Assembly (NCBI RefSeq): GCF_949769195.1
Contig: NZ_OX458333.1
Coordinates: forward strand, 2,108,001-2,172,000
Direction: 5' to 3'
Length of the DNA: 64,000 bases
Origin: Methylocaldum szegediense
Lineage (GTDB): Bacteria > Pseudomonadota > Gammaproteobacteria > Methylococcales > Methylococcaceae
The translations under genes and the position numbers were made by a program. Numbering within the stretch: position 1 is the first letter of the stretch; each line of letters begins with the position of its first letter. Under the pieces are notes generated by a model. The model saw nothing but the letters and a program-made list of their open reading frames with translations, had not been told where the DNA came from and made no database searches. Positions 1-64,000 of this stretch are shown one piece after another.

Positions 1-639
1 GATCAACCCCTGAGTCTTGAAGCGCTCAAATATTTCCGAGGCGAGTAAGTTCATGGGTGAATCCAAACAGCTAAAATCAAGCGGCCATGATATGAAGGCG
101 GAAATGGGCGGGCAACCCTTTTCATTCGCGCCTCGGGAATCGTTGGGTGCTCCGCCGGGGCATCTCTGCTCCGGATTAACCCAACCCTGTTATAGGCCCG
201 GTCAAAAGCCTGGCAATCAGTTGGAAACCTGAGCCAAGACCAACCGCGTGCGGTATCGCCGCCTTGCGCCGAACACGGTGTGCATCGCGGCGAGGCGTGA
301 ACCCCCACGCGTTTTATCGGGCGATCCGATTCCGTCTGGCATTCCTTCCTACTAAGCGCCCAGCAATCGGCGACAAGGCCGGCATGCAACGGTGCCAAGC
401 GGTACTTGTCCAACTTTCGAACACTGCCGGACCAAAGGGATCGCCTATCGAATCGAAAGAGGCACCGTGTGGATCAAGCTTAGCGGCATTCAAACCGGTT
501 TAGTTCACGGACGCGAGACGAAAGCCGATGATAAACCGCGAATTGGTGTAATATTCCCTACGTTTTCTGCTGATAAACGGACTATTTCGGCTCCGATCCG
601 GCATTTTGGGATTGTTTTGGGTCTAAGGCGCTTTGCTTT
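1..639. other. No gene recognised upstream of gspE
   Basis: Short open frames exist on both strands, but none has a recognisable domain, ribosome site or start. The last 150 bases before gspE are AT-richer than their surroundings and could hold the promoter of the secretion operon. I could not identify a convincing pair of promoter hexamers. Confidence 0.5.
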
Positions 640-2406
640 ATGCTAGAGAAGACGTTAGCCATAGCACCTCAACCGCTGAGTCCGCCGGCAAATTACACGG
701 ACATGGAAACCGCCGTGGAATGCCCTTACGAGCGTTTTGCCGACGAACTCGTCAAGCGCGGTAAGGTGCGCGAGGCGGAAATTCACCGCGCCAAACGCCT
801 GGCCGCTCAGACCGGCGAGCAAAAGCTGCCTGCACTCTTGGCTCGGCTCGGCATGGTTTCCGAGCGCGATATCGCGGAAATATTGTCCGAGGTCGGCTCA
901 TTGCCTTTGGTGTCGCCTACGGATTTTCCGGATACCTCCCCTCTTCCCGAAACCGTTTCCGTTCGATTTCTCAAGGAAAATCACGTGGTCGGTATAGCCG
1001 CGCGGGATAACGAATTCATCGTCGCGGTGGCGGATCCGTTCGATCACGAATTGCTCGCAGCCCTCGCCCTGGCCTGCGAAAAACCGGTGAGGCCGTACGT
1101 GGGACTCCCCTCTGAGATCGACCGGGCTCTCGAGCAGCAACTCGGTTCCGGCAAGACCCTGATGGGCCAAATCGTCGAGGATTTCGGCAGCGACGATGAC
1201 ATCGACGAGGCCGACGTCGAGCACCTCAAGGATTTGGCCTCGGAAGCGCCGGTCATCCGGATGGTCAATCTGATCATGCAGCGGGCGGTAGAGTCGCGCG
1301 CCTCCGATATTCACGTCGAGCCTTTCGAACAGCGGCTCAAGGTCCGTTTCAGAGTCGACGGCGTCCTACGCGAGGTGGAAGCCCCGCCGGTCAGGTCCAC
1401 CGCCGCCGTGATTTCGCGCATCAAAATCATGGCCAAGCTCAACATCGCCGAGCGGCGCCTGCCCCAGGACGGGCGTATCAAACTGCAAGTGCAGGGCAAG
1501 GAGCTGGATTTGCGTGTCTCCACCGTGCCGACCATGTATGGCGAAAGCGTGGTCATTCGCCTCTTGCACAAGGAAAGCATCGTATTCGATTTTTCGTCCC
1601 TCGGCTTCGAGGGCGTCATGCTCGAGCGATTCCTGAACGTGCTCGACCTGCCCCACGGCATCATCCTGATCACAGGACCCACCGGCAGCGGCAAGAGCAC
1701 CACCCTGTACACAGCGCTGCACAAGCTCAATACGCCCGAACGCAAAATCATTACCGTCGAGGATCCGGTGGAATATCAACTCGAAGGCGTCAACCAAATC
1801 CAGGTCAAGCCCCAGATCGGCCTGACTTTCGCCAACGCCCTGCGCTCCATCGTCCGCCAAGACCCGGACGTCATCATGATCGGCGAAATGCGCGACCTGG
1901 AAACCGCCCGCATCGCCGTACAATCGGCACTCACCGGCCATCTGGTGTTGTCTACGCTGCACACCAACGATGCCGCCGGCGGCGTTACCCGCCTCATGGA
2001 CATGGGTCTGGAGGATTACCTCATCACCTCCACTGTGAACGGCATCCTGGGCCAACGCCTGGTACGTCGACTCTGTCCGAATTGTCGCGAGCCCTATCCC
2101 GCCATGCCGGAAATGGTCGAGGAAATGCGACTAGCGCGGTTTGCCGACGGCCCGGTGATCCTGCATCGACCCAAAGGCTGCGAACAGTGCGACGGAACCG
2201 GCTACCGCGGTCGCCTCGCGATCCACGAGTTCCTGGTCATGAGCGACGACATCCGCCGTCTGGTCATGAATCACGCACAAGCGCGACAAATCGAGGAAAT
2301 GGCTCTTAAGGAAGGCATGCACACGATGTACGAGGACGGCCTGCGCAAAGCCGTTGCAGGACTGACCACGATTGAAGAAGTATTGCGCGTCACTTCGGAT
2401 AGCTGA
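640..2406 (+). CDS. gspE: Type II secretion ATPase GspE
   Basis: This is the cytoplasmic hexameric ATPase that powers pseudopilus assembly in type II secretion. The 588-residue protein has an N-terminal GspE-N domain (about 30-160) that should dock on GspL. A Walker A loop GPTGSGKST lies near residues 346-354, followed by the Asp box and Walker B region containing IGEMRD and a His box around STLHTNDA. Two CxxC pairs (CPNC near 479 and CEQC near 514) form the zinc-binding C1E element typical of true GspE proteins. It opens an operon with gspF 5 bases downstream. The ATG at 640 is used, but a second ATG at 700 is possible because the first 20 residues are not conserved. Confidence 0.96.
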   Translation: MLEKTLAIAPQPLSPPANYTDMETAVECPYERFADELVKRGKVREAEIHRAKRLAAQTGEQKLPALLARLGMVSERDIAEILSEVGSLPLVSPTDFPDTSPLPETVSVRFLKENHVVGIAARDNEFIVAVADPFDHELLAALALACEKPVRPYVGLPSEIDRALEQQLGSGKTLMGQIVEDFGSDDDIDEADVEHLKDLASEAPVIRMVNLIMQRAVESRASDIHVEPFEQRLKVRFRVDGVLREVEAPPVRSTAAVISRIKIMAKLNIAERRLPQDGRIKLQVQGKELDLRVSTVPTMYGESVVIRLLHKESIVFDFSSLGFEGVMLERFLNVLDLPHGIILITGPTGSGKSTTLYTALHKLNTPERKIITVEDPVEYQLEGVNQIQVKPQIGLTFANALRSIVRQDPDVIMIGEMRDLETARIAVQSALTGHLVLSTLHTNDAAGGVTRLMDMGLEDYLITSTVNGILGQRLVRRLCPNCREPYPAMPEMVEEMRLARFADGPVILHRPKGCEQCDGTGYRGRLAIHEFLVMSDDIRRLVMNHAQARQIEEMALKEGMHTMYEDGLRKAVAGLTTIEEVLRVTSDS

Positions 2407-2411
2407 AGATC

Positions 2412-3629
2412 ATGCCTCTTTACGTCTACAAGGCCGTGGATCGGGATGGCGAAACGGTGGAAGCGGAACGCGAAGCCGCGGACGAAGCCGCATTGATCCT
2501 GGCTCTGCAAAACGAAGGCTTTCTGCCGATCCGAGTCGCGCCGGCGCAGTCGCGGCCGTTTGCCTGGTTGGGTTTCCGGCGCAACAAGGCCCGGATCTCC
2601 CAGAAACAGATCGCTTTATTCACGCGCGAACTCCTGACTCTGCTGCACGCCGGACTGCCCCTGGACCGCGCGCTGACCGTGCTGCTCGAGCTGACGACGA
2701 AGGAACCGGCGTTGAACAGCTTGATCGGCAAAGTGCTAGACTCGGTCAAGGGGGGCGCGCAGCTGTCGGATGCATTGGAATCTCAAGGCGGCGTCTTCTC
2801 GCGGTTTTATATCAATCTGATCCGCGCGGGCGAAGCAGGGGGCGCGCTGGAGCTGGTGTTGGAGCGATTGTCGGATTATCTGGAGCGTTCCAAGGAACTC
2901 CGCGACACGGTCACTACCGCGCTGATTTATCCCGCCATACTGGTCACCATGGCGATCCTGTCCTTATTGCTCCTGTTGACCTTCGTGGTGCCGCAGTTCA
3001 CCGAAATGTTCGAATCGGCTGGCAAGGAACTTCCTTTGCCGACTCAAATCGTAATCGGCGTGGCTGAAGGTCTGCGGTCCTACTGGTGGATGTTTCCGAT
3101 TCTCATTGCGGGGATAGCCAGCTATTTTCGCTATCAGTTCGCGGACCCGGAACGTCGCCAGGTCTGGGATGCCAGACTATTGAACCTGCCCATGGTCGGG
3201 GACCTGATCCGCAAGCTGGAAGTCGCGAGCTTCAGCCGCACCTTGGCGACCCTGCTGACCAACGGCGTGTCCATGCTGGCGGCCTTGACCATCGTTAGGG
3301 AGACGCTCGGCAACCGCGTGATCGTCGAAGGGATCGGCGTGGCCGTCGAGAGCTTGAAGCGGGGCGGAAGCCTGTCGGCACCCCTGATCGAGAGCGGCCT
3401 GTTTCCGACCTTGGCGACGCAGATGATCAAGCTGGGCGAGGAATCTGGCCATTTGGCCGAGATGTTAGAACGGGTCGCGGTCACGTATGACAAGGAAATC
3501 AAGATTTCGATTCAGCGTATGTTGGCACTCTTGGAACCGATATTGATCGTAGGCTTGGGCATCATGATCGCCGGAATCATCATCTCGATACTGATGGCGA
3601 TCTTGAGCGTCAATGACCTCGCTTTTTAG
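2412..3629 (+). CDS. gspF: Type II secretion inner-membrane platform protein GspF
   Basis: GspF is the polytopic inner-membrane platform protein that links the ATPase to pseudopilin polymerisation. The 405-residue product has the two repeated GspF domains (about 70-195 and 275-395). Three hydrophobic segments lie near residues 170-195, 220-240 and 375-400. The start MPLYVYKAVDRDG is a typical GspF N-terminus. The gene follows gspE by 5 bases and its end overlaps the earliest possible gspG start, as expected for a tightly packed operon. Confidence 0.96.
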   Translation: MPLYVYKAVDRDGETVEAEREAADEAALILALQNEGFLPIRVAPAQSRPFAWLGFRRNKARISQKQIALFTRELLTLLHAGLPLDRALTVLLELTTKEPALNSLIGKVLDSVKGGAQLSDALESQGGVFSRFYINLIRAGEAGGALELVLERLSDYLERSKELRDTVTTALIYPAILVTMAILSLLLLLTFVVPQFTEMFESAGKELPLPTQIVIGVAEGLRSYWWMFPILIAGIASYFRYQFADPERRQVWDARLLNLPMVGDLIRKLEVASFSRTLATLLTNGVSMLAALTIVRETLGNRVIVEGIGVAVESLKRGGSLSAPLIESGLFPTLATQMIKLGEESGHLAEMLERVAVTYDKEIKISIQRMLALLEPILIVGLGIMIAGIIISILMAILSVNDLAF

Positions 3630-3675
3630 CCTCGTTCTTTTATCATCCATTGATTCATCCGATTTGTTTTCACTT

Positions 3676-4125
3676 ATGACTCGTATCCTCATGCAAAAAC
3701 ACAGACGCAATGTTCACGCCCAACGCGGCTTTACCCTGATCGAACTCTTGGTCGTTCTGGCCATTATCGGCATGTTGGCCGGCTTGGTCGGACCGCAGGT
3801 CGTCAAACACCTGGGAGAATCCAAAACCAAAACCGCCAGGTTGCAGATCGAAGAACTTTCTTCCGCGCTGGATATGTATCGATTGGACGTGGGCCGCTAC
3901 CCCAGCACCGAGGAGGGACTGGCGGCGCTCGTCGAGCAGCCGAGCAACGCCAAGGTGTGGAACGGTCCTTATCTTCGCAAGAAAAGGGTTCCGGTCGATC
4001 CATGGAACAATCCGTATCATTACGTCTCACCGGGCCAGCACGGTAAGTATGATCTGTTCACCCTGGGGGCAGACAACGCCGAGGGCGGTGAAGGCGAGGA
4101 CCAAGATGTCGTAAGCTGGGAATAG
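3676..4125 (+). CDS. gspG: Major pseudopilin GspG
   Basis: GspG is the main subunit of the type II secretion pseudopilus. The prepilin peptidase site is G18 followed by FTLIELLVVLAI, with the conserved Glu at mature position 5 and a hydrophobic helix after it. The C-terminal half has the calcium-binding GspG fold (GRYPSTEEGL, WNGPYL, DPWNNPY). I chose ATG 3676. The frame is open from ATG 3613, inside gspF, but that would give a 39-residue leader, and ATG 3691 would give an even shorter one. No start has a strong ribosome site. Confidence 0.95.
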   Translation: MTRILMQKHRRNVHAQRGFTLIELLVVLAIIGMLAGLVGPQVVKHLGESKTKTARLQIEELSSALDMYRLDVGRYPSTEEGLAALVEQPSNAKVWNGPYLRKKRVPVDPWNNPYHYVSPGQHGKYDLFTLGADNAEGGEGEDQDVVSWE

Positions 4126-4131
4126 GCACGC

Positions 4132-4731
4132 GTGTTCTTTGAATGCCTCGGGCGTGAAAAAAGGCCGCCGCGGTCTGGGCGAAATCCGCTTGCGCACCGA
4201 AAACTCGATCGCTTGAGGCCCTCCGTTCGTGCGACCACGCACCGGGTTCGGCCGTCGCAGGCGAGGATTCGTGGCGGTTCTGCAGGCACCCGTCGGCAGG
4301 ACGGATTCACGCTGCTGGAAATGCTGCTGGCGCTGGCCGTTGCGGCCGCGCTAACAGCTATAGCGGTGCCGAATCTCACGCCGCTTCTAAACCGTGCCCA
4401 ACTGACCGCCGCTGCGCGGGATATCGCGTCCGGCCTTCGCTACGCACGAGGACAGGCACTCGCCGGCGCTCGCGAGGCTATCTTCGAGCTAGACGTCAAT
4501 CGTAAAGCTTACCGAGTCAGCGGGCGCCAAAAACCTTTCTCGTTGCCCGATGGTGTCCGGCTCAGCCTGTATACTGCGGAACAGGAAGCCGGCGAGGACG
4601 GTATCGGCAGCATTCGCTTTTTCCCGGACGGTTCGTCCACTGGCGGACGCGTAACCTTGGAGGCCGCCGGAAAGAAACGCCTAGTAGATGTTAATTGGCT
4701 CACCGGAGAGGTTGTCATCCGTGAAGATTAA
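4132..4731 (+). CDS. gspH: Minor pseudopilin GspH
   Basis: This is a minor pseudopilin of the type II secretion tip complex. The prepilin motif GFTLLEMLLALAVAAAL follows an unusually long and basic leader if the GTG at 4132 is used, placing the cleavage Gly at residue 58. An alternative TTG at 4213 would shorten the leader to about 30 residues. The body has the GspH/FimT pattern (LNRAQLTAAARDIASGLRYARGQA, then RFFPDGSSTGGRV). The gene end overlaps the start of gspI by 11 bases. Confidence 0.88.
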   Translation: MFFECLGREKRPPRSGRNPLAHRKLDRLRPSVRATTHRVRPSQARIRGGSAGTRRQDGFTLLEMLLALAVAAALTAIAVPNLTPLLNRAQLTAAARDIASGLRYARGQALAGAREAIFELDVNRKAYRVSGRQKPFSLPDGVRLSLYTAEQEAGEDGIGSIRFFPDGSSTGGRVTLEAAGKKRLVDVNWLTGEVVIRED

Positions 4732-5134
4732 GCAAGGCGGCTTCTCCCTGCTCGAAATCCTTGTTGCTGTTGCCGTATTGGCCCTGTCGTTGGGCGTATT
4801 GATGCGTATCTTCGGCGGCGGCGCCCGCCTATCGGGGCTTGCCGACAACTACGCGCGGGCGGTCGTAATCGCGGAATCGCTGTTGGCGGCGGCCGACCTG
4901 GAAATTCCTTTGCAGCCGGGTGAAACCAATGGCAACGTCGACGAAACGTTTCACTGGACGATGCGGGTAAGTCCCTATCAGAACGAGGAATATGTCCCAT
5001 TCGCCGAAAACCTGCCGATCGCACCTTACTTGGTGGAACTCCGCGTGAATTGGGAAGACGGCGATGAGCCTCGCTCCTTCGAACTCACAACGCTCAGGCT
5101 GCTGTCCAATCAATCGCGAGTCAGCAATTTTTGA
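4721..5134 (+). CDS. gspI: Minor pseudopilin GspI
   Basis: GspI is the minor pseudopilin that nucleates the tip complex with GspJ and GspK. The GTG at 4721 is preceded by GGAGAGG about ten bases upstream and gives MKIKQGG followed by FSLLEILVAVAVLALSLG, a very short leader and a canonical cleavage site. The earlier in-frame ATG at 4688 lies inside gspH. The stop codon overlaps the gspJ start (TGATG). Confidence 0.92.
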   Translation: MKIKQGGFSLLEILVAVAVLALSLGVLMRIFGGGARLSGLADNYARAVVIAESLLAAADLEIPLQPGETNGNVDETFHWTMRVSPYQNEEYVPFAENLPIAPYLVELRVNWEDGDEPRSFELTTLRLLSNQSRVSNF

Positions 5135-5784
5135 TGGCAACAGCGGACCAACAACGAAACTGCACCGGCTTCACACTGATTGAAGTCCTGATCGCCACGG
5201 CCTTGCTCGGCGTCATGATGCTCCTGCTGTTCGGCAGCCTGCGCATCGGCGTTACCAGCTGGGACAGCGGCGAGGACAAAATGGCTAGGGCAGGCCGGCT
5301 TTTTCTTGTGGAGAATTTCTTGCGCAACCATATCGGAAGCGCCTTGCCTCTGGTCGAGATGGAACAGGTCGGCGGCGTAGCCGCGTCCTTGAGAGGCGGG
5401 GAAGACTGGTTGGAGTACGTTTCGACCATGCCCCCGCAGGTCCGGAAGGGCGGTCTCTATCGATTCCGGTTGTATGTCGCAAGGAACGGGGGGCATAACG
5501 AGTTGAAGGTCGCCATGCGCCCCTATGTCGCGAACCCGAACGCTCTCTTGAGCAGAGCCGCCGAAGCGACCACGCCGATCGAAGATGTCGTACTGCTGGA
5601 AAATCTCGGTCAAATCAGATTTTCGTATCTCCAGGGAAACACACCGATCGCTGCATCATCCCAGTCGACTTGGGTTCCCGAGTGGCAACAGCCTCAGCTT
5701 CCGCAGGCAATTCAAGTGCAAATCGAACCGGAGCACGAAGATCCGTGGCCTCCATTGATGATCGCACTTCGAACTCAGCGATGA
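5134..5784 (+). CDS. gspJ: Minor pseudopilin GspJ
   Basis: This pseudopilin has the cleavage site CTG then FTLIEVLIATALLGVMML near residue 12, and a 200-residue globular C-terminal part as in GspJ (DWLEYVSTMPP, RFSYLQG). The ATG at 5134 overlaps the stop of gspI. A TTG one codon upstream is the only alternative. The stop overlaps the gspK start (ATGATG), so translation is probably coupled. Confidence 0.92.
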   Translation: MATADQQRNCTGFTLIEVLIATALLGVMMLLLFGSLRIGVTSWDSGEDKMARAGRLFLVENFLRNHIGSALPLVEMEQVGGVAASLRGGEDWLEYVSTMPPQVRKGGLYRFRLYVARNGGHNELKVAMRPYVANPNALLSRAAEATTPIEDVVLLENLGQIRFSYLQGNTPIAASSQSTWVPEWQQPQLPQAIQVQIEPEHEDPWPPLMIALRTQR

Positions 5785-6704
5785 TGCCTATCGTGTTACC
5801 GCCGCATGCAAGACAGCAAGGCGTTGCGCTGATCTTAGTCCTCTGGATCCTGGCCTTAATGACCATCATGGCGGGCAGCTTCGCCTTGTCGACTCAACGG
5901 GAATCCTCGCTGATCATCAATTCCCGTGATCGCGCCAAAGCGGTCGCCTTGGCGGACGGCGGCATACACTATGCCATGTTCATGCTGAGCTTGCCGAATG
6001 CAGCGCAGCGTTGGCGCGCAGACGGTACGCCCTACCGGGTGACGATAGGGGGTGTTCCTGTCGAGGTACGCATCTTCGACGAGGGAGGGAAAGTCGATCT
6101 CAATGCTGCACGCGAATCGACCTTACGAACCCTTTTGAGCAAGGTGACGCAAGACGAAGATCTGGCGGTAAAATTGACCGATGCGATCTTGGACTGGCGC
6201 GACAACGACGACCTGAAGCGCCTCAACGGGGCGGAAGCGGCCGAGTACCTCGCCGCCGGGCTGGATCAGATGCCGCAAAACCGCAACTTTCTCGTGTTGG
6301 AGGAACTCCGCGGCGTCTTGGGAGTGACGCCATCGCTTTACAGGAAATTGGAACCTTTGTTCACCATTTACAGCAATGCCGACGGCGTGAATCCGGCAAA
6401 AGCCTCGGCGAGTGTTCTCTTGGCTTTGACCGACGGGAACAGCCAGCTGGTGGACGACTACATCGCGGCTCGCGAAGCCGGAAACGGGATTGCCGCTGCC
6501 CCGCCGCTTCCGCCGGTCCCCGGGATTCCTTTCCACTCTTTCGGAGATTCGGTTTACACCGTTCTCGCCCGCCCGTTGTCCCGCAGCCGCTCCGAGCCGC
6601 CGGTTAAGGCCGTCATCCGTCGGGAAGCGAGACAGCCCAGAGGAACCCCTTTTGTTTTCTTGAGATGGCAACCACAAACGCCAGGCGTACTGACTGATTC
6701 ATGA
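5781..6704 (+). CDS. gspK: Minor pseudopilin GspK
   Basis: GspK caps the pseudopilus. The start ATG 5781 overlaps the end of gspJ and gives MMPIVLPPHARQQG followed by VALILVLWILALM. The cleavage site lacks Glu at mature position 5, which is the normal GspK signature. The large alpha-helical insert follows (FDEGGKVDLNAA, LTDAILDWRDNDD, LNGAEAAEYLA, FLVLEELRGVLGV). The frame is open 111 bases further upstream, but that stretch lies inside gspJ. Confidence 0.93.
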   Translation: MMPIVLPPHARQQGVALILVLWILALMTIMAGSFALSTQRESSLIINSRDRAKAVALADGGIHYAMFMLSLPNAAQRWRADGTPYRVTIGGVPVEVRIFDEGGKVDLNAARESTLRTLLSKVTQDEDLAVKLTDAILDWRDNDDLKRLNGAEAAEYLAAGLDQMPQNRNFLVLEELRGVLGVTPSLYRKLEPLFTIYSNADGVNPAKASASVLLALTDGNSQLVDDYIAAREAGNGIAAAPPLPPVPGIPFHSFGDSVYTVLARPLSRSRSEPPVKAVIRREARQPRGTPFVFLRWQPQTPGVLTDS

Positions 6705-6714
6705 GCTTCGCTCG

Positions 6715-7827
6715 GTGCACATGCTGAAACTCGATACCCCGATCAATCTCGATGTCGACCGATTTTTCCGCTGGTGGGGCAACGAACTGTCCTTTCTGGT
6801 GCCTGCGCCATTGAAGAAGCTTTTGGGTACAACCGACGAATACCTGATCGTGACCAAGGACGACGACGGACTGAATGTAGTCTACCGCAACGACGAAGGA
6901 GACCGTCCGCTCGGCTATTTCAGTCTGGATGACAGCGGCAGCCAGAAGCGGGAACGCCTCCTGGAAAGCATGCCGGAACTGGCGGAAGCGAAAACCATTC
7001 TGCGTTTAACCACCAGTCAGGCCTTGCGAAAGACGCTGAAACTGCCGCTTGCGGCTGAAGAAAACCTGGCTCAGGTCGTGGCATTCGAAATGGATCGCCT
7101 GACGCCGTTCAAGAGCGATCAGGTCTATTACGCAGCGCGCTTGCTCGAGCGGTTGCCGGCCAACCGCCAGATCAAGGTGGAATTGGTACTGACGCCGCGC
7201 AATAAACTGGACGCCCTGCTGGATGAACTGGCGGTCTGGGGCTGGCGGCCCGATCTCGTGGACGTAGTGGGCAACGCCCCACTCGGTGCTTACGACCTGT
7301 TGCCGGAAACCTACCGGCCCCCAAAAAACCCGTGGCCTCACCGCATCAATCTGGCACTGACCACAGTGATCGTACTGCTTGTGGTCACGCTCGCGGTGTT
7401 ACCGATCTGGACCAATCGCTCGCTTGCCCTGGAACTGGAACAGGAGGTAAGAAAAGTCAGTAAAACCGCCAAAGAAGTCGAAGCCTTGCGTCAACAGGTG
7501 GAGGACCTGGTTCATCAAACGAGGTTTCTTCAGCAGAAGAAACGTACCGAACCAGCCATGGTGGACATACTCAAGGAACTGACCGATGTCATGCCCGATC
7601 AGACCTGGCTTAACGGCTTGCAGTACCGCGATCACCGGCTGGTCATACAGGGGCAGTCGCCTTCCGCTTCGGCTCTGATCGGACTCATCGAAGCATCGCC
7701 ATTCTTCCGAAACACAAGTTTCGTATCACCGGTCACGAGGGACATGGTCAGCGGACTGGAACGTTTTCAGATCGCCAGTGAAGTCGTCAACGGGAGGTTC
7801 TCTGAAAAACCTGCTTCATCTAACTAA
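6715..7827 (+). CDS. gspL: GspL, type II secretion assembly protein
   Basis: GspL is a bitopic inner-membrane protein that recruits GspE and pairs with GspM. The 370-residue product has a cytoplasmic PilM-like half (1-205), one transmembrane segment near 211-232, a coiled stretch around 237-285 and a periplasmic PilN-like ferredoxin fold. GTG 6715 is ten bases after the gspK stop; ATG 6721 is an equally good start two codons later. The cytoplasmic half is shorter than in enteric GspL, as in the Xanthomonas-like systems. Confidence 0.88.
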   Translation: MHMLKLDTPINLDVDRFFRWWGNELSFLVPAPLKKLLGTTDEYLIVTKDDDGLNVVYRNDEGDRPLGYFSLDDSGSQKRERLLESMPELAEAKTILRLTTSQALRKTLKLPLAAEENLAQVVAFEMDRLTPFKSDQVYYAARLLERLPANRQIKVELVLTPRNKLDALLDELAVWGWRPDLVDVVGNAPLGAYDLLPETYRPPKNPWPHRINLALTTVIVLLVVTLAVLPIWTNRSLALELEQEVRKVSKTAKEVEALRQQVEDLVHQTRFLQQKKRTEPAMVDILKELTDVMPDQTWLNGLQYRDHRLVIQGQSPSASALIGLIEASPFFRNTSFVSPVTRDMVSGLERFQIASEVVNGRFSEKPASSN

Positions 7828-8383
7828 ACCGCAGCTTTTAGCGCTCGGACTTCTCGTCGGCGTCATCGCCCTCTTCTATCTGACGGCGATCGCGCCGCTG
7901 GTCGATACCGCCCGTGAATACCGTGAAACGGTGGACGAATTACGGTTTCGCCTGCAACGCTACCAGAAAGTCGCCGCGGAGAAAGACGATTTGCTGGCCA
8001 AACTGGAACAAATCAAAGCCGCCGGGAAACAAGACGAACGGTTCATCGCGCGCGACACGGCCGCACTAGCCTCGGCCGATCTCCAGTCTATGGTGAAAGA
8101 AATCGTAAGCCAGGCAGGCGGTGAACTGACCAGTACCCAGGTCATACCCGAGCGGAAGGAAGAGAATTTCACGCGCATCGCCGTGAAAATCCGCGTGAAC
8201 GGCAGTACCGACGTATTGCGCGAAGTCTTGCACAGCATCGAGACCGCGAAACCCATGCTCTTCGTGGAAAATCTCAATATCCGGCCGATCCGGATGCCGC
8301 GCAATATCGGGGGCAAGCCGTCACAACCGGTCGACAAGCTGAGCTTCGATTGCGATGTCATCGGCTACATGCAGGGCAATTGA
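7778..8383 (+). CDS. gspM: GspM, type II secretion assembly protein
   Basis: GspM is a bitopic inner-membrane partner of GspL. A short N-terminus is followed by a transmembrane helix near 17-40, a coiled coil (about 45-90) and a periplasmic ferredoxin-like domain. The start is uncertain. GTG 7778 lies 50 bases inside gspL. A GGGAGG Shine-Dalgarno sequence at 7792-7797 sits only four bases before an in-frame CTG at 7802, so a rare CTG start is possible. Confidence 0.85.
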   Translation: MKSSTGGSLKNLLHLTKPQLLALGLLVGVIALFYLTAIAPLVDTAREYRETVDELRFRLQRYQKVAAEKDDLLAKLEQIKAAGKQDERFIARDTAALASADLQSMVKEIVSQAGGELTSTQVIPERKEENFTRIAVKIRVNGSTDVLREVLHSIETAKPMLFVENLNIRPIRMPRNIGGKPSQPVDKLSFDCDVIGYMQGN

Positions 8384-8386
8384 ACC

Positions 8387-9064
8387 ATGACGAAATGGGC
8401 TCGCGACAACCTGCTCACACTGATTTTGGCCGGCCTTGCGGGCTTACTGTTCGTTGCCGTCGCCATCGAATCGGCGCTATTGAAGAGGGAGCGACTAACC
8501 GTAGCGGCTACCTCGGAAAAGGCCGTGGCTCCGGAAACGCCCGAGGTGGTCGAATCCGAGGACTTCGAGCTGCCCGATATCCAGGACTACGAAACCATCG
8601 TCGAGCGCCCGTTATTCATGGAAGGACGGCGTCCTGGAGTCGAGGTTGACAACACGACCGCCGCGGCGGCGCCGGATACGCCTTTGACGGTAAAACTGGT
8701 AGGGGTCGCTTTCACGCCCACCGACAAGACTGCGCTTCTGGTCGATGCGAAAGGCAAGTACAAACGTTTGAAAAAAAACGGCGCGATCGATGGCTGGACA
8801 CTCATAGAATTCGCCCCGGATAGAGTCACGCTTCAGCGCGGCGACGAGCAGCGGGAACTGATGCTCCTCAAACCCAAGCCCAAGACCCTGCCGGCTCAGG
8901 CCACGTCGGGTCAGCCTCATCAAGCCCCGCCGCCTCAGCAACAAAAGCCGGCACCGGTACCGGTAAGACGTCCGCCGCCCGTGGAGGAACCGGAGGAGGA
9001 AACCGAAGAAATCATAGAGGAAGAGGAAACCGCCGAGGAAGGAGCCGACGACGTGGAACAGTAA
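8387..9064 (+). CDS. GspC/GspN-like HR-domain protein
   Basis: A 225-residue bitopic protein ends the first gsp block. The transmembrane helix is near 9-29. The middle (about 60-155) has the HR-type fold seen in GspC and PilP (VERPLFMEGRRP, VKLVGVAFTPTDKTALL, RLKKNGAIDGWTL). In type II secretion this domain binds the N0 domain of the secretin. The C-terminus is low-complexity: proline-rich at 168-200, then a glutamate-rich acidic tail to the end. It lacks a PDZ domain, so it corresponds to the short GspC or GspN-like proteins of Xanthomonas-type systems. It follows gspM by three bases. Confidence 0.8.
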   Translation: MTKWARDNLLTLILAGLAGLLFVAVAIESALLKRERLTVAATSEKAVAPETPEVVESEDFELPDIQDYETIVERPLFMEGRRPGVEVDNTTAAAAPDTPLTVKLVGVAFTPTDKTALLVDAKGKYKRLKKNGAIDGWTLIEFAPDRVTLQRGDEQRELMLLKPKPKTLPAQATSGQPHQAPPPQQQKPAPVPVRRPPPVEEPEEETEEIIEEEETAEEGADDVEQ

Positions 9065-9723
9065 CGGCATCTAGAATTAAGACAAACGGCGCACCCCGGC
9101 AGAGATGCCCTGACAACATTGGGTCCCGAGGGCGCCATCCCGTTCTGCATCGCACCGAAAAACGCCGAATCGTTGCACAGAACCGACGCACGGTTTCGTA
9201 CCCGGGATGGGGTAACGCTCGATATACCTGGTTTTCGACGCTTTGCTGAGTTGTTGTCCATGCCGAAGCATGGAGATACAACGTAGAATGCGTTCGGACG
9301 ACGAGGCAATGCCTTAAGGAAGCTCTGCATTAGCCCTCTCCCTCGGGATAGATTGACAGGGCGAGGTGCAACGCGACAAGCGCACAGCCTGAACTGGCCT
9401 GCCCCGGACGCGCGAGCGAAGCGGGACGGAGTGGCGAGGCCGATTGGCACGCACGAGCGCCGCTTAGGGTCCGTACAGGGTAGTGCAGCGTGGTAGGGTT
9501 GAGTGAGAACCCGCCAGATCAATCCGTCGCACAGGTTTCTGCTCCTAATCGGAGAGCCAATCCCAGAAGGCCCTTCGTCCTGACCCTTTTGAAGAGCCGA
9601 TCTTGAGCTACGTCGAAGGACAGGTCCGTAGGAGGATTTCTCGATCCTACCGGGATAAGCTCTTGATCAGAGTTTCCTTAATCTGAGTGGCTAAACAGAA
9701 TTCAAAAATATCGAAAAGAGTCC
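9065..9723. other. Intergenic gap between gspC/N-like and gspD
   Basis: No gene is visible. Most of the gap (9314-9681) is bounded by a 14-base inverted repeat and is described separately as a repeat. The remaining 40 bases before gspD are AT-rich and may hold its own promoter. Confidence 0.5.
9314..9681. repeat. MITE-like element bounded by 14-base inverted repeats
   Basis: TTAAGGAAGCTCTG at 9314-9327 is matched by CAGAGTTTCCTTAA at 9668-9681, a 13-of-14 inverted match. The 340 bases between hold no gene. Part of the interior (GCACGCACGAGCGCCGCT) recurs in the smaller element at 20003-20142, which has related ends. The outer TTAA could be a duplicated target. It sits 42 bases before gspD and separates it from the other gsp genes. 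Confidence 0.5.
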
Positions 9724-12075
9724 ATGCTTAAAACAACACATCGATTCGTCGTTGCACCGCTCGTGCTCGCTTTGGCGTTTACCGGATGCGAATACCTTAA
9801 GCCGAGCGCACTAAAGCCGGGGGCCTTGCCGGCAAATTTGACGACTGACACTCAGAAAGCCGAACCCGAGGCCATTCCGCTGCAATCCGAACCGCTAGCC
9901 CAGGAACCCCCAAGACCACCCGAGTACTACCCTCCATCCGGCAGTGTGGTCGGCCCCGGCGCGCCGATCGAGAAACCCGTCCGCAAGGAAGGAAAGTACA
10001 CCCTGAACTTCGACGACGCCGATCTGGGGGAAGTCGCAAAAGTCATGCTAGGCGACATGCTGAGGGTCAATTACGTCTTGAGTCCCAAGGTGGCCGGCAA
10101 GGTGAGCCTGCAGACTGCACGTCCTTTGAGCGACGACGAGCTCATCCCCACCTTGGAAATGCTACTCAAGATGAACGGTGCCGTGTTGATTCGGGACAAG
10201 GGGCTGTACCGCATTGAGCCGGATGCCACGGCAACGATCAATGCTCCAGGCGCGCGGCTCGGTGTGCCCGGACAGTCCCTCTCTCCAGGCTACCAGATTA
10301 GGGTCGTTCCCCTGCGCTATGTAGGCGTTCAGGAAATGCAGAAAGTCCTCGAGCCGATCATGCCGCCCAAGGCCATCATACGTGCCGACGAAACCCGCAA
10401 TCTCCTGATGCTCGCAGGCACGGGCGAGGAACTGGAAGGGGTTCTTGACACCATCCGTATTTTCGACGTCGATTTCATGCGCGGCATGTCGGTCGGTCTT
10501 TACCCTCTCCGAAACGTAGAACCTACAACGATAGTGGAGGAACTCGACAAAGTGTTGGGGGATATAAACAAAGGCCCTCTGGCGGGCGTCGTCCGGCTTT
10601 TGCCTATCGAGCGGCTCAACGCCGTGCTGGCGGTGACACCGCAACCGCGCTACTTGGACGAGGTGGAAATGTGGGTGGAGCGCCTAGACCGCTATAGCAC
10701 CACTCGAGTGGGCGGGATTCACGTTTACCGGGTGCAGAATGTGGACGCGGTGGAATTGGCGGAAACGCTGAGCGGGATTTTCGGTGAAGGAGGGGCGCAG
10801 CGGCGCGCGGGCAGACCTTCGTTGAGTCCGGGCATGACGGGCACGGAAATCGGTGCATTCGGTGCTACTGGCGGCGAAGGCGTTCAGGATCAATCGTCGT
10901 TCGGAGGAATTTCCGGAACAACCGGCTCCACCCGAGGACTGGGTAGCGATACGTTCAGCAGCACTACGACGGGTGGCTCTCGCCGGACTAGTAGTTTGGG
11001 AACCGGCGGGCTGGGAGCCGCAGGCACAACCGGCATGGGCACCGGAACAAGCGGGGGCATCAGAACAAGAGGCATAAGCGGCGCGCAACGCACGCGTGGC
11101 CCCGCCGTCGCCGAACTGGGAGGAGTACGCATCGTTGCCGATCCGGCCAACAACGCGTTGATCATCACGGCCAAGGCGCAGGAGTACAAAGAAATCGAGG
11201 CTGTGATCAAGGAGTTGGATCGAGTGCCATTACAGGTGCTGATCGATGCCTCGATTGTTGAACTGAGCTTGGAGGGCAATTTACGGTACGGGCTCCAGTG
11301 GTTGTTCAATCAAGGCAGCAACGCGTATGCTCTAGGCAGCACCGGAAGAGATTTGACAGCCGATGCACTTACGACAGCAGCAGCCGCAGCCGCGGGAGGA
11401 GGCTTTTCCTACGCTCTCGTCAACAGCGCCAAAGACATCCGTGTCGTGCTCAATGCTTTAGCGAGCGAAAACAAAGTCAACGTGATTTCCTCGCCCTCGC
11501 TGATGGTGCTGAACAATCAGGAAGCCCAAATCAACGTGGGGGATACCGTTCCCCTCGCGACCGGTCAATCCACCCTGCTCGCCGGCGTTGGCGCCGGCAA
11601 CCAACCGGCCATAACGTCTCAGTTTCAGTACGTTGACACCGGCGTGATCCTCCATGTCCGCCCTCGGGTGAACGCGGGAGGGCTGGTAACTCTGGACATC
11701 AGACAGGAAGTCAGTACACCAAGGCAAACCACCGTGGGAAATACGGATACCTTCATCATTTCAAAGCGCTCGATCGAAAGTGCGATAGCCGTCGGAAATG
11801 GCGGAACCATAGCCTTGGGCGGTCTGATCAGGGACAATCAAACCGAGGACTTAACAGGCATCCCCTTTCTGAGCAAGATTCCCTTCATCGGTAGCCTGTT
11901 CGGAACGACCACCAGGAACCACACTCGAACTGAACTGGTTGTACTCCTGACGCCCAGGGTCGTTCAGGAAAGAAAAGATATCGCCCCGATCACCAACGAA
12001 TTCAAACGAAGACTCACCGGAATTTATGAAGGCACCGATCGCCCCGGCGAGTTAAGACTCAAGAGTCAGGAGTAG
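9724..12075 (+). CDS. gspD: Type II secretion secretin GspD
   Basis: GspD forms the outer-membrane channel of type II secretion. The 783-residue precursor has a lipoprotein signal peptide with the lipobox AFTGC, so Cys22 would be lipidated. N0 and N1-N3 ring domains occupy about 90-520, and the secretin beta-barrel domain about 530-760 (VNVISSPSLMVLNNQEAQINVGDTVP, VGNGGTIALGGLIRD). A Gly/Ser/Thr-rich low-complexity stretch of about 100 residues (roughly 361-465) interrupts the N3 region, longer than the equivalent loop in enteric GspD. It ends with the usual LLTPRVV motif. Confidence 0.96.
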   Translation: MLKTTHRFVVAPLVLALAFTGCEYLKPSALKPGALPANLTTDTQKAEPEAIPLQSEPLAQEPPRPPEYYPPSGSVVGPGAPIEKPVRKEGKYTLNFDDADLGEVAKVMLGDMLRVNYVLSPKVAGKVSLQTARPLSDDELIPTLEMLLKMNGAVLIRDKGLYRIEPDATATINAPGARLGVPGQSLSPGYQIRVVPLRYVGVQEMQKVLEPIMPPKAIIRADETRNLLMLAGTGEELEGVLDTIRIFDVDFMRGMSVGLYPLRNVEPTTIVEELDKVLGDINKGPLAGVVRLLPIERLNAVLAVTPQPRYLDEVEMWVERLDRYSTTRVGGIHVYRVQNVDAVELAETLSGIFGEGGAQRRAGRPSLSPGMTGTEIGAFGATGGEGVQDQSSFGGISGTTGSTRGLGSDTFSSTTTGGSRRTSSLGTGGLGAAGTTGMGTGTSGGIRTRGISGAQRTRGPAVAELGGVRIVADPANNALIITAKAQEYKEIEAVIKELDRVPLQVLIDASIVELSLEGNLRYGLQWLFNQGSNAYALGSTGRDLTADALTTAAAAAAGGGFSYALVNSAKDIRVVLNALASENKVNVISSPSLMVLNNQEAQINVGDTVPLATGQSTLLAGVGAGNQPAITSQFQYVDTGVILHVRPRVNAGGLVTLDIRQEVSTPRQTTVGNTDTFIISKRSIESAIAVGNGGTIALGGLIRDNQTEDLTGIPFLSKIPFIGSLFGTTTRNHTRTELVVLLTPRVVQERKDIAPITNEFKRRLTGIYEGTDRPGELRLKSQE

Positions 12076-12174
12076 GCCGCACAGGCGGAGTGCATTCCTT
12101 GCACACGACACCTCGCTCGCTAACCAAAGACCCGCTTGGCGGCCACCCCTGCGCAATGGTGTCGTACGGCGTAA

Positions 12175-14187
12175 TCACTCCGCGAATAGGGCGTCCACAA
12201 ATTTCCGCGCATCGAAATCCTGCAGATCATCGATGCCTTCCCCGATACCGATAAACCGTATCGGCAGCCCGAATTGCTTGGCCAGGGCGAAAATAACACC
12301 ACCTTTAGCGGTGCCGTCGAGCTTGGTGAGCGCGATCCCCGTCAGTCCGACCGCTTCGTTGAACAGCTTGGCTTGCGAGATGGCGTTCTGACCGGTACCC
12401 GCATCGACCACCAAAAGCACCTCGTGCGGCGCCGTCTCGTCCAGCCTGCGCATGATACGCTTGATCTTGCCGAGCTCCTCCATGAGATTGGTTTTCGTAT
12501 GGAGACGCCCCGCGGTATCGGCAATGAGCACGTCGACACCTCTAGCCTGAGCGGCCTGCACCGCATCGTAAATGACCGACGCCGAATCGGCTCCGGTATG
12601 CTGGGCGATCACCTGGACATTGTTCCGCTCGCCCCAGGTCTGCAACTGCTCTACCGCAGCGGCGCGGAACGTATCGCCGGCCGCCAGCATGACGCTGTAG
12701 CCCTGGTTTTGAAGACGTTTGGCGAGCTTGCCGATGGTCGTGGTTTTGCCCACGCCGTTCACGCCCACGACCAGAATGACGAACGGCCGGGTCTCGGCCG
12801 GAATCTCGAGCGGCATGCTGACGGGCCGAAGAATGTCGTACAAATACTCGCGGAGACTGGCGGTCAAGGTGGAGGCATCGGCGAGCTGATCCCGTTCCAA
12901 GCTTTCCGTCAGATGACGAATGATGTCCTGAGTCGCCGTCACGCCAACATCGGCCATTAGTAACTGAGCCTCAATGTCGTCCAGAACATCGCGATCGATC
13001 GCCTTCTTGCCGAGCGCGAGGTTTCCGAGAAACCCGGTAAGACCACTGCGGGTTTTCCCAAGCTGCGTCTTGAGCCGAGCGAACATGCCCTCCGGCGTGG
13101 GCCGCGCAGGCACCTCTTCGGCGGGAATCGGCGGCACGATAGGCGGAACGACCTCGCCCACTGGCGCGGCGGGGATGCGTTCAACGGCCTCTTCGCGCGC
13201 CGGCGCTACGGCCTCGACTCGGCGGGGCAGGCGCAGATAGACATAAATATGAACCAGATTCAGCCATAGCAGCGCGGCTACCGCATGATGCGCGACCGCG
13301 ATAGCAACGGGCAAACGCAGCAGCACGGTCGCAATCCCTAAACTGATCTGCACCAGCAGCAGAAAGCTGAGGAGCACGCCGGCCTTGCTCAAGCGGGGCA
13401 CCTTACGGTTCGAGGTGACCGCGAAAGCCAGTATGCTGAGCACCACGAACGCCACGACGGCCCCAATCCGATGCGCCCAGTGGATGGCGACACGAGCGTC
13501 CAAGGGCAACAAGCTCTGCTGATAATTGGGACCTATCCCGCGCCAGAGCGTAAACCCTTGGGCGAAATCGGCATCCGGCCGGTAGGATCCCATGCATGTT
13601 GGGAAGTCCGGGCAGGACAACCCGGCGTAATTGGATGAGGTCCAGCCGCCCAGGAAGAGCTCCGCAAACAGCAGCAACAAGGCAAAGGCACTTAAGCGAC
13701 GTAGCCATCGGGTATCTTCGCTCGGCGGTGTCAGTGGACTCACTACGAGGTACAGCCCATACAGGAGGGCGAGCGTGAGGAACCCAACCAGCAGATGGGC
13801 CGTGACGATGGCGGGCATCACTAGAAACTTCACGGTCCACATGCCCAGAAGCGCTTGTCCGACCACGAGCGCCAGGCTTGCGTAAGTCAATGCGATCGCC
13901 TTGCCGCGGTTTTCCCGCACCCGAAACACCAGCCCCGCCAGAACCAGCACGGAAATGCCCAAGGCGCCGGCCAGGTAACGATGGATCATTTCCTTCCAGG
14001 CTTTCGCCGCGTCAAAAGGCGCCTGGCGCAAGGCTTCGGCAATCTGCGGCTCCTCGACGATCATCTTTTCGTAACAGCCGGGCCAATCGGGGCAGCCGAG
14101 TCCCGCGTCCGAAATACGGACATAAGCGCCCATCGCCATGACGCAGAAGGCGAGAATCAGAGAGAAAAGCGTTAGGTATCTGAACAT
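12175..14187 (-). CDS. Heme A synthase (CtaA/COX15) fused to signal-recognition-particle receptor FtsY
   Basis: One uninterrupted frame of 670 codons encodes two unrelated proteins. Residues 1 to about 325 are CtaA: eight membrane helices and the paired haem-ligand histidines in IHRYLAG, VTAHLLVG, HWAHRIG and AVAHHAV. After a Pro/Val/Glu-rich linker (about 326-366), residues 367-670 are a complete FtsY NG domain. This part has the membrane-binding helix FARLKTQLGKTRSG, the N-domain GKKAIDRDVLDDIEAQLL, the P-loop GVNGVGKTTT near 472, the AAGDTFRAAA and DTAGR boxes, and TKLDGTAKGG. ATG 14187 is preceded by AGTAGGACTT; the frame is open to 14271. FtsY would be anchored through CtaA instead of its own acidic A domain. 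An internal ATG at 13088 could also yield free FtsY, but its Shine-Dalgarno spacing is poor. Confidence 0.9.
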   Translation of the reverse strand: MFRYLTLFSLILAFCVMAMGAYVRISDAGLGCPDWPGCYEKMIVEEPQIAEALRQAPFDAAKAWKEMIHRYLAGALGISVLVLAGLVFRVRENRGKAIALTYASLALVVGQALLGMWTVKFLVMPAIVTAHLLVGFLTLALLYGLYLVVSPLTPPSEDTRWLRRLSAFALLLLFAELFLGGWTSSNYAGLSCPDFPTCMGSYRPDADFAQGFTLWRGIGPNYQQSLLPLDARVAIHWAHRIGAVVAFVVLSILAFAVTSNRKVPRLSKAGVLLSFLLLVQISLGIATVLLRLPVAIAVAHHAVAALLWLNLVHIYVYLRLPRRVEAVAPAREEAVERIPAAPVGEVVPPIVPPIPAEEVPARPTPEGMFARLKTQLGKTRSGLTGFLGNLALGKKAIDRDVLDDIEAQLLMADVGVTATQDIIRHLTESLERDQLADASTLTASLREYLYDILRPVSMPLEIPAETRPFVILVVGVNGVGKTTTIGKLAKRLQNQGYSVMLAAGDTFRAAAVEQLQTWGERNNVQVIAQHTGADSASVIYDAVQAAQARGVDVLIADTAGRLHTKTNLMEELGKIKRIMRRLDETAPHEVLLVVDAGTGQNAISQAKLFNEAVGLTGIALTKLDGTAKGGVIFALAKQFGLPIRFIGIGEGIDDLQDFDARKFVDALFAE

Positions 14188-14276
14188 AAGTCCTACTTTG
14201 TTATTGTCGTTTCGAGGTTCGAGCGCGACGGGACTCAAGGTTTGGCTGGCCCCTCCGAAAGGTTTGGACATCCGAC

Positions 14277-14879
14277 TCAGCCGATCTGGGATGCTCGAAG
14301 CAAATGTTTCAAATCCTTCAATAGGCCGTAAGGATCGAAGCCGGAGTCATACCACAGCGCCGCATTTCCGAGTGGATCAATTAGGATCACCATGTCCTCA
14401 GCCAACGGTTTTCCGACCGCCGCAGTCAACTTCTCCTCCAAGGAATCGCTCTTTACCGCCAGTAACAAGGTTTCGTCCTTCTCGAGTACGGGGCGGAGAT
14501 CGGCGGCGACCGAATCGCTCGCAATCAGCAACAAACGGCGCACTCGCGGAATTTCTTTATTCAGCATGAGCCGGACCTGCTTGGTTTTGTGTAGGGCCTC
14601 GGCGCAGCGATCACCACACTGATCCGAAATCATATGGAGCATTAGCCAGCGCCCCTTGATCTCCGACGACAGTTCAGCAACGCCGACGGGATGAGCGGCC
14701 AGTTCGCCATAATCGATGGGGCTCGGCGGCAGGATCAAGCTACCGTAGTTGCTGCGCTTGGTGATCAGCTGGGGATTTCGGGCGTAATACCAGGCCAGCC
14801 CAAAAGGAATGATGGAGATGAGGGCGATCAGGATGATCAAGGCGCGATTTCGCCACAGAGAGTTCTTTGCGATAGCCAT
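14277..14879 (-). CDS. Membrane-anchored cox-cluster protein with CxxxC
   Basis: This 200-residue protein has one N-terminal membrane helix (about 12-31) and a soluble, presumably periplasmic, domain. The domain resembles a thioredoxin or SCO fold: WLMLHMISDQCGDRC with a CxxxC pair, then LLLIASDS and EDMVILIDPLGNAALWYD. The same unnamed gene lies between SURF1 and ctaA in Pseudomonas-type clusters, so a role in cytochrome oxidase assembly, perhaps copper or thiol chemistry, is inferred from context. Its stop is 89 bases from the ctaA start. Confidence 0.75.
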   Translation of the reverse strand: MAIAKNSLWRNRALIILIALISIIPFGLAWYYARNPQLITKRSNYGSLILPPSPIDYGELAAHPVGVAELSSEIKGRWLMLHMISDQCGDRCAEALHKTKQVRLMLNKEIPRVRRLLLIASDSVAADLRPVLEKDETLLLAVKSDSLEEKLTAAVGKPLAEDMVILIDPLGNAALWYDSGFDPYGLLKDLKHLLRASQIG

Positions 14880-14902
14880 GGAAAAAAATCAAAAGATAAA
14901 GA

Positions 14903-15634
14903 TTAAGAGACTACTGCCTTCGTGCCCGCTTTGATGCCGTGACGAACATACAGCACCAAGGCAACCGCTGCGAACAGAAACCATTGCAGCGCGTAACCCA
15001 GGTTCTTGCCAGGATCGAGGCGTGTCTCCTTCCACGCCCGGGTATAAGCTTCGGCCGCCGTGTCATCCGCGAGAACCTGGTACGGAAGGACCGGATAGCC
15101 GAGCCGTTCGCCGATACGCGCAGGGTCGACGAGCTGGACCACAGCCGGCCAGCCAGCGCTCGGTATTTCGGCGCCTTCCAGTTTCAAACCGACCCTGGGA
15201 AAGCGGTCCACCATGCCGGTAATCCGAACGCTGGGTTGACGAATCCTGACATCGGGCAACTCGGCCCGGCTGGCGCCCATAGGCACCCAGCCTCGGTTCA
15301 CTAAGACCGCCGTATCGCTTCCCTTGATACGCAGGGGGGTCAGCACGTGGTAGCCGGGATTCTGCTGATAAACTTGGTTATCGAGCAGAAACTGATGATC
15401 GACGTCGTACTCACCGGAAACGACAACGCGCCGGTACCGAATATCGTCCAGGCTCCGCTGTTCCGCATCTAGAATCAGCGGCTCGTCCTGCATCCGCTGC
15501 TGCTGCAATTCGATCAGGTTCGTCTTTTCGTCGGCTCGATGCAGTTGCCAAACACCTAAAGAAATAAACAGCGGAAGGACCGTCATCGCAATCAGCGACG
15601 CGGTCAGGCCCGGTTTAAAGCTATAATCACGCAA
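14903..15634 (-). CDS. SURF1 family cytochrome oxidase assembly protein
   Basis: SURF1 proteins help insert haem A into cytochrome c oxidase subunit I. The protein has 243 residues with two membrane helices, near 9-28 and 212-232, enclosing a periplasmic domain. Family motifs are visible: GVWQLHRADEK, YRRVVVSGEYD, GYHVLTPLR, VLVNRGWVP and the C-terminal NLGYALQWFLFA. It is the first gene of the minus-strand SURF1, CxxxC protein, ctaA run. Confidence 0.93.
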   Translation of the reverse strand: MRDYSFKPGLTASLIAMTVLPLFISLGVWQLHRADEKTNLIELQQQRMQDEPLILDAEQRSLDDIRYRRVVVSGEYDVDHQFLLDNQVYQQNPGYHVLTPLRIKGSDTAVLVNRGWVPMGASRAELPDVRIRQPSVRITGMVDRFPRVGLKLEGAEIPSAGWPAVVQLVDPARIGERLGYPVLPYQVLADDTAAEAYTRAWKETRLDPGKNLGYALQWFLFAAVALVLYVRHGIKAGTKAVVS

Positions 15635-15696
15635 TCGTCACCTCCGGGTGAAAACATTCGGCACCCGCGCCACCTCAACTACAAGACAGTTTATTC

Positions 15697-15951
15697 GTGA
15701 AAATTCTCATCGTTCTGATCCTCCTGGTCATCATCGGAAGTCTCGGCACGGCTCTGGTTTATCTGGTCAAAGACCGCACCCGTTCTCCCCGGACGGTAAA
15801 AGCCTTGACGTTCCGAATTAGCTTGTCCATAGGCTTGTTCATCTTATTGCTCTTGGCTTACCGCTTCGGTGTGCTGCAGCCTCACGGCCTTCCCCGAATT
15901 CAGCCGCCTCAGGGAAATCCCGGACAAACCGAAGGTCTGCCGCAACCATAG
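15697..15951 (+). CDS. DUF2909-type twin transmembrane protein
   Basis: A small protein of 84 residues with two hydrophobic helices (about 3-24 and 43-60) separated by a basic loop (KDRTRSPRTVKALTFRIS). It matches the DUF2909 twin-transmembrane proteins encoded beside SURF1 in gammaproteobacterial oxidase clusters. It is read divergently from SURF1, 62 bases away. The tail is Pro/Gln-rich. Function unknown; assistance in oxidase assembly is inferred from position. Confidence 0.75.
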   Translation: MKILIVLILLVIIGSLGTALVYLVKDRTRSPRTVKALTFRISLSIGLFILLLLAYRFGVLQPHGLPRIQPPQGNPGQTEGLPQP

Positions 15952-16198
15952 CTCACGAGCAAATCGTCCGCGTCGCGCCTCGTAAAGGAAACTCTGAGGG
16001 CGCAGGGCCTGTTCGTGCCTGTCGACGGGCTCGGAACAGTCCTGTCGAATGGCTTGATCAGAGCGTCCCAAAACGCACTATGATACCCGGTACGGACGTG
16101 AATTGAGCTAAACGAGATATGCACGACGCACCCTGCGCGGGCGCACCGCACGGAATCGGGGAGATTCCTTCGGGACGAAAAGAGCCTTTGCCGGCTGC

Positions 16199-17197
16199 TT
16201 ACTGGTGATAAGACACCACCCGCTCGACTTCCGCTTTCGACCCCAAAATGACGGGCACACGCTGGTGAATGCTTTCGGGTTTGATGTCCATGATGCGCTG
16301 GCGCCCAGTGGAACTCGCCCCGCCCGCCTGCTCGACGATAAAACTCATCGGATTGGCCTCGTACATCAAACGCAGCCGTCCCGGCTTGCCGGAGTCGCGA
16401 GTGTCGGAGGGATACATGAAAATGCCGCCGCGGGTCAGAATGCGATAGACTTCCGCGACCATGGACGCCACCCAGCGCATGTTGAAGTTCTTCTCGCGGC
16501 CGCCGTCTTTACCCTTGAGGCATTCGTCGATATAACGCCTGACCGGCTCTTCCCAATAGCGCTGATTCGACATATTGATGGCGAACTCGCTGGTTTCCTC
16601 AGGGATCCGCATATTCGGATGGGTCAAGACGAACTCCCCCACATCTCGATCCAGGGTAAACCCGTTTACCCCGCTACCGGTCGTCAGCACCATCTCGGTC
16701 GTCGGCCCGTAGGTACAGAATCCCGCGGCCACCTGCTTCGTCCCCGGCTGGAGGAAATCCGCCTCGGTCAGATCGTTCTTTCCTTCGGGGGCGCGAAGAA
16801 TGGAGAAGATCGTACCCACCGTAAGATTGATATCGATATTCGACGAGCCGTCCAGAGGATCGAAACAGATCAGATACTTTCCCTTCACATAGCCCGGCGA
16901 GATCGGAATGACTCGGTCGTTCTCCTCGGATACCATCGCCGCGAGATGGCCCGTCCACTCCAAGGATCGAATGAAGAGTTCGTTGGCGATCACGTCCAAT
17001 TTTTTCTGTGCCTCACCCTGGACGTTTTCCGAGCCTGCGCCCCCGAGATTGCCCGCCAAACCGCCACGGCTCACCTCGTGTGCGATGGCCTTGCAGGCGG
17101 TCGCGATCTCGCTGAGCAACATGGTGAACTCGCCGGTGGCGTTAGGACTTTTGCGCTGCTCGTGGATAAGAAATCGTGTCAAATACTCGCCGTTCAT
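16199..17197 (-). CDS. fbp: Fructose-1,6-bisphosphatase class I
   Basis: Hydrolyses fructose 1,6-bisphosphate to fructose 6-phosphate in the cytosol (gluconeogenesis or carbon-fixation cycles). The 332-residue protein has the metal site [12 protein letters not shown], the upstream VSEEND acidic residues and the sugar-phosphate motif [14 protein letters not shown] 17197 ([10 protein letters not shown]) is preferred; a TTG five codons upstream is the alternative. It is the last gene of gap-pyk-fbp, 54 bases after pyk. Confidence 0.95.
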
Positions 17198-17251
17198 GTT
17201 TTTTCTCGACAAAAAAGCGGGAGCCGAGAAGCCGGAACGGCGGTTCGCACG

Positions 17252-18688
17252 CTATACCGCTCCGACCCGAGCGATTTTCAAGGCATTGGTTCCGCCGCGC
17301 ACGCCGGTCAGATCGCCTTTGGTCAGGATAACCAGATCGCCGGGCTTCACCAGATCGCGGCTCAGGAATTCGTCGATAATCTCGCGATTCAGCACGGCGT
17401 GATCGGACGTCGTACTTTGAAAGCTGATGGGGTATACGCCGCGATAAAGGGTCACTTTGCGGCAGGTCTTTTCGTGTCGGGTCAATGCATAAATCGGAAT
17501 GCCGGAACTGATGCGTGACATCCAAAGCGGCGTCGAACCCGACTCCGTTTGCGCACCAATGGCTTTCACCGGCAGGTGATTGGCGATATACATCGACGCC
17601 ATCGCGATGGCCTCGTCGATGTAGTCGAATTTCTCGTCAATGCGATGGGTCGACTGCCGAACCCTCGGATGTTGTTCGGCCTCCTTGCAGATCCTCGCCA
17701 TCGCCGCAACCGCCTTGTCCGGATATTTCCCGGTGGCCGTTTCAGCGGAAAGCATCACTGCGTCGGTGCCGTCGATCACCGCGTTCGCCACGTCGAATAC
17801 CTCCGCTCGGGTAGGCATCGGATTTTGGATCATGGATTCCATCATCTGCGTGGCGGTAATAACCGCACGGTCACGGCTGCGCGCCAGCTTGATCAGGTCT
17901 TTCTGCACCCACGGCAATTGAGCGTCGCCGATTTCCACTCCGAGATCACCGCGCGCCACCATGATGGCGTCGGACGCATCGATGATGGACTCGATCACGC
18001 CCGGCTCGAGGGCTTCGGCGCGCTCGATCTTGGCCACGATCCCCGCCTCACCGCCGGCAGCGCGGAGCAAATCCCGCGCTTCCCGGATATCCTCGGCGGA
18101 CCGCGGAAAAGATACCGCGATGTAATCGGCGTCGATCTCGGCTGCCGTTCGAATATCCTCCTTGTCCTTCTCGGTCAAGGCGGCGGCCGATAAACCGCCG
18201 CCCTGCTTATTGATGCCTTTGTGGTTAGACAGCTCGCCCCCACTGATCACCCGGCAGACGATACGCGTCCCTTCAATTCTGTCGACACCCAGTTCGATGC
18301 GGCCGTCGTCCAGCAACAGAACGTCACCCGGCTTCACGTCCTTGGGAAGATCGGAATACAGGCAACCGACCTGGCGTTCGTCGCCCTGGTCCGGAGGCAG
18401 TGCCGTATCGAGATCGAAGCGGGCGTTTTCCCGAAGATAAACCTTCCCTTCCCCCTGAAAGCGCGCGATGCGGATCTTGGGCCCCTGCAAATCGACCAGA
18501 ACGCCGACATGCCGTTTCAGCTTTCGGCTGATGGCATGTACCGCCTCGGCGCGCTTTTTGTGGGTTTCGGCGTCACCATGGGAAAAATTGAGCCGTACGA
18601 CGTCGACACCCGCCTTGATAACCCGTTCCAGAACAGCCGGGTCGTCGGTCGACGGTCCTAAAGTCGCTACGATCTTGGTTCGCCTCAT
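17252..18688 (-). CDS. pyk: Pyruvate kinase
   Basis: Converts phosphoenolpyruvate and ADP to pyruvate and ATP. The 478-residue protein begins MRRTKIVATLGPSTDD, the classical N-terminus, at ATG 18688; the frame is open further but lacks homology. The active-site signature is AKIERAEA then IMVARGDLGVEIG, followed by ITATQMMESMI and the CTRHEKTCR-like C-domain. It lies 17 bases after gap. Confidence 0.96.
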   Translation of the reverse strand: MRRTKIVATLGPSTDDPAVLERVIKAGVDVVRLNFSHGDAETHKKRAEAVHAISRKLKRHVGVLVDLQGPKIRIARFQGEGKVYLRENARFDLDTALPPDQGDERQVGCLYSDLPKDVKPGDVLLLDDGRIELGVDRIEGTRIVCRVISGGELSNHKGINKQGGGLSAAALTEKDKEDIRTAAEIDADYIAVSFPRSAEDIREARDLLRAAGGEAGIVAKIERAEALEPGVIESIIDASDAIMVARGDLGVEIGDAQLPWVQKDLIKLARSRDRAVITATQMMESMIQNPMPTRAEVFDVANAVIDGTDAVMLSAETATGKYPDKAVAAMARICKEAEQHPRVRQSTHRIDEKFDYIDEAIAMASMYIANHLPVKAIGAQTESGSTPLWMSRISSGIPIYALTRHEKTCRKVTLYRGVYPISFQSTTSDHAVLNREIIDEFLSRDLVKPGDLVILTKGDLTGVRGGTNALKIARVGAV

Positions 18689-18705
18689 TAAATTCGTCGT
18701 TCCGA

Positions 18706-19719
18706 TTAGCTTGCTTCCATCAAAGCCACCGTGGTATCCAACATACGGTTGGAGAAACCCCACTCGTTGTCGTACCAGGCGAGGGCTTTAACTAAATTAC
18801 CCTGCATGACCTTGGTGAGGGTCGCCTCGTAAATCGAGGAACGGGCATCGTGATTGAAATCCATGGACACCAAGGGCAAATCGTTGTAGCCGAGGATTCC
18901 CTTCATCGGACCTTCCGCGGCCTTGCGTATGGCATCATGAATCTCGTCCTTGCTGGTCTTGCGCGATGCGACGAAAGTCAAATCGACCAGCGAAACGTTG
19001 ATGGTGGGAACTCGGATCGCAAAACCGTCCAACCGGCCGGACAGTTCCGGCAGTACCAGTCCCACCGCCGCAGCGGCGCCGGTCTTGGTAGGAATCATCG
19101 ATTGAGTGGCGGCACGCGCCCGACGCAGATCCTTATGGTAAACGTCAGTCAGCACCTGGTCGTTAGTATAGGAATGTATGGTGGTCATCAATCCATGTTC
19201 GACGCCGACCGCCTCGTGCAGAACCTTGACCAGCGGCGCCAAGCAGTTGGTGGTGCAAGAGGCATTGGAAATCACCGTATCGCTGGCCTTCAGCTTGTCG
19301 TGGTTGACGCCGTAGACGACGGTCGCATCCACATCTTCGCCACCCGGCGCGGAGATGATCACTTTCTTCGCCCCCGCCTCGAGGTGGGCCGATGCCTTGG
19401 CTTTGGAAGTGAAAAGACCGGTACATTCGTGGACAACATCGACACCCAGATCGCGCCAGGGCAGCTTGGCCGGGTCCCGCTCGGCAAACACGCGTATCCG
19501 GTCGCCGTTTACGATCATGTAATCGCCGTCCACCGAAACTTCACCCGGAAAACGTCCGTGCACCGTATCGTATTTCGTCAGATGCGCGTTGGTTTTGGCA
19601 TCGCCTAGGTCGTTGATCGCTACGATCTGAAATTCTCCGGTCCGGTTCGACTCGTACAACGCCCGCAGGATATTCCGCCCTATACGGCCGTATCCGTTGA
19701 TTGCAACTCTTATCGTCAT
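18706..19719 (-). CDS. gap: Glyceraldehyde-3-phosphate dehydrogenase, type I
   Basis: Oxidises glyceraldehyde 3-phosphate to 1,3-bisphosphoglycerate. The 337-residue protein shows the NAD-binding GYGRIGR at 9-15, the NAD-preferring AIND at the end of the second strand, catalytic Cys in SNASCTTNC near residue 154, and its His in [12 protein letters not shown] 19719 has GGAG six bases upstream. It leads a gap-pyk-fbp run. The 440 bases upstream contain the repeat at 20003-20142. Confidence 0.96.
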
Positions 19720-20002
19720 GGTTTTTCTCCAAACTCAATTGGGTAACGGTGCTAGAGATGGATGTTTTTTGGTTTTCGAATTGGACTGACCTCGTCCGGA
19801 CGCGTTCACGCTGGCACCTGGAACGGAGAGTGAGAACTGACTCGGCAGGCCGGTGATTTCCACCAATTTAAAACTGGAAGGTGGGACGCCAGCAGTGTTT
19901 TTGTCCCGGCTATTGCGCCAAGTCGGCGGTTCGAATATAGCAAACTCGTCCTTCGTTATCCAGATTGTTGAAACCGAACGATCTACGCGCTAGCGTAGCG
20001 CC

Positions 20003-20142
20003 TTAAGGACGCTCTGGACCATAACTCCTCTCCTTTATTGCACGCGCGAGCGCCGCTAGCGGCTCAGCACAGGAAAAGGGCTAAATGATTGAGTTGGCCG
20101 AGGGGCCGTTGGCGTGAGTCAGCTTAATCAGAGCATCCTTGA
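20003..20142. repeat. Short member of the inverted-repeat-bounded element family
   Basis: TTAAGGACGCTCTG at 20003-20016 pairs with CAGAGCATCCTTGA at 20129-20142 (12 of 14 positions). The interior GCACGCGCGAGCGCCGCT resembles the larger copy at 9314-9681. It ends 20 bases before the start of the next gene. Confidence 0.45.
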
Positions 20143-20161
20143 CATGTAGCGAGGCAGCGAG

Positions 20162-20575
20162 ATGTACACGAAAGAAGTCTTTTATCGTACCCAGGAACTC
20201 AAGCGGGAACGCCATCGTCTGGCCGCCACCGTCTACAACCGCTGCAAGACGCTGCTCTATCGAAGTGGCGAAAACGCTTTGTTCGTTCCGATCCGCAGCA
20301 TGCAATACCTGGCCGTAATCGATCCCGAAGAAATCGTCTTTCTGGACGGCGCCGTGTCTCGTAGCAAAATCGTCCTCGCCTGGCAGACGTTTCGGGCTTC
20401 TGAACGTAGCGCCCTCCACATGCCGGTGTCCTACGAAGCGGTTTTTTACACTGAGGACTCGCTGAACGTCATGCCGCGTATTCAAAGCGAATTTCCGCGT
20501 GCGCTGCGGCAAATGGACGAAAAAATGAGAAGTGCCTCTGCGGGGAAAGCCGATGTCATCCAACTGAAAAAATAG
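20162..20575 (+). CDS. Conserved-looking protein of unknown function
   Basis: I do not recognise this 137-residue protein. It has no signal peptide or membrane helix and mixes short alpha and beta stretches (ERHRLAATVYNRCKTLLYRSG, SMQYLAVIDPEEIVFLDG, LHMPVSYEAVFYTED). Its coding use matches its neighbours. It ends 41 bases before the Lon-like protease gene on the same strand, so co-transcription is likely. GAGG lies 8 bases before the ATG. Confidence 0.65.
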   Translation: MYTKEVFYRTQELKRERHRLAATVYNRCKTLLYRSGENALFVPIRSMQYLAVIDPEEIVFLDGAVSRSKIVLAWQTFRASERSALHMPVSYEAVFYTEDSLNVMPRIQSEFPRALRQMDEKMRSASAGKADVIQLKK

Positions 20576-20616
20576 TTTTCCCCGCCGCTAAAGCCACACT
20601 CTCGATCACATCTCCT

Positions 20617-22971
20617 ATGCCTAACTTTCGCCAAATTCCCGGCCTGGCGCCGGAAGACCTCAAAATGCGCGTTCGCGTGGAGAACCTGCCCTTCGCCACT
20701 ACCGAAGACCTGGAACCGTTCCGAGGCATGCTCGGACAAACCCGCGCCCAAACCGCCATCGCCTTCGGAGTCGCCATGCAACGACCGGGGTACAACATCT
20801 ATGTCATGGGCGAAGCCGGTACTGGGCGTCTTTCACTCGTGACCCAGTACCTCAAGGCGCGGGCTCGCGAACAGCCGGCTCCGAACGATTGGGCTTATAT
20901 CAACAATTTCGACGACCCGCGCAAACCGTTCGCCTTGCAACTTCCTCCGCAACAAGGGAAATCCTTGCTCGCCGACATCGAAACGCTGGTCGACAACCTG
21001 CTCGCAACCTTTCCGGCTACCTTTGAGAATCCGGCCTATCAAAGACGTAAAACGGCCATAGACCGGGAGGTAAAACAACGCTACGACGAGGCACTCGATA
21101 AAGTCGAACGGCGCGCGAAAGACCTCAGGATCGCCCTCTTCCGTGACGGCGACACAGTCGTGTTCAGCCCTTTAATCAACGGCAAGCCGGCAGATGAAGA
21201 CGACTTCGCCACCCTACCGGATGCCGAAAAAACCCGCTTCCACAACCATGTCCGGGAACTCGAGAACTATCTCGATGAACTCCTTTCGGAAATGCCGCAA
21301 TGGAAACGCGAAAGCATCAACCGACTTCGGGAACTCGACAAATCGACCATAGACGAAGCCATAGAACCGCTATTGGCTGGCCTGCAGCAAAAATACGCCG
21401 ACCAGCCCACAGTGTTGCAGTACCTCGCGGACATACGCCGCAGCCTGCCTCGCTTCGTCGCTGAACATCTGACTGAAGACCGTGGGCACGAGCCTCACGA
21501 GGAGGCGGCGAAACGCGCGATCTTGATGGCGCAGTTTGCGCCCCGGCTATTGGTCAGCCACGGCCCCGATGCCGGCGCACCCGTGATCTACGAGGCGAAT
21601 CCCAACCATCCCAACCTCTTTGGCCGCCTCGAATACGTCAACGAACAAGGCACTCTGACCACGCATTACCAGTTGATTTATCCCGGCGCGATGCACTTGG
21701 CCAACGGCGGCTATTTGATCGTCGAAGCCGAGAAAGTGCTCGCCGAACCTCGTGTCTGGCCGACCTTGAAGCGAACGCTCAAGACCCGACAGCTCCGGAT
21801 TGAGCTTCCCAGAGAAGACCAGCCTCCTGTCGCGCCGACGCTCGATCCGGACGTGATTCCGCTGTCCGTCAAGCTCGTGCTGATCGGCTCACGCGAGCTT
21901 TATTACTTTCTGCAAGCCATGGACCCGGAGTTCAACGAACTCTTTCGGGTTCTCGCGGAATTCGACGACGATTTCCCGCTCACATCCGCATCGTTGCTCG
22001 ATTTTGCTCGGTTGGTCAAAACTCACGCCGAAGCCGACGGGTTCAAACCTCTGACTGCGGATGCCGTTGCCCGGCTGATCGAGTTCAGCTCGCGACAGGC
22101 AGAACACCAGGAACGCCTTTCCGCGCGGGTGCACGACGTGTTTGAACTCGTTGCAGAAGCGGAGCAATTCCGCGCGCTGGAAGGCGCTGAAATGATCAGC
22201 GAACGACATGTCCAGAAAGCGCTTGCTGCGAAGGAAGAACGGCTCGGCCGACTTAGCCGCGTTCTGCTCGAGGACATGCTGAACGACACTATTCTGATCG
22301 ACACCGACGGCGACGCCGTCGGCCGAATCAATGGCCTGACCATCTTAGAAATCGGGGACGTACGATTTGGGATGCCGGCACGCATCACTGCCACCGTTTA
22401 TCCCGGCAGCCGCGGCGTGGTTGACGTCGAACGGGAGGTCGAACTCGGACAAGCCATCCACTCCAAAGGCATCATGATTCTTGCGGGGTATCTCGGCCAT
22501 AAGTACGCCTCGGAGTTTCCACTGGCCGTCTCCGCCAATATTGCTCTGGAGCAATCTTACGGCTACGTCGATGGCGACAGTGCGGCCCTCGCCGAATTGT
22601 GCGCCCTAATTTCGGCGCTGACCGGCATACCGCTCGCGCAAGGTTTCGCCGTCACCGGCTCCATCAACCAATACGGAGAAGTACAGACCGTAGGCGGCGT
22701 CAACGAAAAAATCGAGGGTTTCTTTCGCTTGTGCGAAGCACGAGGGCTTTCCGGAAGACAAGGCGTCATCATTCCCAAAGCCAATGTCCGCAACCTGATG
22801 CTGAAGGACGATGTGGTCGAGGCCGTACGCCGCCGCGAGTTCGTCATTCACGCGGTGAGTTCAGTGGACCAGACCGTGGAATTGCTGACCGGACAAAAAG
22901 CCGATGACGTCAATCGCCTCGCCGTAGCCAAACTACAGCAGATGGCGAAACACGCGGAACGAAAACCTTAG
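20617..22971 (+). CDS. Lon-family AAA+ protease (LonH/YcbZ-like)
   Basis: A 784-residue ATP-dependent serine protease related to E. coli YcbZ rather than canonical Lon. The N-terminal AAA module has a degenerate P-loop GEAGTGRLSL near 67-76, where the usual GK[ST] is GR. The AAA_32 segment follows (NPNHPNLFGRLEYVNEQG, YPGAMHLANGGYLIVEAE). The C-terminal Lon domain carries Ser in DGDSAALAEL near 654 and Lys in GGVNEKIEGF near 697, forming the Ser-Lys dyad. It is distinct from the Lon at 33.5 kb. The missing P-loop lysine questions its ATPase activity, although the family commonly has this feature. Confidence 0.88.
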   Translation: MPNFRQIPGLAPEDLKMRVRVENLPFATTEDLEPFRGMLGQTRAQTAIAFGVAMQRPGYNIYVMGEAGTGRLSLVTQYLKARAREQPAPNDWAYINNFDDPRKPFALQLPPQQGKSLLADIETLVDNLLATFPATFENPAYQRRKTAIDREVKQRYDEALDKVERRAKDLRIALFRDGDTVVFSPLINGKPADEDDFATLPDAEKTRFHNHVRELENYLDELLSEMPQWKRESINRLRELDKSTIDEAIEPLLAGLQQKYADQPTVLQYLADIRRSLPRFVAEHLTEDRGHEPHEEAAKRAILMAQFAPRLLVSHGPDAGAPVIYEANPNHPNLFGRLEYVNEQGTLTTHYQLIYPGAMHLANGGYLIVEAEKVLAEPRVWPTLKRTLKTRQLRIELPREDQPPVAPTLDPDVIPLSVKLVLIGSRELYYFLQAMDPEFNELFRVLAEFDDDFPLTSASLLDFARLVKTHAEADGFKPLTADAVARLIEFSSRQAEHQERLSARVHDVFELVAEAEQFRALEGAEMISERHVQKALAAKEERLGRLSRVLLEDMLNDTILIDTDGDAVGRINGLTILEIGDVRFGMPARITATVYPGSRGVVDVEREVELGQAIHSKGIMILAGYLGHKYASEFPLAVSANIALEQSYGYVDGDSAALAELCALISALTGIPLAQGFAVTGSINQYGEVQTVGGVNEKIEGFFRLCEARGLSGRQGVIIPKANVRNLMLKDDVVEAVRRREFVIHAVSSVDQTVELLTGQKADDVNRLAVAKLQQMAKHAERKP

Positions 22972-23040
22972 CGCGTTTTCATCGCTGATATACACCCAAA
23001 AAGGAAGCTGCCTCCGGCAGCAGTTTATTTTTTAAGCGGG

Positions 23041-23250
23041 TCTCGCCCCGCCGGCGAGTTACTTTTCTTTGCGTGCCCAAAGAAAAGTAACCAAAAGAAA
23101 GGGCACCCGGATGGCGCGCTGATCCTGCGCGTCGCCGGCTGGAGCCGGGGGCGACAGAAGGCACGTCCCTGTACCTCTGTCGCCGCACGCGATCCTTCGC
23201 GTGCCCCTTCGGGCGATTCCGGCTCCAGCCGACGATGCTCGGGCGCGCCA
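23041..23250. repeat. Hairpin-rich dispersed repeat (non-coding)
   Basis: A perfect 13-base inverted repeat, TTACTTTTCTTTG at 23059-23071 and its complement at 23078-23090, is followed by nested pairs. These are GGCGCGC 23113-23119 with 23243-23249, GGCTGGAGCCGG 23137-23148 with 23219-23230, GGCGACAGA 23150-23158 with 23176-23184, and GCACGCG 23185-23191 with 23198-23204. The same sequence type is widespread between genes of gamma- and betaproteobacteria (from memory). No protein is likely here. Confidence 0.7.
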
Positions 23251-23452
23251 TACGGAAAAATTTTTTCATTCGCTACATCGGATTAGAAAACGCTCTAACG
23301 TGTCCGCGGCACTATTACTGTGCCGTAGCGGTGTTCTCTTTCGGGCACGTTGGGAACCCAATTTAGAATTAGGCGTGTCTGCTAACCGCTTGTTGCTATT
23401 ACGGTTAGCTAGATTTGAGCTACTTTGCTCCACCGTACCGCGAGCAAAGCTC
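23251..23452. other. No feature recognised
   Basis: AT-richer sequence between the hairpin repeat and the broken STM4504-like gene. I see no gene, terminator or repeat in it. Confidence 0.4.
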
Positions 23453-24123
23453 CTATTTCGTAGCTTGATGCGCTTCGACCAAGAAGAGGATGGTCGTAGC
23501 AGTGAGGTTCAGCGTATATCGAGCTAAGTATTCCGGCACTGCGAACGGCGATGTGCCTTGTCCGTGACCACCGTTCTTGTTTCGCAAAGTTGGTATGCCA
23601 TTTTCGAGCAACGACCGAATAGATGAGAACTGTGAATCGAAATAGGCAGGGAAAAGGCCGTTGCTCATGCAGGTGGCTATAAGGTTCTTCGCTGTATCTG
23701 TCGGACTTGTCGGCCAGTCACGAAGAGTACAGATAGTTTTCATTGTACTTTCGAATGCCTTTAAAGCTTCTACGAGGCATTCCTTGTAACGCCCGTGGCG
23801 ATAGTGCTCGTGGGCTTTTAGGAACTCTTCGTTTGCTCCTTCGAAATCCTTGTCGCGCAGAAGTGCTAGCGTAGGTTTGACCGCTTCCGCATGCAGGAAA
23901 CGCGAGTCAACACGAATAATCTCGCCTGACTCAAACTGATAGCCAACTCCGTGTTCTTTAAAGCGCTCATTAAGCTCCGTTACCGCGTGGGCGGGCTCGA
24001 TTTGTCGTATGGTGTAAACTCGGTAGGAGTTTTTCCGCGCGATATGCTTCTGAATAACCTTGAAGCACAAAACTCTACGACATCCAATGCGCGCTCAACC
24101 GATTCTTCTTGTAAAAAGAAATT
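23453..24123 (-). pseudogene. STM4504/CBY_0614-type protein, C-terminal fragment
   Basis: About 205 codons of the C-terminal two thirds of an STM4504/CBY_0614 family gene. The C-terminus has the Abi-C/HEPN-like pattern (YKECLVEALKAFESTMKTIC, LRNKNGGHGQG, ILFLVEAHQATK). Joining it to the N-terminal fragment at 25168-25443 by removing the IS1595 copy and one target repeat restores about 20 further codons (FFLQEESVERALDVVEF). A frameshift near 24070-24085 then breaks the frame (two extra bases or one missing). The gene is therefore broken twice. Function of the family is unknown; the fold suggests abortive-infection relatives. Confidence 0.8.
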
Positions 24124-25167
24124 CTGATTAGCGATGAACGTCAGCCAAGCGAAGTCGCCACTCGGCTCGGGGTTGAGTCAACATCGCAGCACGGGCCAGC
24201 CGTCGAAGCAGAATTTTGAGATCGAAACGCCGATTGAAACGATATTGGAACTCGGCCAGATATCGCTTGGCATATTTCCTAAATTTGATCGCATGATAGG
24301 TGCCGGAAAGGGCGGTCTTCAGGTTGCTCAACAGCGTGTTGACCCAACGAAACGCCGGATGTTGGGCCGATGGCCGCCCAGAGCCCAGAATCAGGCGTTG
24401 ATGCCCCGCGATGACCTGGTGCACGCTCCGAAACCCGCTCAGGCCATCGGTGAGGGCGTAGGTCGACGGGGCCAAGGCGCGTTGGGCCGAGTCCGCGATC
24501 GCCTGCTGGGTGAACGGCAGGGGATCAAGGCGCACAAACCATGGGTGACCGTCGTCCGTGGTTTGTACCGCCATCACAAAGCTGACTTTGTTTTCGCAAC
24601 CCCGTCCGCGTTTCCCGGACCGTTCACCGCCCAGGTAAGCATCGTCAATCTCGACCCGCCCGGTCAATTGTCGATCCGCTTCCTGCTCCGCCATCACCTG
24701 GATCAGCTTATGTTTCACCAGCCAGGCGGTGCGATAACACACTCCGAGATGACGCATCAATTCCAGTGCTGAGACATTGTTCTTGGCCTGGGTCAGGAGA
24801 TACATCGCCAGAAACCAGGTAGAGAGCGGCAGCTTGGTCGCTTCGAAGATCGTCCCAGCGGTCAGCGTCGTTTGCTTTCGGCAGTGCCCGCATTGCCAGT
24901 ATTTTCGCCCGCTCCGTTCGAACGCCGTGTGGTGCGCGCCACCACAGGCTGGGCAGCGGAAATCCTCCGGCCAGCGTAGGGCTTCCAGTGCCGCTTCGCA
25001 TTGCTCTTCACGGCCGTATTGGGCCAGAAACTCGGCCAACGACAACCCCTTTTGAAATTGCACTCGGTTCATCGGCATGGGACACCTCTTTTGTGATCGA
25101 TGCCCCTAGTCTAAGCCCCCTAGTGGCTCACAGCGTGAGCCGATACTGAACTTCATCGCTAATCAGG
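24124..25167 (-). mobile_element. IS1595-family insertion sequence
   Basis: The ends are inverted repeats: CTGATTAGCGATGA at 24124-24137 is exactly complemented at 25153-25166, with matches extending about 8 bases further inwards. AAAGAAATT occurs directly on both sides (24115-24123 and 25168-25176), consistent with the 8-base target duplication of this family plus one coincident base. The insert lies inside an STM4504-type gene. The single transposase gene looks intact. Confidence 0.88.
24128..25078 (-). CDS. IS1595-family transposase
   Basis: A 316-residue transposase. It has the N-terminal zinc ribbon CPACGGAHH then CGHCRKQ (about 42-66), the ISXO2-like domain with the first catalytic residues in VEIDDAYLGGERSGK near 145, the second Asp in YALTDGLSGF, and an Asn/His-type third position near FRWVNTLLSNLKTAL. 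The gene ends only a few bases from the left terminal repeat. It appears full length and may be active. Confidence 0.93.
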   Translation of the reverse strand: MPMNRVQFQKGLSLAEFLAQYGREEQCEAALEALRWPEDFRCPACGGAHHTAFERSGRKYWQCGHCRKQTTLTAGTIFEATKLPLSTWFLAMYLLTQAKNNVSALELMRHLGVCYRTAWLVKHKLIQVMAEQEADRQLTGRVEIDDAYLGGERSGKRGRGCENKVSFVMAVQTTDDGHPWFVRLDPLPFTQQAIADSAQRALAPSTYALTDGLSGFRSVHQVIAGHQRLILGSGRPSAQHPAFRWVNTLLSNLKTALSGTYHAIKFRKYAKRYLAEFQYRFNRRFDLKILLRRLARAAMLTQPRAEWRLRLADVHR

Positions 25168-25443
25168 AAAGAAATTGAAGATGGCGTCCTGGTCTGATTT
25201 AGGAGACTTGATCAGCGTGAACACGCCATATTCCCTACAGAGGATCTGGTGGACAGACTTGTACGCTTGTACAGCGTGATTTGAGCGGTATCTATCCTTA
25301 TCGACGCCGAATGCATCTCGAATGATGTAAATGATCTGCACCCGCAGCGATTGCGGCAGAGTATCGTAGACGTAGACATCAGGCATTTCGCCGCGAGCAC
25401 GCTTCTGCCGCTTAGAGAAAAGTTCGACGACTCCCACAGGCAT
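25168..25443 (-). pseudogene. STM4504/CBY_0614-type protein, N-terminal fragment
   Basis: This begins with the family's typical start MPVGVVELFSKRQKRARGE, followed by PDVYVYDTLPQSLRVQIIYII. It runs to AIFNFF, where the IS1595 element interrupts it; the frame then stops within the element (PD-stop at 25159). The C-terminal part lies at 23453-24123. Nothing suggests the fragment is functional. Confidence 0.8.
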
Positions 25444-25474
25444 TCCTCAATGGCAATAGAGCATCCATAAATTT

Positions 25475-25564
25475 TGGCGGTGGGTCAGGGATTCAAACCC
25501 TGGAAGAACTTGCCCCCTTGCTAGTTTTCAAGCCCTGTGTAATCTACCACTCGGAGCACCCAGC
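25475..25564 (-). pseudogene. Decayed tRNA-Ser(UGA)
   Basis: A 90-base stretch has tRNA-Ser length and layout: a 3' end GCCA, a perfect T arm (CAGGG, loop TTTGAAT, CCCTG), a long variable arm, and the anticodon loop CTTGAAA with anticodon TGA. The acceptor stem GCTGGGT/ACCCACC has one mismatch. The D stem (TCC against TAC) and the anticodon stem (CAGGG against ACTAG) no longer pair. I read it as a pseudogene or relic of an integration site rather than a working tRNA. Confidence 0.55.
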
Positions 25565-25734
25565 ATGTTCTATGACGTTGTAACGATCTGCTCTACGGCA
25601 TCACGTTATAGCGCCGGCATACGACACTTACACGTTGTATTTATTTAGCTCCGGCTTCGCCAATTTTAGTAGGTCGGCAATCCTTCGCCGACGTAAGTAA
25701 AAATTTCAATTTACTGAGCAGGCCACTCACGGCG

Positions 25735-27055
<1,321 letters not shown>

Positions 27056-27059
<4 letters not shown>

Positions 27060-28369
27060 CTTGCTCCGCCACCGACCAGTACTGTCTGGATCTTGTCCGG
27101 ATCGATCCTCGACCGGAAAGCCCGCTTGATATCCTCACGGGTCACTGCCTGCACCTTCTCGGTAAACTTGGCGAGGTAATCCAGAGGACGATTGTAAAAC
27201 GCGACGGCGGCCACCTGCTCGGTAAGTTTCCGATTGCTGTCCAAGCGCAAGACGAAACCGCCAACGATATTTTTCTTAGCCGCCTCCAACTCTTTGTCGG
27301 TCGGGCCGTTCGCCACGAAATTCTTGATGGTGTCCAAGGCCACGCGCAGGGCTACCTCAGCCTTGTCGTTGCGGGTCTGGAGCCCCATCTCGAACGGCCC
27401 GACCTCCCGAAGCGGCATGAAATAGCTATAGGCGCTGTAGGAGAGGCCGCGCTTCTCCCGGACCTCTTCGCTGATGCGCGAAACCAGGCCGCTGCCACCC
27501 AGGATGTGATTGCCTACGTAAAGTGGGAAATAGTCGGGATCATTCGCCGCCAACCCCAGAATTCCCGCACGCACGTGGGTCTGCTCGGACGGGAATTGCT
27601 GCTTGATGACTCCGGCCGCCTTGACCGGTGTAGGCGACGGCAGCGCCGGCGGAGCGGTGCCTTTCTCGAGTCCCGACAGCAATTTTTCGGCGATGGACTC
27701 CGCGTCCGCTCGAGTCACCTCGCCCACGATCACGACGATGGCATTGCTCGCCACGTAGAAACGCTTGTGGAAATCGACCAGATCCTCCCGGGTCAAGGGC
27801 GTTACGGTTTCAGTAAACCCTTCCTGTGGATGCGCGTACGGATGATCTCCATAGAGTGCCTGAAAAAACGCGATTTCGACGAGTTCGTCCGGTTCCTCGC
27901 CGCGCTGCTTGATTGCGAGCAACGTCCGGTTTTTTTCCCGCTCGAAGTCTTTCTGGTCGAAGCGGGGATGAGCGAGGATTTCCCGAGCCGTTTCCAGGAC
28001 GACCGCGAGCTTTTCAGGATGGGTCAGACTACGCAGCGACAACCAGGCCGAATCCCGAGAAACGCCGGTACTGAGGGATGCACCAACGTTCTCAAGCCGC
28101 TGGGCAATGGCATCGGCATCCCAATCACCCGCACCGGTATCGAGCATGCCGGAGGTGAGAGCCGCGAGACCAAATTTTTCGCCGTCGCGGGCGCTGCCGG
28201 CGTCGAACACGATCTTGACATCCAGCAGCGGCAGACCTTCGGTCCGCACGAAGTAGACACGGCCGCCCTGCGCGGAGACCCAGTGCTGGATTTCCGGCAC
28301 GGCGTGGACCGGTGCGCTGATCAGCACAAACAGAAATACGAGGCATTGGCACACGTGTTTAACGGACAT
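27056..28369 (-). CDS. M16-family peptidase-like protein without the zinc motif
   Basis: A 437-residue protein with a signal peptide (about 1-23, ending VHA) and two M16 half-domains. The position of the zinc motif HxxEH reads GLAALTSGML, so metal binding and catalysis should be lost. It probably acts as the inactive partner of the HxxEH-containing protein encoded immediately upstream, with which it overlaps by 11 bases. A conserved C-domain motif is present (GGSGLVSRISEEVREKRGLSYSAY). Periplasmic location inferred. Confidence 0.9.
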
Positions 28370-29741
28370 GGTCGCCCCCCATCGGTGCAGCCTCTTCCGG
28401 CGCTTTCGCCCCTTCGGGCAATGGCAACGGCTCCAGATACCCCACGGTCAGTCGGTCATCGATCAGGTATTTCTGGGCGACCTTTTGGACCTGTTCAGCA
28501 GTCACAGCATTGACCTTGTCCACGTATTCCCGGACGGTTTGCCAGCCCAATCCAACGGTTTCCGTCGCGCCGAGTTGCATAGCCTGATAAAACATGGAAT
28601 CTCTCTGATAAATGTGGTGAGCCAGCACTTGCGCCTTGACTCGCTCTAACTCTTCAGCGGGAATCGGTTCCTCCTGAAGACGGCGGATTTCCTCGCCGAA
28701 AGCTTTTTCCAAAGCCTGCAAGGTCTTACCTTGGGCGGGCGTCCCCTCCAGCGTGAACAAATTCGACAAGCGAGAATAAAGATGGTAGCCCGCCCCTGCG
28801 GATGCGGCAATCTGATGCCCACGCACCAGACGGCTAGATAGCCGTGCGCTGTTCCCGCCGTCCAGAATACCGGCCGCTACCTCTAAGGCATAAGCCTCCC
28901 AATCCTCTTCCCCTACCGTCCGCAAGGCGGGTGTCTTGTAACCCATCACAAGATACGGCAGCTTGGCCGGCTGACGAACAATGATGCGGCGCATGCCCAA
29001 TTGCTCGACCTCACCCCGCGGCTTGACCACCGGCAGCTTGCTGGGTTTCAGTGGGCCGAAGTATTTCTTGGCCTGCGCGAAAACCTCCTGCGGATTCACA
29101 TCGCCCACCACGACCACCGTAGCATTGTTCGGCGCGTACCAGAGCTCGTACCACGCCTTGAGATCGTCGACGGTTAATCCGCTGATGTCATCCGGCCAGC
29201 CGATGACCGGATTCTTGTAAGGGCTGTTGGTATAGGCGACAGCCTCAAAATGCTCTTCCATCTTGGCGCGCGGTTGGTCGTCTGTACGCAGCCGGCGTTC
29301 TTCCAGAACAACTTGCTGCTCTTTTTCGAACTCCTTCTCGGTTAGAACGAGATTCCGCATACGGTCGGCTTCCAGTTCGAAGCTGACCGGAAGCTTAGTT
29401 TTTTCCAAAGTCTGGAAATAGGCGGTATAGTCTTGCCCGGTGAAAGCGTTTTCTCGACCTCCGTTTGCTGCGATAATACGCGAGAATTCGCCCGGCGGAT
29501 GTTTTTCGGTACCCTTGAACATCATGTGTTCGAGCATGTGCGAAATGCCGGTGATGCCGCCATGTTCATAACTTGCGCCCACTTTGTACCAGACCTGCGT
29601 GACGACTGCCGGCGCACGGTGGTCTTCCTGGACCAAAAGCTTCAACCCGTTATCCAGCCGGAACTCATGAACCGCAGGCTCAGCAGCATGAAGCGAAAGC
29701 GGTAGAACCAGCAAGGCAAGACGGAGTCCGCGAAACTGCAT
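28359..29741 (-). CDS. Zinc-dependent M16 peptidase
   Basis: A 460-residue periplasmic metallopeptidase. ATG 29741 has AGGAGAG upstream and starts a signal peptide (MQFRGLRLALLVLPLSLHAA). The catalytic motif HMLEHMMF lies near residue 70, with the distal Glu in the following 80 residues (LEADRMRNLVLTEKEFEKEQQVVLEE). The C-domain has the R/Y substrate motif. It forms an active/inactive pair with the downstream gene. Its start is 81 bases from the divergent cyoE, where Pseudomonas would have ftsY. Confidence 0.92.
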   Translation of the reverse strand: MQFRGLRLALLVLPLSLHAAEPAVHEFRLDNGLKLLVQEDHRAPAVVTQVWYKVGASYEHGGITGISHMLEHMMFKGTEKHPPGEFSRIIAANGGRENAFTGQDYTAYFQTLEKTKLPVSFELEADRMRNLVLTEKEFEKEQQVVLEERRLRTDDQPRAKMEEHFEAVAYTNSPYKNPVIGWPDDISGLTVDDLKAWYELWYAPNNATVVVVGDVNPQEVFAQAKKYFGPLKPSKLPVVKPRGEVEQLGMRRIIVRQPAKLPYLVMGYKTPALRTVGEEDWEAYALEVAAGILDGGNSARLSSRLVRGHQIAASAGAGYHLYSRLSNLFTLEGTPAQGKTLQALEKAFGEEIRRLQEEPIPAEELERVKAQVLAHHIYQRDSMFYQAMQLGATETVGLGWQTVREYVDKVNAVTAEQVQKVAQKYLIDDRLTVGYLEPLPLPEGAKAPEEAAPMGGDHVR

Positions 29742-29822
29742 TTGACGCTCTCCTAATGTGTTGGGGATTAACGGCGGGTTGCCGAACCAGCGGGTATTGT
29801 AAACGAAGACCGTAGCGAAACG

Positions 29823-30737
29823 ATGAACTCGACGACTCATATCGAATCCACGCATGCCGTTTCCTGGAGAACTTATCTCGCCCTGTGCAAGCTCAAGGTC
29901 GTCGGCCATATCGTGTTCACCGCTGTGATCGGCATGTTTTTGGCCGTTCCGGGACTACCTCCATTGGTCGTTTCGCTATGGGCGAGCCTTGGGATCGGTC
30001 TCGCCGCCGCGTCAGCCGCCGCCCTCAACCATTTCCTGGACCGCCGCGCAGACGCCGAAATGGTGCGCACCCAGAACCGCCCGCTGCCTTCAGGGCACGT
30101 TCAGCCGAACCAGGTGGTGATCTTCGCCGCCATTCTGGGCACACTCTCGATGGCGATTCTGTTGCTGTTCGTAAACGCGCTAACCGCGCTTCTGACCTTC
30201 CTTTCGCTGATCGGCTACGCGTTCATCTACACGGTTTATCTGAAACGCGCGACGCCGCAGAACATCGTGATCGGCGGCGCGGCGGGCGCCGCCCCTCCAG
30301 TTCTCGGGTGGTGCGCCGTGACCGGCGAGGTGCATCCGTACGCCCTGTTGCTGTTTCTGCTGATCTTCACGTGGACCCCGCCCCATTTCTGGGCCTATGC
30401 GATCGCAAAGCGCGATGATTACGCCAAGGTGAACATCCCCATGCTGCCCATAACCCACGGTGTGGAGGTCACGCAGCTGCATATCCTGCTCTATACCATA
30501 TTGCTGGTAATCGTGAGCCTCTTCCCGTATCTCACCGGCATGAGCGGTTTTCTTTACCTCGGGGCTGCCGTGGGGTTCGGAGCCGGCTTCCTGTACTACG
30601 CAATTCGCCTCAAAAGAACGGCTGACAACAAGCTGGCCATGAAAACGTTCGGCTATTCGCTGGTCTATCTGGTCGGGATTTTTTCAGCCTTGTTGATTGA
30701 TCATTACGTGCCGCTCATCGCAAGTCTGCCCCGATAG
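29823..30737 (+). CDS. cyoE: Protoheme IX farnesyltransferase
   Basis: Converts protohaem to haem O, the substrate of heme A synthase. This 304-residue UbiA-family membrane protein has about nine helices. The first Asp-rich motif is NHFLDRRADAEMVRT and the second is YTVYLKRATPQNIVIGGAAGAAPP; KRDDYAKVNIPMLP follows. In Pseudomonas this gene directly follows ctaA; here it is 15 kb away and divergent from the M16 gene. Confidence 0.95.
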   Translation: MNSTTHIESTHAVSWRTYLALCKLKVVGHIVFTAVIGMFLAVPGLPPLVVSLWASLGIGLAAASAAALNHFLDRRADAEMVRTQNRPLPSGHVQPNQVVIFAAILGTLSMAILLLFVNALTALLTFLSLIGYAFIYTVYLKRATPQNIVIGGAAGAAPPVLGWCAVTGEVHPYALLLFLLIFTWTPPHFWAYAIAKRDDYAKVNIPMLPITHGVEVTQLHILLYTILLVIVSLFPYLTGMSGFLYLGAAVGFGAGFLYYAIRLKRTADNKLAMKTFGYSLVYLVGIFSALLIDHYVPLIASLPR

Positions 30738-30955
30738 TCGGTAGGATGGGGCAAGGGGCGGTCATTCCCCGTGGACAGCAAAAACGCTGGGCGAATCGGC
30801 GGGGCGAGACACAAATCGGCGAGTGCGCAGACGGGGGAAGGATTGCCTGCTCGTGCGCGACGCGAGACCGCGTAGAGTGGCGAGGAAGCGTTGCAAGCGA
30901 TACCGCTGAAATTCTGCGCTTGATCCTGTCTATGAGCTAGGGCCACTATTTCCGA

Positions 30956-32698
30956 ATGCCTTACTATCCGGTCAAAAAGAAGATCATCCCCCGCGCCTCG
31001 GATCGGCTCGCCGCGCCTGAGCTTTCCCATCTCCCGCCACTGCTGCAACGCATTTACACTGCGCGTCGTTTAACCGCCATCGACGAGCTCGACCGCTCGC
31101 TAGCAAGACTCCCTTCCCCTTGGCTCTTGAGCGGCATGGAAGCTATGGCCGATCAGCTCGCGGAGGCGATCCGGAAGAATCAACGCATTCTCGTCATCGC
31201 CGATTACGACACCGACGGCGCAACCGCCTGCGCCGTGGCCGTCCGGGGACTCAAGCTGCTCGGCGCGGAGCGGGTTTCCTATCTGGTACCCAACCGTTTC
31301 GAGTACGGGTACGGCCTGACGCCCGAGATTGTCGTCCTGGCAGCCCAAAGCAATCCGGATATCCTGCTTACCGTCGACAATGGCATTTCCAGCCTGGAGG
31401 GCACACTGGCGGCCAAAGCACGCGGCATACGGGTCCTGATTACCGATCATCACCTACCGGGCTCGCAGCTTCCTGAGGCGGACGGCATCGTCAACCCTAA
31501 TCTGGCAGGCGATCCTTTTCCGAGCAAATGCCTAGCAGGCGTCGGCGTGATGTTTTATGTTCTTTCGGCGGTGCGAAACCGGTTGAGGACGGCCGGCCAT
31601 TTCGCGCGAGCCGGCGCGAAAGAACCCAATCTCGCGCAGCTTCTGGACTTGGTAGCCTTGGGCACGGTCGCTGACGTGGTTTGTCTGGATCACGTCAACC
31701 GCATCTTGGTTCACCAGGGACTGCAGCGCATCCGCTCCGGACAAGCCCAGGCGGGACTGCTGGCCTTGCTGGAGGTCGCCGGGCGCGATGCGCGACTCAT
31801 CACGGCGGCGGACCTCGGTTTCGCCGTGGCGCCGCGGCTCAACGCCGCCGGACGGCTAGAAGACATGACCCTCGGCATCGAATGCCTCCTGACCGACGAC
31901 GCGGACGCCGCCAGCGCCATGGCCGTGCGGCTCGACCAGCTGAATCGGGATCGGCGCGAAATCGAGGAACAGATGAAACTCGACGCCCTCGCCTATCTCG
32001 AAGACCTCGATGCTTCCCTGACGACCAAGGCGGCACTCTGTTTGTTCGATGACGCCTGGCATCAGGGCGTGGTCGGCATACTCGCCTCCCGGATCAAAGA
32101 TCGTCTGAATCGGCCGGTGATCGCGTTCGCCCGTACGGACGGCGACGAAATCAAAGGCTCCGCCCGCTCCATTCCCGGCGTGCACATCCGGGATGTGCTC
32201 AGCGATATCGCCACACGCAATCCGAACCTGCTGCGCAAATTCGGCGGACACGCCATCGCCGCAGGGCTGAGCCTGCACCGGAACGACCTGGCACGCTTCG
32301 CCGAACTGTTCGAGGAAGAGGTTGCCCGCCACTCCGCCGATCTGGATCTCGACCATGTCGTGCACAGCGACGGACCGCTCGAGGTCCACGAGATGGAACT
32401 GGAAACGGCCGAGCTGCTGCGCCAGGCGGGACCGTGGGGCCAGGGTTTTCCCGAGCCTCTGTTCGACGGCGAATTCGACGTGGCGCAAAGCCGTATCGTC
32501 GGCGACCGTCATCTCAAATTGCTCCTCAGAATTCCAAACTCCGAGAAACTCGTGGACGGCATCGCGTTTTTCGTCGATGAACCGGCCGAGTGGCTCGCCT
32601 GCCGCCGGCTTCGCGCCGTCTATCGGCTCGAGATCAATGAATTTCGCGACGTCAGGAACGTCCAATTACGTATGGAGTACATGGAAAGTCGCGACTGA
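30956..32698 (+). CDS. recJ: Single-strand DNA exonuclease RecJ
   Basis: A 5'-3' single-strand exonuclease used in recombination and mismatch repair. The 580-residue protein has the DHH phosphoesterase motifs (ADYDTDGATA near 83, VDNGISS, DHHLPG) and a DHHA1 domain with GGHAIAAGLSL near 430, followed by the OB-fold. The 218 bases upstream hold no gene and the start has no strong ribosome site. Confidence 0.95.
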   Translation: MPYYPVKKKIIPRASDRLAAPELSHLPPLLQRIYTARRLTAIDELDRSLARLPSPWLLSGMEAMADQLAEAIRKNQRILVIADYDTDGATACAVAVRGLKLLGAERVSYLVPNRFEYGYGLTPEIVVLAAQSNPDILLTVDNGISSLEGTLAAKARGIRVLITDHHLPGSQLPEADGIVNPNLAGDPFPSKCLAGVGVMFYVLSAVRNRLRTAGHFARAGAKEPNLAQLLDLVALGTVADVVCLDHVNRILVHQGLQRIRSGQAQAGLLALLEVAGRDARLITAADLGFAVAPRLNAAGRLEDMTLGIECLLTDDADAASAMAVRLDQLNRDRREIEEQMKLDALAYLEDLDASLTTKAALCLFDDAWHQGVVGILASRIKDRLNRPVIAFARTDGDEIKGSARSIPGVHIRDVLSDIATRNPNLLRKFGGHAIAAGLSLHRNDLARFAELFEEEVARHSADLDLDHVVHSDGPLEVHEMELETAELLRQAGPWGQGFPEPLFDGEFDVAQSRIVGDRHLKLLLRIPNSEKLVDGIAFFVDEPAEWLACRRLRAVYRLEINEFRDVRNVQLRMEYMESRD

Positions 32699-32989
32699 AG
32701 CGACGTTTGCGGCAGTAGCCCCCGGAACCAAGCGTAAAAGAGCGTAACCTAGATTCCTTTTCCCGAAGGAGCGTGTTGCAAAAGCCGAAATGTGGGCGGC
32801 GTTCAAAACGAAACCCGGCATCTTCAGCAGGTTGCTTTCGCAACCCCCTTCAGAGAGTGATTCAGGACGAGGACATATAGCTTAAAGATTAGGCTTGGTT
32901 GTACCGGACCGGGCCTCCCGGCGGTTCACCGAAACCTGAGTCTCTTAGGGGGAGTTCATCGTTCGGATACGGATATCCCGACTGGATGC

Positions 32990-33017
32990 TTGACACGGCA
33001 TTGGCTTTCGGTATCTA
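32990..33017 (+). promoter_or_regulatory. Sigma-70-like promoter of hsp20-lon
   Basis: TTGACA at 32990-32995 and TATCTA at 33012-33017 are separated by 16 bases, giving a start point near 33024, about 29 bases before the hsp20 ATG. The rest of the 350-base gap after recJ (32699-32989) holds nothing I can name. Confidence 0.55.
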
Positions 33018-33052
33018 AGGTCTTGTGCGTTCTATAGTTTGAGATTATTGCC

Positions 33053-33457
33053 ATGCTGCACGGTCCGACAACCTGGATGTGGGCGCAAGCCTGCGAGCTG
33101 CTGGAACAGGCGGAACGCCTTCATCGACGATTCTTTCAAGTCCATCGACTCATCGCGTCCCGACCCGCGTGGGAGCCGCCTGTCGACATCATCGAAACCA
33201 GCGATGCGATCATCATCACCGTCGTTTTGCCGGGCGTATCCCCAGATGCGATCACGGTCGCCGTGGCCGAGGATTCGCTCGTCGTGTCCGGCGAACGAAC
33301 TTTGAATATCACCCCGGATACCGCTGTTATCCATCGCCTCGAAATTCCATACGGCCGCTTCGAACGACGCATCCAATTGCCACCCTGGCGCCTGAATCCA
33401 GGCGAACCGAATTACGCAAACGGCTGTCTGACCATTCCTCTTTTCAAGACGGACTGA
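33053..33457 (+). CDS. Small heat-shock protein, Hsp20/alpha-crystallin family
   Basis: A 134-residue ATP-independent chaperone. The alpha-crystallin domain covers about 42-125 (PPVDIIETSDAIIITVVLPGV, DSLVVSGER, GRFERRIQLP, YANGCLTIPL). The C-terminal IxI-like motif is weak. Nine bases separate it from lon, so unfolded-protein holding and degradation are probably expressed together. Confidence 0.9.
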   Translation: MLHGPTTWMWAQACELLEQAERLHRRFFQVHRLIASRPAWEPPVDIIETSDAIIITVVLPGVSPDAITVAVAEDSLVVSGERTLNITPDTAVIHRLEIPYGRFERRIQLPPWRLNPGEPNYANGCLTIPLFKTD

Positions 33458-33465
33458 TTGCCGCC

Positions 33466-35829
33466 ATGAAAACCGAACAACGATCAGATCAAAACGCCAC
33501 CTCCGCCCCGAGCTTGCCTCCGGATGCCATCGCGATCATCCCCGTGCGGAATATCGTGCTATTCCCTGGCGTCATTATTCCGATCAGCGTCGGGCGGGAA
33601 CCATCCATCGCCGCAGCCCAATACGCGCTGCGCCGGGACACCTCGATCGGAATCCTGCTGCAGCGGGATGCGAAGGTGGAAGCACCCGGGCCGGACGAGC
33701 TCTACGCGGTCGGTACTCGTGCTTCCATCCTGCGCTATGTAACGGGTCCCGAAGGCTCGCACAACATCGTCTGCCAGGGCGAACAGCGGTTCCGCATCAT
33801 CGAATTCCTGGAAGGCTATCCGTTCGTGGCCGCACGTATCGAACCGATCAAGGAAGAAGAGGCTCAGACGCCAGAGATTGAAGCCCGCGTCTTACAGCTA
33901 AGAGACCAAGTGTCAGAAATTCTGACCTTACTGCCTCAAGCTCCGCCTGAATTGATAAACGCCCTTCAACAGGTGTCCTCGGCTCCGATGCTCGCCGACC
34001 TGGTGACATCTTTCATGGACCTGGCGATCGCTGAGAAACAGGAGATCCTCGAGACATTCGATGTCCAGACACGGCTCGACAAAATCTCGAACCTCCTTCG
34101 TCATCGCATCCAGGTACTCCGCATCTCCAAGGAGATCAGCGAGCAGACTAAGCAAACCATGGACGAGCGCCAGCGCGAGTTCCTGCTTCGCGAACAGCTC
34201 AAGACGATTCAAAAGCAGCTAGGCGAAACCGATGAGCGCACCGAGGAAATCGCCGAACTCTACGAAGCCATCGCCAAGGCGAAAATGCCCGAGGAAGCCG
34301 AAAATCAAGCGATGAAGGAACTGAAGCGGCTAGAACGGATGCCCGAAGCGAGCGCCGAGCATTCCATGGTGCGCAGCTATCTCGAATGGCTGGTTGAACT
34401 GCCTTGGTCGGTTGAGACCGAGGATCGCCTGGATGTCGCCGAGGCGCGGCGGGTCCTGGATGAAGATCACTATGGCCTCGAAAAAATCAAGAAGCGGATT
34501 CTCGAATATCTCGCAGTCCGCAAGCTGAATCCGGCAGGAAAAAGCCCGATCCTTTGCTTCGTGGGTCCGCCCGGCGTCGGCAAAACCTCCCTGGGACAAA
34601 GCATCGCCCGCGCCACCGGCCGAAAATTCGTGCGAGTCAGCCTGGGGGGCGTTCACGACGAGGCCGAAATCCGGGGCCACCGGCGCACCTACATCGGCGC
34701 CCTGCCGGGCAACATCATCCAAGCCATCCGCAAGGCCGGCGCGCGCAACTGCGTCATGATGCTGGATGAAATCGACAAACTCGGTACTAGCTTCCACGGC
34801 GATCCGTCCGCGGCTCTGTTGGAAGTGCTCGATCCAGAGCAGAACAGCACCTTCCGCGACAACTATCTCGCGGTTCCGTTCGATCTCAGCCACGTCATGT
34901 TCATCGGCACGGCGAACATGCTCGATACCATTCCGGGCCCCTTGCGCGACCGCATGGAAGTGATCCACCTGCCCGGCTACACGACCGAAGAAAAGCTTCA
35001 GATCGCCCGGCGCTATCTCGTCTCCAAGCAGGCCGAAGCCTGTGGCTTGGATCCCGACCAATGCGAGATCACCGATGAGGCGCTCAGGACTATCATCCGC
35101 GACTATACCCGGGAAGCCGGCGTAAGGAACCTGGAACGTGAAATCGGCGCGGTGTTCCGCCATGCCGCTGTCCGCATCGCCGAAGGTGAAATCGAGCGGC
35201 TGACGGTAACGCCCGAGCTCCTGCCCAGCATCCTCGGCCCGCGACGCTTCGAAAGCGAAGTCGCGATGCGCACCAGCGTACCCGGCGTTGCTACCGGTCT
35301 CGCCTGGACCCCGGTGGGCGGCGATATTCTCTTCATCGAAGCCAGCCGTGCGCCCGGCACCGGCAAACTGACGCTGACCGGGCAATTGGGTGAGGTCATG
35401 AAGGAAAGCGCCCAAGCCGCCCTCAGTCTCGCCAAGGCCCGCTGCACCGATCTCGGCATTCAGCCCGAGATATTCGAAAAAAGCGACATCCATATCCACG
35501 TGCCCGCCGGGGCCACGCCCAAGGACGGCCCCAGCGCCGGTGTCGCCATCTTCGTCGCCCTGGTCTCCCTGCTTACCCAGAAAGCGGTTCGGAACGATAC
35601 CGCCATGACCGGCGAAATCAGCCTGCGAGGGCTCGTGCTGCCGGTAGGCGGCATCAAGGAAAAAGTGCTCGCCGCCCTCGCCGCCGGCATCACCCGCGTA
35701 CTGCTGCCAGCCCGCAACCAAAAGGAGTTCGACGAAATCCCCGCCGAAGCCAAGGAAAAACTCCAATTCGTCTGGGTAGAAACGGTGGACGATGCGCTGA
35801 GGGAAGCGCTGGGCGGGGCGAATGGTTGA
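33466..35829 (+). CDS. lon: ATP-dependent protease Lon
   Basis: A canonical LonA of 787 residues: N-terminal LAN substrate domain (IPVRNIVLFPGVIIP), a coiled middle part, an AAA+ module with GPPGVGKTSLG near 364, and the serine protease domain with Ser in PKDGPSAG and Lys in GGIKEKVLAA. ATG 33466 begins MKTEQRSDQ. The frame is open much further upstream, but that part lies out of frame over hsp20. No recognisable HAIRPIN terminator follows. Confidence 0.95.
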   Translation: MKTEQRSDQNATSAPSLPPDAIAIIPVRNIVLFPGVIIPISVGREPSIAAAQYALRRDTSIGILLQRDAKVEAPGPDELYAVGTRASILRYVTGPEGSHNIVCQGEQRFRIIEFLEGYPFVAARIEPIKEEEAQTPEIEARVLQLRDQVSEILTLLPQAPPELINALQQVSSAPMLADLVTSFMDLAIAEKQEILETFDVQTRLDKISNLLRHRIQVLRISKEISEQTKQTMDERQREFLLREQLKTIQKQLGETDERTEEIAELYEAIAKAKMPEEAENQAMKELKRLERMPEASAEHSMVRSYLEWLVELPWSVETEDRLDVAEARRVLDEDHYGLEKIKKRILEYLAVRKLNPAGKSPILCFVGPPGVGKTSLGQSIARATGRKFVRVSLGGVHDEAEIRGHRRTYIGALPGNIIQAIRKAGARNCVMMLDEIDKLGTSFHGDPSAALLEVLDPEQNSTFRDNYLAVPFDLSHVMFIGTANMLDTIPGPLRDRMEVIHLPGYTTEEKLQIARRYLVSKQAEACGLDPDQCEITDEALRTIIRDYTREAGVRNLEREIGAVFRHAAVRIAEGEIERLTVTPELLPSILGPRRFESEVAMRTSVPGVATGLAWTPVGGDILFIEASRAPGTGKLTLTGQLGEVMKESAQAALSLAKARCTDLGIQPEIFEKSDIHIHVPAGATPKDGPSAGVAIFVALVSLLTQKAVRNDTAMTGEISLRGLVLPVGGIKEKVLAALAAGITRVLLPARNQKEFDEIPAEAKEKLQFVWVETVDDALREALGGANG

Positions 35830-36700
35830 ACAAGAGCGCTCGCTGCGATCTCGCTGAGCCAAGGAAGCTCTGAATATGAGCCTATCCCGATAGGCCGTTC
35901 GTCCTACCCTTGTCGAAGGGCTACTTGAGTCTATCGGGATAGGCTCTGAATCTTTCCGCAAGGCATAAGGACGAGCGTTCGTGCGCTCGACTCTACCCAC
36001 CGAGTTCCCGTGAAGCTCACCGAGTCCAAGACCAGCACTCCGATCACCAAATTTCACTGTGCTACATCCAGGCGGCTCGTTAGAGCGTTTTCATCCTTAT
36101 TGAAAGGAAATCGAAGGAAAGGAAAGTGAGCGAGGGCAGGTTAGCCCTTCGACCGGGCTCAGGACAGGCCCGCTAGGCCGTAATCCGCCCTACCTCGCCC
36201 ATGTCAACCCCCAAAGCCGTCATTCCGGCAGGGATCGCCGGAATCCAGAAACCAAGGACGGTAAAGCGCCTCCTCCAGGTTGCGTAGGTTCCGGTTATCT
36301 CTCCAGGCGAGACGGATTTTGACGGAATGGAAGTCAGGCAGGACTAACTGGGCTCGATACTGGAATCCCTCCTCGAACGGTGCGGTGCGGTTCGCTTCGC
36401 TCACCACACCCTAGTTCCACTACGGCTAAATGATTTCCGCAACGTAGATCTACCGTATAAACAAAATGAAGCCGCTCTAAGCATAGGTGGAATGAAACGC
36501 TAACCCGGCACTCTTGAACGACCTCAGAAAATTCCTCGTCATCCTGACGGATCATCGGTATTTCAAACGCTTACCCGCTAATTTCCACCTCGACATCTCG
36601 CTCTGATACATCGTGTAAGCACCGGCTTACAAAAATTTCAGCTTTTTCTGACACATAAACCTCCTTACAGGCGCATCTGGTGATGCCACTACCCATGCTA
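35830..36700. other. Gene-free intergenic region with repeats
   Basis: About 870 bases without a credible gene. It contains a 13-base perfect inverted repeat (CCTATCCCGATAG 35881-35893 with 35931-35943), a single copy of the AAGGAAGCTCTG end (35861-35872) shared with the repeat family at 9.3 and 20 kb, and a TCATTCCGGCAGGGATCGCC-type intergenic repeat near 36219. Confidence 0.55.
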
Positions 36701-36731
36701 TAACGCTCGCGTTACACACAGGAGATGAGCG
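36701..36731 (+). promoter_or_regulatory. Palindrome and ribosome site upstream of cas3
   Basis: TAACGC-TC-GCGTTA (36701-36714) is an inverted repeat overlapping a TATAAC -10-like hexamer and could be an operator for the cas operon. AGGAG lies seven bases before the cas3 ATG and fixes its start. Confidence 0.4.
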
Positions 36732-39371
36732 ATGACGACCGATCGTGCCTATTGGAAATATTGGGGGAAAGCGCGCAAGGAAGGTGAAGCCGGAACACCC
36801 TATCATTTGTTGCCCTATCACTGTTTGGACGTTTCAGCAGTTGCCTGCGCTTGGTGGGATGCGAGCACGGCTATACGACGCTGCTTCACCGCATCCTTCA
36901 GCTACCCAGGATTAAATCAAAGTCAACTTCGTGCGTGGGTAATGTTTTTCGTTGCCCTGCATGACCTCGGTAAGTTCGACCTGCGATTTCAACTAAAAGC
37001 GCCTGAAGCACTTGCCGCCGCTTGGCAGCCACTCGGTCCAGAAGACCATGGATTGGCAACAAGAGATATTATCGGGTTCGATCATGGATGGGCCGGGTTG
37101 GCATGGGCGAATCGGGAATATCGAGGCTGGCTTAACTGCCGGGATACCGACCGGGAAACTTGGAGTCAGTGGCAACCTTGGCTCGCTGCTGTAACGGGGC
37201 ATCACGGTGACTTCTTTGTACCCGAAATGCCCGGTTTGGTGCCCGATACGGACGAAACGCTCGCCGAACATGACCGGAACGCACGCATTACCTTTGTTTG
37301 CGAATTAGCCCGCCTGTTCTTGGAGCCGGCAGGATTGAGTCTGCAACAGCTTCCTCCAAGTTGTTCTCCCGCTGCTCAAGCATGGCTGGCCGGTTTTTGC
37401 TCGGTATGCGACTGGATCGGTTCCAATGAGGTTTTCGACTACCGATGCGATCCTCAGGTGGATTTAGCCGAATACCTGACAGAACGTATCCGCAAAATTC
37501 AGGATGAAAGCCTCTTATATCGCTTTGGCTTACTGGGAAAAAGCTCTGATTACCGTGGGCTAGGCGCCTTGCTCCAGACGGGTGAATCCCCGCGCGGGGT
37601 CCAGGTTGAGGTGGACAATCTACCGACCACTCCCGGGCTGACATTGATCGAAGCACCTACAGGCAGCGGCAAGACCGAAGCCGCGCTCGCTTACGCTTGG
37701 CGATTGTTGGATCAAGGCGTGGCTGACTCCATCGTCTTCGCACTTCCAACCCAAGCCACTGCCAATGCTATGCTGGCAAGGGCCGTAGCCTTCGCGGAAC
37801 GGATATTCGGCACGGCAAACCTAGTGTTGGCCCACGGTAATCGTGAATTTAATGAAACCTTCCACCGACTTGTGGAGAGCGGCCGGAATACGTCGGCACA
37901 AGGTAAGACCGAGGCCGCCACGCAATGCGCCTTGTGGCTTGCCAGCAGCCGCAAGCGCGTTTTTCTTGGTCAGTTTGGCGTTTGTACAGTGGATCAGGTG
38001 CTGCTGTCCGTTCTTCCGGTACGGCACAAGTTCGTGCGCGGCTTCGGGTTGAACAAATCGGTGCTTATCGTGGACGAAGTTCACGCCTACGACGCCTACA
38101 TGCATGGACTGCTCGGGGAGGCGCTGCGCCGCCAGAAAGCCACCGGCGGCAGTGCAATCCTGCTCTCCGCCACCTTACCTGCCAGTGTTCGCGCCAAGTT
38201 GTTTGAAGCTTGGAAGTGCGATTGTACAGAAGCCGCGCCATATCCTGCCCTGTGGCATGCCGGCGAAGGTTCACCCGTTTGCCTAACCCTACCCGATGAT
38301 CAACGCCCTCCCGAACGCGAAGTCTCTATTGAATACCTGAAGTTGCCAGGTGCCTTCCCGAACGCTGATCTGCTAGACCGTATCGTGGCAGCCGCCAAAG
38401 CAGGGGCACGGGTGGCGGTCATCATGAATCTGGTGGATGACGCTCAGCGGCTCGCCCGCGAGCTGCGCCGCGAGACAGAGCTGGAAGTAGACATCTTCCA
38501 TGCCCGCTACCGTTTTATAGACCGGCAACAAAAGGAGCAAATCGTACTCGAGCGTTATGGTCGCATCGCGGTACGAGGGAAAGGACGCATTCTCGTCGCC
38601 ACACAAGTGGTTGAACAAAGCCTCGATCTGGATTTCGACTGGATGCTAACCCAAATTTGTCCGGTGGATCTGCTGTTCCAGCGTTTGGGCCGTCTCCATC
38701 GCCATCAACGTAATGATCGCCCTGCGGGATTCGAATTGCCACTTTGTACGGTGATCTCGGTTGAAACCGAGGACTATGGATTGCACAAGCTGATTTACGG
38801 CAATACGAGAGTTCTGTGGCGAACCGAACAATTATTGGCGGGAACTGACCGAATTGTATTCCCGGAAGCTTATCGAGATTGGATAAAAGAAGTCTATTCC
38901 GAGAATGTTTGGGACGACGAGCCCGATCTTGTCTATGCTGATTATTTAGGCTGGAAAGACGATCAATCCAGGCGCGAAGCAGAGGCGAAGCGGCTAACTA
39001 CTATGACCGTCAGCGCCTTCCGAGATGAAGATCACACCGTCACCGGGCTTACCCGCGACAGCGAAATGAGCCTAACCGTACTACCTCTCCTCTCAAATGG
39101 CCGCCTATTAGACGGGCGACCACTAAACACTTTGAACGAATGGGAACTCGCTGAAACCCTCAATCTCAATGCGGTTCCCGTGCCCGCTAGTTGGGAGAAA
39201 CAGCTAAAGGAATGCCGTGTGGAACAAGAAGGAGACCTCGCGGGCTACCTGCAATTGGAAATGACCAACGACGAACAAGACGGGTGGACGTCGATAGACG
39301 GGAAATTCCGTTACACAAAGGATTTTGGATTAGAACGGAGATGTCACCGCCGATGTAAAAATGACCCCTGA
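36732..39371 (+). CDS. cas3: CRISPR helicase-nuclease Cas3 (type I-E)
   Basis: Cas3 is recruited by Cascade to unwind and degrade target DNA. The 879-residue protein has an N-terminal HD nuclease (HCLDVSA, HDLGKFD near 77, HHGDFF), SF2 helicase motif I APTGSGKTEAA near 313, DEVHAYDAY, SATLP and motif VI QRLGRLHRHQR, then the C-terminal domain. An IS21 element enters at codon 870. The last native residues NDEST are replaced by an IS-encoded CHRRCKNDP, so the protein is almost unchanged and probably still active. Confidence 0.94.
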   Translation: MTTDRAYWKYWGKARKEGEAGTPYHLLPYHCLDVSAVACAWWDASTAIRRCFTASFSYPGLNQSQLRAWVMFFVALHDLGKFDLRFQLKAPEALAAAWQPLGPEDHGLATRDIIGFDHGWAGLAWANREYRGWLNCRDTDRETWSQWQPWLAAVTGHHGDFFVPEMPGLVPDTDETLAEHDRNARITFVCELARLFLEPAGLSLQQLPPSCSPAAQAWLAGFCSVCDWIGSNEVFDYRCDPQVDLAEYLTERIRKIQDESLLYRFGLLGKSSDYRGLGALLQTGESPRGVQVEVDNLPTTPGLTLIEAPTGSGKTEAALAYAWRLLDQGVADSIVFALPTQATANAMLARAVAFAERIFGTANLVLAHGNREFNETFHRLVESGRNTSAQGKTEAATQCALWLASSRKRVFLGQFGVCTVDQVLLSVLPVRHKFVRGFGLNKSVLIVDEVHAYDAYMHGLLGEALRRQKATGGSAILLSATLPASVRAKLFEAWKCDCTEAAPYPALWHAGEGSPVCLTLPDDQRPPEREVSIEYLKLPGAFPNADLLDRIVAAAKAGARVAVIMNLVDDAQRLARELRRETELEVDIFHARYRFIDRQQKEQIVLERYGRIAVRGKGRILVATQVVEQSLDLDFDWMLTQICPVDLLFQRLGRLHRHQRNDRPAGFELPLCTVISVETEDYGLHKLIYGNTRVLWRTEQLLAGTDRIVFPEAYRDWIKEVYSENVWDDEPDLVYADYLGWKDDQSRREAEAKRLTTMTVSAFRDEDHTVTGLTRDSEMSLTVLPLLSNGRLLDGRPLNTLNEWELAETLNLNAVPVPASWEKQLKECRVEQEGDLAGYLQLEMTNDEQDGWTSIDGKFRYTKDFGLERRCHRRCKNDP

Positions 39372-39427
39372 CACCGAAGTAAATTTGACCCCTTGGGGGA
39401 AAATGGCGGCTTTTTTGAGCCGCGGAA

Positions 39428-41229
<1,802 letters not shown>

Positions 41230-41315
41230 CTTTTGGGCCTCAAGGGGTCAATTTTACTTCGGCGATAAACCCTCAAAAGGGGTCACTTTTCAGTCGGCGT
41301 TGACACGGAGAAACG

Positions 41316-42824
41316 ATGAATCTACTTGAAGATCCTTGGATTCCAGTGCGCGCCGACGGCGGCACGGGAACTTTCGAACTGCTGACGTTCCGGCAACTCC
41401 TCTGCGAAACTGGCAACTGGCAGGTTAGCTTGCCGCGTGACGATCTGGAACTGGCCTGCGTGCAATTACTGGTGTGCATGACTCAGGTGATGTTTTTACC
41501 GGAGAACGATGCTATCTGGCGGAAGCGGTTGACTGACCCTTTGTCACCTGAAGAGTTCGCTGCCGGTATAGAACCATGCCTCGATTGGTTCGATCTCGAT
41601 CATCCAACTCAGCCTTTCATGCAATCGCGCGGAGTGAAGGCCACGGAGGAGACTCCCATTCAGAAACTGCTGATCGGACTGCCGGAAGGAAACAACCACG
41701 CTTTCTTCAATGAGGCGGGCGAAGTACGCCATCTATCGGGAACAGTGGCAGCAATTGCCCTATTCAATCAGGCCAGTAATTGCCCCAGTTTCGGCGGTGG
41801 CTTTAAGGGCAGCCTACGTGGAGGCGCGCCGATCACCACACTGGTGTACGGAGAGAATTTGCGCGAGACCGTCTGGCGTAATGTACTCACGCGCCCTTGC
41901 TTGGCCGAGCGCCAAATCCCAATGCCGGGTTTGAAGCAGGATCGCCCGACCTGGATCGTGCCCATCCAGGAAAAAGCCACTATTCCTTGGAATACCATCA
42001 GTTTGGCGCGAGGGCTATTTTGGCAGCCGGCACGGGTAGAGTTGGTAAAGTCGCAAACTGCCATGCCCTGCGATGTGCTGGGCGGAGCGCCGTTGTTCGG
42101 ATACGTAGGATTTCGCAAGGAAAAATTCAACTTTACCGCGGAGGGAGTGTGGCCACACCCTCATGGCGCAATGACCATGGCCTTGAAAAAAGGCCAGCTT
42201 GAACAAAAGTTCGCGAGCTTTACGACTACTGCGCCGGCTTGGACCCAACTCTCGGAATTCGTCGTCGCCAGAAGCATCAATGATCCCGGAGCCAAAGAGG
42301 GTTCCATTCCCGCTGGACCGGTTACACAGGCTAGCAAGCTAGGCGAAAGCGGTTTACACCTGCTCGTTGGAGGCTATCGCACCAATAAAGCTTCCGTATT
42401 GGAGCGGCGCCACGAAATGATCAGCCTTGCCCAAGGCTGGCGGGACGACAAAAGCCGCCTACCCAAGTTGGTCGAAATGGGCAAAGAGGCAAAAAAAGCC
42501 TTACGCGGCAAACTTTATTTCGCCGTGCAGGGCAACACAGACAAAGGCCTTAAAGGTATCGGTGCCGCCATACATGAAACCGCCGAGAAACTTTTTTTCG
42601 CCCGAACCGAAAGTCTGATCCACAAGACCTTTTCCAATGAACTCACATTCCGGCAGTGGGCCACCGCTCGCAAGGCTTTTGCCCTGGAATTGGCTGCCCA
42701 TTGCCGGGCAATCTTCGAGGAGTTAACCGCCCCTTACGCGACAAAACCCGAATTGATCCCGGTTATCGCCTTGGCGCGGCGTGGACTGAATAACGATCTC
42801 AAAAAGCTAATAGAGGAAGCATGA
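41316..42824 (+). CDS. cas8e: Cascade large subunit Cas8e (Cse1/CasA)
   Basis: The large subunit of type I-E Cascade, which reads the PAM and recruits Cas3. The 502-residue protein starts MNLLEDPWIPVRADGG and has the FNQASNCPSFGGGFKGSLRGGAP region, with a C-terminal four-helix bundle. The ATG lies ten bases after the IS21 end. Before the insertion, the cas3 stop would have overlapped this start by about 15 bases (CGATGAATCTACTTGA), so coupling has been lost. The next gene overlaps by four bases. Confidence 0.93.
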   Translation: MNLLEDPWIPVRADGGTGTFELLTFRQLLCETGNWQVSLPRDDLELACVQLLVCMTQVMFLPENDAIWRKRLTDPLSPEEFAAGIEPCLDWFDLDHPTQPFMQSRGVKATEETPIQKLLIGLPEGNNHAFFNEAGEVRHLSGTVAAIALFNQASNCPSFGGGFKGSLRGGAPITTLVYGENLRETVWRNVLTRPCLAERQIPMPGLKQDRPTWIVPIQEKATIPWNTISLARGLFWQPARVELVKSQTAMPCDVLGGAPLFGYVGFRKEKFNFTAEGVWPHPHGAMTMALKKGQLEQKFASFTTTAPAWTQLSEFVVARSINDPGAKEGSIPAGPVTQASKLGESGLHLLVGGYRTNKASVLERRHEMISLAQGWRDDKSRLPKLVEMGKEAKKALRGKLYFAVQGNTDKGLKGIGAAIHETAEKLFFARTESLIHKTFSNELTFRQWATARKAFALELAAHCRAIFEELTAPYATKPELIPVIALARRGLNNDLKKLIEEA

Positions 42825-43279
42825 CAGCCGAATTGCCAGATTTTGTCAAACTTAGAGAAATTTACGATGACGAAAGTTTTCCGAGCGGTGCACGCGCCGA
42901 ATTACGCCGAGTTGCCGAACCGGACGACTTGGCGTTTACCCCAGCTCTTTATCGGCTATTCCCCGGCGAACGTCCGAACGACCGCCACTTACGTGTCGCC
43001 TATCTCCTACCCTATGCCAAGCATGCGCCGAATGCGAAATCACTCGGTGCACAGCTGGCGGAAGCCAAAGTTGCAGAAGCACGGGTTATACAAGTAGCCC
43101 GTGCCCACGAACCGCTCGATATCGTCCAATTGCGCCGCCTCTTGACCCAGATTGAAGCCGCAGTGGACTGGTCTGACTTCGGTCGCATGGTCTGGTGCTG
43201 GAAAGAAAAGGACAAGCGAAAGCTCGTCGAGGATTTCTATATCGCCCGCTTTTCCCCCGCCAAAGGAGATAAAGAATGA
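42821..43279 (+). CDS. cse2: Cascade small subunit Cse2 (CasB, Cas11e)
   Basis: A 152-residue helical protein, the small subunit that stabilises the non-target strand. Typical motifs are GARAELRRVAEPDDLAFTPALYRL and WSDFGRMVWCW. ATGA overlaps join it to cas8e and cas7e. Confidence 0.92.
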   Translation: MTAELPDFVKLREIYDDESFPSGARAELRRVAEPDDLAFTPALYRLFPGERPNDRHLRVAYLLPYAKHAPNAKSLGAQLAEAKVAEARVIQVARAHEPLDIVQLRRLLTQIEAAVDWSDFGRMVWCWKEKDKRKLVEDFYIARFSPAKGDKE

Positions 43280-44559
43280 CTAAGAAAAACTTCATCAACT
43301 TCCATGTACTCATTTCCCATAGCCCTTCGTGTCTCAACCGTGACGACATGAACATGCAGAAAACCGCTGTATTCGGCGGCGTCAACCGGGTGCGGATTTC
43401 CAGCCAATCTATTAAGCGGGCGATGCGGAAAAGCCAATATTACGAAAACCACTTCGGGGCGCCTTCTATCCGCACTCGTGAACTCGAAAAACTTATCCCA
43501 CAATTTATCGAGAAGTTGCGCGGTGAATTCGCTCCGGAATTGGTGACCAAAACAATGGAGTTATTCGTAAAAGCCAAGGTCACTGACAATGAAACCGATG
43601 AGTCAGATGGTCAAGAAGAAGCCGTCAGTGATCAAGGCGAAGAAAACAAGAAACTTGCGGTCGCTCCCTGGGCGTTAGAGGAAATTAAGACTCTCTGTCG
43701 CATCGTTAGCTCAGTATCTCTGAACGATGAAGAATTAAGCAAAGCTAGGGAAAAAGCAGCGAAACAAAAAGAATCGAAAGGTAAAGGCAAAAGAAAGAAA
43801 ACGGAGCAAGACTTTATCGACGAAGCATTGACAAAAAAACGCATCAAAGCTGTCCAGGAGAACATTGTTATGGTTCGCAAGGCTATGACTTCCGCGTTGG
43901 ACATCGCCTTGTCGGGCCGCATGGCTACGTCGGGATTGATGACCTCGGTGGATGGCGCACTCGCCGTCGCTCACGCCATCACCACCCATGCCGTCGAACC
44001 GCAGGACGTGGACTGGTTCACCGCTGTCGACGATTTGACCCAAGACGCGGGCGATACGGGAGCAGGACATCTGAATACTCAGCAGTTTTCCGCCGGCGTG
44101 TTCTACCGTTACGCGAGTCTCAACCTGAGACAACTGCAAGTGAACCTGGGATTGATCGACCACATCAAGGCCGAGGAGACCGCCGAGTCCCGCCAACGCG
44201 CGCTGGATATTGCCCGCCATGTCTTCCATTTACTAGCGACGGTGGTGCCTTCGGCGAAGCAACAGTCTTTCGCTGCTCATAACCTGGCGGACTTCGCCAT
44301 CGTCAGCTTTGCCGACCAACCGATCTCGCTAGCCAATGCGTTTGAAACGCCGATCAAGCGCGATTACAAACTGGGGGGATTTCTCAAGCCATCGATCCAC
44401 GCCTTGGCTGATTATTGGGCATGTATCAATCGTGCCTACGGGTTAGAAGAAAAGGGGCGCGCATTCGCGGTCGATGCAAGCCTTGAGGTAGGCGGTAAAC
44501 CCGCTCTAAACAACCTCAAAGCGATGGAAGAGTGGATCGCTGCGGATGGTCAGGAATAA
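43276..44559 (+). CDS. cas7e: Cascade backbone Cas7e (CasC/Cse4)
   Basis: Six copies form the Cascade backbone along the crRNA. The protein starts INFHVLISHSPSCLNRDDMN and shows VRISSQSIKRAMRKS and the DGALAVAHAITTHAVEPQDVDWFTAVDD core. At 427 residues it is about 60 longer than E. coli CasC (363). A charged stretch, acidic (DNETDESDGQEEAVSDQGEE) then lysine-rich (KQKESKGKGKRKKTEQ), near 100-180 accounts for the difference. It lies in the part that corresponds to the thumb/fingers region. Confidence 0.93.
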   Translation: MTKKNFINFHVLISHSPSCLNRDDMNMQKTAVFGGVNRVRISSQSIKRAMRKSQYYENHFGAPSIRTRELEKLIPQFIEKLRGEFAPELVTKTMELFVKAKVTDNETDESDGQEEAVSDQGEENKKLAVAPWALEEIKTLCRIVSSVSLNDEELSKAREKAAKQKESKGKGKRKKTEQDFIDEALTKKRIKAVQENIVMVRKAMTSALDIALSGRMATSGLMTSVDGALAVAHAITTHAVEPQDVDWFTAVDDLTQDAGDTGAGHLNTQQFSAGVFYRYASLNLRQLQVNLGLIDHIKAEETAESRQRALDIARHVFHLLATVVPSAKQQSFAAHNLADFAIVSFADQPISLANAFETPIKRDYKLGGFLKPSIHALADYWACINRAYGLEEKGRAFAVDASLEVGGKPALNNLKAMEEWIAADGQE

Positions 44560-44570
44560 AGGAGGGCTCC

Positions 44571-45248
44571 GTGCCGCGTTATCTGATTCTTCGCTTGGAT
44601 GGTCCCATGCAGGCGTGGGGCACTCACACATTTGAAGATTTTCGACCGTGCAATGCGTTTCCTACACGCAGCGGTTTGCTAGGGTTGTTGGGCGCCTGCC
44701 TCGGGCTAGATCGACGTGATACCGAAGCATTGGAGCAATTGGCAGTGAGCGTCGAGTTTACCGTACGCTCCGATCGAACGGTATTACGACCGGGAGCTAG
44801 TTCACCTAAAGATAAAACCGCTCTTAAGCTTCCCGACTTCCACACGGTAGAGAGTGCACGCAAGGTAGACGGTTCCGCAAACAAGAACCCGGTGGTTTCC
44901 CGACGCGAATATCTATTCGACGCTGCATTCACCGTAGCAATCGGCGAAAAACCTGATGCGCCGATTCCACTGGATAAGATCGCTGAAGCTCTACGGCGGC
45001 CGTATTTTACGCCTGTGCTCGGTAGGCGTTCCTGCCCCATCGCTCGACCTTTACTCGATGGTGATGTAGAGGCAAGCAACGGAAAAGCGGCGCTGATGAC
45101 CGCTGAGCCTTCTGGCGGCCTAATTTACGCCGAAGGCGAGTTAACCTCCGAACAGCCGTTGCGTATTCGCGACGTCCCAATATCGGGCCGGCATCGGCAA
45201 TTCGGCACTCGGCAGGTATATCTCCATAAGGAGGAAACATGTTCCTGA
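44571..45248 (+). CDS. cas5e: Cascade subunit Cas5e (CasD)
   Basis: Caps the 5' handle of the crRNA. GTG 44571 follows AGGAGGG and gives MPRYLILRLDGPMQAWGTHTFED, the characteristic start. The upstream ATG at 44532 lies inside cas7e. Motifs DFHTVESARK, VSRREYLFDAAF and the C-terminal YLHKEE are visible; 225 residues. The end overlaps cas6e by ten bases. Confidence 0.93.
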   Translation: MPRYLILRLDGPMQAWGTHTFEDFRPCNAFPTRSGLLGLLGACLGLDRRDTEALEQLAVSVEFTVRSDRTVLRPGASSPKDKTALKLPDFHTVESARKVDGSANKNPVVSRREYLFDAAFTVAIGEKPDAPIPLDKIAEALRRPYFTPVLGRRSCPIARPLLDGDVEASNGKAALMTAEPSGGLIYAEGELTSEQPLRIRDVPISGRHRQFGTRQVYLHKEETCS

Positions 45249-45862
45249 GCCGTGTGGAAATTCCGTGGGACGTAGTTCGCAATCCCTACGAGATCCATCG
45301 TCAACTTTGGCGCCTGTTCCCTGGTGAGGAAAAAGAAACGCGAAAAAATGCAGAGGAAGCACGCCAAGGATTCCTATTCAGGTTGGAAAGCTATCAGCCC
45401 GGCCGCCCGCTGCGTTTGCTGATTCAGTCTCGGCGAGCGCCGGTGCCTGCAGATGGGTTGAGAATTGTTGGTACGCGGGAATTCCATCCCCAACCGAGCC
45501 ACGGACAGCGCTTAGCATTTCTACTAACCGCCAATCCGATCAAGACCATCATCGATGCGCAGCGAGAGGCCAAGAAGGTTAAAAAATCAGAAAAATGCCG
45601 TGTTCCACTCATCCACGAAACTGAACAACGCAATTGGCTGAAACGCAAACTCATGGGCGCGGGAGAAATCGAAACCGTTGATGTTTTACCCCATGCTCCG
45701 ATGTTTTTCCGCAAAGGCAATCGAGCCGGCAAGCTCGCTACGGTCACTTTTGAAGGCGTGTTACGTGTCATCGACCCGGAATCGTTGGTCAGGCACCTGG
45801 AGAACGGAATCGGCCCCGCCAAAGCCTTTGGCTGCGGCCTACTGCTGGTAAGACGACCTTAA
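45239..45862 (+). CDS. cas6e: crRNA endonuclease Cas6e (CasE)
   Basis: Cuts the repeat hairpin of the pre-crRNA. The 207-residue protein has two ferredoxin folds. His in PYEIHRQLWRLFPG (near 20) is the expected catalytic histidine, and the glycine-rich loop GIGPAKAFGCGLLLVRRP ends the protein. Followed 47 bases later by the antitoxin-like gene. Confidence 0.93.
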   Translation: MFLSRVEIPWDVVRNPYEIHRQLWRLFPGEEKETRKNAEEARQGFLFRLESYQPGRPLRLLIQSRRAPVPADGLRIVGTREFHPQPSHGQRLAFLLTANPIKTIIDAQREAKKVKKSEKCRVPLIHETEQRNWLKRKLMGAGEIETVDVLPHAPMFFRKGNRAGKLATVTFEGVLRVIDPESLVRHLENGIGPAKAFGCGLLLVRRP

Positions 45863-45909
45863 TATGTACACTTGGTGTGTAAAAACCTCCTCTATTTAAG
45901 AGGCAAGAT

Positions 45910-46137
45910 ATGTCGCATCGCATCAATATCGTTCTGGATGATGCTGTTTGGGCACAGTTACAGGAGATTCCCCACGGCGAGCGGAGCAAATTGATCAATC
46001 AATCCCTAGCCGAAACTCTCGCCAGGCGGCGACGGATGGAAGCATTTGCCCGTATACGAGAAAGGAGCATAACCATGGAACCACTAGAAATGAGCACCGA
46101 AGAATGGATTAGGCAGGACCGGGACAATCGCAAATGA
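45910..46137 (+). CDS. Ribbon-helix-helix antitoxin-like protein in the cas operon
   Basis: A 75-residue protein with an N-terminal RHH pattern (HRINIVLDDAVWAQLQEIPHGERSKLINQSLAETLARR) and an acidic/aromatic C-terminal tail (EPLEMSTEEWIRQDRDNRK), as in VapB-like antitoxins that bind PIN toxins. GAGGCAAGAT precedes the start. Its stop overlaps the next start (ATGA). It lies between cas6e and cas1, so it is expected to be transcribed with the Cascade and adaptation genes. Confidence 0.7.
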   Translation: MSHRINIVLDDAVWAQLQEIPHGERSKLINQSLAETLARRRRMEAFARIRERSITMEPLEMSTEEWIRQDRDNRK

Positions 46138-46351
46138 ATGAGGTGGTGACCTTCGGTCTGGGAGAATCGTTCTTTGCCCCCGATTGGCGACGTCAAATCC
46201 TGGCATTGACGACCCGCCATCGCGTCGCCTTCTACGACGCGGCCTATCATGCCCTTGCCATCATCCATGAAGGCATCTTTGTCACTGCCGACGAGAAATC
46301 CCTCAAGGCCGTGGGCAACGATAAGCAAGGCGCGCACTTGAAGAACCGACG

Positions 46352-46355
<4 letters not shown>
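46134..46355 (+). pseudogene. Shortened PIN-domain (VapC-like) toxin
   Basis: A 73-residue frame with the C-terminal half of a PIN domain: LTTRHRVAFYDAAYHALAIIHEGIFVTADEKSLK carries the conserved Asp residues of that half. The N-terminal half with the first catalytic Asp and Glu is absent. MNEVV could be the remnant of a typical MxxVVLDAS start, implying an internal in-frame deletion. Its stop overlaps the cas1 start (ATGA), so it may persist for coupling. Confidence 0.65.
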
Positions 46356-47552
<1,197 letters not shown>

Positions 47553-47656
47553 AGATGCTCTTTAACAGCTTGGATTTTTCGTTTTCTAGGCGGCGATTCG
47601 CCGGTAGAATTTCTGCCGGCCTTTTTCGTCATTTCTAACAATGGGTTAGAAATGGT
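47553..47656 (+). promoter_or_regulatory. CRISPR leader
   Basis: The 104 bases between cas2 and the first repeat are AT-rich. A hairpin-plus-T-tract terminator lies at 47600-47626. A second perfect inverted repeat, TTTCTAAC (47632-47639) with GTTAGAAA (47645-47652), ends four bases before the first repeat and may serve integration or array transcription. Confidence 0.7.
47600..47626 (+). terminator. Rho-independent terminator after cas2
   Basis: GCCGGTAG (47600-47607) pairs with CTGCCGGC (47613-47620), including one G-T wobble. The loop is AATTT, and a TTTTT run follows at 47622-47626. Confidence 0.65.
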
Positions 47657-49454
47657 CTGTTCCCCACGCACGTGGGGATGAACCGGGACCGGAGTCATGG
47701 GCGCACGGACGGAACGCCTGTTCCCCACGCACGTGGGGATGAACCGTCGTTTATCAAAATATTTTCGCACAAAAAGGCCTGTTCCCCACGCACGTGGGGA
47801 TGAACCGCGAAGGTGGAAACCGTTATTTTTTACAGTCAACTGTTCCCCACGCACGTGGGGATGAACCGTTTGGTTTTGCGGTGGGGGCGTTGATGTGACG
47901 CTGTTCCCCACGCACGTGGGGATGAACCTATAGCCATCCGCATACGAGCCACACGCGGCCCCTGTTCCCCACGCACGTGGGGATGAACCGCCACTGAGCA
48001 GGCTATTGATACCTATTATTCCCTGTTCCCCACGCACGTGGGGATGAACCGTCATTCGTTGAGCTGTCAGGCTCTATAACAGACTGTTCCCCACGCACGT
48101 GGGGATGAACCGCAGAAATCGAAGGTGCGACGGCTGATAAGCAGCTGTTCCCCACGCACGTGGGGATGAACCGCTCGGCATCCAGACTGAGGGCTGGATA
48201 GGCTCCTGTTCCCCACGCACGTGGGGATGAACCGTTTTCTCGCCTCGTTATCGAGCTCCTTTCCTACTGTTCCCCACGCACGTGGGGATGAACCGCTGTC
48301 ATCATCCCGGCCGACAAATCCGGGTTCCTGTTCCCCACGCACGTGGGGATGAACCGCCTATTTTCAAAATATTTTCAGCTCGATGCACCTGTTCCCCACG
48401 CACGTGGGGATGAACCGCGCGCCGTCAGCCTCAACGCGCGCCAGTTCATCTGTTCCCCACGCACGTGGGGATGAACCGAGCGGTTGTTGGGGGCCTCAGG
48501 ACTGCGGCGACTGTTCCCCACGCACGTGGGGATGAACCGTTGGCCAGCTGGCGGGCGGCTGGACCGCTAAACTGTTCCCCACGCACGTGGGGATGAACCG
48601 ACGGATCGGCGCATTCCCGCGGGCATTCTTGCCTGTTCCCCACGCACGTGGGGATGAACCGGCATCACAGGCGTTAGCATGGATAGTCAAAAACTGTTCC
48701 CCACGCACGTGGGGATGAACCGTCAGGTTCCCTTTCAGGAACTGACCGCTAGGCCTGTTCCCCACGCACGTGGGGATGAACCGATCGATAGATGAGTAAT
48801 ATCGGTCGGACCAAACTGTTCCCCACGCACGTGGGGATGAACCGGCTTTAAAGCGATTCAAGATGGGCATCACGGCCTGTTCCCCACGCACGTGGGGATG
48901 AACCGCTGGATATCCACGCCCTGGTCACTCGCCGCGTCTGTTCCCCACGCACGTGGGGATGAACCATATGCTGTTGACGTGCGCCATACGAAACCCTCCT
49001 GTTCCCCACGCACGTGGGGATGAACCGATTATCGAGAATACGGGGAAGACGGCCGAGACCTGTTCCCCACGCACGTGGGGATGAACCGCTCGGGAATGGC
49101 AATCCGCTGCACGAGAGTGACTGTTCCCCACGCACGTGGGGATGAACCGCATGCAGGTAGGAGATAGGGTGAATTGGCAGCCTGTTCCCCACGCACGTGG
49201 GGATGAACCGCTCGGGAATGGCAATCCGCTGCACGAGAGTGACTGTTCCCCACGCACGTGGGGATGAACCGGTACTACAACGTACCTAGCCAACATGCGA
49301 TGACTGTTCCCCACGCACGTGGGGATGAACCGACTGCTGATGCGCTCGATGAGATAAAAGATTTCTGTTCCCCACGCACGTGGGGATGAACCAGCTGCAT
49401 CGTCGCTCTCGATACTCGCGTCGGCCTGTTCCCCACGCACGTGGGGATGAACCG
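47657..49454 (+). CRISPR. Type I-E CRISPR array, 30 repeats and 29 spacers
   Basis: The 29-base repeat starts CTGTTCCCCACGCACGTGGG and ends GATGAACCG. It carries the hairpin TCCCCACG-CACGTGGGGA cut by Cas6e. All repeats start exactly 61 bases apart (47657 to 49426), so all spacers are 32 bases. The last repeat base is G in all but three repeats: T at 47929, A at 48966 and A at 49393. Two spacers are identical (49089-49120 and 49211-49242). Orientation matches E. coli with the leader next to cas2. Short frames read from this region on the minus strand are artefacts of the repeat. Confidence 0.98.
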
Positions 49455-49509
49455 GGACGAATACGATGTCGCGTCTCGTGTGATTATTTACCGAGAAGGA
49501 GTGATGCTC

Positions 49510-50531
49510 TGTTCGAAGCCCGGAGCCTTCTCCAGGAGATATTCGGTTCGTCCAAGTGAGGTTCCTCTCCATGCAGATTCGTCTTCATAAGAACGCCCGT
49601 ACCACCCCGGCCGTTCGGCAGGCCATTCAAGCGTCCACGTTGAGCGAGCGCGCCTTGGCCCAAAAGCATGGCATTAGCCGAACGACCGTCCGCAAGTGGA
49701 AACACCGCTCCTCGGTCGAAGATGCCTCACACCGGCCCCACACCCTCAGGACCACACTCACGCCCGCCCAGGAAGCCATCGTGGTCTACCTCCGCCAAGC
49801 TCTGCTCCTCCCCTTGGATGATCTCCTGGCCGTGACCCGGGAATTTCTCAATCCCGACGTGTCCCGATCCGGGTTGGACCGCTGCCTGCGCCGCCACGGG
49901 GTGGCGTCCCTCAAGACCCTGCTTCCGCCTACAGAGAAGGCGAAGGTCAAACCCTTCAAGGCCTATGAGCCCGGCTTCCTTCACGTGGATGTCAAGTATT
50001 TGCCCGCCATCGACGGCGAACCCCGCCGATACCTGTTCGTCGCCATCGACCGCGCCACCCGCTGGGTCTATGTCGCCCTCAAGCCCAACCGCACCGCCTT
50101 AAGCGCAAAGGACTTCCTCAAAGCGGTGATTCAGGCCGCGCCTTTCCGCATCCAGAAATGCCTGACCGACAACGGCTCGGAGTTTACCGACCGTTTCCTG
50201 ACCCGAACTCGGCAGCCCTCGGGGACGCATGAGTTTGACCGCCTCTGTACTGAACAAGGCATCGAACATCGCCTGATTCCGCCGGGACGGCCCCAAACGA
50301 ATGGCCTGGTGGAACGCTTCAATGGCCGCATCGAGGAGGTGTTGCAAACCCATCACTTCGATTCAACCGCCGATCTGGACACCACCCTGCACCGCTATGT
50401 CGAGCTGTACAATCATCACATTCCCCAAAAGGCCTTAGGCCATCTCACCCCGATCCAGGCTCTCAAAAACTGGCAACTGTCCCATCCTCATCTTTTTCGA
50501 AAGAAGGTTTACGATCTTGCGGGACTTGACA
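49510..50531 (+). mobile_element. IS481-family insertion sequence
   Basis: The left end TGTTCGAAGCCCGGAG and the complement of the right end TGTCAAGTCCCGC are imperfect inverted repeats bounding the transposase gene. No target duplication is visible: GATGCTC lies before it and AATAGCT after it. The right end abuts a duplicated gene fragment, so the element probably took part in a rearrangement next to the CRISPR array. Confidence 0.65.
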
Positions 50532-50536
50532 AATAG
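49571..50536 (+). CDS. IS481-family transposase
   Basis: A 321-residue transposase with an N-terminal helix-turn-helix (LSERALAQKHGISRTTVRKWKHR) and an rve-type core: Asp in FLHVDVKYLP, Asp in CLTDNGSEFTDRF, Glu in NGLVERFNGRIEE. ATG 49571 is preferred over GTG 49556. Its stop codon uses flanking DNA just beyond the element end. Confidence 0.93.
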   Translation: MQIRLHKNARTTPAVRQAIQASTLSERALAQKHGISRTTVRKWKHRSSVEDASHRPHTLRTTLTPAQEAIVVYLRQALLLPLDDLLAVTREFLNPDVSRSGLDRCLRRHGVASLKTLLPPTEKAKVKPFKAYEPGFLHVDVKYLPAIDGEPRRYLFVAIDRATRWVYVALKPNRTALSAKDFLKAVIQAAPFRIQKCLTDNGSEFTDRFLTRTRQPSGTHEFDRLCTEQGIEHRLIPPGRPQTNGLVERFNGRIEEVLQTHHFDSTADLDTTLHRYVELYNHHIPQKALGHLTPIQALKNWQLSHPHLFRKKVYDLAGLDK

Positions 50537-50969
50537 CTGTACTAGAGATAATACCTAAACCAACAAAAATCCCCGCAAAATACCTATAAGTTCATCAATA
50601 CTTATAATTCCCCCATTCTGTCCCCCGCCGATCTTGAACGCCCCATCCCCGGTCTCGGGATCGAACAGGATGTACCCCGCCCCACTCCACCCCGGCACGC
50701 TCACCGGATCGGTATGGGTAATCACTTCCTTGCCTGCGTTCAAAGCCGCCCGAATTTCTTGCATCACCAGGGAGTTCTGGTGAATGGCGGGCAACGTCAT
50801 CGCCTGGTTCGCCGGGGTGAGGTGGTAGATCCGCTGACCCTGGGCATTGGCTTTCTGCAGGGACTTCACGGCGGATATGGCTTCGCCGGGGTTTTCGTCG
50901 TTGACGAACATCTGCTCCGGCACGGCGTGTTCGAGGGCCGAGGAGATCAGCCCCACCTGGAACAGATAG
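50532..50969 (-). pseudogene. Duplicated pre-tip segment of the transglutaminase-like gene
   Basis: This 438-base stretch is nearly identical to 55030-55468 inside the intact gene. It encodes GLISSALEHAVPEQMFVND through the pre-tip motif DPETGDGAFKIGGGQNGG and the first tip residues, then a one-base deletion gives ILRGFLLV-stop. The tip side carries most of the differences; the rest is identical. The IS481 end cuts it at 50532. The fragment lacks the N-terminal 780 residues and is not functional alone. Confidence 0.9.
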
Positions 50970-51040
50970 ACCGTAAATAATGCGGTTTCTTTCGTTCACC
51001 GCCTCCTATACGAGCTAATCCGTTTTGCTTTTTCTTGGAT

Positions 51041-51472
51041 TTATTGTAAAGGTATACGTTGCTCAATATATTTGAGCACCTCCTTTTGTTTGCTTCTCCT
51101 AAGCCTATATAAGTCAACAGATAATGATCTTCCATTTATAAGATAAATTGATAATTTTGCCGACTGCCTATCAAAGCTTATTTTTTTAATCTGATCAAAT
51201 GGTATTCTATCGTAGGCATCAACCTTTTCTCTACGCTGTACATCGATTTTGTTGTCCCTGAAGCACATAATCGGCAAGTATTTTTTCCATACCAACCAAT
51301 CAAGCAAATCCTTGATAACTAATACGACTAAGAACAATATCCAACATAGCAGTAATAACATATGTTTTTTTGATCCACCCTCCTGCATTAATAAGCTTAC
51401 AAAAAAAAGCACCCACACCGTATAAATATAGATTATTGGCCCAAACGAAGGATAGATTCTAATAACCTTCAT
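51041..51472 (-). CDS. Small membrane protein, possible partner/immunity protein
   Basis: A 143-residue protein with two hydrophobic helices (about 10-30 and 36-58) and a soluble C-terminal half with a PH-like beta pattern (IMCFRDNKIDVQ, FDQIKKISFDRQSAKLSIYLINGRSLSVDLYRL). The gene is AT-rich compared with the rest of the window. It starts 12 bases after the stop of the displaced tip-like frame, the same arrangement as the intact tip and the gene at 54402-54803. Role as an immunity protein is inferred only from that layout. Confidence 0.6.
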   Translation of the reverse strand: MKVIRIYPSFGPIIYIYTVWVLFFVSLLMQEGGSKKHMLLLLCWILFLVVLVIKDLLDWLVWKKYLPIMCFRDNKIDVQRREKVDAYDRIPFDQIKKISFDRQSAKLSIYLINGRSLSVDLYRLRRSKQKEVLKYIEQRIPLQ

Positions 51473-51484
51473 AAGAACTCCTGC

Positions 51485-51739
51485 TTATATGGCACCAATA
51501 ACTCCTAGTGCAACACCAACAATCCATGCAATAGCTGTCCACAGTTGTTGAGATGCCGTACCCGCCTCGGCACCCTGTAACGGGGCCAAAATCGGTCCTA
51601 ACATTGCCGCGATGATGAATGTTATTTGGCCTTTTTCTTCCCAAAACTGATTGGGATCCGAAATTATTTCGTAAACAAGCAGGATTGTACCAACCAAATA
51701 AGCAACTATTGTCAAATACGCAGCTGATGAAAATTCCAT
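51485..51739 (-). CDS. Displaced hydrophobic tip-like membrane protein
   Basis: From ATG 51739 the frame gives 84 residues with two or three membrane helices (AAYLTIVAYLVGTILLVYEI, GQITFIIAAMLGPILAPL, LWTAIAWIVGVALGVIGAI). The frame is open upstream into the remains of an IS630 transposase, so the original start may have been cut off. Its composition resembles the hydrophobic C-terminal tip of the intact 979-residue protein. Likely a displaced tip or small membrane effector. Confidence 0.5.
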   Translation of the reverse strand: MEFSSAAYLTIVAYLVGTILLVYEIISDPNQFWEEKGQITFIIAAMLGPILAPLQGAEAGTASQQLWTAIAWIVGVALGVIGAI

Positions 51740-51789
51740 AGCTAGTAAATCTACAGATTCTGCGACATACAGCGTTTTCAATTTCAGAC

Positions 51790-52624
51790 GGTTACCAGAG
51801 GAAAGTCCTCGGCATGCTTGGAAATACCCTTGAGCATCACTCGAGGTAATGGATTTTGCGGCTCGATGAAGGGTGTCGCGGAGGTGGTCCACGGTGCGTG
51901 CTTTCTCGCGTTTCAGTACGTGCGTGACTTTGGACCATGCTTCCTCACTCGGATTGCGTTCCGATGGGTACGGCGGCGGGTCTACATAACGGGCCTGATG
52001 CCGGTGCAGAAGTGCCTGGACAGCGCGCGTCCGGTGGACCGGATGGCGATCGAGAATCCGGATCTTGCCGGCGAGCAAGAGCGATACCACATAGACGTCG
52101 AGATAGGCCACGAAACGGTCTGCGGTCAGCGGGCCTTGATAGCTCCACTGGGCATCTAGACCTTACTCGGTCAGCACGGCGACGGTGCTCACGGTCTCAC
52201 CCGGCGACACCGGACGTTCGTCGATCACGCGTTCGCCCCGTGGGGCCCGGCCATAAGGCAAAATCATGTTCAGGCGGGCCCCAGTTTCTTCAAGGTAGAG
52301 GCACTGGAAGGTGTTAAGCAGTGCATCGATGCTGATAGTTACGCCATAGGTATTAGCGTAGCGCCCGCCGAGTTCCTCCAGCGTGAGCTCCACCTCCTCA
52401 CGAAGCAGGGCCTGCAAGTAAAATTCGCCCTCAGCAGAGATGCCCCGCAGACGACCGCCATGACTGGGCTTCGGAGCCAATGGCAGGTTTCGATGAAGAG
52501 CTTCTTAAGCACGTGAACGGTGTTCGGACTGACCCGGAACAGTGCGGCCGTCTTACGCACGCTGTGAGCTAGAGCGTAGCTGACTATCTATCCGGGTTCT
52601 CAGATCGAGTGAGTAAGCTTTCAT
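51790..52624 (-). pseudogene. IS630-family transposase, multiply frameshifted
   Basis: Pieces of one transposase are found in different frames. MKAYSLDLRTRI at 52624 is the family's N-terminus and ends at an early stop. A helix-turn-helix part (KTAALFRVSPNTVHVLKKLF) follows, then a middle part (GISAEGEFYLQALLREEVELTLEELGGRYA). A C-terminal part has the DDE-type YPSERNPSEEAWSKVTHVLK. At least two frameshifts and a stop rule out activity. Confidence 0.8.
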
Positions 52625-52736
52625 GATACGACTTCAAGGTGATGTTCACCCTTCGACCGCCCGTAATCGCACAAATTTAAATTCGCTGTATTTGAAATGT
52701 GAGAGCCGACCTCGCCTTCCCTTTTATCGCACGCAT

Positions 52737-52961
52737 TTACAAAACATAAATAACCCAAAATATCATACAAATAATAACAACCCCAAAGCTCAGCTCAAGC
52801 CAGTTATTAATCTTAAACGCATCCTCCATTCCTTCAAGCCGAGTTCTATTTAGCCCTCGATAGTAATTGAAAGCCAATATTGAAAATATGAACACTAAAA
52901 TCAGGACGTTATCTGCGATCCGACCATTTAAAGCATTAGAGTTGTTTCTGATGCTAAACAA
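52737..52961 (-). CDS. Small two-helix membrane protein, probably truncated
   Basis: A 74-residue AT-rich frame with two hydrophobic segments (NVLILVFIFSILAFNYY and LSFGVVIICMIFWVIYVL). It begins with a TTG immediately next to the IS5 element, so the true N-terminus has probably been lost. It resembles the other short membrane proteins in this stretch. Function unknown. Confidence 0.4.
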   Translation of the reverse strand: MFSIRNNSNALNGRIADNVLILVFIFSILAFNYYRGLNRTRLEGMEDAFKINNWLELSFGVVIICMIFWVIYVL

Positions 52962-52968
52962 TTGTAAA

Positions 52969-53896
52969 TCAAGATATTTTGTAGTTCCAAAGCCCGGCGG
53001 AAAGTGAGAAAAAATAATCCACGAAGTGACCCAGATGATTTCTAATCCGATGCATCAAGCAGTGGAAGAACTTCATGCCACCGATGGCATGCTCAACGAT
53101 GACCCGGGTGGCGGCTTGTTTTCTGTTCTGTTTCTTCTGCTCAGGCGTCAATGTCGGATTAGGGTTTTTCTTGGATTTTCTAGGTTTCTTGTGGGGTAGA
53201 TATATTTGGGTACTTTGATAATCTTTGTCAGCCCCCAGAAATCCTAAGTCAAGCCATAAACCGACCTTCTCGAACCACGCTGAACCCGGCGTGAAGACGT
53301 CTTTCATGAGTGTGTAGTCATGTACGCTGCCTGCCACAATGCAGCACAAAAACAATATCCTTCGATTAAAGTCGGAGATGACGAGGGATTTGAGCGTATG
53401 TCTTTTTTTTTCCGCTGTAACGCTTTTCCTGTTCAGTTTCATCTTGGGGTCGAACGCAAGCGACCTCCACGCCATCGATCGCTATGTTCTTATATTGATC
53501 AATGAGTTGAGAGAATTCTTCTGGGGTTGTTAGCGTTCGCTCCGGCATGACGTTGAGGCTTGTCAGCGCTCGTCCCAAAACCGGCAGCAACCGGTCGATG
53601 TGGGCATGGGCATGTCCGCCACTGAAACCGAAATGAAAGCCCAGAACGTCAAAAGTGGGATAGGTTTTCAGATAGTACAAAACGAAAAACAGCTTTTTCT
53701 CGTAAGAATCAAGATAACCTTTAGGACCGCCCTGTTTGACGTGTTTTATCTCGCCCTTTTCGACACGCTCTCGATCGATGGCGAGAGCGGCCGACTCGAA
53801 TACTTTGACGAGGGCTGTGAACTTCGCCTTGGGCATTCCAATCAACGATGCCACGATGCGGTCATCGGTTATTTGGCTAAATTTGTCGTAGATCAC
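52969..53896 (-). mobile_element. IS5-family element with transposase split at an A9 run
   Basis: Two overlapping frames make one transposase. The first (53896-53366) has a DDE_Tnp N-part ending RYSGKKKTYAQ, and carries the first catalytic Asp in KNIAIDGVEVAC. The second (53475-52969) continues KKRHTLKSLVISDFNRRILFLCCIVAGSVHDYTL with the second Asp in LDLGFLGADKDYQ and Glu in TRVIVEHAIGGMK. The join is a run of nine A on the coding strand (53403-53411); eight would keep one frame. Terminal repeats were not located, so the bounds are those of the coding frames. Confidence 0.8.
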
Positions 53897-53940
53897 GGAA
53901 GGTTTTTATATTCGGATTTGTTTGAGAAACAAGTGGGCTA

Positions 53941-54400
53941 TCAATACCATGCATTGGCATCAGGTACAACTCTATTAAATAAACAGATAAAAAGAAGAGA
54001 TATGGCTATAACCGCCAATGAAGATGTATCAATTTTTCTATATCTAACTAAAGAAACCACAAGCGGGTACAAAGAGAATATTATTAAACAAAGAAACAGC
54101 TTTACTCCATATTTCACGACGGCCCATCCTAGTGATTGGGCGCACAGCCCGAAACAAAGCCAAGTATGAATGCTATTACAGTAGCAAGTTCACTCGCGAG
54201 GCCTTAACGCCGAGCGCACCCGTTACAGTCAGAAGCACATTTCCTTTGACATGATCCCATTTAGCTTCTGGATTAAACATGAGTCCAAAAACTGCTACAT
54301 GCAAGCCAACCGAAATCACGATTTCCGACAACGGTCAAATCGATGGTTACCGAATTTGGAGCAATAGTTTCTCCGACACTCTCGGTCTTCACTGCGTTTG
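53941..54400 (-). pseudogene. AT-rich remnants of small membrane and secreted domains
   Basis: No full gene is present. One minus-strand frame ending at 53941 reads WAVVKYGVKLFLCLIIF, then PLVVSLVRYRK and ISLLFICLF, a membrane-protein tail without a start codon. Upstream of it (54181-54400) a beta-rich sequence continues across a frameshift (VKTESVGETIAPNSVTIDL, then VFGLMFNPEAKWDHVKG). I interpret these as decayed tip or partner genes. Confidence 0.45.
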
Positions 54401-54401
54401 A

Positions 54402-54803
54402 TTACTCTAACTTTCCATAAATCATTAATACCAAGGTAGATCCGCAAAAAAACCACCCAAACCTCAAAAAATAGACCACACCTCTAAATTTCCCTATGCT
54501 TTTAATATCGTCTGCATTTAACCGCCTTCTCAATAACGCACACAAAGCAAAATAAAAAGTAATAAGAATTAAACATAGCAATGGCATAACATATTTGTCT
54601 TCGTCATTAGCCAATCTCCACCCCATCTCTGCAGCCTTAATTACAATCAAATCTACAATACCAAAAATTGTACTTGCGATTCCGTAAAATAAAGAAAAAT
54701 GGCTTCCCGTGCGTAGGGCGCTCAGGAAACATGAAAATGCCAACATAAAAAAAATAGCAATAGAATGATGCGGAAATATTATTATAATTTTTGCCAGAGC
54801 CAT
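54402..54803 (-). CDS. Small polytopic membrane protein, candidate partner of the tip
   Basis: A 133-residue protein with about four membrane helices (IAIFFMLAFSCFLSAL, LFYGIASTIFGIVDLIVI, MPLLCLILITFYFALCALL, YFLRFGWFFCGSTLVLMIYG). ATG 54803 is preceded by AGGGG and lies ten bases after the stop of the transglutaminase-like gene, with which it must be co-transcribed. AT-rich. A protective (immunity) role is inferred from position only. Confidence 0.6.
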   Translation of the reverse strand: MALAKIIIIFPHHSIAIFFMLAFSCFLSALRTGSHFSLFYGIASTIFGIVDLIVIKAAEMGWRLANDEDKYVMPLLCLILITFYFALCALLRRRLNADDIKSIGKFRGVVYFLRFGWFFCGSTLVLMIYGKLE

Positions 54804-54813
54804 ACCTGAACCC

Positions 54814-57753
54814 CTACAAGACCATTGACAATATTCCAAATATTAATGCTATCGCATCTGCAATTGCAGCTTTTGAAAGAAATACTTGCCATGTAAAATA
54901 TGGCAATCCCAATCCCACTCCGGCACCCGTAGCAAATTCAGCATAGTTATTAACTAGCGAGAGCAAAGCCCAAAAATAGATGTAAGATATCACAAGGGGA
55001 AAAAAGTATAAAAGTGACGCTCCTCCGATAATAGCTGTACCAGAGATAATACCTAAACCAACAAAAATTCCCGCAAAGATCCCTATAAGTTCATCGATAC
55101 TTATAATTCCCCCATTCTGCCCCCCGCCGATCTTGAACGCCCCGTCCCCGGTCTCGGGATCGAACAGGATGTACCCCGCCCCACTCCACCCCGGCACGCT
55201 CACCGGATCGGTATGGGTAATCACTTCCTTGCCTGCGTTCAAAGCCGCCCGAATTTCTTGCATCACCAGGGAGTTCTGGTGAATGGCGGGCAACGTCATC
55301 GCCTGGTTCGCCGGGGTGAGGTGGTAGATCCGCTGACCCTGGGCATTGGCTTTCTGCAGGGACTTCACGGCGGATATGGCTTCGCCGGGGTTTTCGTCGT
55401 TGACGAACATCTGCTCCGGCACGGCGTGTTCGAGGGCCGAGGAGATCAGCCCCACCTGGAACAGATAGTCGCGCTTCTTCGCCCCGTCATTCGTGTCCTG
55501 GCCGACGATGTGGACGATCGGAACATTCATCACCACGCCCCCCGGCGTGATCGTGCGGGGGATGCCGAAGAGATAGCTGACGTTGGGTTCGTAGCCAAAG
55601 GTGCCGGTGCCGGCCGCGAGCGTGTAGTGGCCGTGCTGCTGGAGGCCCAGGACATGGGCCAGGCCGATGAGCTGGGCATAGTAGCCGAGGAGCCCCGCAT
55701 GGAACAGGTCGCCCAAGAGGGCTTCGCGGCTCAAGCTGGCGATGAGGCCGGTGTCGCCGCTCTCCAGGGTGGTCTTGGTATGGCTGAGCCGATCCTGGAC
55801 GGCCTGGAGCTGGGCCGGCGCAATTGTGCCGCTGGCCGCCGCCACCGCCAGATAGGAACCGGCGATGACGTCGTAGGCTTTGGCCGGGAAGCTGCGGCCG
55901 GCGTGGCTAACTTGGGTGAAGAAACTCAGTTCTTCGCCGAGCCGCATCGGACCGCCGGTCTTGAGCACCTCGCCGTTGAGCTTGAGCTCCGGCACGACCT
56001 GGATGAGGTAGGCGGGGATGGCGCTCGGCAGTTGGCTGACGTCGGTGATCTCGCCTTGGGGCAGCAGCGATTGCAGGGCCTCTTCGTCATCCGCCGTCGC
56101 CGGCCTGAACGAGAGGGTCAGGCGCTGGTTGTTGAGTTTTGCCAGCGGCAGCGTAAGAGGATCGATGAGATCGCCAAGAACATCTCGGCCAAAGGCATAG
56201 GTGAAGGTGTTTTGCAGGGCCTTGGGTACCTGGCCGTAGCGGGCACCGACGGCGACGATGCGGTGGGGCAAAGCACCGGGCAGGCTCGGGAAGGCTTCGA
56301 CGATGGTCTTGTAGCCCCCGAGGATATCGCCCACGGTGGGATGGGGATAGTGCTGGGCGAGGTATTCCTTGAGCGCGCCTTGCATTTGGGTCTGGGCGGT
56401 CGCGAGAGCGGTGGGGTCCAGTCCGGACAGCCAGCCTTCGGCGGTATTGACGGTGGCGCTGTCGAGGGTGGTCTGCGCGACCGCCTCGAGGTCGATCCCG
56501 GCGATCGCGGCGGCATCGAGTCCTTTGAGGATCTGGTACTGCTTGTAACTCGGGTCCAATGCCACCCAGGTGTCAGCCTCGCGGTTCTTGGCGCCGCGCG
56601 AGGGCACGTAGTCGATGGCGGCTTCCACCCAGATGTGCTCCAGGCGGACGGACACGATCCGGCCGCCGCCGAGGACCGGGGTGATCGGAATGCCCCCGGC
56701 CGAGGCGAAATTGAGCGCGCCCTGGATGTCCTCGAAGCCGCCCGCCCAGTTCTTGAACCGCTCGGCCGATACCTCGATCGTACCGTGGACGTAGCGGGCC
56801 GGTATGCCGGAGGCGCGCAGGAGGGCGATGAGGAGCCCCGCGATGTCGAAGGCGTTGCCGCGCCCGGCGCTCAGGGTGAGGGCGGCATCCTGCCCGGCGC
56901 CCCAGGTGGGCTGCCATTGGATGTGGTTGCGCACCCAATGGTAGATCGTTACCGGGTCGTGACCGAGTTCCGCCGCTTTCTCCTTGATGGGTTGGGTCAG
57001 CTGGATTTCAGGGGTTTCAGCAAGATAAGCAGGATCGCTGGCGCCGGGCAGGCGATCGAAGGTGAAGTCGCCCAGGGCGGCCAGATGTACCTTGGGGTTG
57101 CTTTCGATGCCCGCTTGCTTGAAAGCCCACCCCGATTCGCGTGGTTTGTGCTCGGGATCGGGCCGAAGACTGCGATTGGGCAGATCGCGGGGATCGTCAG
57201 CAAGATGCCGGCGGCGTACCTTGTGGTCCTTCAGGTATTTCCGGCCCTTTTGCACCTGGGCTAGGGCTTTCCCTTTCGGCGCCCGGAGCGTCCCTTGGAG
57301 CGTCGCCAGGAATGCCGCCATGCCCTGGCGATAGTCCGCCACCATCGCCTGATGGCGTTCGAGGATAACCGCCGGCAGATGACGGTCGCGAATGTGACGT
57401 TCGATCAGTTTGAAATTCTGCTGAACCGCTCGATCCAGCCGGCGGATGTCCGACTCTAACGCCGCTAAACGCTCCACTTCCATGTTTAGCTCGTTGCCAA
57501 GTTGAATTTTGTCTTCCAGACGCGCCAGGGCTTCCTCCATATTCTGCAGCGCACGGCTCAGCCTATCCTCATCCGTAACCGACTGCGGGCCGGAGGCCGA
57601 CATGGGTATGCTCGCCGGTTTGACCGCCGATTGCTGGGCCGCTTGGGCGGTCGGCAAGAGAATCAGCAGGGTGAAGGCGACCAATACCGTGGTCGAAATA
57701 CCACGCATGATGCCGGTCCGGTGGCGGAGGGTACCGATGGCAGAAGTTCGCAT
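54814..57753 (-). CDS. Secreted cysteine-free transglutaminase-like protein with variable hydrophobic tip
   Basis: A 979-residue protein with a signal peptide (MRGISTTVLVAFTLLILLPTAQAA), a coiled coil near 60-110 and a transglutaminase-like domain near 250-390. The domain motifs are AGRGNAFDIAGLLIALLR, GIPARYVHGT, RLEHIWVEA and WVALDPSYK. The nucleophile Cys is replaced; the whole protein has no cysteine. A long middle part leads to the pre-tip motif GAGYILFDPETGDGAFKIGG near 860-880, then NGG, and a hydrophobic C-terminal tip (about 890-979) with at least three membrane segments. GC drops sharply at the tip. ATG 57753 follows AAGGAG; ATG 57777 and ATG 57708 are alternatives. It follows the giant propeller gene and precedes a small membrane protein, as a polymorphic effector would. 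Confidence 0.7.
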   Translation of the reverse strand: MRTSAIGTLRHRTGIMRGISTTVLVAFTLLILLPTAQAAQQSAVKPASIPMSASGPQSVTDEDRLSRALQNMEEALARLEDKIQLGNELNMEVERLAALESDIRRLDRAVQQNFKLIERHIRDRHLPAVILERHQAMVADYRQGMAAFLATLQGTLRAPKGKALAQVQKGRKYLKDHKVRRRHLADDPRDLPNRSLRPDPEHKPRESGWAFKQAGIESNPKVHLAALGDFTFDRLPGASDPAYLAETPEIQLTQPIKEKAAELGHDPVTIYHWVRNHIQWQPTWGAGQDAALTLSAGRGNAFDIAGLLIALLRASGIPARYVHGTIEVSAERFKNWAGGFEDIQGALNFASAGGIPITPVLGGGRIVSVRLEHIWVEAAIDYVPSRGAKNREADTWVALDPSYKQYQILKGLDAAAIAGIDLEAVAQTTLDSATVNTAEGWLSGLDPTALATAQTQMQGALKEYLAQHYPHPTVGDILGGYKTIVEAFPSLPGALPHRIVAVGARYGQVPKALQNTFTYAFGRDVLGDLIDPLTLPLAKLNNQRLTLSFRPATADDEEALQSLLPQGEITDVSQLPSAIPAYLIQVVPELKLNGEVLKTGGPMRLGEELSFFTQVSHAGRSFPAKAYDVIAGSYLAVAAASGTIAPAQLQAVQDRLSHTKTTLESGDTGLIASLSREALLGDLFHAGLLGYYAQLIGLAHVLGLQQHGHYTLAAGTGTFGYEPNVSYLFGIPRTITPGGVVMNVPIVHIVGQDTNDGAKKRDYLFQVGLISSALEHAVPEQMFVNDENPGEAISAVKSLQKANAQGQRIYHLTPANQAMTLPAIHQNSLVMQEIRAALNAGKEVITHTDPVSVPGWSGAGYILFDPETGDGAFKIGGGQNGGIISIDELIGIFAGIFVGLGIISGTAIIGGASLLYFFPLVISYIYFWALLSLVNNYAEFATGAGVGLGLPYFTWQVFLSKAAIADAIALIFGILSMVL
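55030..55468 (-). repeat. Pre-tip segment duplicated at 50532-50969
   Basis: This part of the transglutaminase-like gene recurs 4.5 kb away in the same orientation. The outer 300 bases are identical, while about seven differences, including a one-base deletion in the copy, cluster at the tip end. Confidence 0.92.
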
Positions 57754-57885
57754 GGAAGTTGCACTCCTTCGGAGCATTGTTCATAGAGGAAATTTGCATG
57801 TTGAACTTAAATCGCTAGGAACGATTTACGGCGACGTCCCCCTTCCGCCTCGGACGGAAGGGGGAAGGCCAAGCCATCACCGAAC

Positions 57886-60800
57886 TCAAGGCTCGGGCGG
57901 GGCCGTTTCCGCCCGGTAGGCTTGCCAGGCATATTCCTGCAGCAGCCGCGCGAGTCGGGCTCGCCAGGCCGGGGCGTCGGGTGACGGTAGCGCCGCGACG
58001 AATTCGCCGGCATCCAGGAGCGGCTCGATCGCCGCGTCCCAACGGCCGGCGGCGGCCCGATCCAAGGCCTGGTCGAGGGCCTCGATAGCGCGGTCACGAA
58101 TCTGCTGATCCGGGCGCTTCGGCGGGCGGTAATCCCTCAGCGCCGCCCGCAGCAGGACTGCATCGGTTTGCGCGCTGGCGACGGTGTAGCTCCAGGCGTA
58201 ATCGGCATAGTGGCGGAACACCCCGTTGCGTGCGACGTCGAGGCGACCGGTGAACCCGTATTCACCATCGGCGTCCGGCAGGCGCAGGCCGAGATCGAGG
58301 GTGCGGGTTTCCGCCGCGGGCAGGTCGAAGCTCCACAGCCAGCCGCCGTCCGGTTCTGCCGTCAGCGCCGGATCGGGCTCGATCAACGCGGCGCCGGCCG
58401 GTAGCCGGAACAGGAAGCGTGCGGTCACCTCCTCGGCGAGATTGCGCACGCCCATCCGCTCCTGGACATAAGCCCCGCCGGTATAGGTATCCGTCGCGGT
58501 CGGTTTGAGATCGGCCAAAGCCTGGCCGAGCACGTCGCGCCATGCGGCGTAGGAGACTTGGTCCGCCAAGGCCGCGGGCAGATCGAACGCGAGGCTCAGG
58601 CTTCGGCCTGCGCCGTAAATATGCCGCACCACGGCGGGCGAGCCTGCCGGGAAGTGGGCGACAGCCTGGCCGCCGGCCAGTTCGAGCTTGAGGCCACGGC
58701 CCCGGCTGGCGAGGGTCTGGATCTCGAACGGCGCTTCGGTGAAGACGACGGATTGGTCGAGCTTGCCCAGCTTGCCTCGGTAGAGGAAGCCGCCCGCGGC
58801 GTCGAGCACCTTGTTGCGCTCGTCGTGCTGACCATCGAGGAGAAGACCGTCGCCCCGGTATACCGCTTCGCGGAGTTCACGAGCGAGCGTATCGCCGAGC
58901 TTGACCCGACCACCCGACAGCCAGTAGGTGTCGTAGACGCCGGAACGGAACGCCCGACGGAAGGCGTCCGGATCGGTCACGATGCGGTGGCGGATGCCGA
59001 GTTCGGTCAGCGTCCGATCCAGCAGGGCCTTACGGTGAGCGAGGCAGGCGGGCGCATGCCTGTCATGATCGCCCTTGCTCTTCTTGTGATCGTCCCTGTG
59101 ATGGTAGCTGTCGTGGTCGCGATGATGATGGCGGCCATGCTTGTTGTGCTGATCGTGACCGCGATCGAAGTGATGATGGTCGTCATCGCGATCCTTGTGA
59201 TCACGGTCGTCATCGTCCTCAGCGCCGCAGCTCACTAGGGCGAGCACCCGGCCGGTGGCCGCGTGCATCGTCACTTCCAGTTTGACCGGCAGATCGATCA
59301 CCCGGAAGGTGGCTTGGGCCAGAACCCGTTCGTCACCATCGATCAGAACGGACAGCACCGCCGCATAGGTGTGCTCCACCGTCAGGCCGGTACCGGGATG
59401 GACATGGCTGCCGTCGTGGCGGCCCAGTTGCGGCAGATCGACGGTTTCCTGCCAGGTCTGGATCAGCGTGTTGGTAGCGGGATCGACCAGGCGCACGAGT
59501 ATCGGCAAGCCGGTCACATCCGCATTGCCGAGGTTGCCGACGGCATAGCTCAGAGTCACCGGATCGCCATGTTGCGCTTGGGTGGGCGTCACTGAGATCG
59601 TGCCCGTCAAGCCGCTGCCGGTCTCGGCCGTGGAATGGACGGTAAAGGTCGTGCTGCGGGTATCCAACACGGCTCCGGTCAGGTCCGTCACTTGCTGGGT
59701 TACCGTGTAAACACCCGGCGGCGCCGCGGTCAAACGCAGGGTAAACGGCAGATCCTCCAGGCTCCCCCCGATCAGTTGCGGAATCGTTTTGCTAGCGGTG
59801 AACACGACCTGGCCAGACGGGTTGGTCACCGTCTCGCCCACCGTGAGGTCAGTGAGAATCAGATTGGCGGCGAGATTCCTGACCCGGCCGTTGATGATGA
59901 CCGTGTCGTAGGCGTGATAGGCGGCCTGGTCGGTGCTGACCGAACTGCTCAGAGTCGCGCCTGAGCCGTCGCCCGCCACGATGCGGAAAGCGGCCGATCC
60001 CGACGCGAGCACGGCGCCCTGCTCATCCAGCAAGGCGGCTTGCACCGTGTATTCGCCGGCCAAGGTGGTGCCGGTATTGAACACCGGTGTCAGGCGCAAC
60101 CGGCCGTTCGCCTCGATCAGCGCGGATTCGGCGAGCAAGCCGGCCACCCGTACGCCCAGCGCATCGTGGATCTCCACCACGGCCTGGCCGCTGACGGGAT
60201 GCAGGTTATCGTTCCAGAGGTCGACGCTGATCAAAGCATCGGCGGACGCCGGGTAGACCGGCTTGTCGGTGGCCACGCCGAGATGCACCAGATTTTCGAC
60301 CCTGACCTTGGGAATCTCGATGGGCACCCGCACGTCGCCGGCCACGAAGCTGTTCTGGAACACCAGGAAGGCATCCCGGGCGACGAAGCGCTCCTCGCCG
60401 AGGACGAGACCGTTCAGGACCGTGTCGAACCGTACCGTCCGGCCCAGCGCCGTGACGTCCTTGAGGTTCCACACGTACTCCGTGGCGCCGTCGGGCAAGG
60501 CCAAAGCGCCGGTCGGCGCCGGATTCAGGCCCGCGGCCGACTGGCCCTGGGGCAGCACCACATGCAACTCGGTGTTGATGGCGCCGCAGGTGACGGGCAG
60601 CTTGTAAATGCGGCCGTTATTGTAATCAGTCCAGATCAGCAGGTTGCCGCTGAAACGGTCGTAGACGATGAAATCCATGTCCTCCAGATCGCGGTTGACG
60701 GTGCGGCCGTCCAGGATCGACGCCACCTGGCCAGTACGACCGATCAGTTGGGCAAGGATATGCTCCTCGCCGGATTGTCCGACCTTGGCCCACTCGTAAG

Positions 60801-63800
60801 GCGTGAGGAACAGGTTGTCGGCGCAATCGCCGGCGATGTTGTGGCCTTCGTATTCGAACTTTGCCTCCGTCAGCAGCGTGGATACGCTGCCATCCGGCCC
60901 GATGCGGTTGATGACGTTGCCGCGGTTCTGCACGTACAGGTTGCCTTTGCCGTCGATGGTCAGGGAGTACGGATTGGTGATGCCGGCCGAGGTGACCACG
61001 CTTTGGCTGCCGTCGGGCCGAACCTTGACGATCTGGTTGGCGGTCAAGGCGTAGAGGTTGTCCCGCGAGTCGATCGCCAGACTGACGATGGCGGTGGGCA
61101 GCGTGGCGACTAGGGTAGTGGTACCGTCCGGGGCAATGCGCAGCAGCTTATTGCTGTTATAGCCATCGCCGATGTAGAGGTTTTGGGCGGAATCCACCGG
61201 GATCTCGCCTCGGATGGAGGTGGTCCTAGCGACGAAGGTGGTGACCGTCCCCGCCTTGTCGACCTTGTTGACGACGCCGCCGCTGGTGAAATAGATATTG
61301 CCGGCCGCGTCGGCGCCGATGGCGGAAGGATAGGCTCCGCTGGAAACCGAAAGCGCCAGATTCGATTTGTCCACCTTGGCGAGCGAGGTGAAATCCGCGC
61401 CCTCCACGGTAATGCTCACACCGACGGTGTCCTCGGTCGGGGACACGGCAGTCCGGTCGATACTCATCCGGGCGTCGGCATGCGGGCCGACATGCAGGAC
61501 ATTGACCAGCGCGCCCTCGACGCCTTCCTGTGTGGAGCGCAGACGGACTTCGTAATCGCCGCTGAACCGCGGGGTCCAGCTGCCCAAGGCCACCGCTAGG
61601 GCGTCGCCGTCCACCGGCAGTTCGGCCAGGTTTAGGGCTGCCGCGTGAACCACGGTTCCGGCCGGCGGGATCGCAGGTGCCACCGGTTCGCTAAAGACGT
61701 GGATGTCATTCCGGCCGGAACGGGTCAACATCACCCGACCCTGGCCGTCCACCGCAACGCCGTCGAACGCCGATGTGCCCAGCGTCTTTTCGACTTTTAA
61801 ATCGGTCTTGGCGCCATCACCGGCGACGGCCATGACGCTGCCGCTGTTGCCCGCCACATAGAGCGTTCCCGAGGGCGCGAAGGCGAGTCGCCGCGGGCTG
61901 GGCAGACCTATAGCGTGGATGGACAGGCCGCCGTCGCTGTACCGGGTCACCGTGCCATTGGAGGTCCCCGCCACGTATACCGCGCCGTCCGGCCCCGCGC
62001 GCACGCCTTGGGCGCCCGCAATTCCGGCCGCGAAAGGCGTCAACACGTTGCCATCGACCCGATATGCGAACCCATTGCTGGAACTGGTGGCGACGATCGA
62101 CGAGCCGCCGAAGGCCAGGCGGCTGAGGTTGGCGGACGGATCGGATGCGACTGTCGTTTTATTGCCCGCTGCATCGAAGCGGTAGACGGCGTTGCCGCTG
62201 ACGCCGTACAGTTGACCGCTGCCGTCGAACGCCAGGCCGTTCATGGAAGAATTGACCGCGAACACGTCGGAACGCTGGCCGGAAGCATCGACCTTCACGA
62301 TTTGCTGGGTTCCGGCGCTGGCGACGAAAACGTTGTTTGCGTCGTCCACGGCCAGCGCGCCGGGATTGGACAAGCCGGCATAGGAAGCGACGATCTGTTT
62401 GGCGGCATTCACGGTCAGCACCCGGCTGTCGGAATTGCCGGCCAGGGTGAGCGCGCCGTCTGCTCTGAACGCGAGGCCCGACACATTGCGGAGTCCCGCG
62501 AGCGTGTAGTAGGACGGCAAAGATCCGTTGGCCGCGAGCGTGGCGACGCCACTGTTGTCGGACAGATAAAGAACGCCGTCTCGCCAGGCCAGGTATTTGG
62601 CCTGACGCCCCGAACCGGCGCGGCGCGGATGCTGCCCCGGCACCCAGGACAGCAGATTGCCGGAACCGTCCGCGAAGGCGAACTCTCCGCCAGTCCAGAC
62701 GATGTCGCCCGGCGATGAAAAACCGTTCATGCGGTCTATCTGGGCGCCCTGGGCATCGTACATCGTCAATTGCGCTAGCCCCCGTTCAACCACAGCCCAT
62801 TGCCCGTTCGCCAGAGGCACGGCACCGGAGACGTCGCTCAGCCCGCTGGCCAAGGTGGTCTTGAGGCCCGTCGACGATACGGCCGTCACACCCTGTGAGG
62901 TGGCGACGAACAGCCGCCCGTCGGCAGCGAGCGCCAAATGGCGCGCACCGCTCACGTTGACGAAGTAAGCAGCCGTTCCGTCGGGGGTGATCGCACGGAT
63001 ATCCCCGTTGCTTGACAGCGCATAGAATCCGCCGTAACCGTTTACGATTAAGCGGGTCGGGTAGACGCCTAGGGGCGCAAAAGCGGAAACTGTGCCGGAA
63101 ACATCTATTTTCAGAATTTGACGGCCGTTGTAATCGGCCACATAGACGTTGCCGTCGGCGTCTGCGGCAATACCGCCCGGGTTGTAGGGTAAGCCGGTCT
63201 TGACCGTGGATACCGCCCCGGCCGAATCGACGTGCTTTACGGTAGACGAGTTGTCCACGACATAGAAGCCGCCGTCGGGCGCCGGGGTGAATCCCGTCGC
63301 ATTGGAGAATCCCCTCGCCACCACGCCGCCCTGGCCGTCGGCGCCGATCGCGGCGATGAATCCGCGATTCAGGACATAGACCCGACCGTCGGGACCTTCG
63401 AGAACATCCTCGGGCGAGTTGATCAGGGACTCCAGAACGGTCGTCCGCTCGCCGGTGCCGTCCAGGGTGGAGATGCGGTTGGCGGAGGATTCCGTCACGT
63501 GCAGTATGCCGTCGCCATCGAACGCCAAACCATAGGGAGACTGCAAGCCCGAGGCCCAGGCGGACACGGAGTTTCCGCTGATCCTGGTGATGCGGCCGTT
63601 GCCGTAGCCGGCGACATAGATCTCGCCGTCGGCGCCGATTTCGATGTCTTTGGGCGCATTCAGGCCGGTCGCGACGACGCCATAGCCGCCGTCGACGCCG
63701 AGGCGGCTCACCGTACCGTTGCCGTTGGCGATGTAGAGATTGCCGGCGCCGTCGTAGCGCATCCCTTCCGGATTCACTGCGATGCCGCGGGCGAAGGTCT

Positions 63801-64000
63801 GCACGCTCCCGTCGGGCAACACCTTGGCGATGGTATTGTCGCCCGGATTGCTGACGAACAGGTTGCCGGCGCTGTCGAAGCGGAGGTCCGCGGGACTCTT
63901 CAATCCCGTCGCATAAATCGATTGCGTGCCATCCGGCGCGATCCTGACGATGGTGTTGGCGCCGCTGTTGGCCACGTAAAGATTGCCCTGGGCGTCCCTC
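57886..64000 (-). CDS. Giant beta-propeller surface protein, N-terminus outside the window
   Basis: More than 2030 residues; the frame is open to the right edge, so the start is missing. About twenty NHL/SMP30-type repeats (pattern GNLYVAN..NTIVRIAPDG) occupy 64000-61700, and a second propeller 61330-60600 follows an Ig-like segment. CARDB-like beta domains span 60290-59260. A His/Asp-rich linker flanked by Cys (CGAEDDDDRDHKDRDDDHHH...HAPAC) lies at 59230-59040. A GATase-like Rossmann domain follows (LGIRHRIVTDPDAF, YDTYWLSGG, GDGLLLDGQHDERN), then an Ig-like and a helical C-terminus. The gene ends 132 bases before the transglutaminase-like gene; the two probably act together at the cell surface. 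Confidence 0.85.
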   Translation of the reverse strand, partial: RDAQGNLYVANSGANTIVRIAPDGTQSIYATGLKSPADLRFDSAGNLFVSNPGDNTIAKVLPDGSVQTFARGIAVNPEGMRYDGAGNLYIANGNGTVSRLGVDGGYGVVATGLNAPKDIEIGADGEIYVAGYGNGRITRISGNSVSAWASGLQSPYGLAFDGDGILHVTESSANRISTLDGTGERTTVLESLINSPEDVLEGPDGRVYVLNRGFIAAIGADGQGGVVARGFSNATGFTPAPDGGFYVVDNSSTVKHVDSAGAVSTVKTGLPYNPGGIAADADGNVYVADYNGRQILKIDVSGTVSAFAPLGVYPTRLIVNGYGGFYALSSNGDIRAITPDGTAAYFVNVSGARHLALAADGRLFVATSQGVTAVSSTGLKTTLASGLSDVSGAVPLANGQWAVVERGLAQLTMYDAQGAQIDRMNGFSSPGDIVWTGGEFAFADGSGNLLSWVPGQHPRRAGSGRQAKYLAWRDGVLYLSDNSGVATLAANGSLPSYYTLAGLRNVSGLAFRADGALTLAGNSDSRVLTVNAAKQIVASYAGLSNPGALAVDDANNVFVASAGTQQIVKVDASGQRSDVFAVNSSMNGLAFDGSGQLYGVSGNAVYRFDAAGNKTTVASDPSANLSRLAFGGSSIVATSSSNGFAYRVDGNVLTPFAAGIAGAQGVRAGPDGAVYVAGTSNGTVTRYSDGGLSIHAIGLPSPRRLAFAPSGTLYVAGNSGSVMAVAGDGAKTDLKVEKTLGTSAFDGVAVDGQGRVMLTRSGRNDIHVFSEPVAPAIPPAGTVVHAAALNLAELPVDGDALAVALGSWTPRFSGDYEVRLRSTQEGVEGALVNVLHVGPHADARMSIDRTAVSPTEDTVGVSITVEGADFTSLAKVDKSNLALSVSSGAYPSAIGADAAGNIYFTSGGVVNKVDKAGTVTTFVARTTSIRGEIPVDSAQNLYIGDGYNSNKLLRIAPDGTTTLVATLPTAIVSLAIDSRDNLYALTANQIVKVRPDGSQSVVTSAGITNPYSLTIDGKGNLYVQNRGNVINRIGPDGSVSTLLTEAKFEYEGHNIAGDCADNLFLTPYEWAKVGQSGEEHILAQLIGRTGQVASILDGRTVNRDLEDMDFIVYDRFSGNLLIWTDYNNGRIYKLPVTCGAINTELHVVLPQGQSAAGLNPAPTGALALPDGATEYVWNLKDVTALGRTVRFDTVLNGLVLGEERFVARDAFLVFQNSFVAGDVRVPIEIPKVRVENLVHLGVATDKPVYPASADALISVDLWNDNLHPVSGQAVVEIHDALGVRVAGLLAESALIEANGRLRLTPVFNTGTTLAGEYTVQAALLDEQGAVLASGSAAFRIVAGDGSGATLSSSVSTDQAAYHAYDTVIINGRVRNLAANLILTDLTVGETVTNPSGQVVFTASKTIPQLIGGSLEDLPFTLRLTAAPPGVYTVTQQVTDLTGAVLDTRSTTFTVHSTAETGSGLTGTISVTPTQAQHGDPVTLSYAVGNLGNADVTGLPILVRLVDPATNTLIQTWQETVDLPQLGRHDGSHVHPGTGLTVEHTYAAVLSVLIDGDERVLAQATFRVIDLPVKLEVTMHAATGRVLALVSCGAEDDDDRDHKDRDDDHHHFDRGHDQHNKHGRHHHRDHDSYHHRDDHKKSKGDHDRHAPACLAHRKALLDRTLTELGIRHRIVTDPDAFRRAFRSGVYDTYWLSGGRVKLGDTLARELREAVYRGDGLLLDGQHDERNKVLDAAGGFLYRGKLGKLDQSVVFTEAPFEIQTLASRGRGLKLELAGGQAVAHFPAGSPAVVRHIYGAGRSLSLAFDLPAALADQVSYAAWRDVLGQALADLKPTATDTYTGGAYVQERMGVRNLAEEVTARFLFRLPAGAALIEPDPALTAEPDGGWLWSFDLPAAETRTLDLGLRLPDADGEYGFTGRLDVARNGVFRHYADYAWSYTVASAQTDAVLLRAALRDYRPPKRPDQQIRDRAIEALDQALDRAAAGRWDAAIEPLLDAGEFVAALPSPDAPAWRARLARLLQEYAWQAYRAETAPPEP

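Follow-up and report, generated by a model that had tools for sequence, protein, structure and literature searches.

A heme A synthase domain as likely membrane anchor of the SRP receptor FtsY in Methylocaldum szegediense and most of its order

Several described forms of the SRP receptor FtsY are tethered permanently to the membrane on their N-terminal side. These are Gram-positive FtsY with a true transmembrane helix (PMC2780400), Streptomyces lividans FtsY with its hydrophobic segment (PMC5533587), and artificial constructs in Escherichia coli (Zelazny 1997, via PMC2780400; TM-FtsY, PMC5533587). Membrane-tethered FtsY is functional in vivo (PMC2780400, citing Zelazny 1997). Attaching a membrane segment to FtsY-NG restores growth of E. 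coli, whereas that segment fails to rescue an FtsY that lacks alphaN1, for which the authors blame promiscuous targeting (PMC5533587). In the eukaryotic SRP receptor alpha/beta, an integral partner keeps the GTPase at the membrane (PMC2780400). Heme A synthase (CtaA/Cox15) has an N bundle that binds the substrate heme O and a C bundle that binds heme b (PMC7327177, PMC12808453), and the fusions of CtaA described in PMC8239418 are with CtaB. Here, we report a gene of Methylocaldum szegediense in which CtaA and FtsY form one protein.

Like E. coli-type FtsY (TIGR00064), the fusion has an NG part with all GTPase motifs, has alphaN1, and is the only FtsY found in its genome; unlike it, an eight-helix enzyme takes the place of the A domain with alphaA1, which predicts an integral membrane protein. 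The fusion would share a permanent N-terminal-side tether with the Gram-positive, Streptomyces, and laboratory forms, but those are single segments or laboratory constructs, whereas the fusion is a polytopic enzyme of another pathway, fixed over most of an order. With CtaA/Cox15, the protein shares a PF02628 domain of eight helices as well as the two Cys pairs and the Glu and His residues of the motif, yet it carries a GTPase of ~300 residues, its substrate bundle is degenerate in many relatives, and its fusion partner is FtsY instead of CtaB. It differs from the eukaryotic receptor in being one chain with an unrelated anchor, not a separate subunit. FtsY with a membrane segment and the CtaA-CtaB fusion are thus already known; new would be a polytopic enzyme that anchors the SRP receptor over most of an order. 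Among the titles and abstract beginnings listed from open-licence papers, no description of a CtaA-FtsY fusion was found, which is weak evidence of absence.

The window, that is, the whole stretch of DNA analysed, comprises 64,000 nucleotides (assembly GCF_949769195.1, contig NZ_OX458333.1, positions 2,108,001 to 2,172,000). The ctaA-ftsY gene occupies 12175..14187 (−), with its ATG at 14187 and its stop codon at 12175-12177, and is free of stops over 670 codons (670 aa). Its CtaA part (residues 1-319; 13231..14187, −) matches Pfam COX15-CtaA (PF02628) at residues 4-311 with 236.8 bits (cut-off, 29.9) and holds the motif residues E66, H69, and H131 in the N bundle and H239 and H300 in the C bundle, together with both Cys pairs (Cys32/38 and Cys192/198). 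The Glu and His residues were assigned by motif and helix number; their Bacillus subtilis CtaA counterparts are E57, H60, H123, H216, and H278 (PMC12808453). A linker of ~45 residues, rich in Pro, Val, Glu, and Ala and predicted to be disordered (residues 320-364; 13096..13230, −), leads to the second membrane-binding helix of FtsY, alphaN1 (residues 365-377; 13057..13095, −), and then to the N and G (GTPase) domains (residues 378-670; 12178..13056, −; TIGR00064, PF02881, PF00448). SRP54_N is matched at residues 387-448 and the SRP54 GTPase at residues 468-668 (260.1 bits; cut-off, 22.7), the NCBIfam ftsY model TIGR00064 scores 371.1 bits (cut-off, 260.7), and the GTPase motifs are present (P-loop K481; DTAGR, 557-561; TKLDG, 621-625). 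The NCBIfam heme A synthase model NF045570 stays below its cut-off (52.4 bits versus 550), a narrow test, as the model is by its name of alphaproteobacterial type. Searched by sequence against the PDB, the CtaA part matched a single entry, 8aw5 ("Heme O oxygenase"), at residues 3-126.

An AlphaFold2 model built from 15 fusion sequences (mean pLDDT, 71.6) has eight long membrane-type helices up to residue 319, pLDDT below 50 across linker residues 322-363, a helical segment spanning 365-377, and an NG part whose fold corresponds to that of the E. coli FtsY structures 2yhs and 6cqp (64% identity); its pTM is 0.47, at which the relative placement of the CtaA and FtsY halves is not to be trusted. 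In place of a single hydrophobic segment before NG, the window protein has eight PF02628-type helices. The first-pass annotation had read CtaA and FtsY as one frame with the key residues kept in both halves and had named 13.1-13.25 kb as the place where a stop or frameshift might separate them. The frame has neither there, and the stop-free 670-aa frame, the Pfam and NCBIfam domains, and full-length relatives bear out a real single frame; the statement on key residues holds for the window protein.

The same fusion was sought in related genomes and found in most of the order, taken to be Methylococcales by named relatives. It is full length in three genomes of the same genus (87-90% identity) and is encoded in one frame each in Methylocaldum sp. 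14B, Methylomonas methanica, M. fluvii, and the chromosome of Methylomonas sp. LW13 (titled complete); Methylococcales and Methylococcaceae MAGs are among the further named carriers. Within an order sample of 201 genomes, a frame crosses the CtaA-FtsY junction in 179 of the 181 genomes of six family groups (150 + 12 + 17 from three successive match sets). Four of the 179 are incomplete yet cross the junction: two at contig ends (G032 and G193), one with a run of N (G198), and one (G195) in which residues 63-435 are matched in a 418-aa frame and the rest lies on another contig. Both exceptions are drafts (280 contigs and 98% complete for G013; 40 contigs and 89% complete for G018). In G013, ctaA and ftsY stand in two overlapping frames (L152, 4300-6118), the ftsY frame being without alphaN1 and the TKLDG stretch, a state that may be real decay or an error of the draft assembly; in G018, the search gave no FtsY, and such CtaA copies as were seen stand free. 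In these two drafts, the fusion may or may not have been truly lost. In the remaining 20 genomes, which form two other family groups (f6, 18; f7, 2), no fusion was seen, and ctaA and ftsY are separate wherever both genes were read.

Outside the order, no fusion was found among the matches listed for a class and a phylum sample, which a far-diverged fusion could escape. Full-length matches among those listed were limited to G000, G012, and G043 in the class sample (369 genomes, 340 matched at 1e-60), all three being members of the order, and to G000 in the phylum sample (398 genomes, 113 matched at 1e-100). Eight FtsY loci outside the order, seven of which have stop-to-stop frames of >600 aa, showed no array of membrane segments before NG and at most one such segment in a simple scan. 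An FtsY from outside the order (L227, genome G520) has an A domain with a long run of PET(R/K)A repeats. Within the carriers, a gene annotated as CtaA or FtsY alone may be one protein.

Gene order points to the origin of the fusion. Unfused relatives have rsmD<pitB<pitA< >ftsY>ftsE>ftsX>rpoH .. <ctaB<ctaA<hyp200<surf1, in either reading direction (read in Cycloclasticus loci L048, L050, and L106, in L054, titled Methylococcaceae bacterium UBA975, and in L144-L148). Family group f5 has pitA< >ctaB .. <rpoH<ftsX<ftsE<[ftsY-ctaA]<hyp200<surf1, with both new junctions present in five genomes (L151, L160, L210, L211, and L213); in L151, neither ftsE nor ftsX stands between rpoH and the fusion. The two orders differ by one inversion of the segment from ftsY to ctaB, with its ends in the pitA/ftsY gap and at the ctaA/ctaB border. 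Exilibacterium (L049), outside the order, has rsmD< >ftsY-ftsE-ftsX-rpoH, which suggests that the unfused order is ancestral. The fusion was thus apparently born from one ancient inversion that joined the two genes: turning ftsY-ftsE-ftsX-rpoH..ctaB would have brought the 5' part of ftsY into frame downstream of ctaA, with FtsY losing its first membrane-binding helix, alphaA1, and gaining the eight helices of CtaA in its stead. In a tree of FtsY halves (118 rows, 105 fused), holding the fused rows together gave a log-likelihood 19.8 above that of the free search (p-AU 0.8), so a single origin is not rejected; the free quick tree placed two fused rows (L163 and L209) among the unfused, and two fused/unfused changes were counted.

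The window keeps both new junctions, namely the fusion itself and a gene that we call pitA, for an M16 peptidase (28359..29741, −; PF00675, PF05193), facing a UbiA-family gene taken as ctaB, for heme O synthase, from PF01040 and gene order (29823..30737, +). In unfused relatives, pitA is divergent from ftsY and ctaB directly follows ctaA; in the window, pitA and ctaB are divergent neighbors that face each other. The gene after the fusion in the window is gspD-like, not ftsE. On the other side lies a gene for a 200-aa protein without Pfam match (14277..14879, −), which separates ctaA from surf1 in most of the loci read, whether fused or unfused. Next comes surf1, for cytochrome oxidase assembly (14903..15634, −; PF02104), which is the same neighbor in unfused relatives. 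By eye, the N-terminus of the 200-aa protein is hydrophobic. Farther along, 36732-47272 resembles by eye a type I CRISPR-Cas cluster, with a Cas3-like helicase followed by Cas8/Cas7/Cas5/Cas6/Cas1-like frames; behind the cas3-like gene, an IS21-like istA-istB pair (39428-41229) has been inserted. At 47519-49572, [17 protein letters not shown] peptides recur in frames that are probably CRISPR arrays read through as protein.

For conservation, 125 fused frames were aligned, rows identical in their last 400 residues were merged to 104, and the window was added (105 rows). The FtsY GTPase residues K481, T482, D557, G560, K622, and D624 are kept in all 105 fusions, window included. Within and next to alphaN1, conservation is nearly as strict (R371, 104/105; L372 and L376, 105/105; T379, 103/105; R380, 104/105). 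Unfused FtsY of f6 and f7 begins with MFGFGKKK or a close variant (e.g., MFGFGNKK), taken as the first membrane helix alphaA1, followed after about a dozen to 30 residues by GFFGRLKxQLxKTR or close (alphaN1); fusions have no MFGFGKKK-like start and keep alphaN1. The fusion thus has no A domain with alphaA1, a feature that TIGR00064 membership does not need. A contrast drawn earlier with a soluble acidic A domain, by which FtsY would normally reach the membrane, proved oversimplified: in the nearest unfused relatives read, a short A domain is accompanied by alphaN1, and what stands of the contrast is the loss of the first helix, the second being kept in the fusion. The linker varies in length and sequence among relatives (53 to 97 residues in the region aligned to 300-385 across the 105 rows), and its dN/dS is 0.32 and 0.42 for the window paired with L035 and L034, versus 0.06 for NG.

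In the CtaA half, the E-x-x-H-R motif retains its Glu in 39 of the 105 fusions, while His69 is kept in 71 and His131 in 76; all three are kept in 33 (window included) and at least one is missing in 72, these counts being approximate in strongly diverged rows, where alignment of the N bundle is uncertain. C-bundle His239 is kept in 103/105 and His300 in 105/105, each residue of the second Cys pair in 102/105, and both C-bundle His in 37 of the 39 rows that lack at least one N-bundle His. By parsimony on the quick FtsY tree, the two N-bundle His require 16 changes and the Glu 18; for these counts, unfused rows except L049 and L051 were coded as CtaA-intact (L124 and L125 so coded without CtaA read), and L222, whose CtaA part contains a run of N, was excluded from the state counts and included in the 105. 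A simple scan gave eight hydrophobic segments in 78 rows, seven in 22, six in four (L201, L220, and L223 among them), and five in one, which is L222 with its N.

Selection on the CtaA half was gauged by dN/dS, with figures from 60 of 290 pairs. For the N and C bundles, respectively, values were 0.16 and 0.15 (window/L035), 0.05 and 0.12 (window/L034), and 0.23 and 0.16 in a decayed pair (L178/L179); CtaA values of ~0.3-1.1 in distant pairs are ascribed to saturated dS. By these ratios, the membrane part is under purifying selection in near pairs, on which ground simple pseudogene decay of CtaA was rejected. Enzyme activity of the fused CtaA probably survives only in some lineages, including that of the window, in whose genus all motif residues are kept.

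Genome-wide searches bear on whether either half has a substitute. A separate ftsY had been named as a finding that would speak against the fusion; no second FtsY was found in the window's own genome, where the other FtsY-side matches (35% and 31% identity; frames of 474 and 462 aa) are ones that we take to be Ffh and FlhF. The fused CtaA is not the genome's sole copy, as might have been supposed: a second, free CtaA of 349 aa (P0003; PF02628, 213 bits) lies at G000:C1:3742890-3743783 (L003:991-2040, −), with Asn in place of the first heme-ligand motif His (EYVNR). PF02628 was searched in 46 genomes, hand-chosen mostly for a decayed N bundle and so not a random set, and all 44 from fused families have a free CtaA (partial in G053, 221 aa; in G163, the model finds only the free one); the unfused G042 and G052 have a single CtaA each. 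Genus g2 has a further free CtaA (G004:C13:504126-505070 and G018:C4:86507-87442; 40% and 43% identity to P0001), which resembles the fused type more than the usual free CtaA does. In 28 hand-chosen genomes, likewise not random and mostly with a decayed N bundle, aa3-type COX1 (TIGR02891) exceeds its cut-off in 25, is truncated at contig ends in G189 and G090, and scores below the cut-off in G042; in lineages with a decayed N bundle (e.g., G197, G170, G151, and G053), COX1 lies on the same contig a few kilobases upstream of the fusion. With aa3-type COX1 and a free CtaA beside a decayed fused site, the demand for heme A presumably persists, without the fused CtaA having to meet it.

The likely reading is that, after one inversion, CtaA became a permanent membrane anchor of FtsY in place of alphaA1, and that the fused CtaA repeatedly ceased to make heme A in other lineages, in which the second, free CtaA could supply it. 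The end of heme A synthase after TM8 faces the cytoplasm. The SRP receptor of M. szegediense and most of its order would accordingly be a polytopic membrane protein, whole and uncut, its NG domain hanging on a flexible linker at the cytoplasmic face and permanently tethered, and keeping FtsY at the membrane would be the function under selection in fused lineages. To judge from its kept residues and the work on tethered E. coli FtsY, alphaN1 would still switch the tethered FtsY to the SRP-binding state; a model drawn from that work predicts retention of alphaN1, as seen in the fusions. The suggestion of the first-pass annotation that a membrane enzyme anchors FtsY thus finds support as the likely reading.

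Other accounts fit parts of the data. An assembly or sequencing artefact, in whose favor nothing was found and which we consider next to impossible, is ruled out by the same-genus genomes, the LW13 chromosome, and the order sample with its junction frame in 179/181 genomes, single-contig G003, G012, and G025 included. One chain might instead be used as two, the linker being cut by a protease or FtsY started internally, with the fusion a neutral accident of gene order. The linker, predicted disordered and fast evolving, would allow this, and in the window's genus alphaN1 opens with an ATG codon that has a 3/6 Shine-Dalgarno match. FtsY of E. coli is itself cleaved at the A/N boundary. Use as two proteins is nonetheless unlikely: between residues 318 and 397, only 20/105 fusions have an in-frame ATG and only 7/105 any start codon with a 5/6 Shine-Dalgarno match, and the lack of a shared internal start speaks against free FtsY by re-initiation. 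Moreover, the fusion is retained in all but two doubtful exceptions, membrane segments persist in fusions that have lost the enzyme site, and FtsY freed from a fusion without alphaA1 would have only alphaN1.

Permanent anchoring by CtaA also has to be set against two readings that give the enzyme half a working role. The C bundle might make the SRP receptor a heme-b cytochrome whose activity is set by heme supply or redox state, along with CtaA-type trimerisation, the receptor itself being an SRP client. We think this quite unlikely; what speaks for it is that the C-bundle His are kept even where the substrate bundle has decayed. If true, new receptors would be inserted only by old ones. Decidedly doubtful, too, is a coupling in which heme A synthase beside the SRP receptor brings insertion of oxidase subunits and supply of heme A to one place, even though the fused gene lies beside surf1, COX1 is near in many relatives, and no motif residue is missing from the CtaA of the window. 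Among the 105 fusions, 72 have an incomplete substrate-site triad, the two His alone take 16 parsimony changes, aa3-type COX1 is still present in genomes with a broken triad, and a free CtaA exists in 44/44 chosen genomes. The broken triads and free copies led us to reject metabolic coupling as a general rule, and with it the earlier proposal that the fusion ties SRP targeting to heme A synthesis.

Cycling of FtsY on and off the membrane has so far been argued from E. coli constructs with artificial anchors. Evolution seems to have run the anchoring experiment once and kept it across most of a methanotroph order, through a fusion of two membrane-pathway genes apparently born by one traceable inversion. 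It left intermediates in the form of unfused outgroups, a family group with both junctions, and lineages whose anchor has lost the enzyme site. Permanent tethering of the SRP receptor would thereby become testable in a native state.
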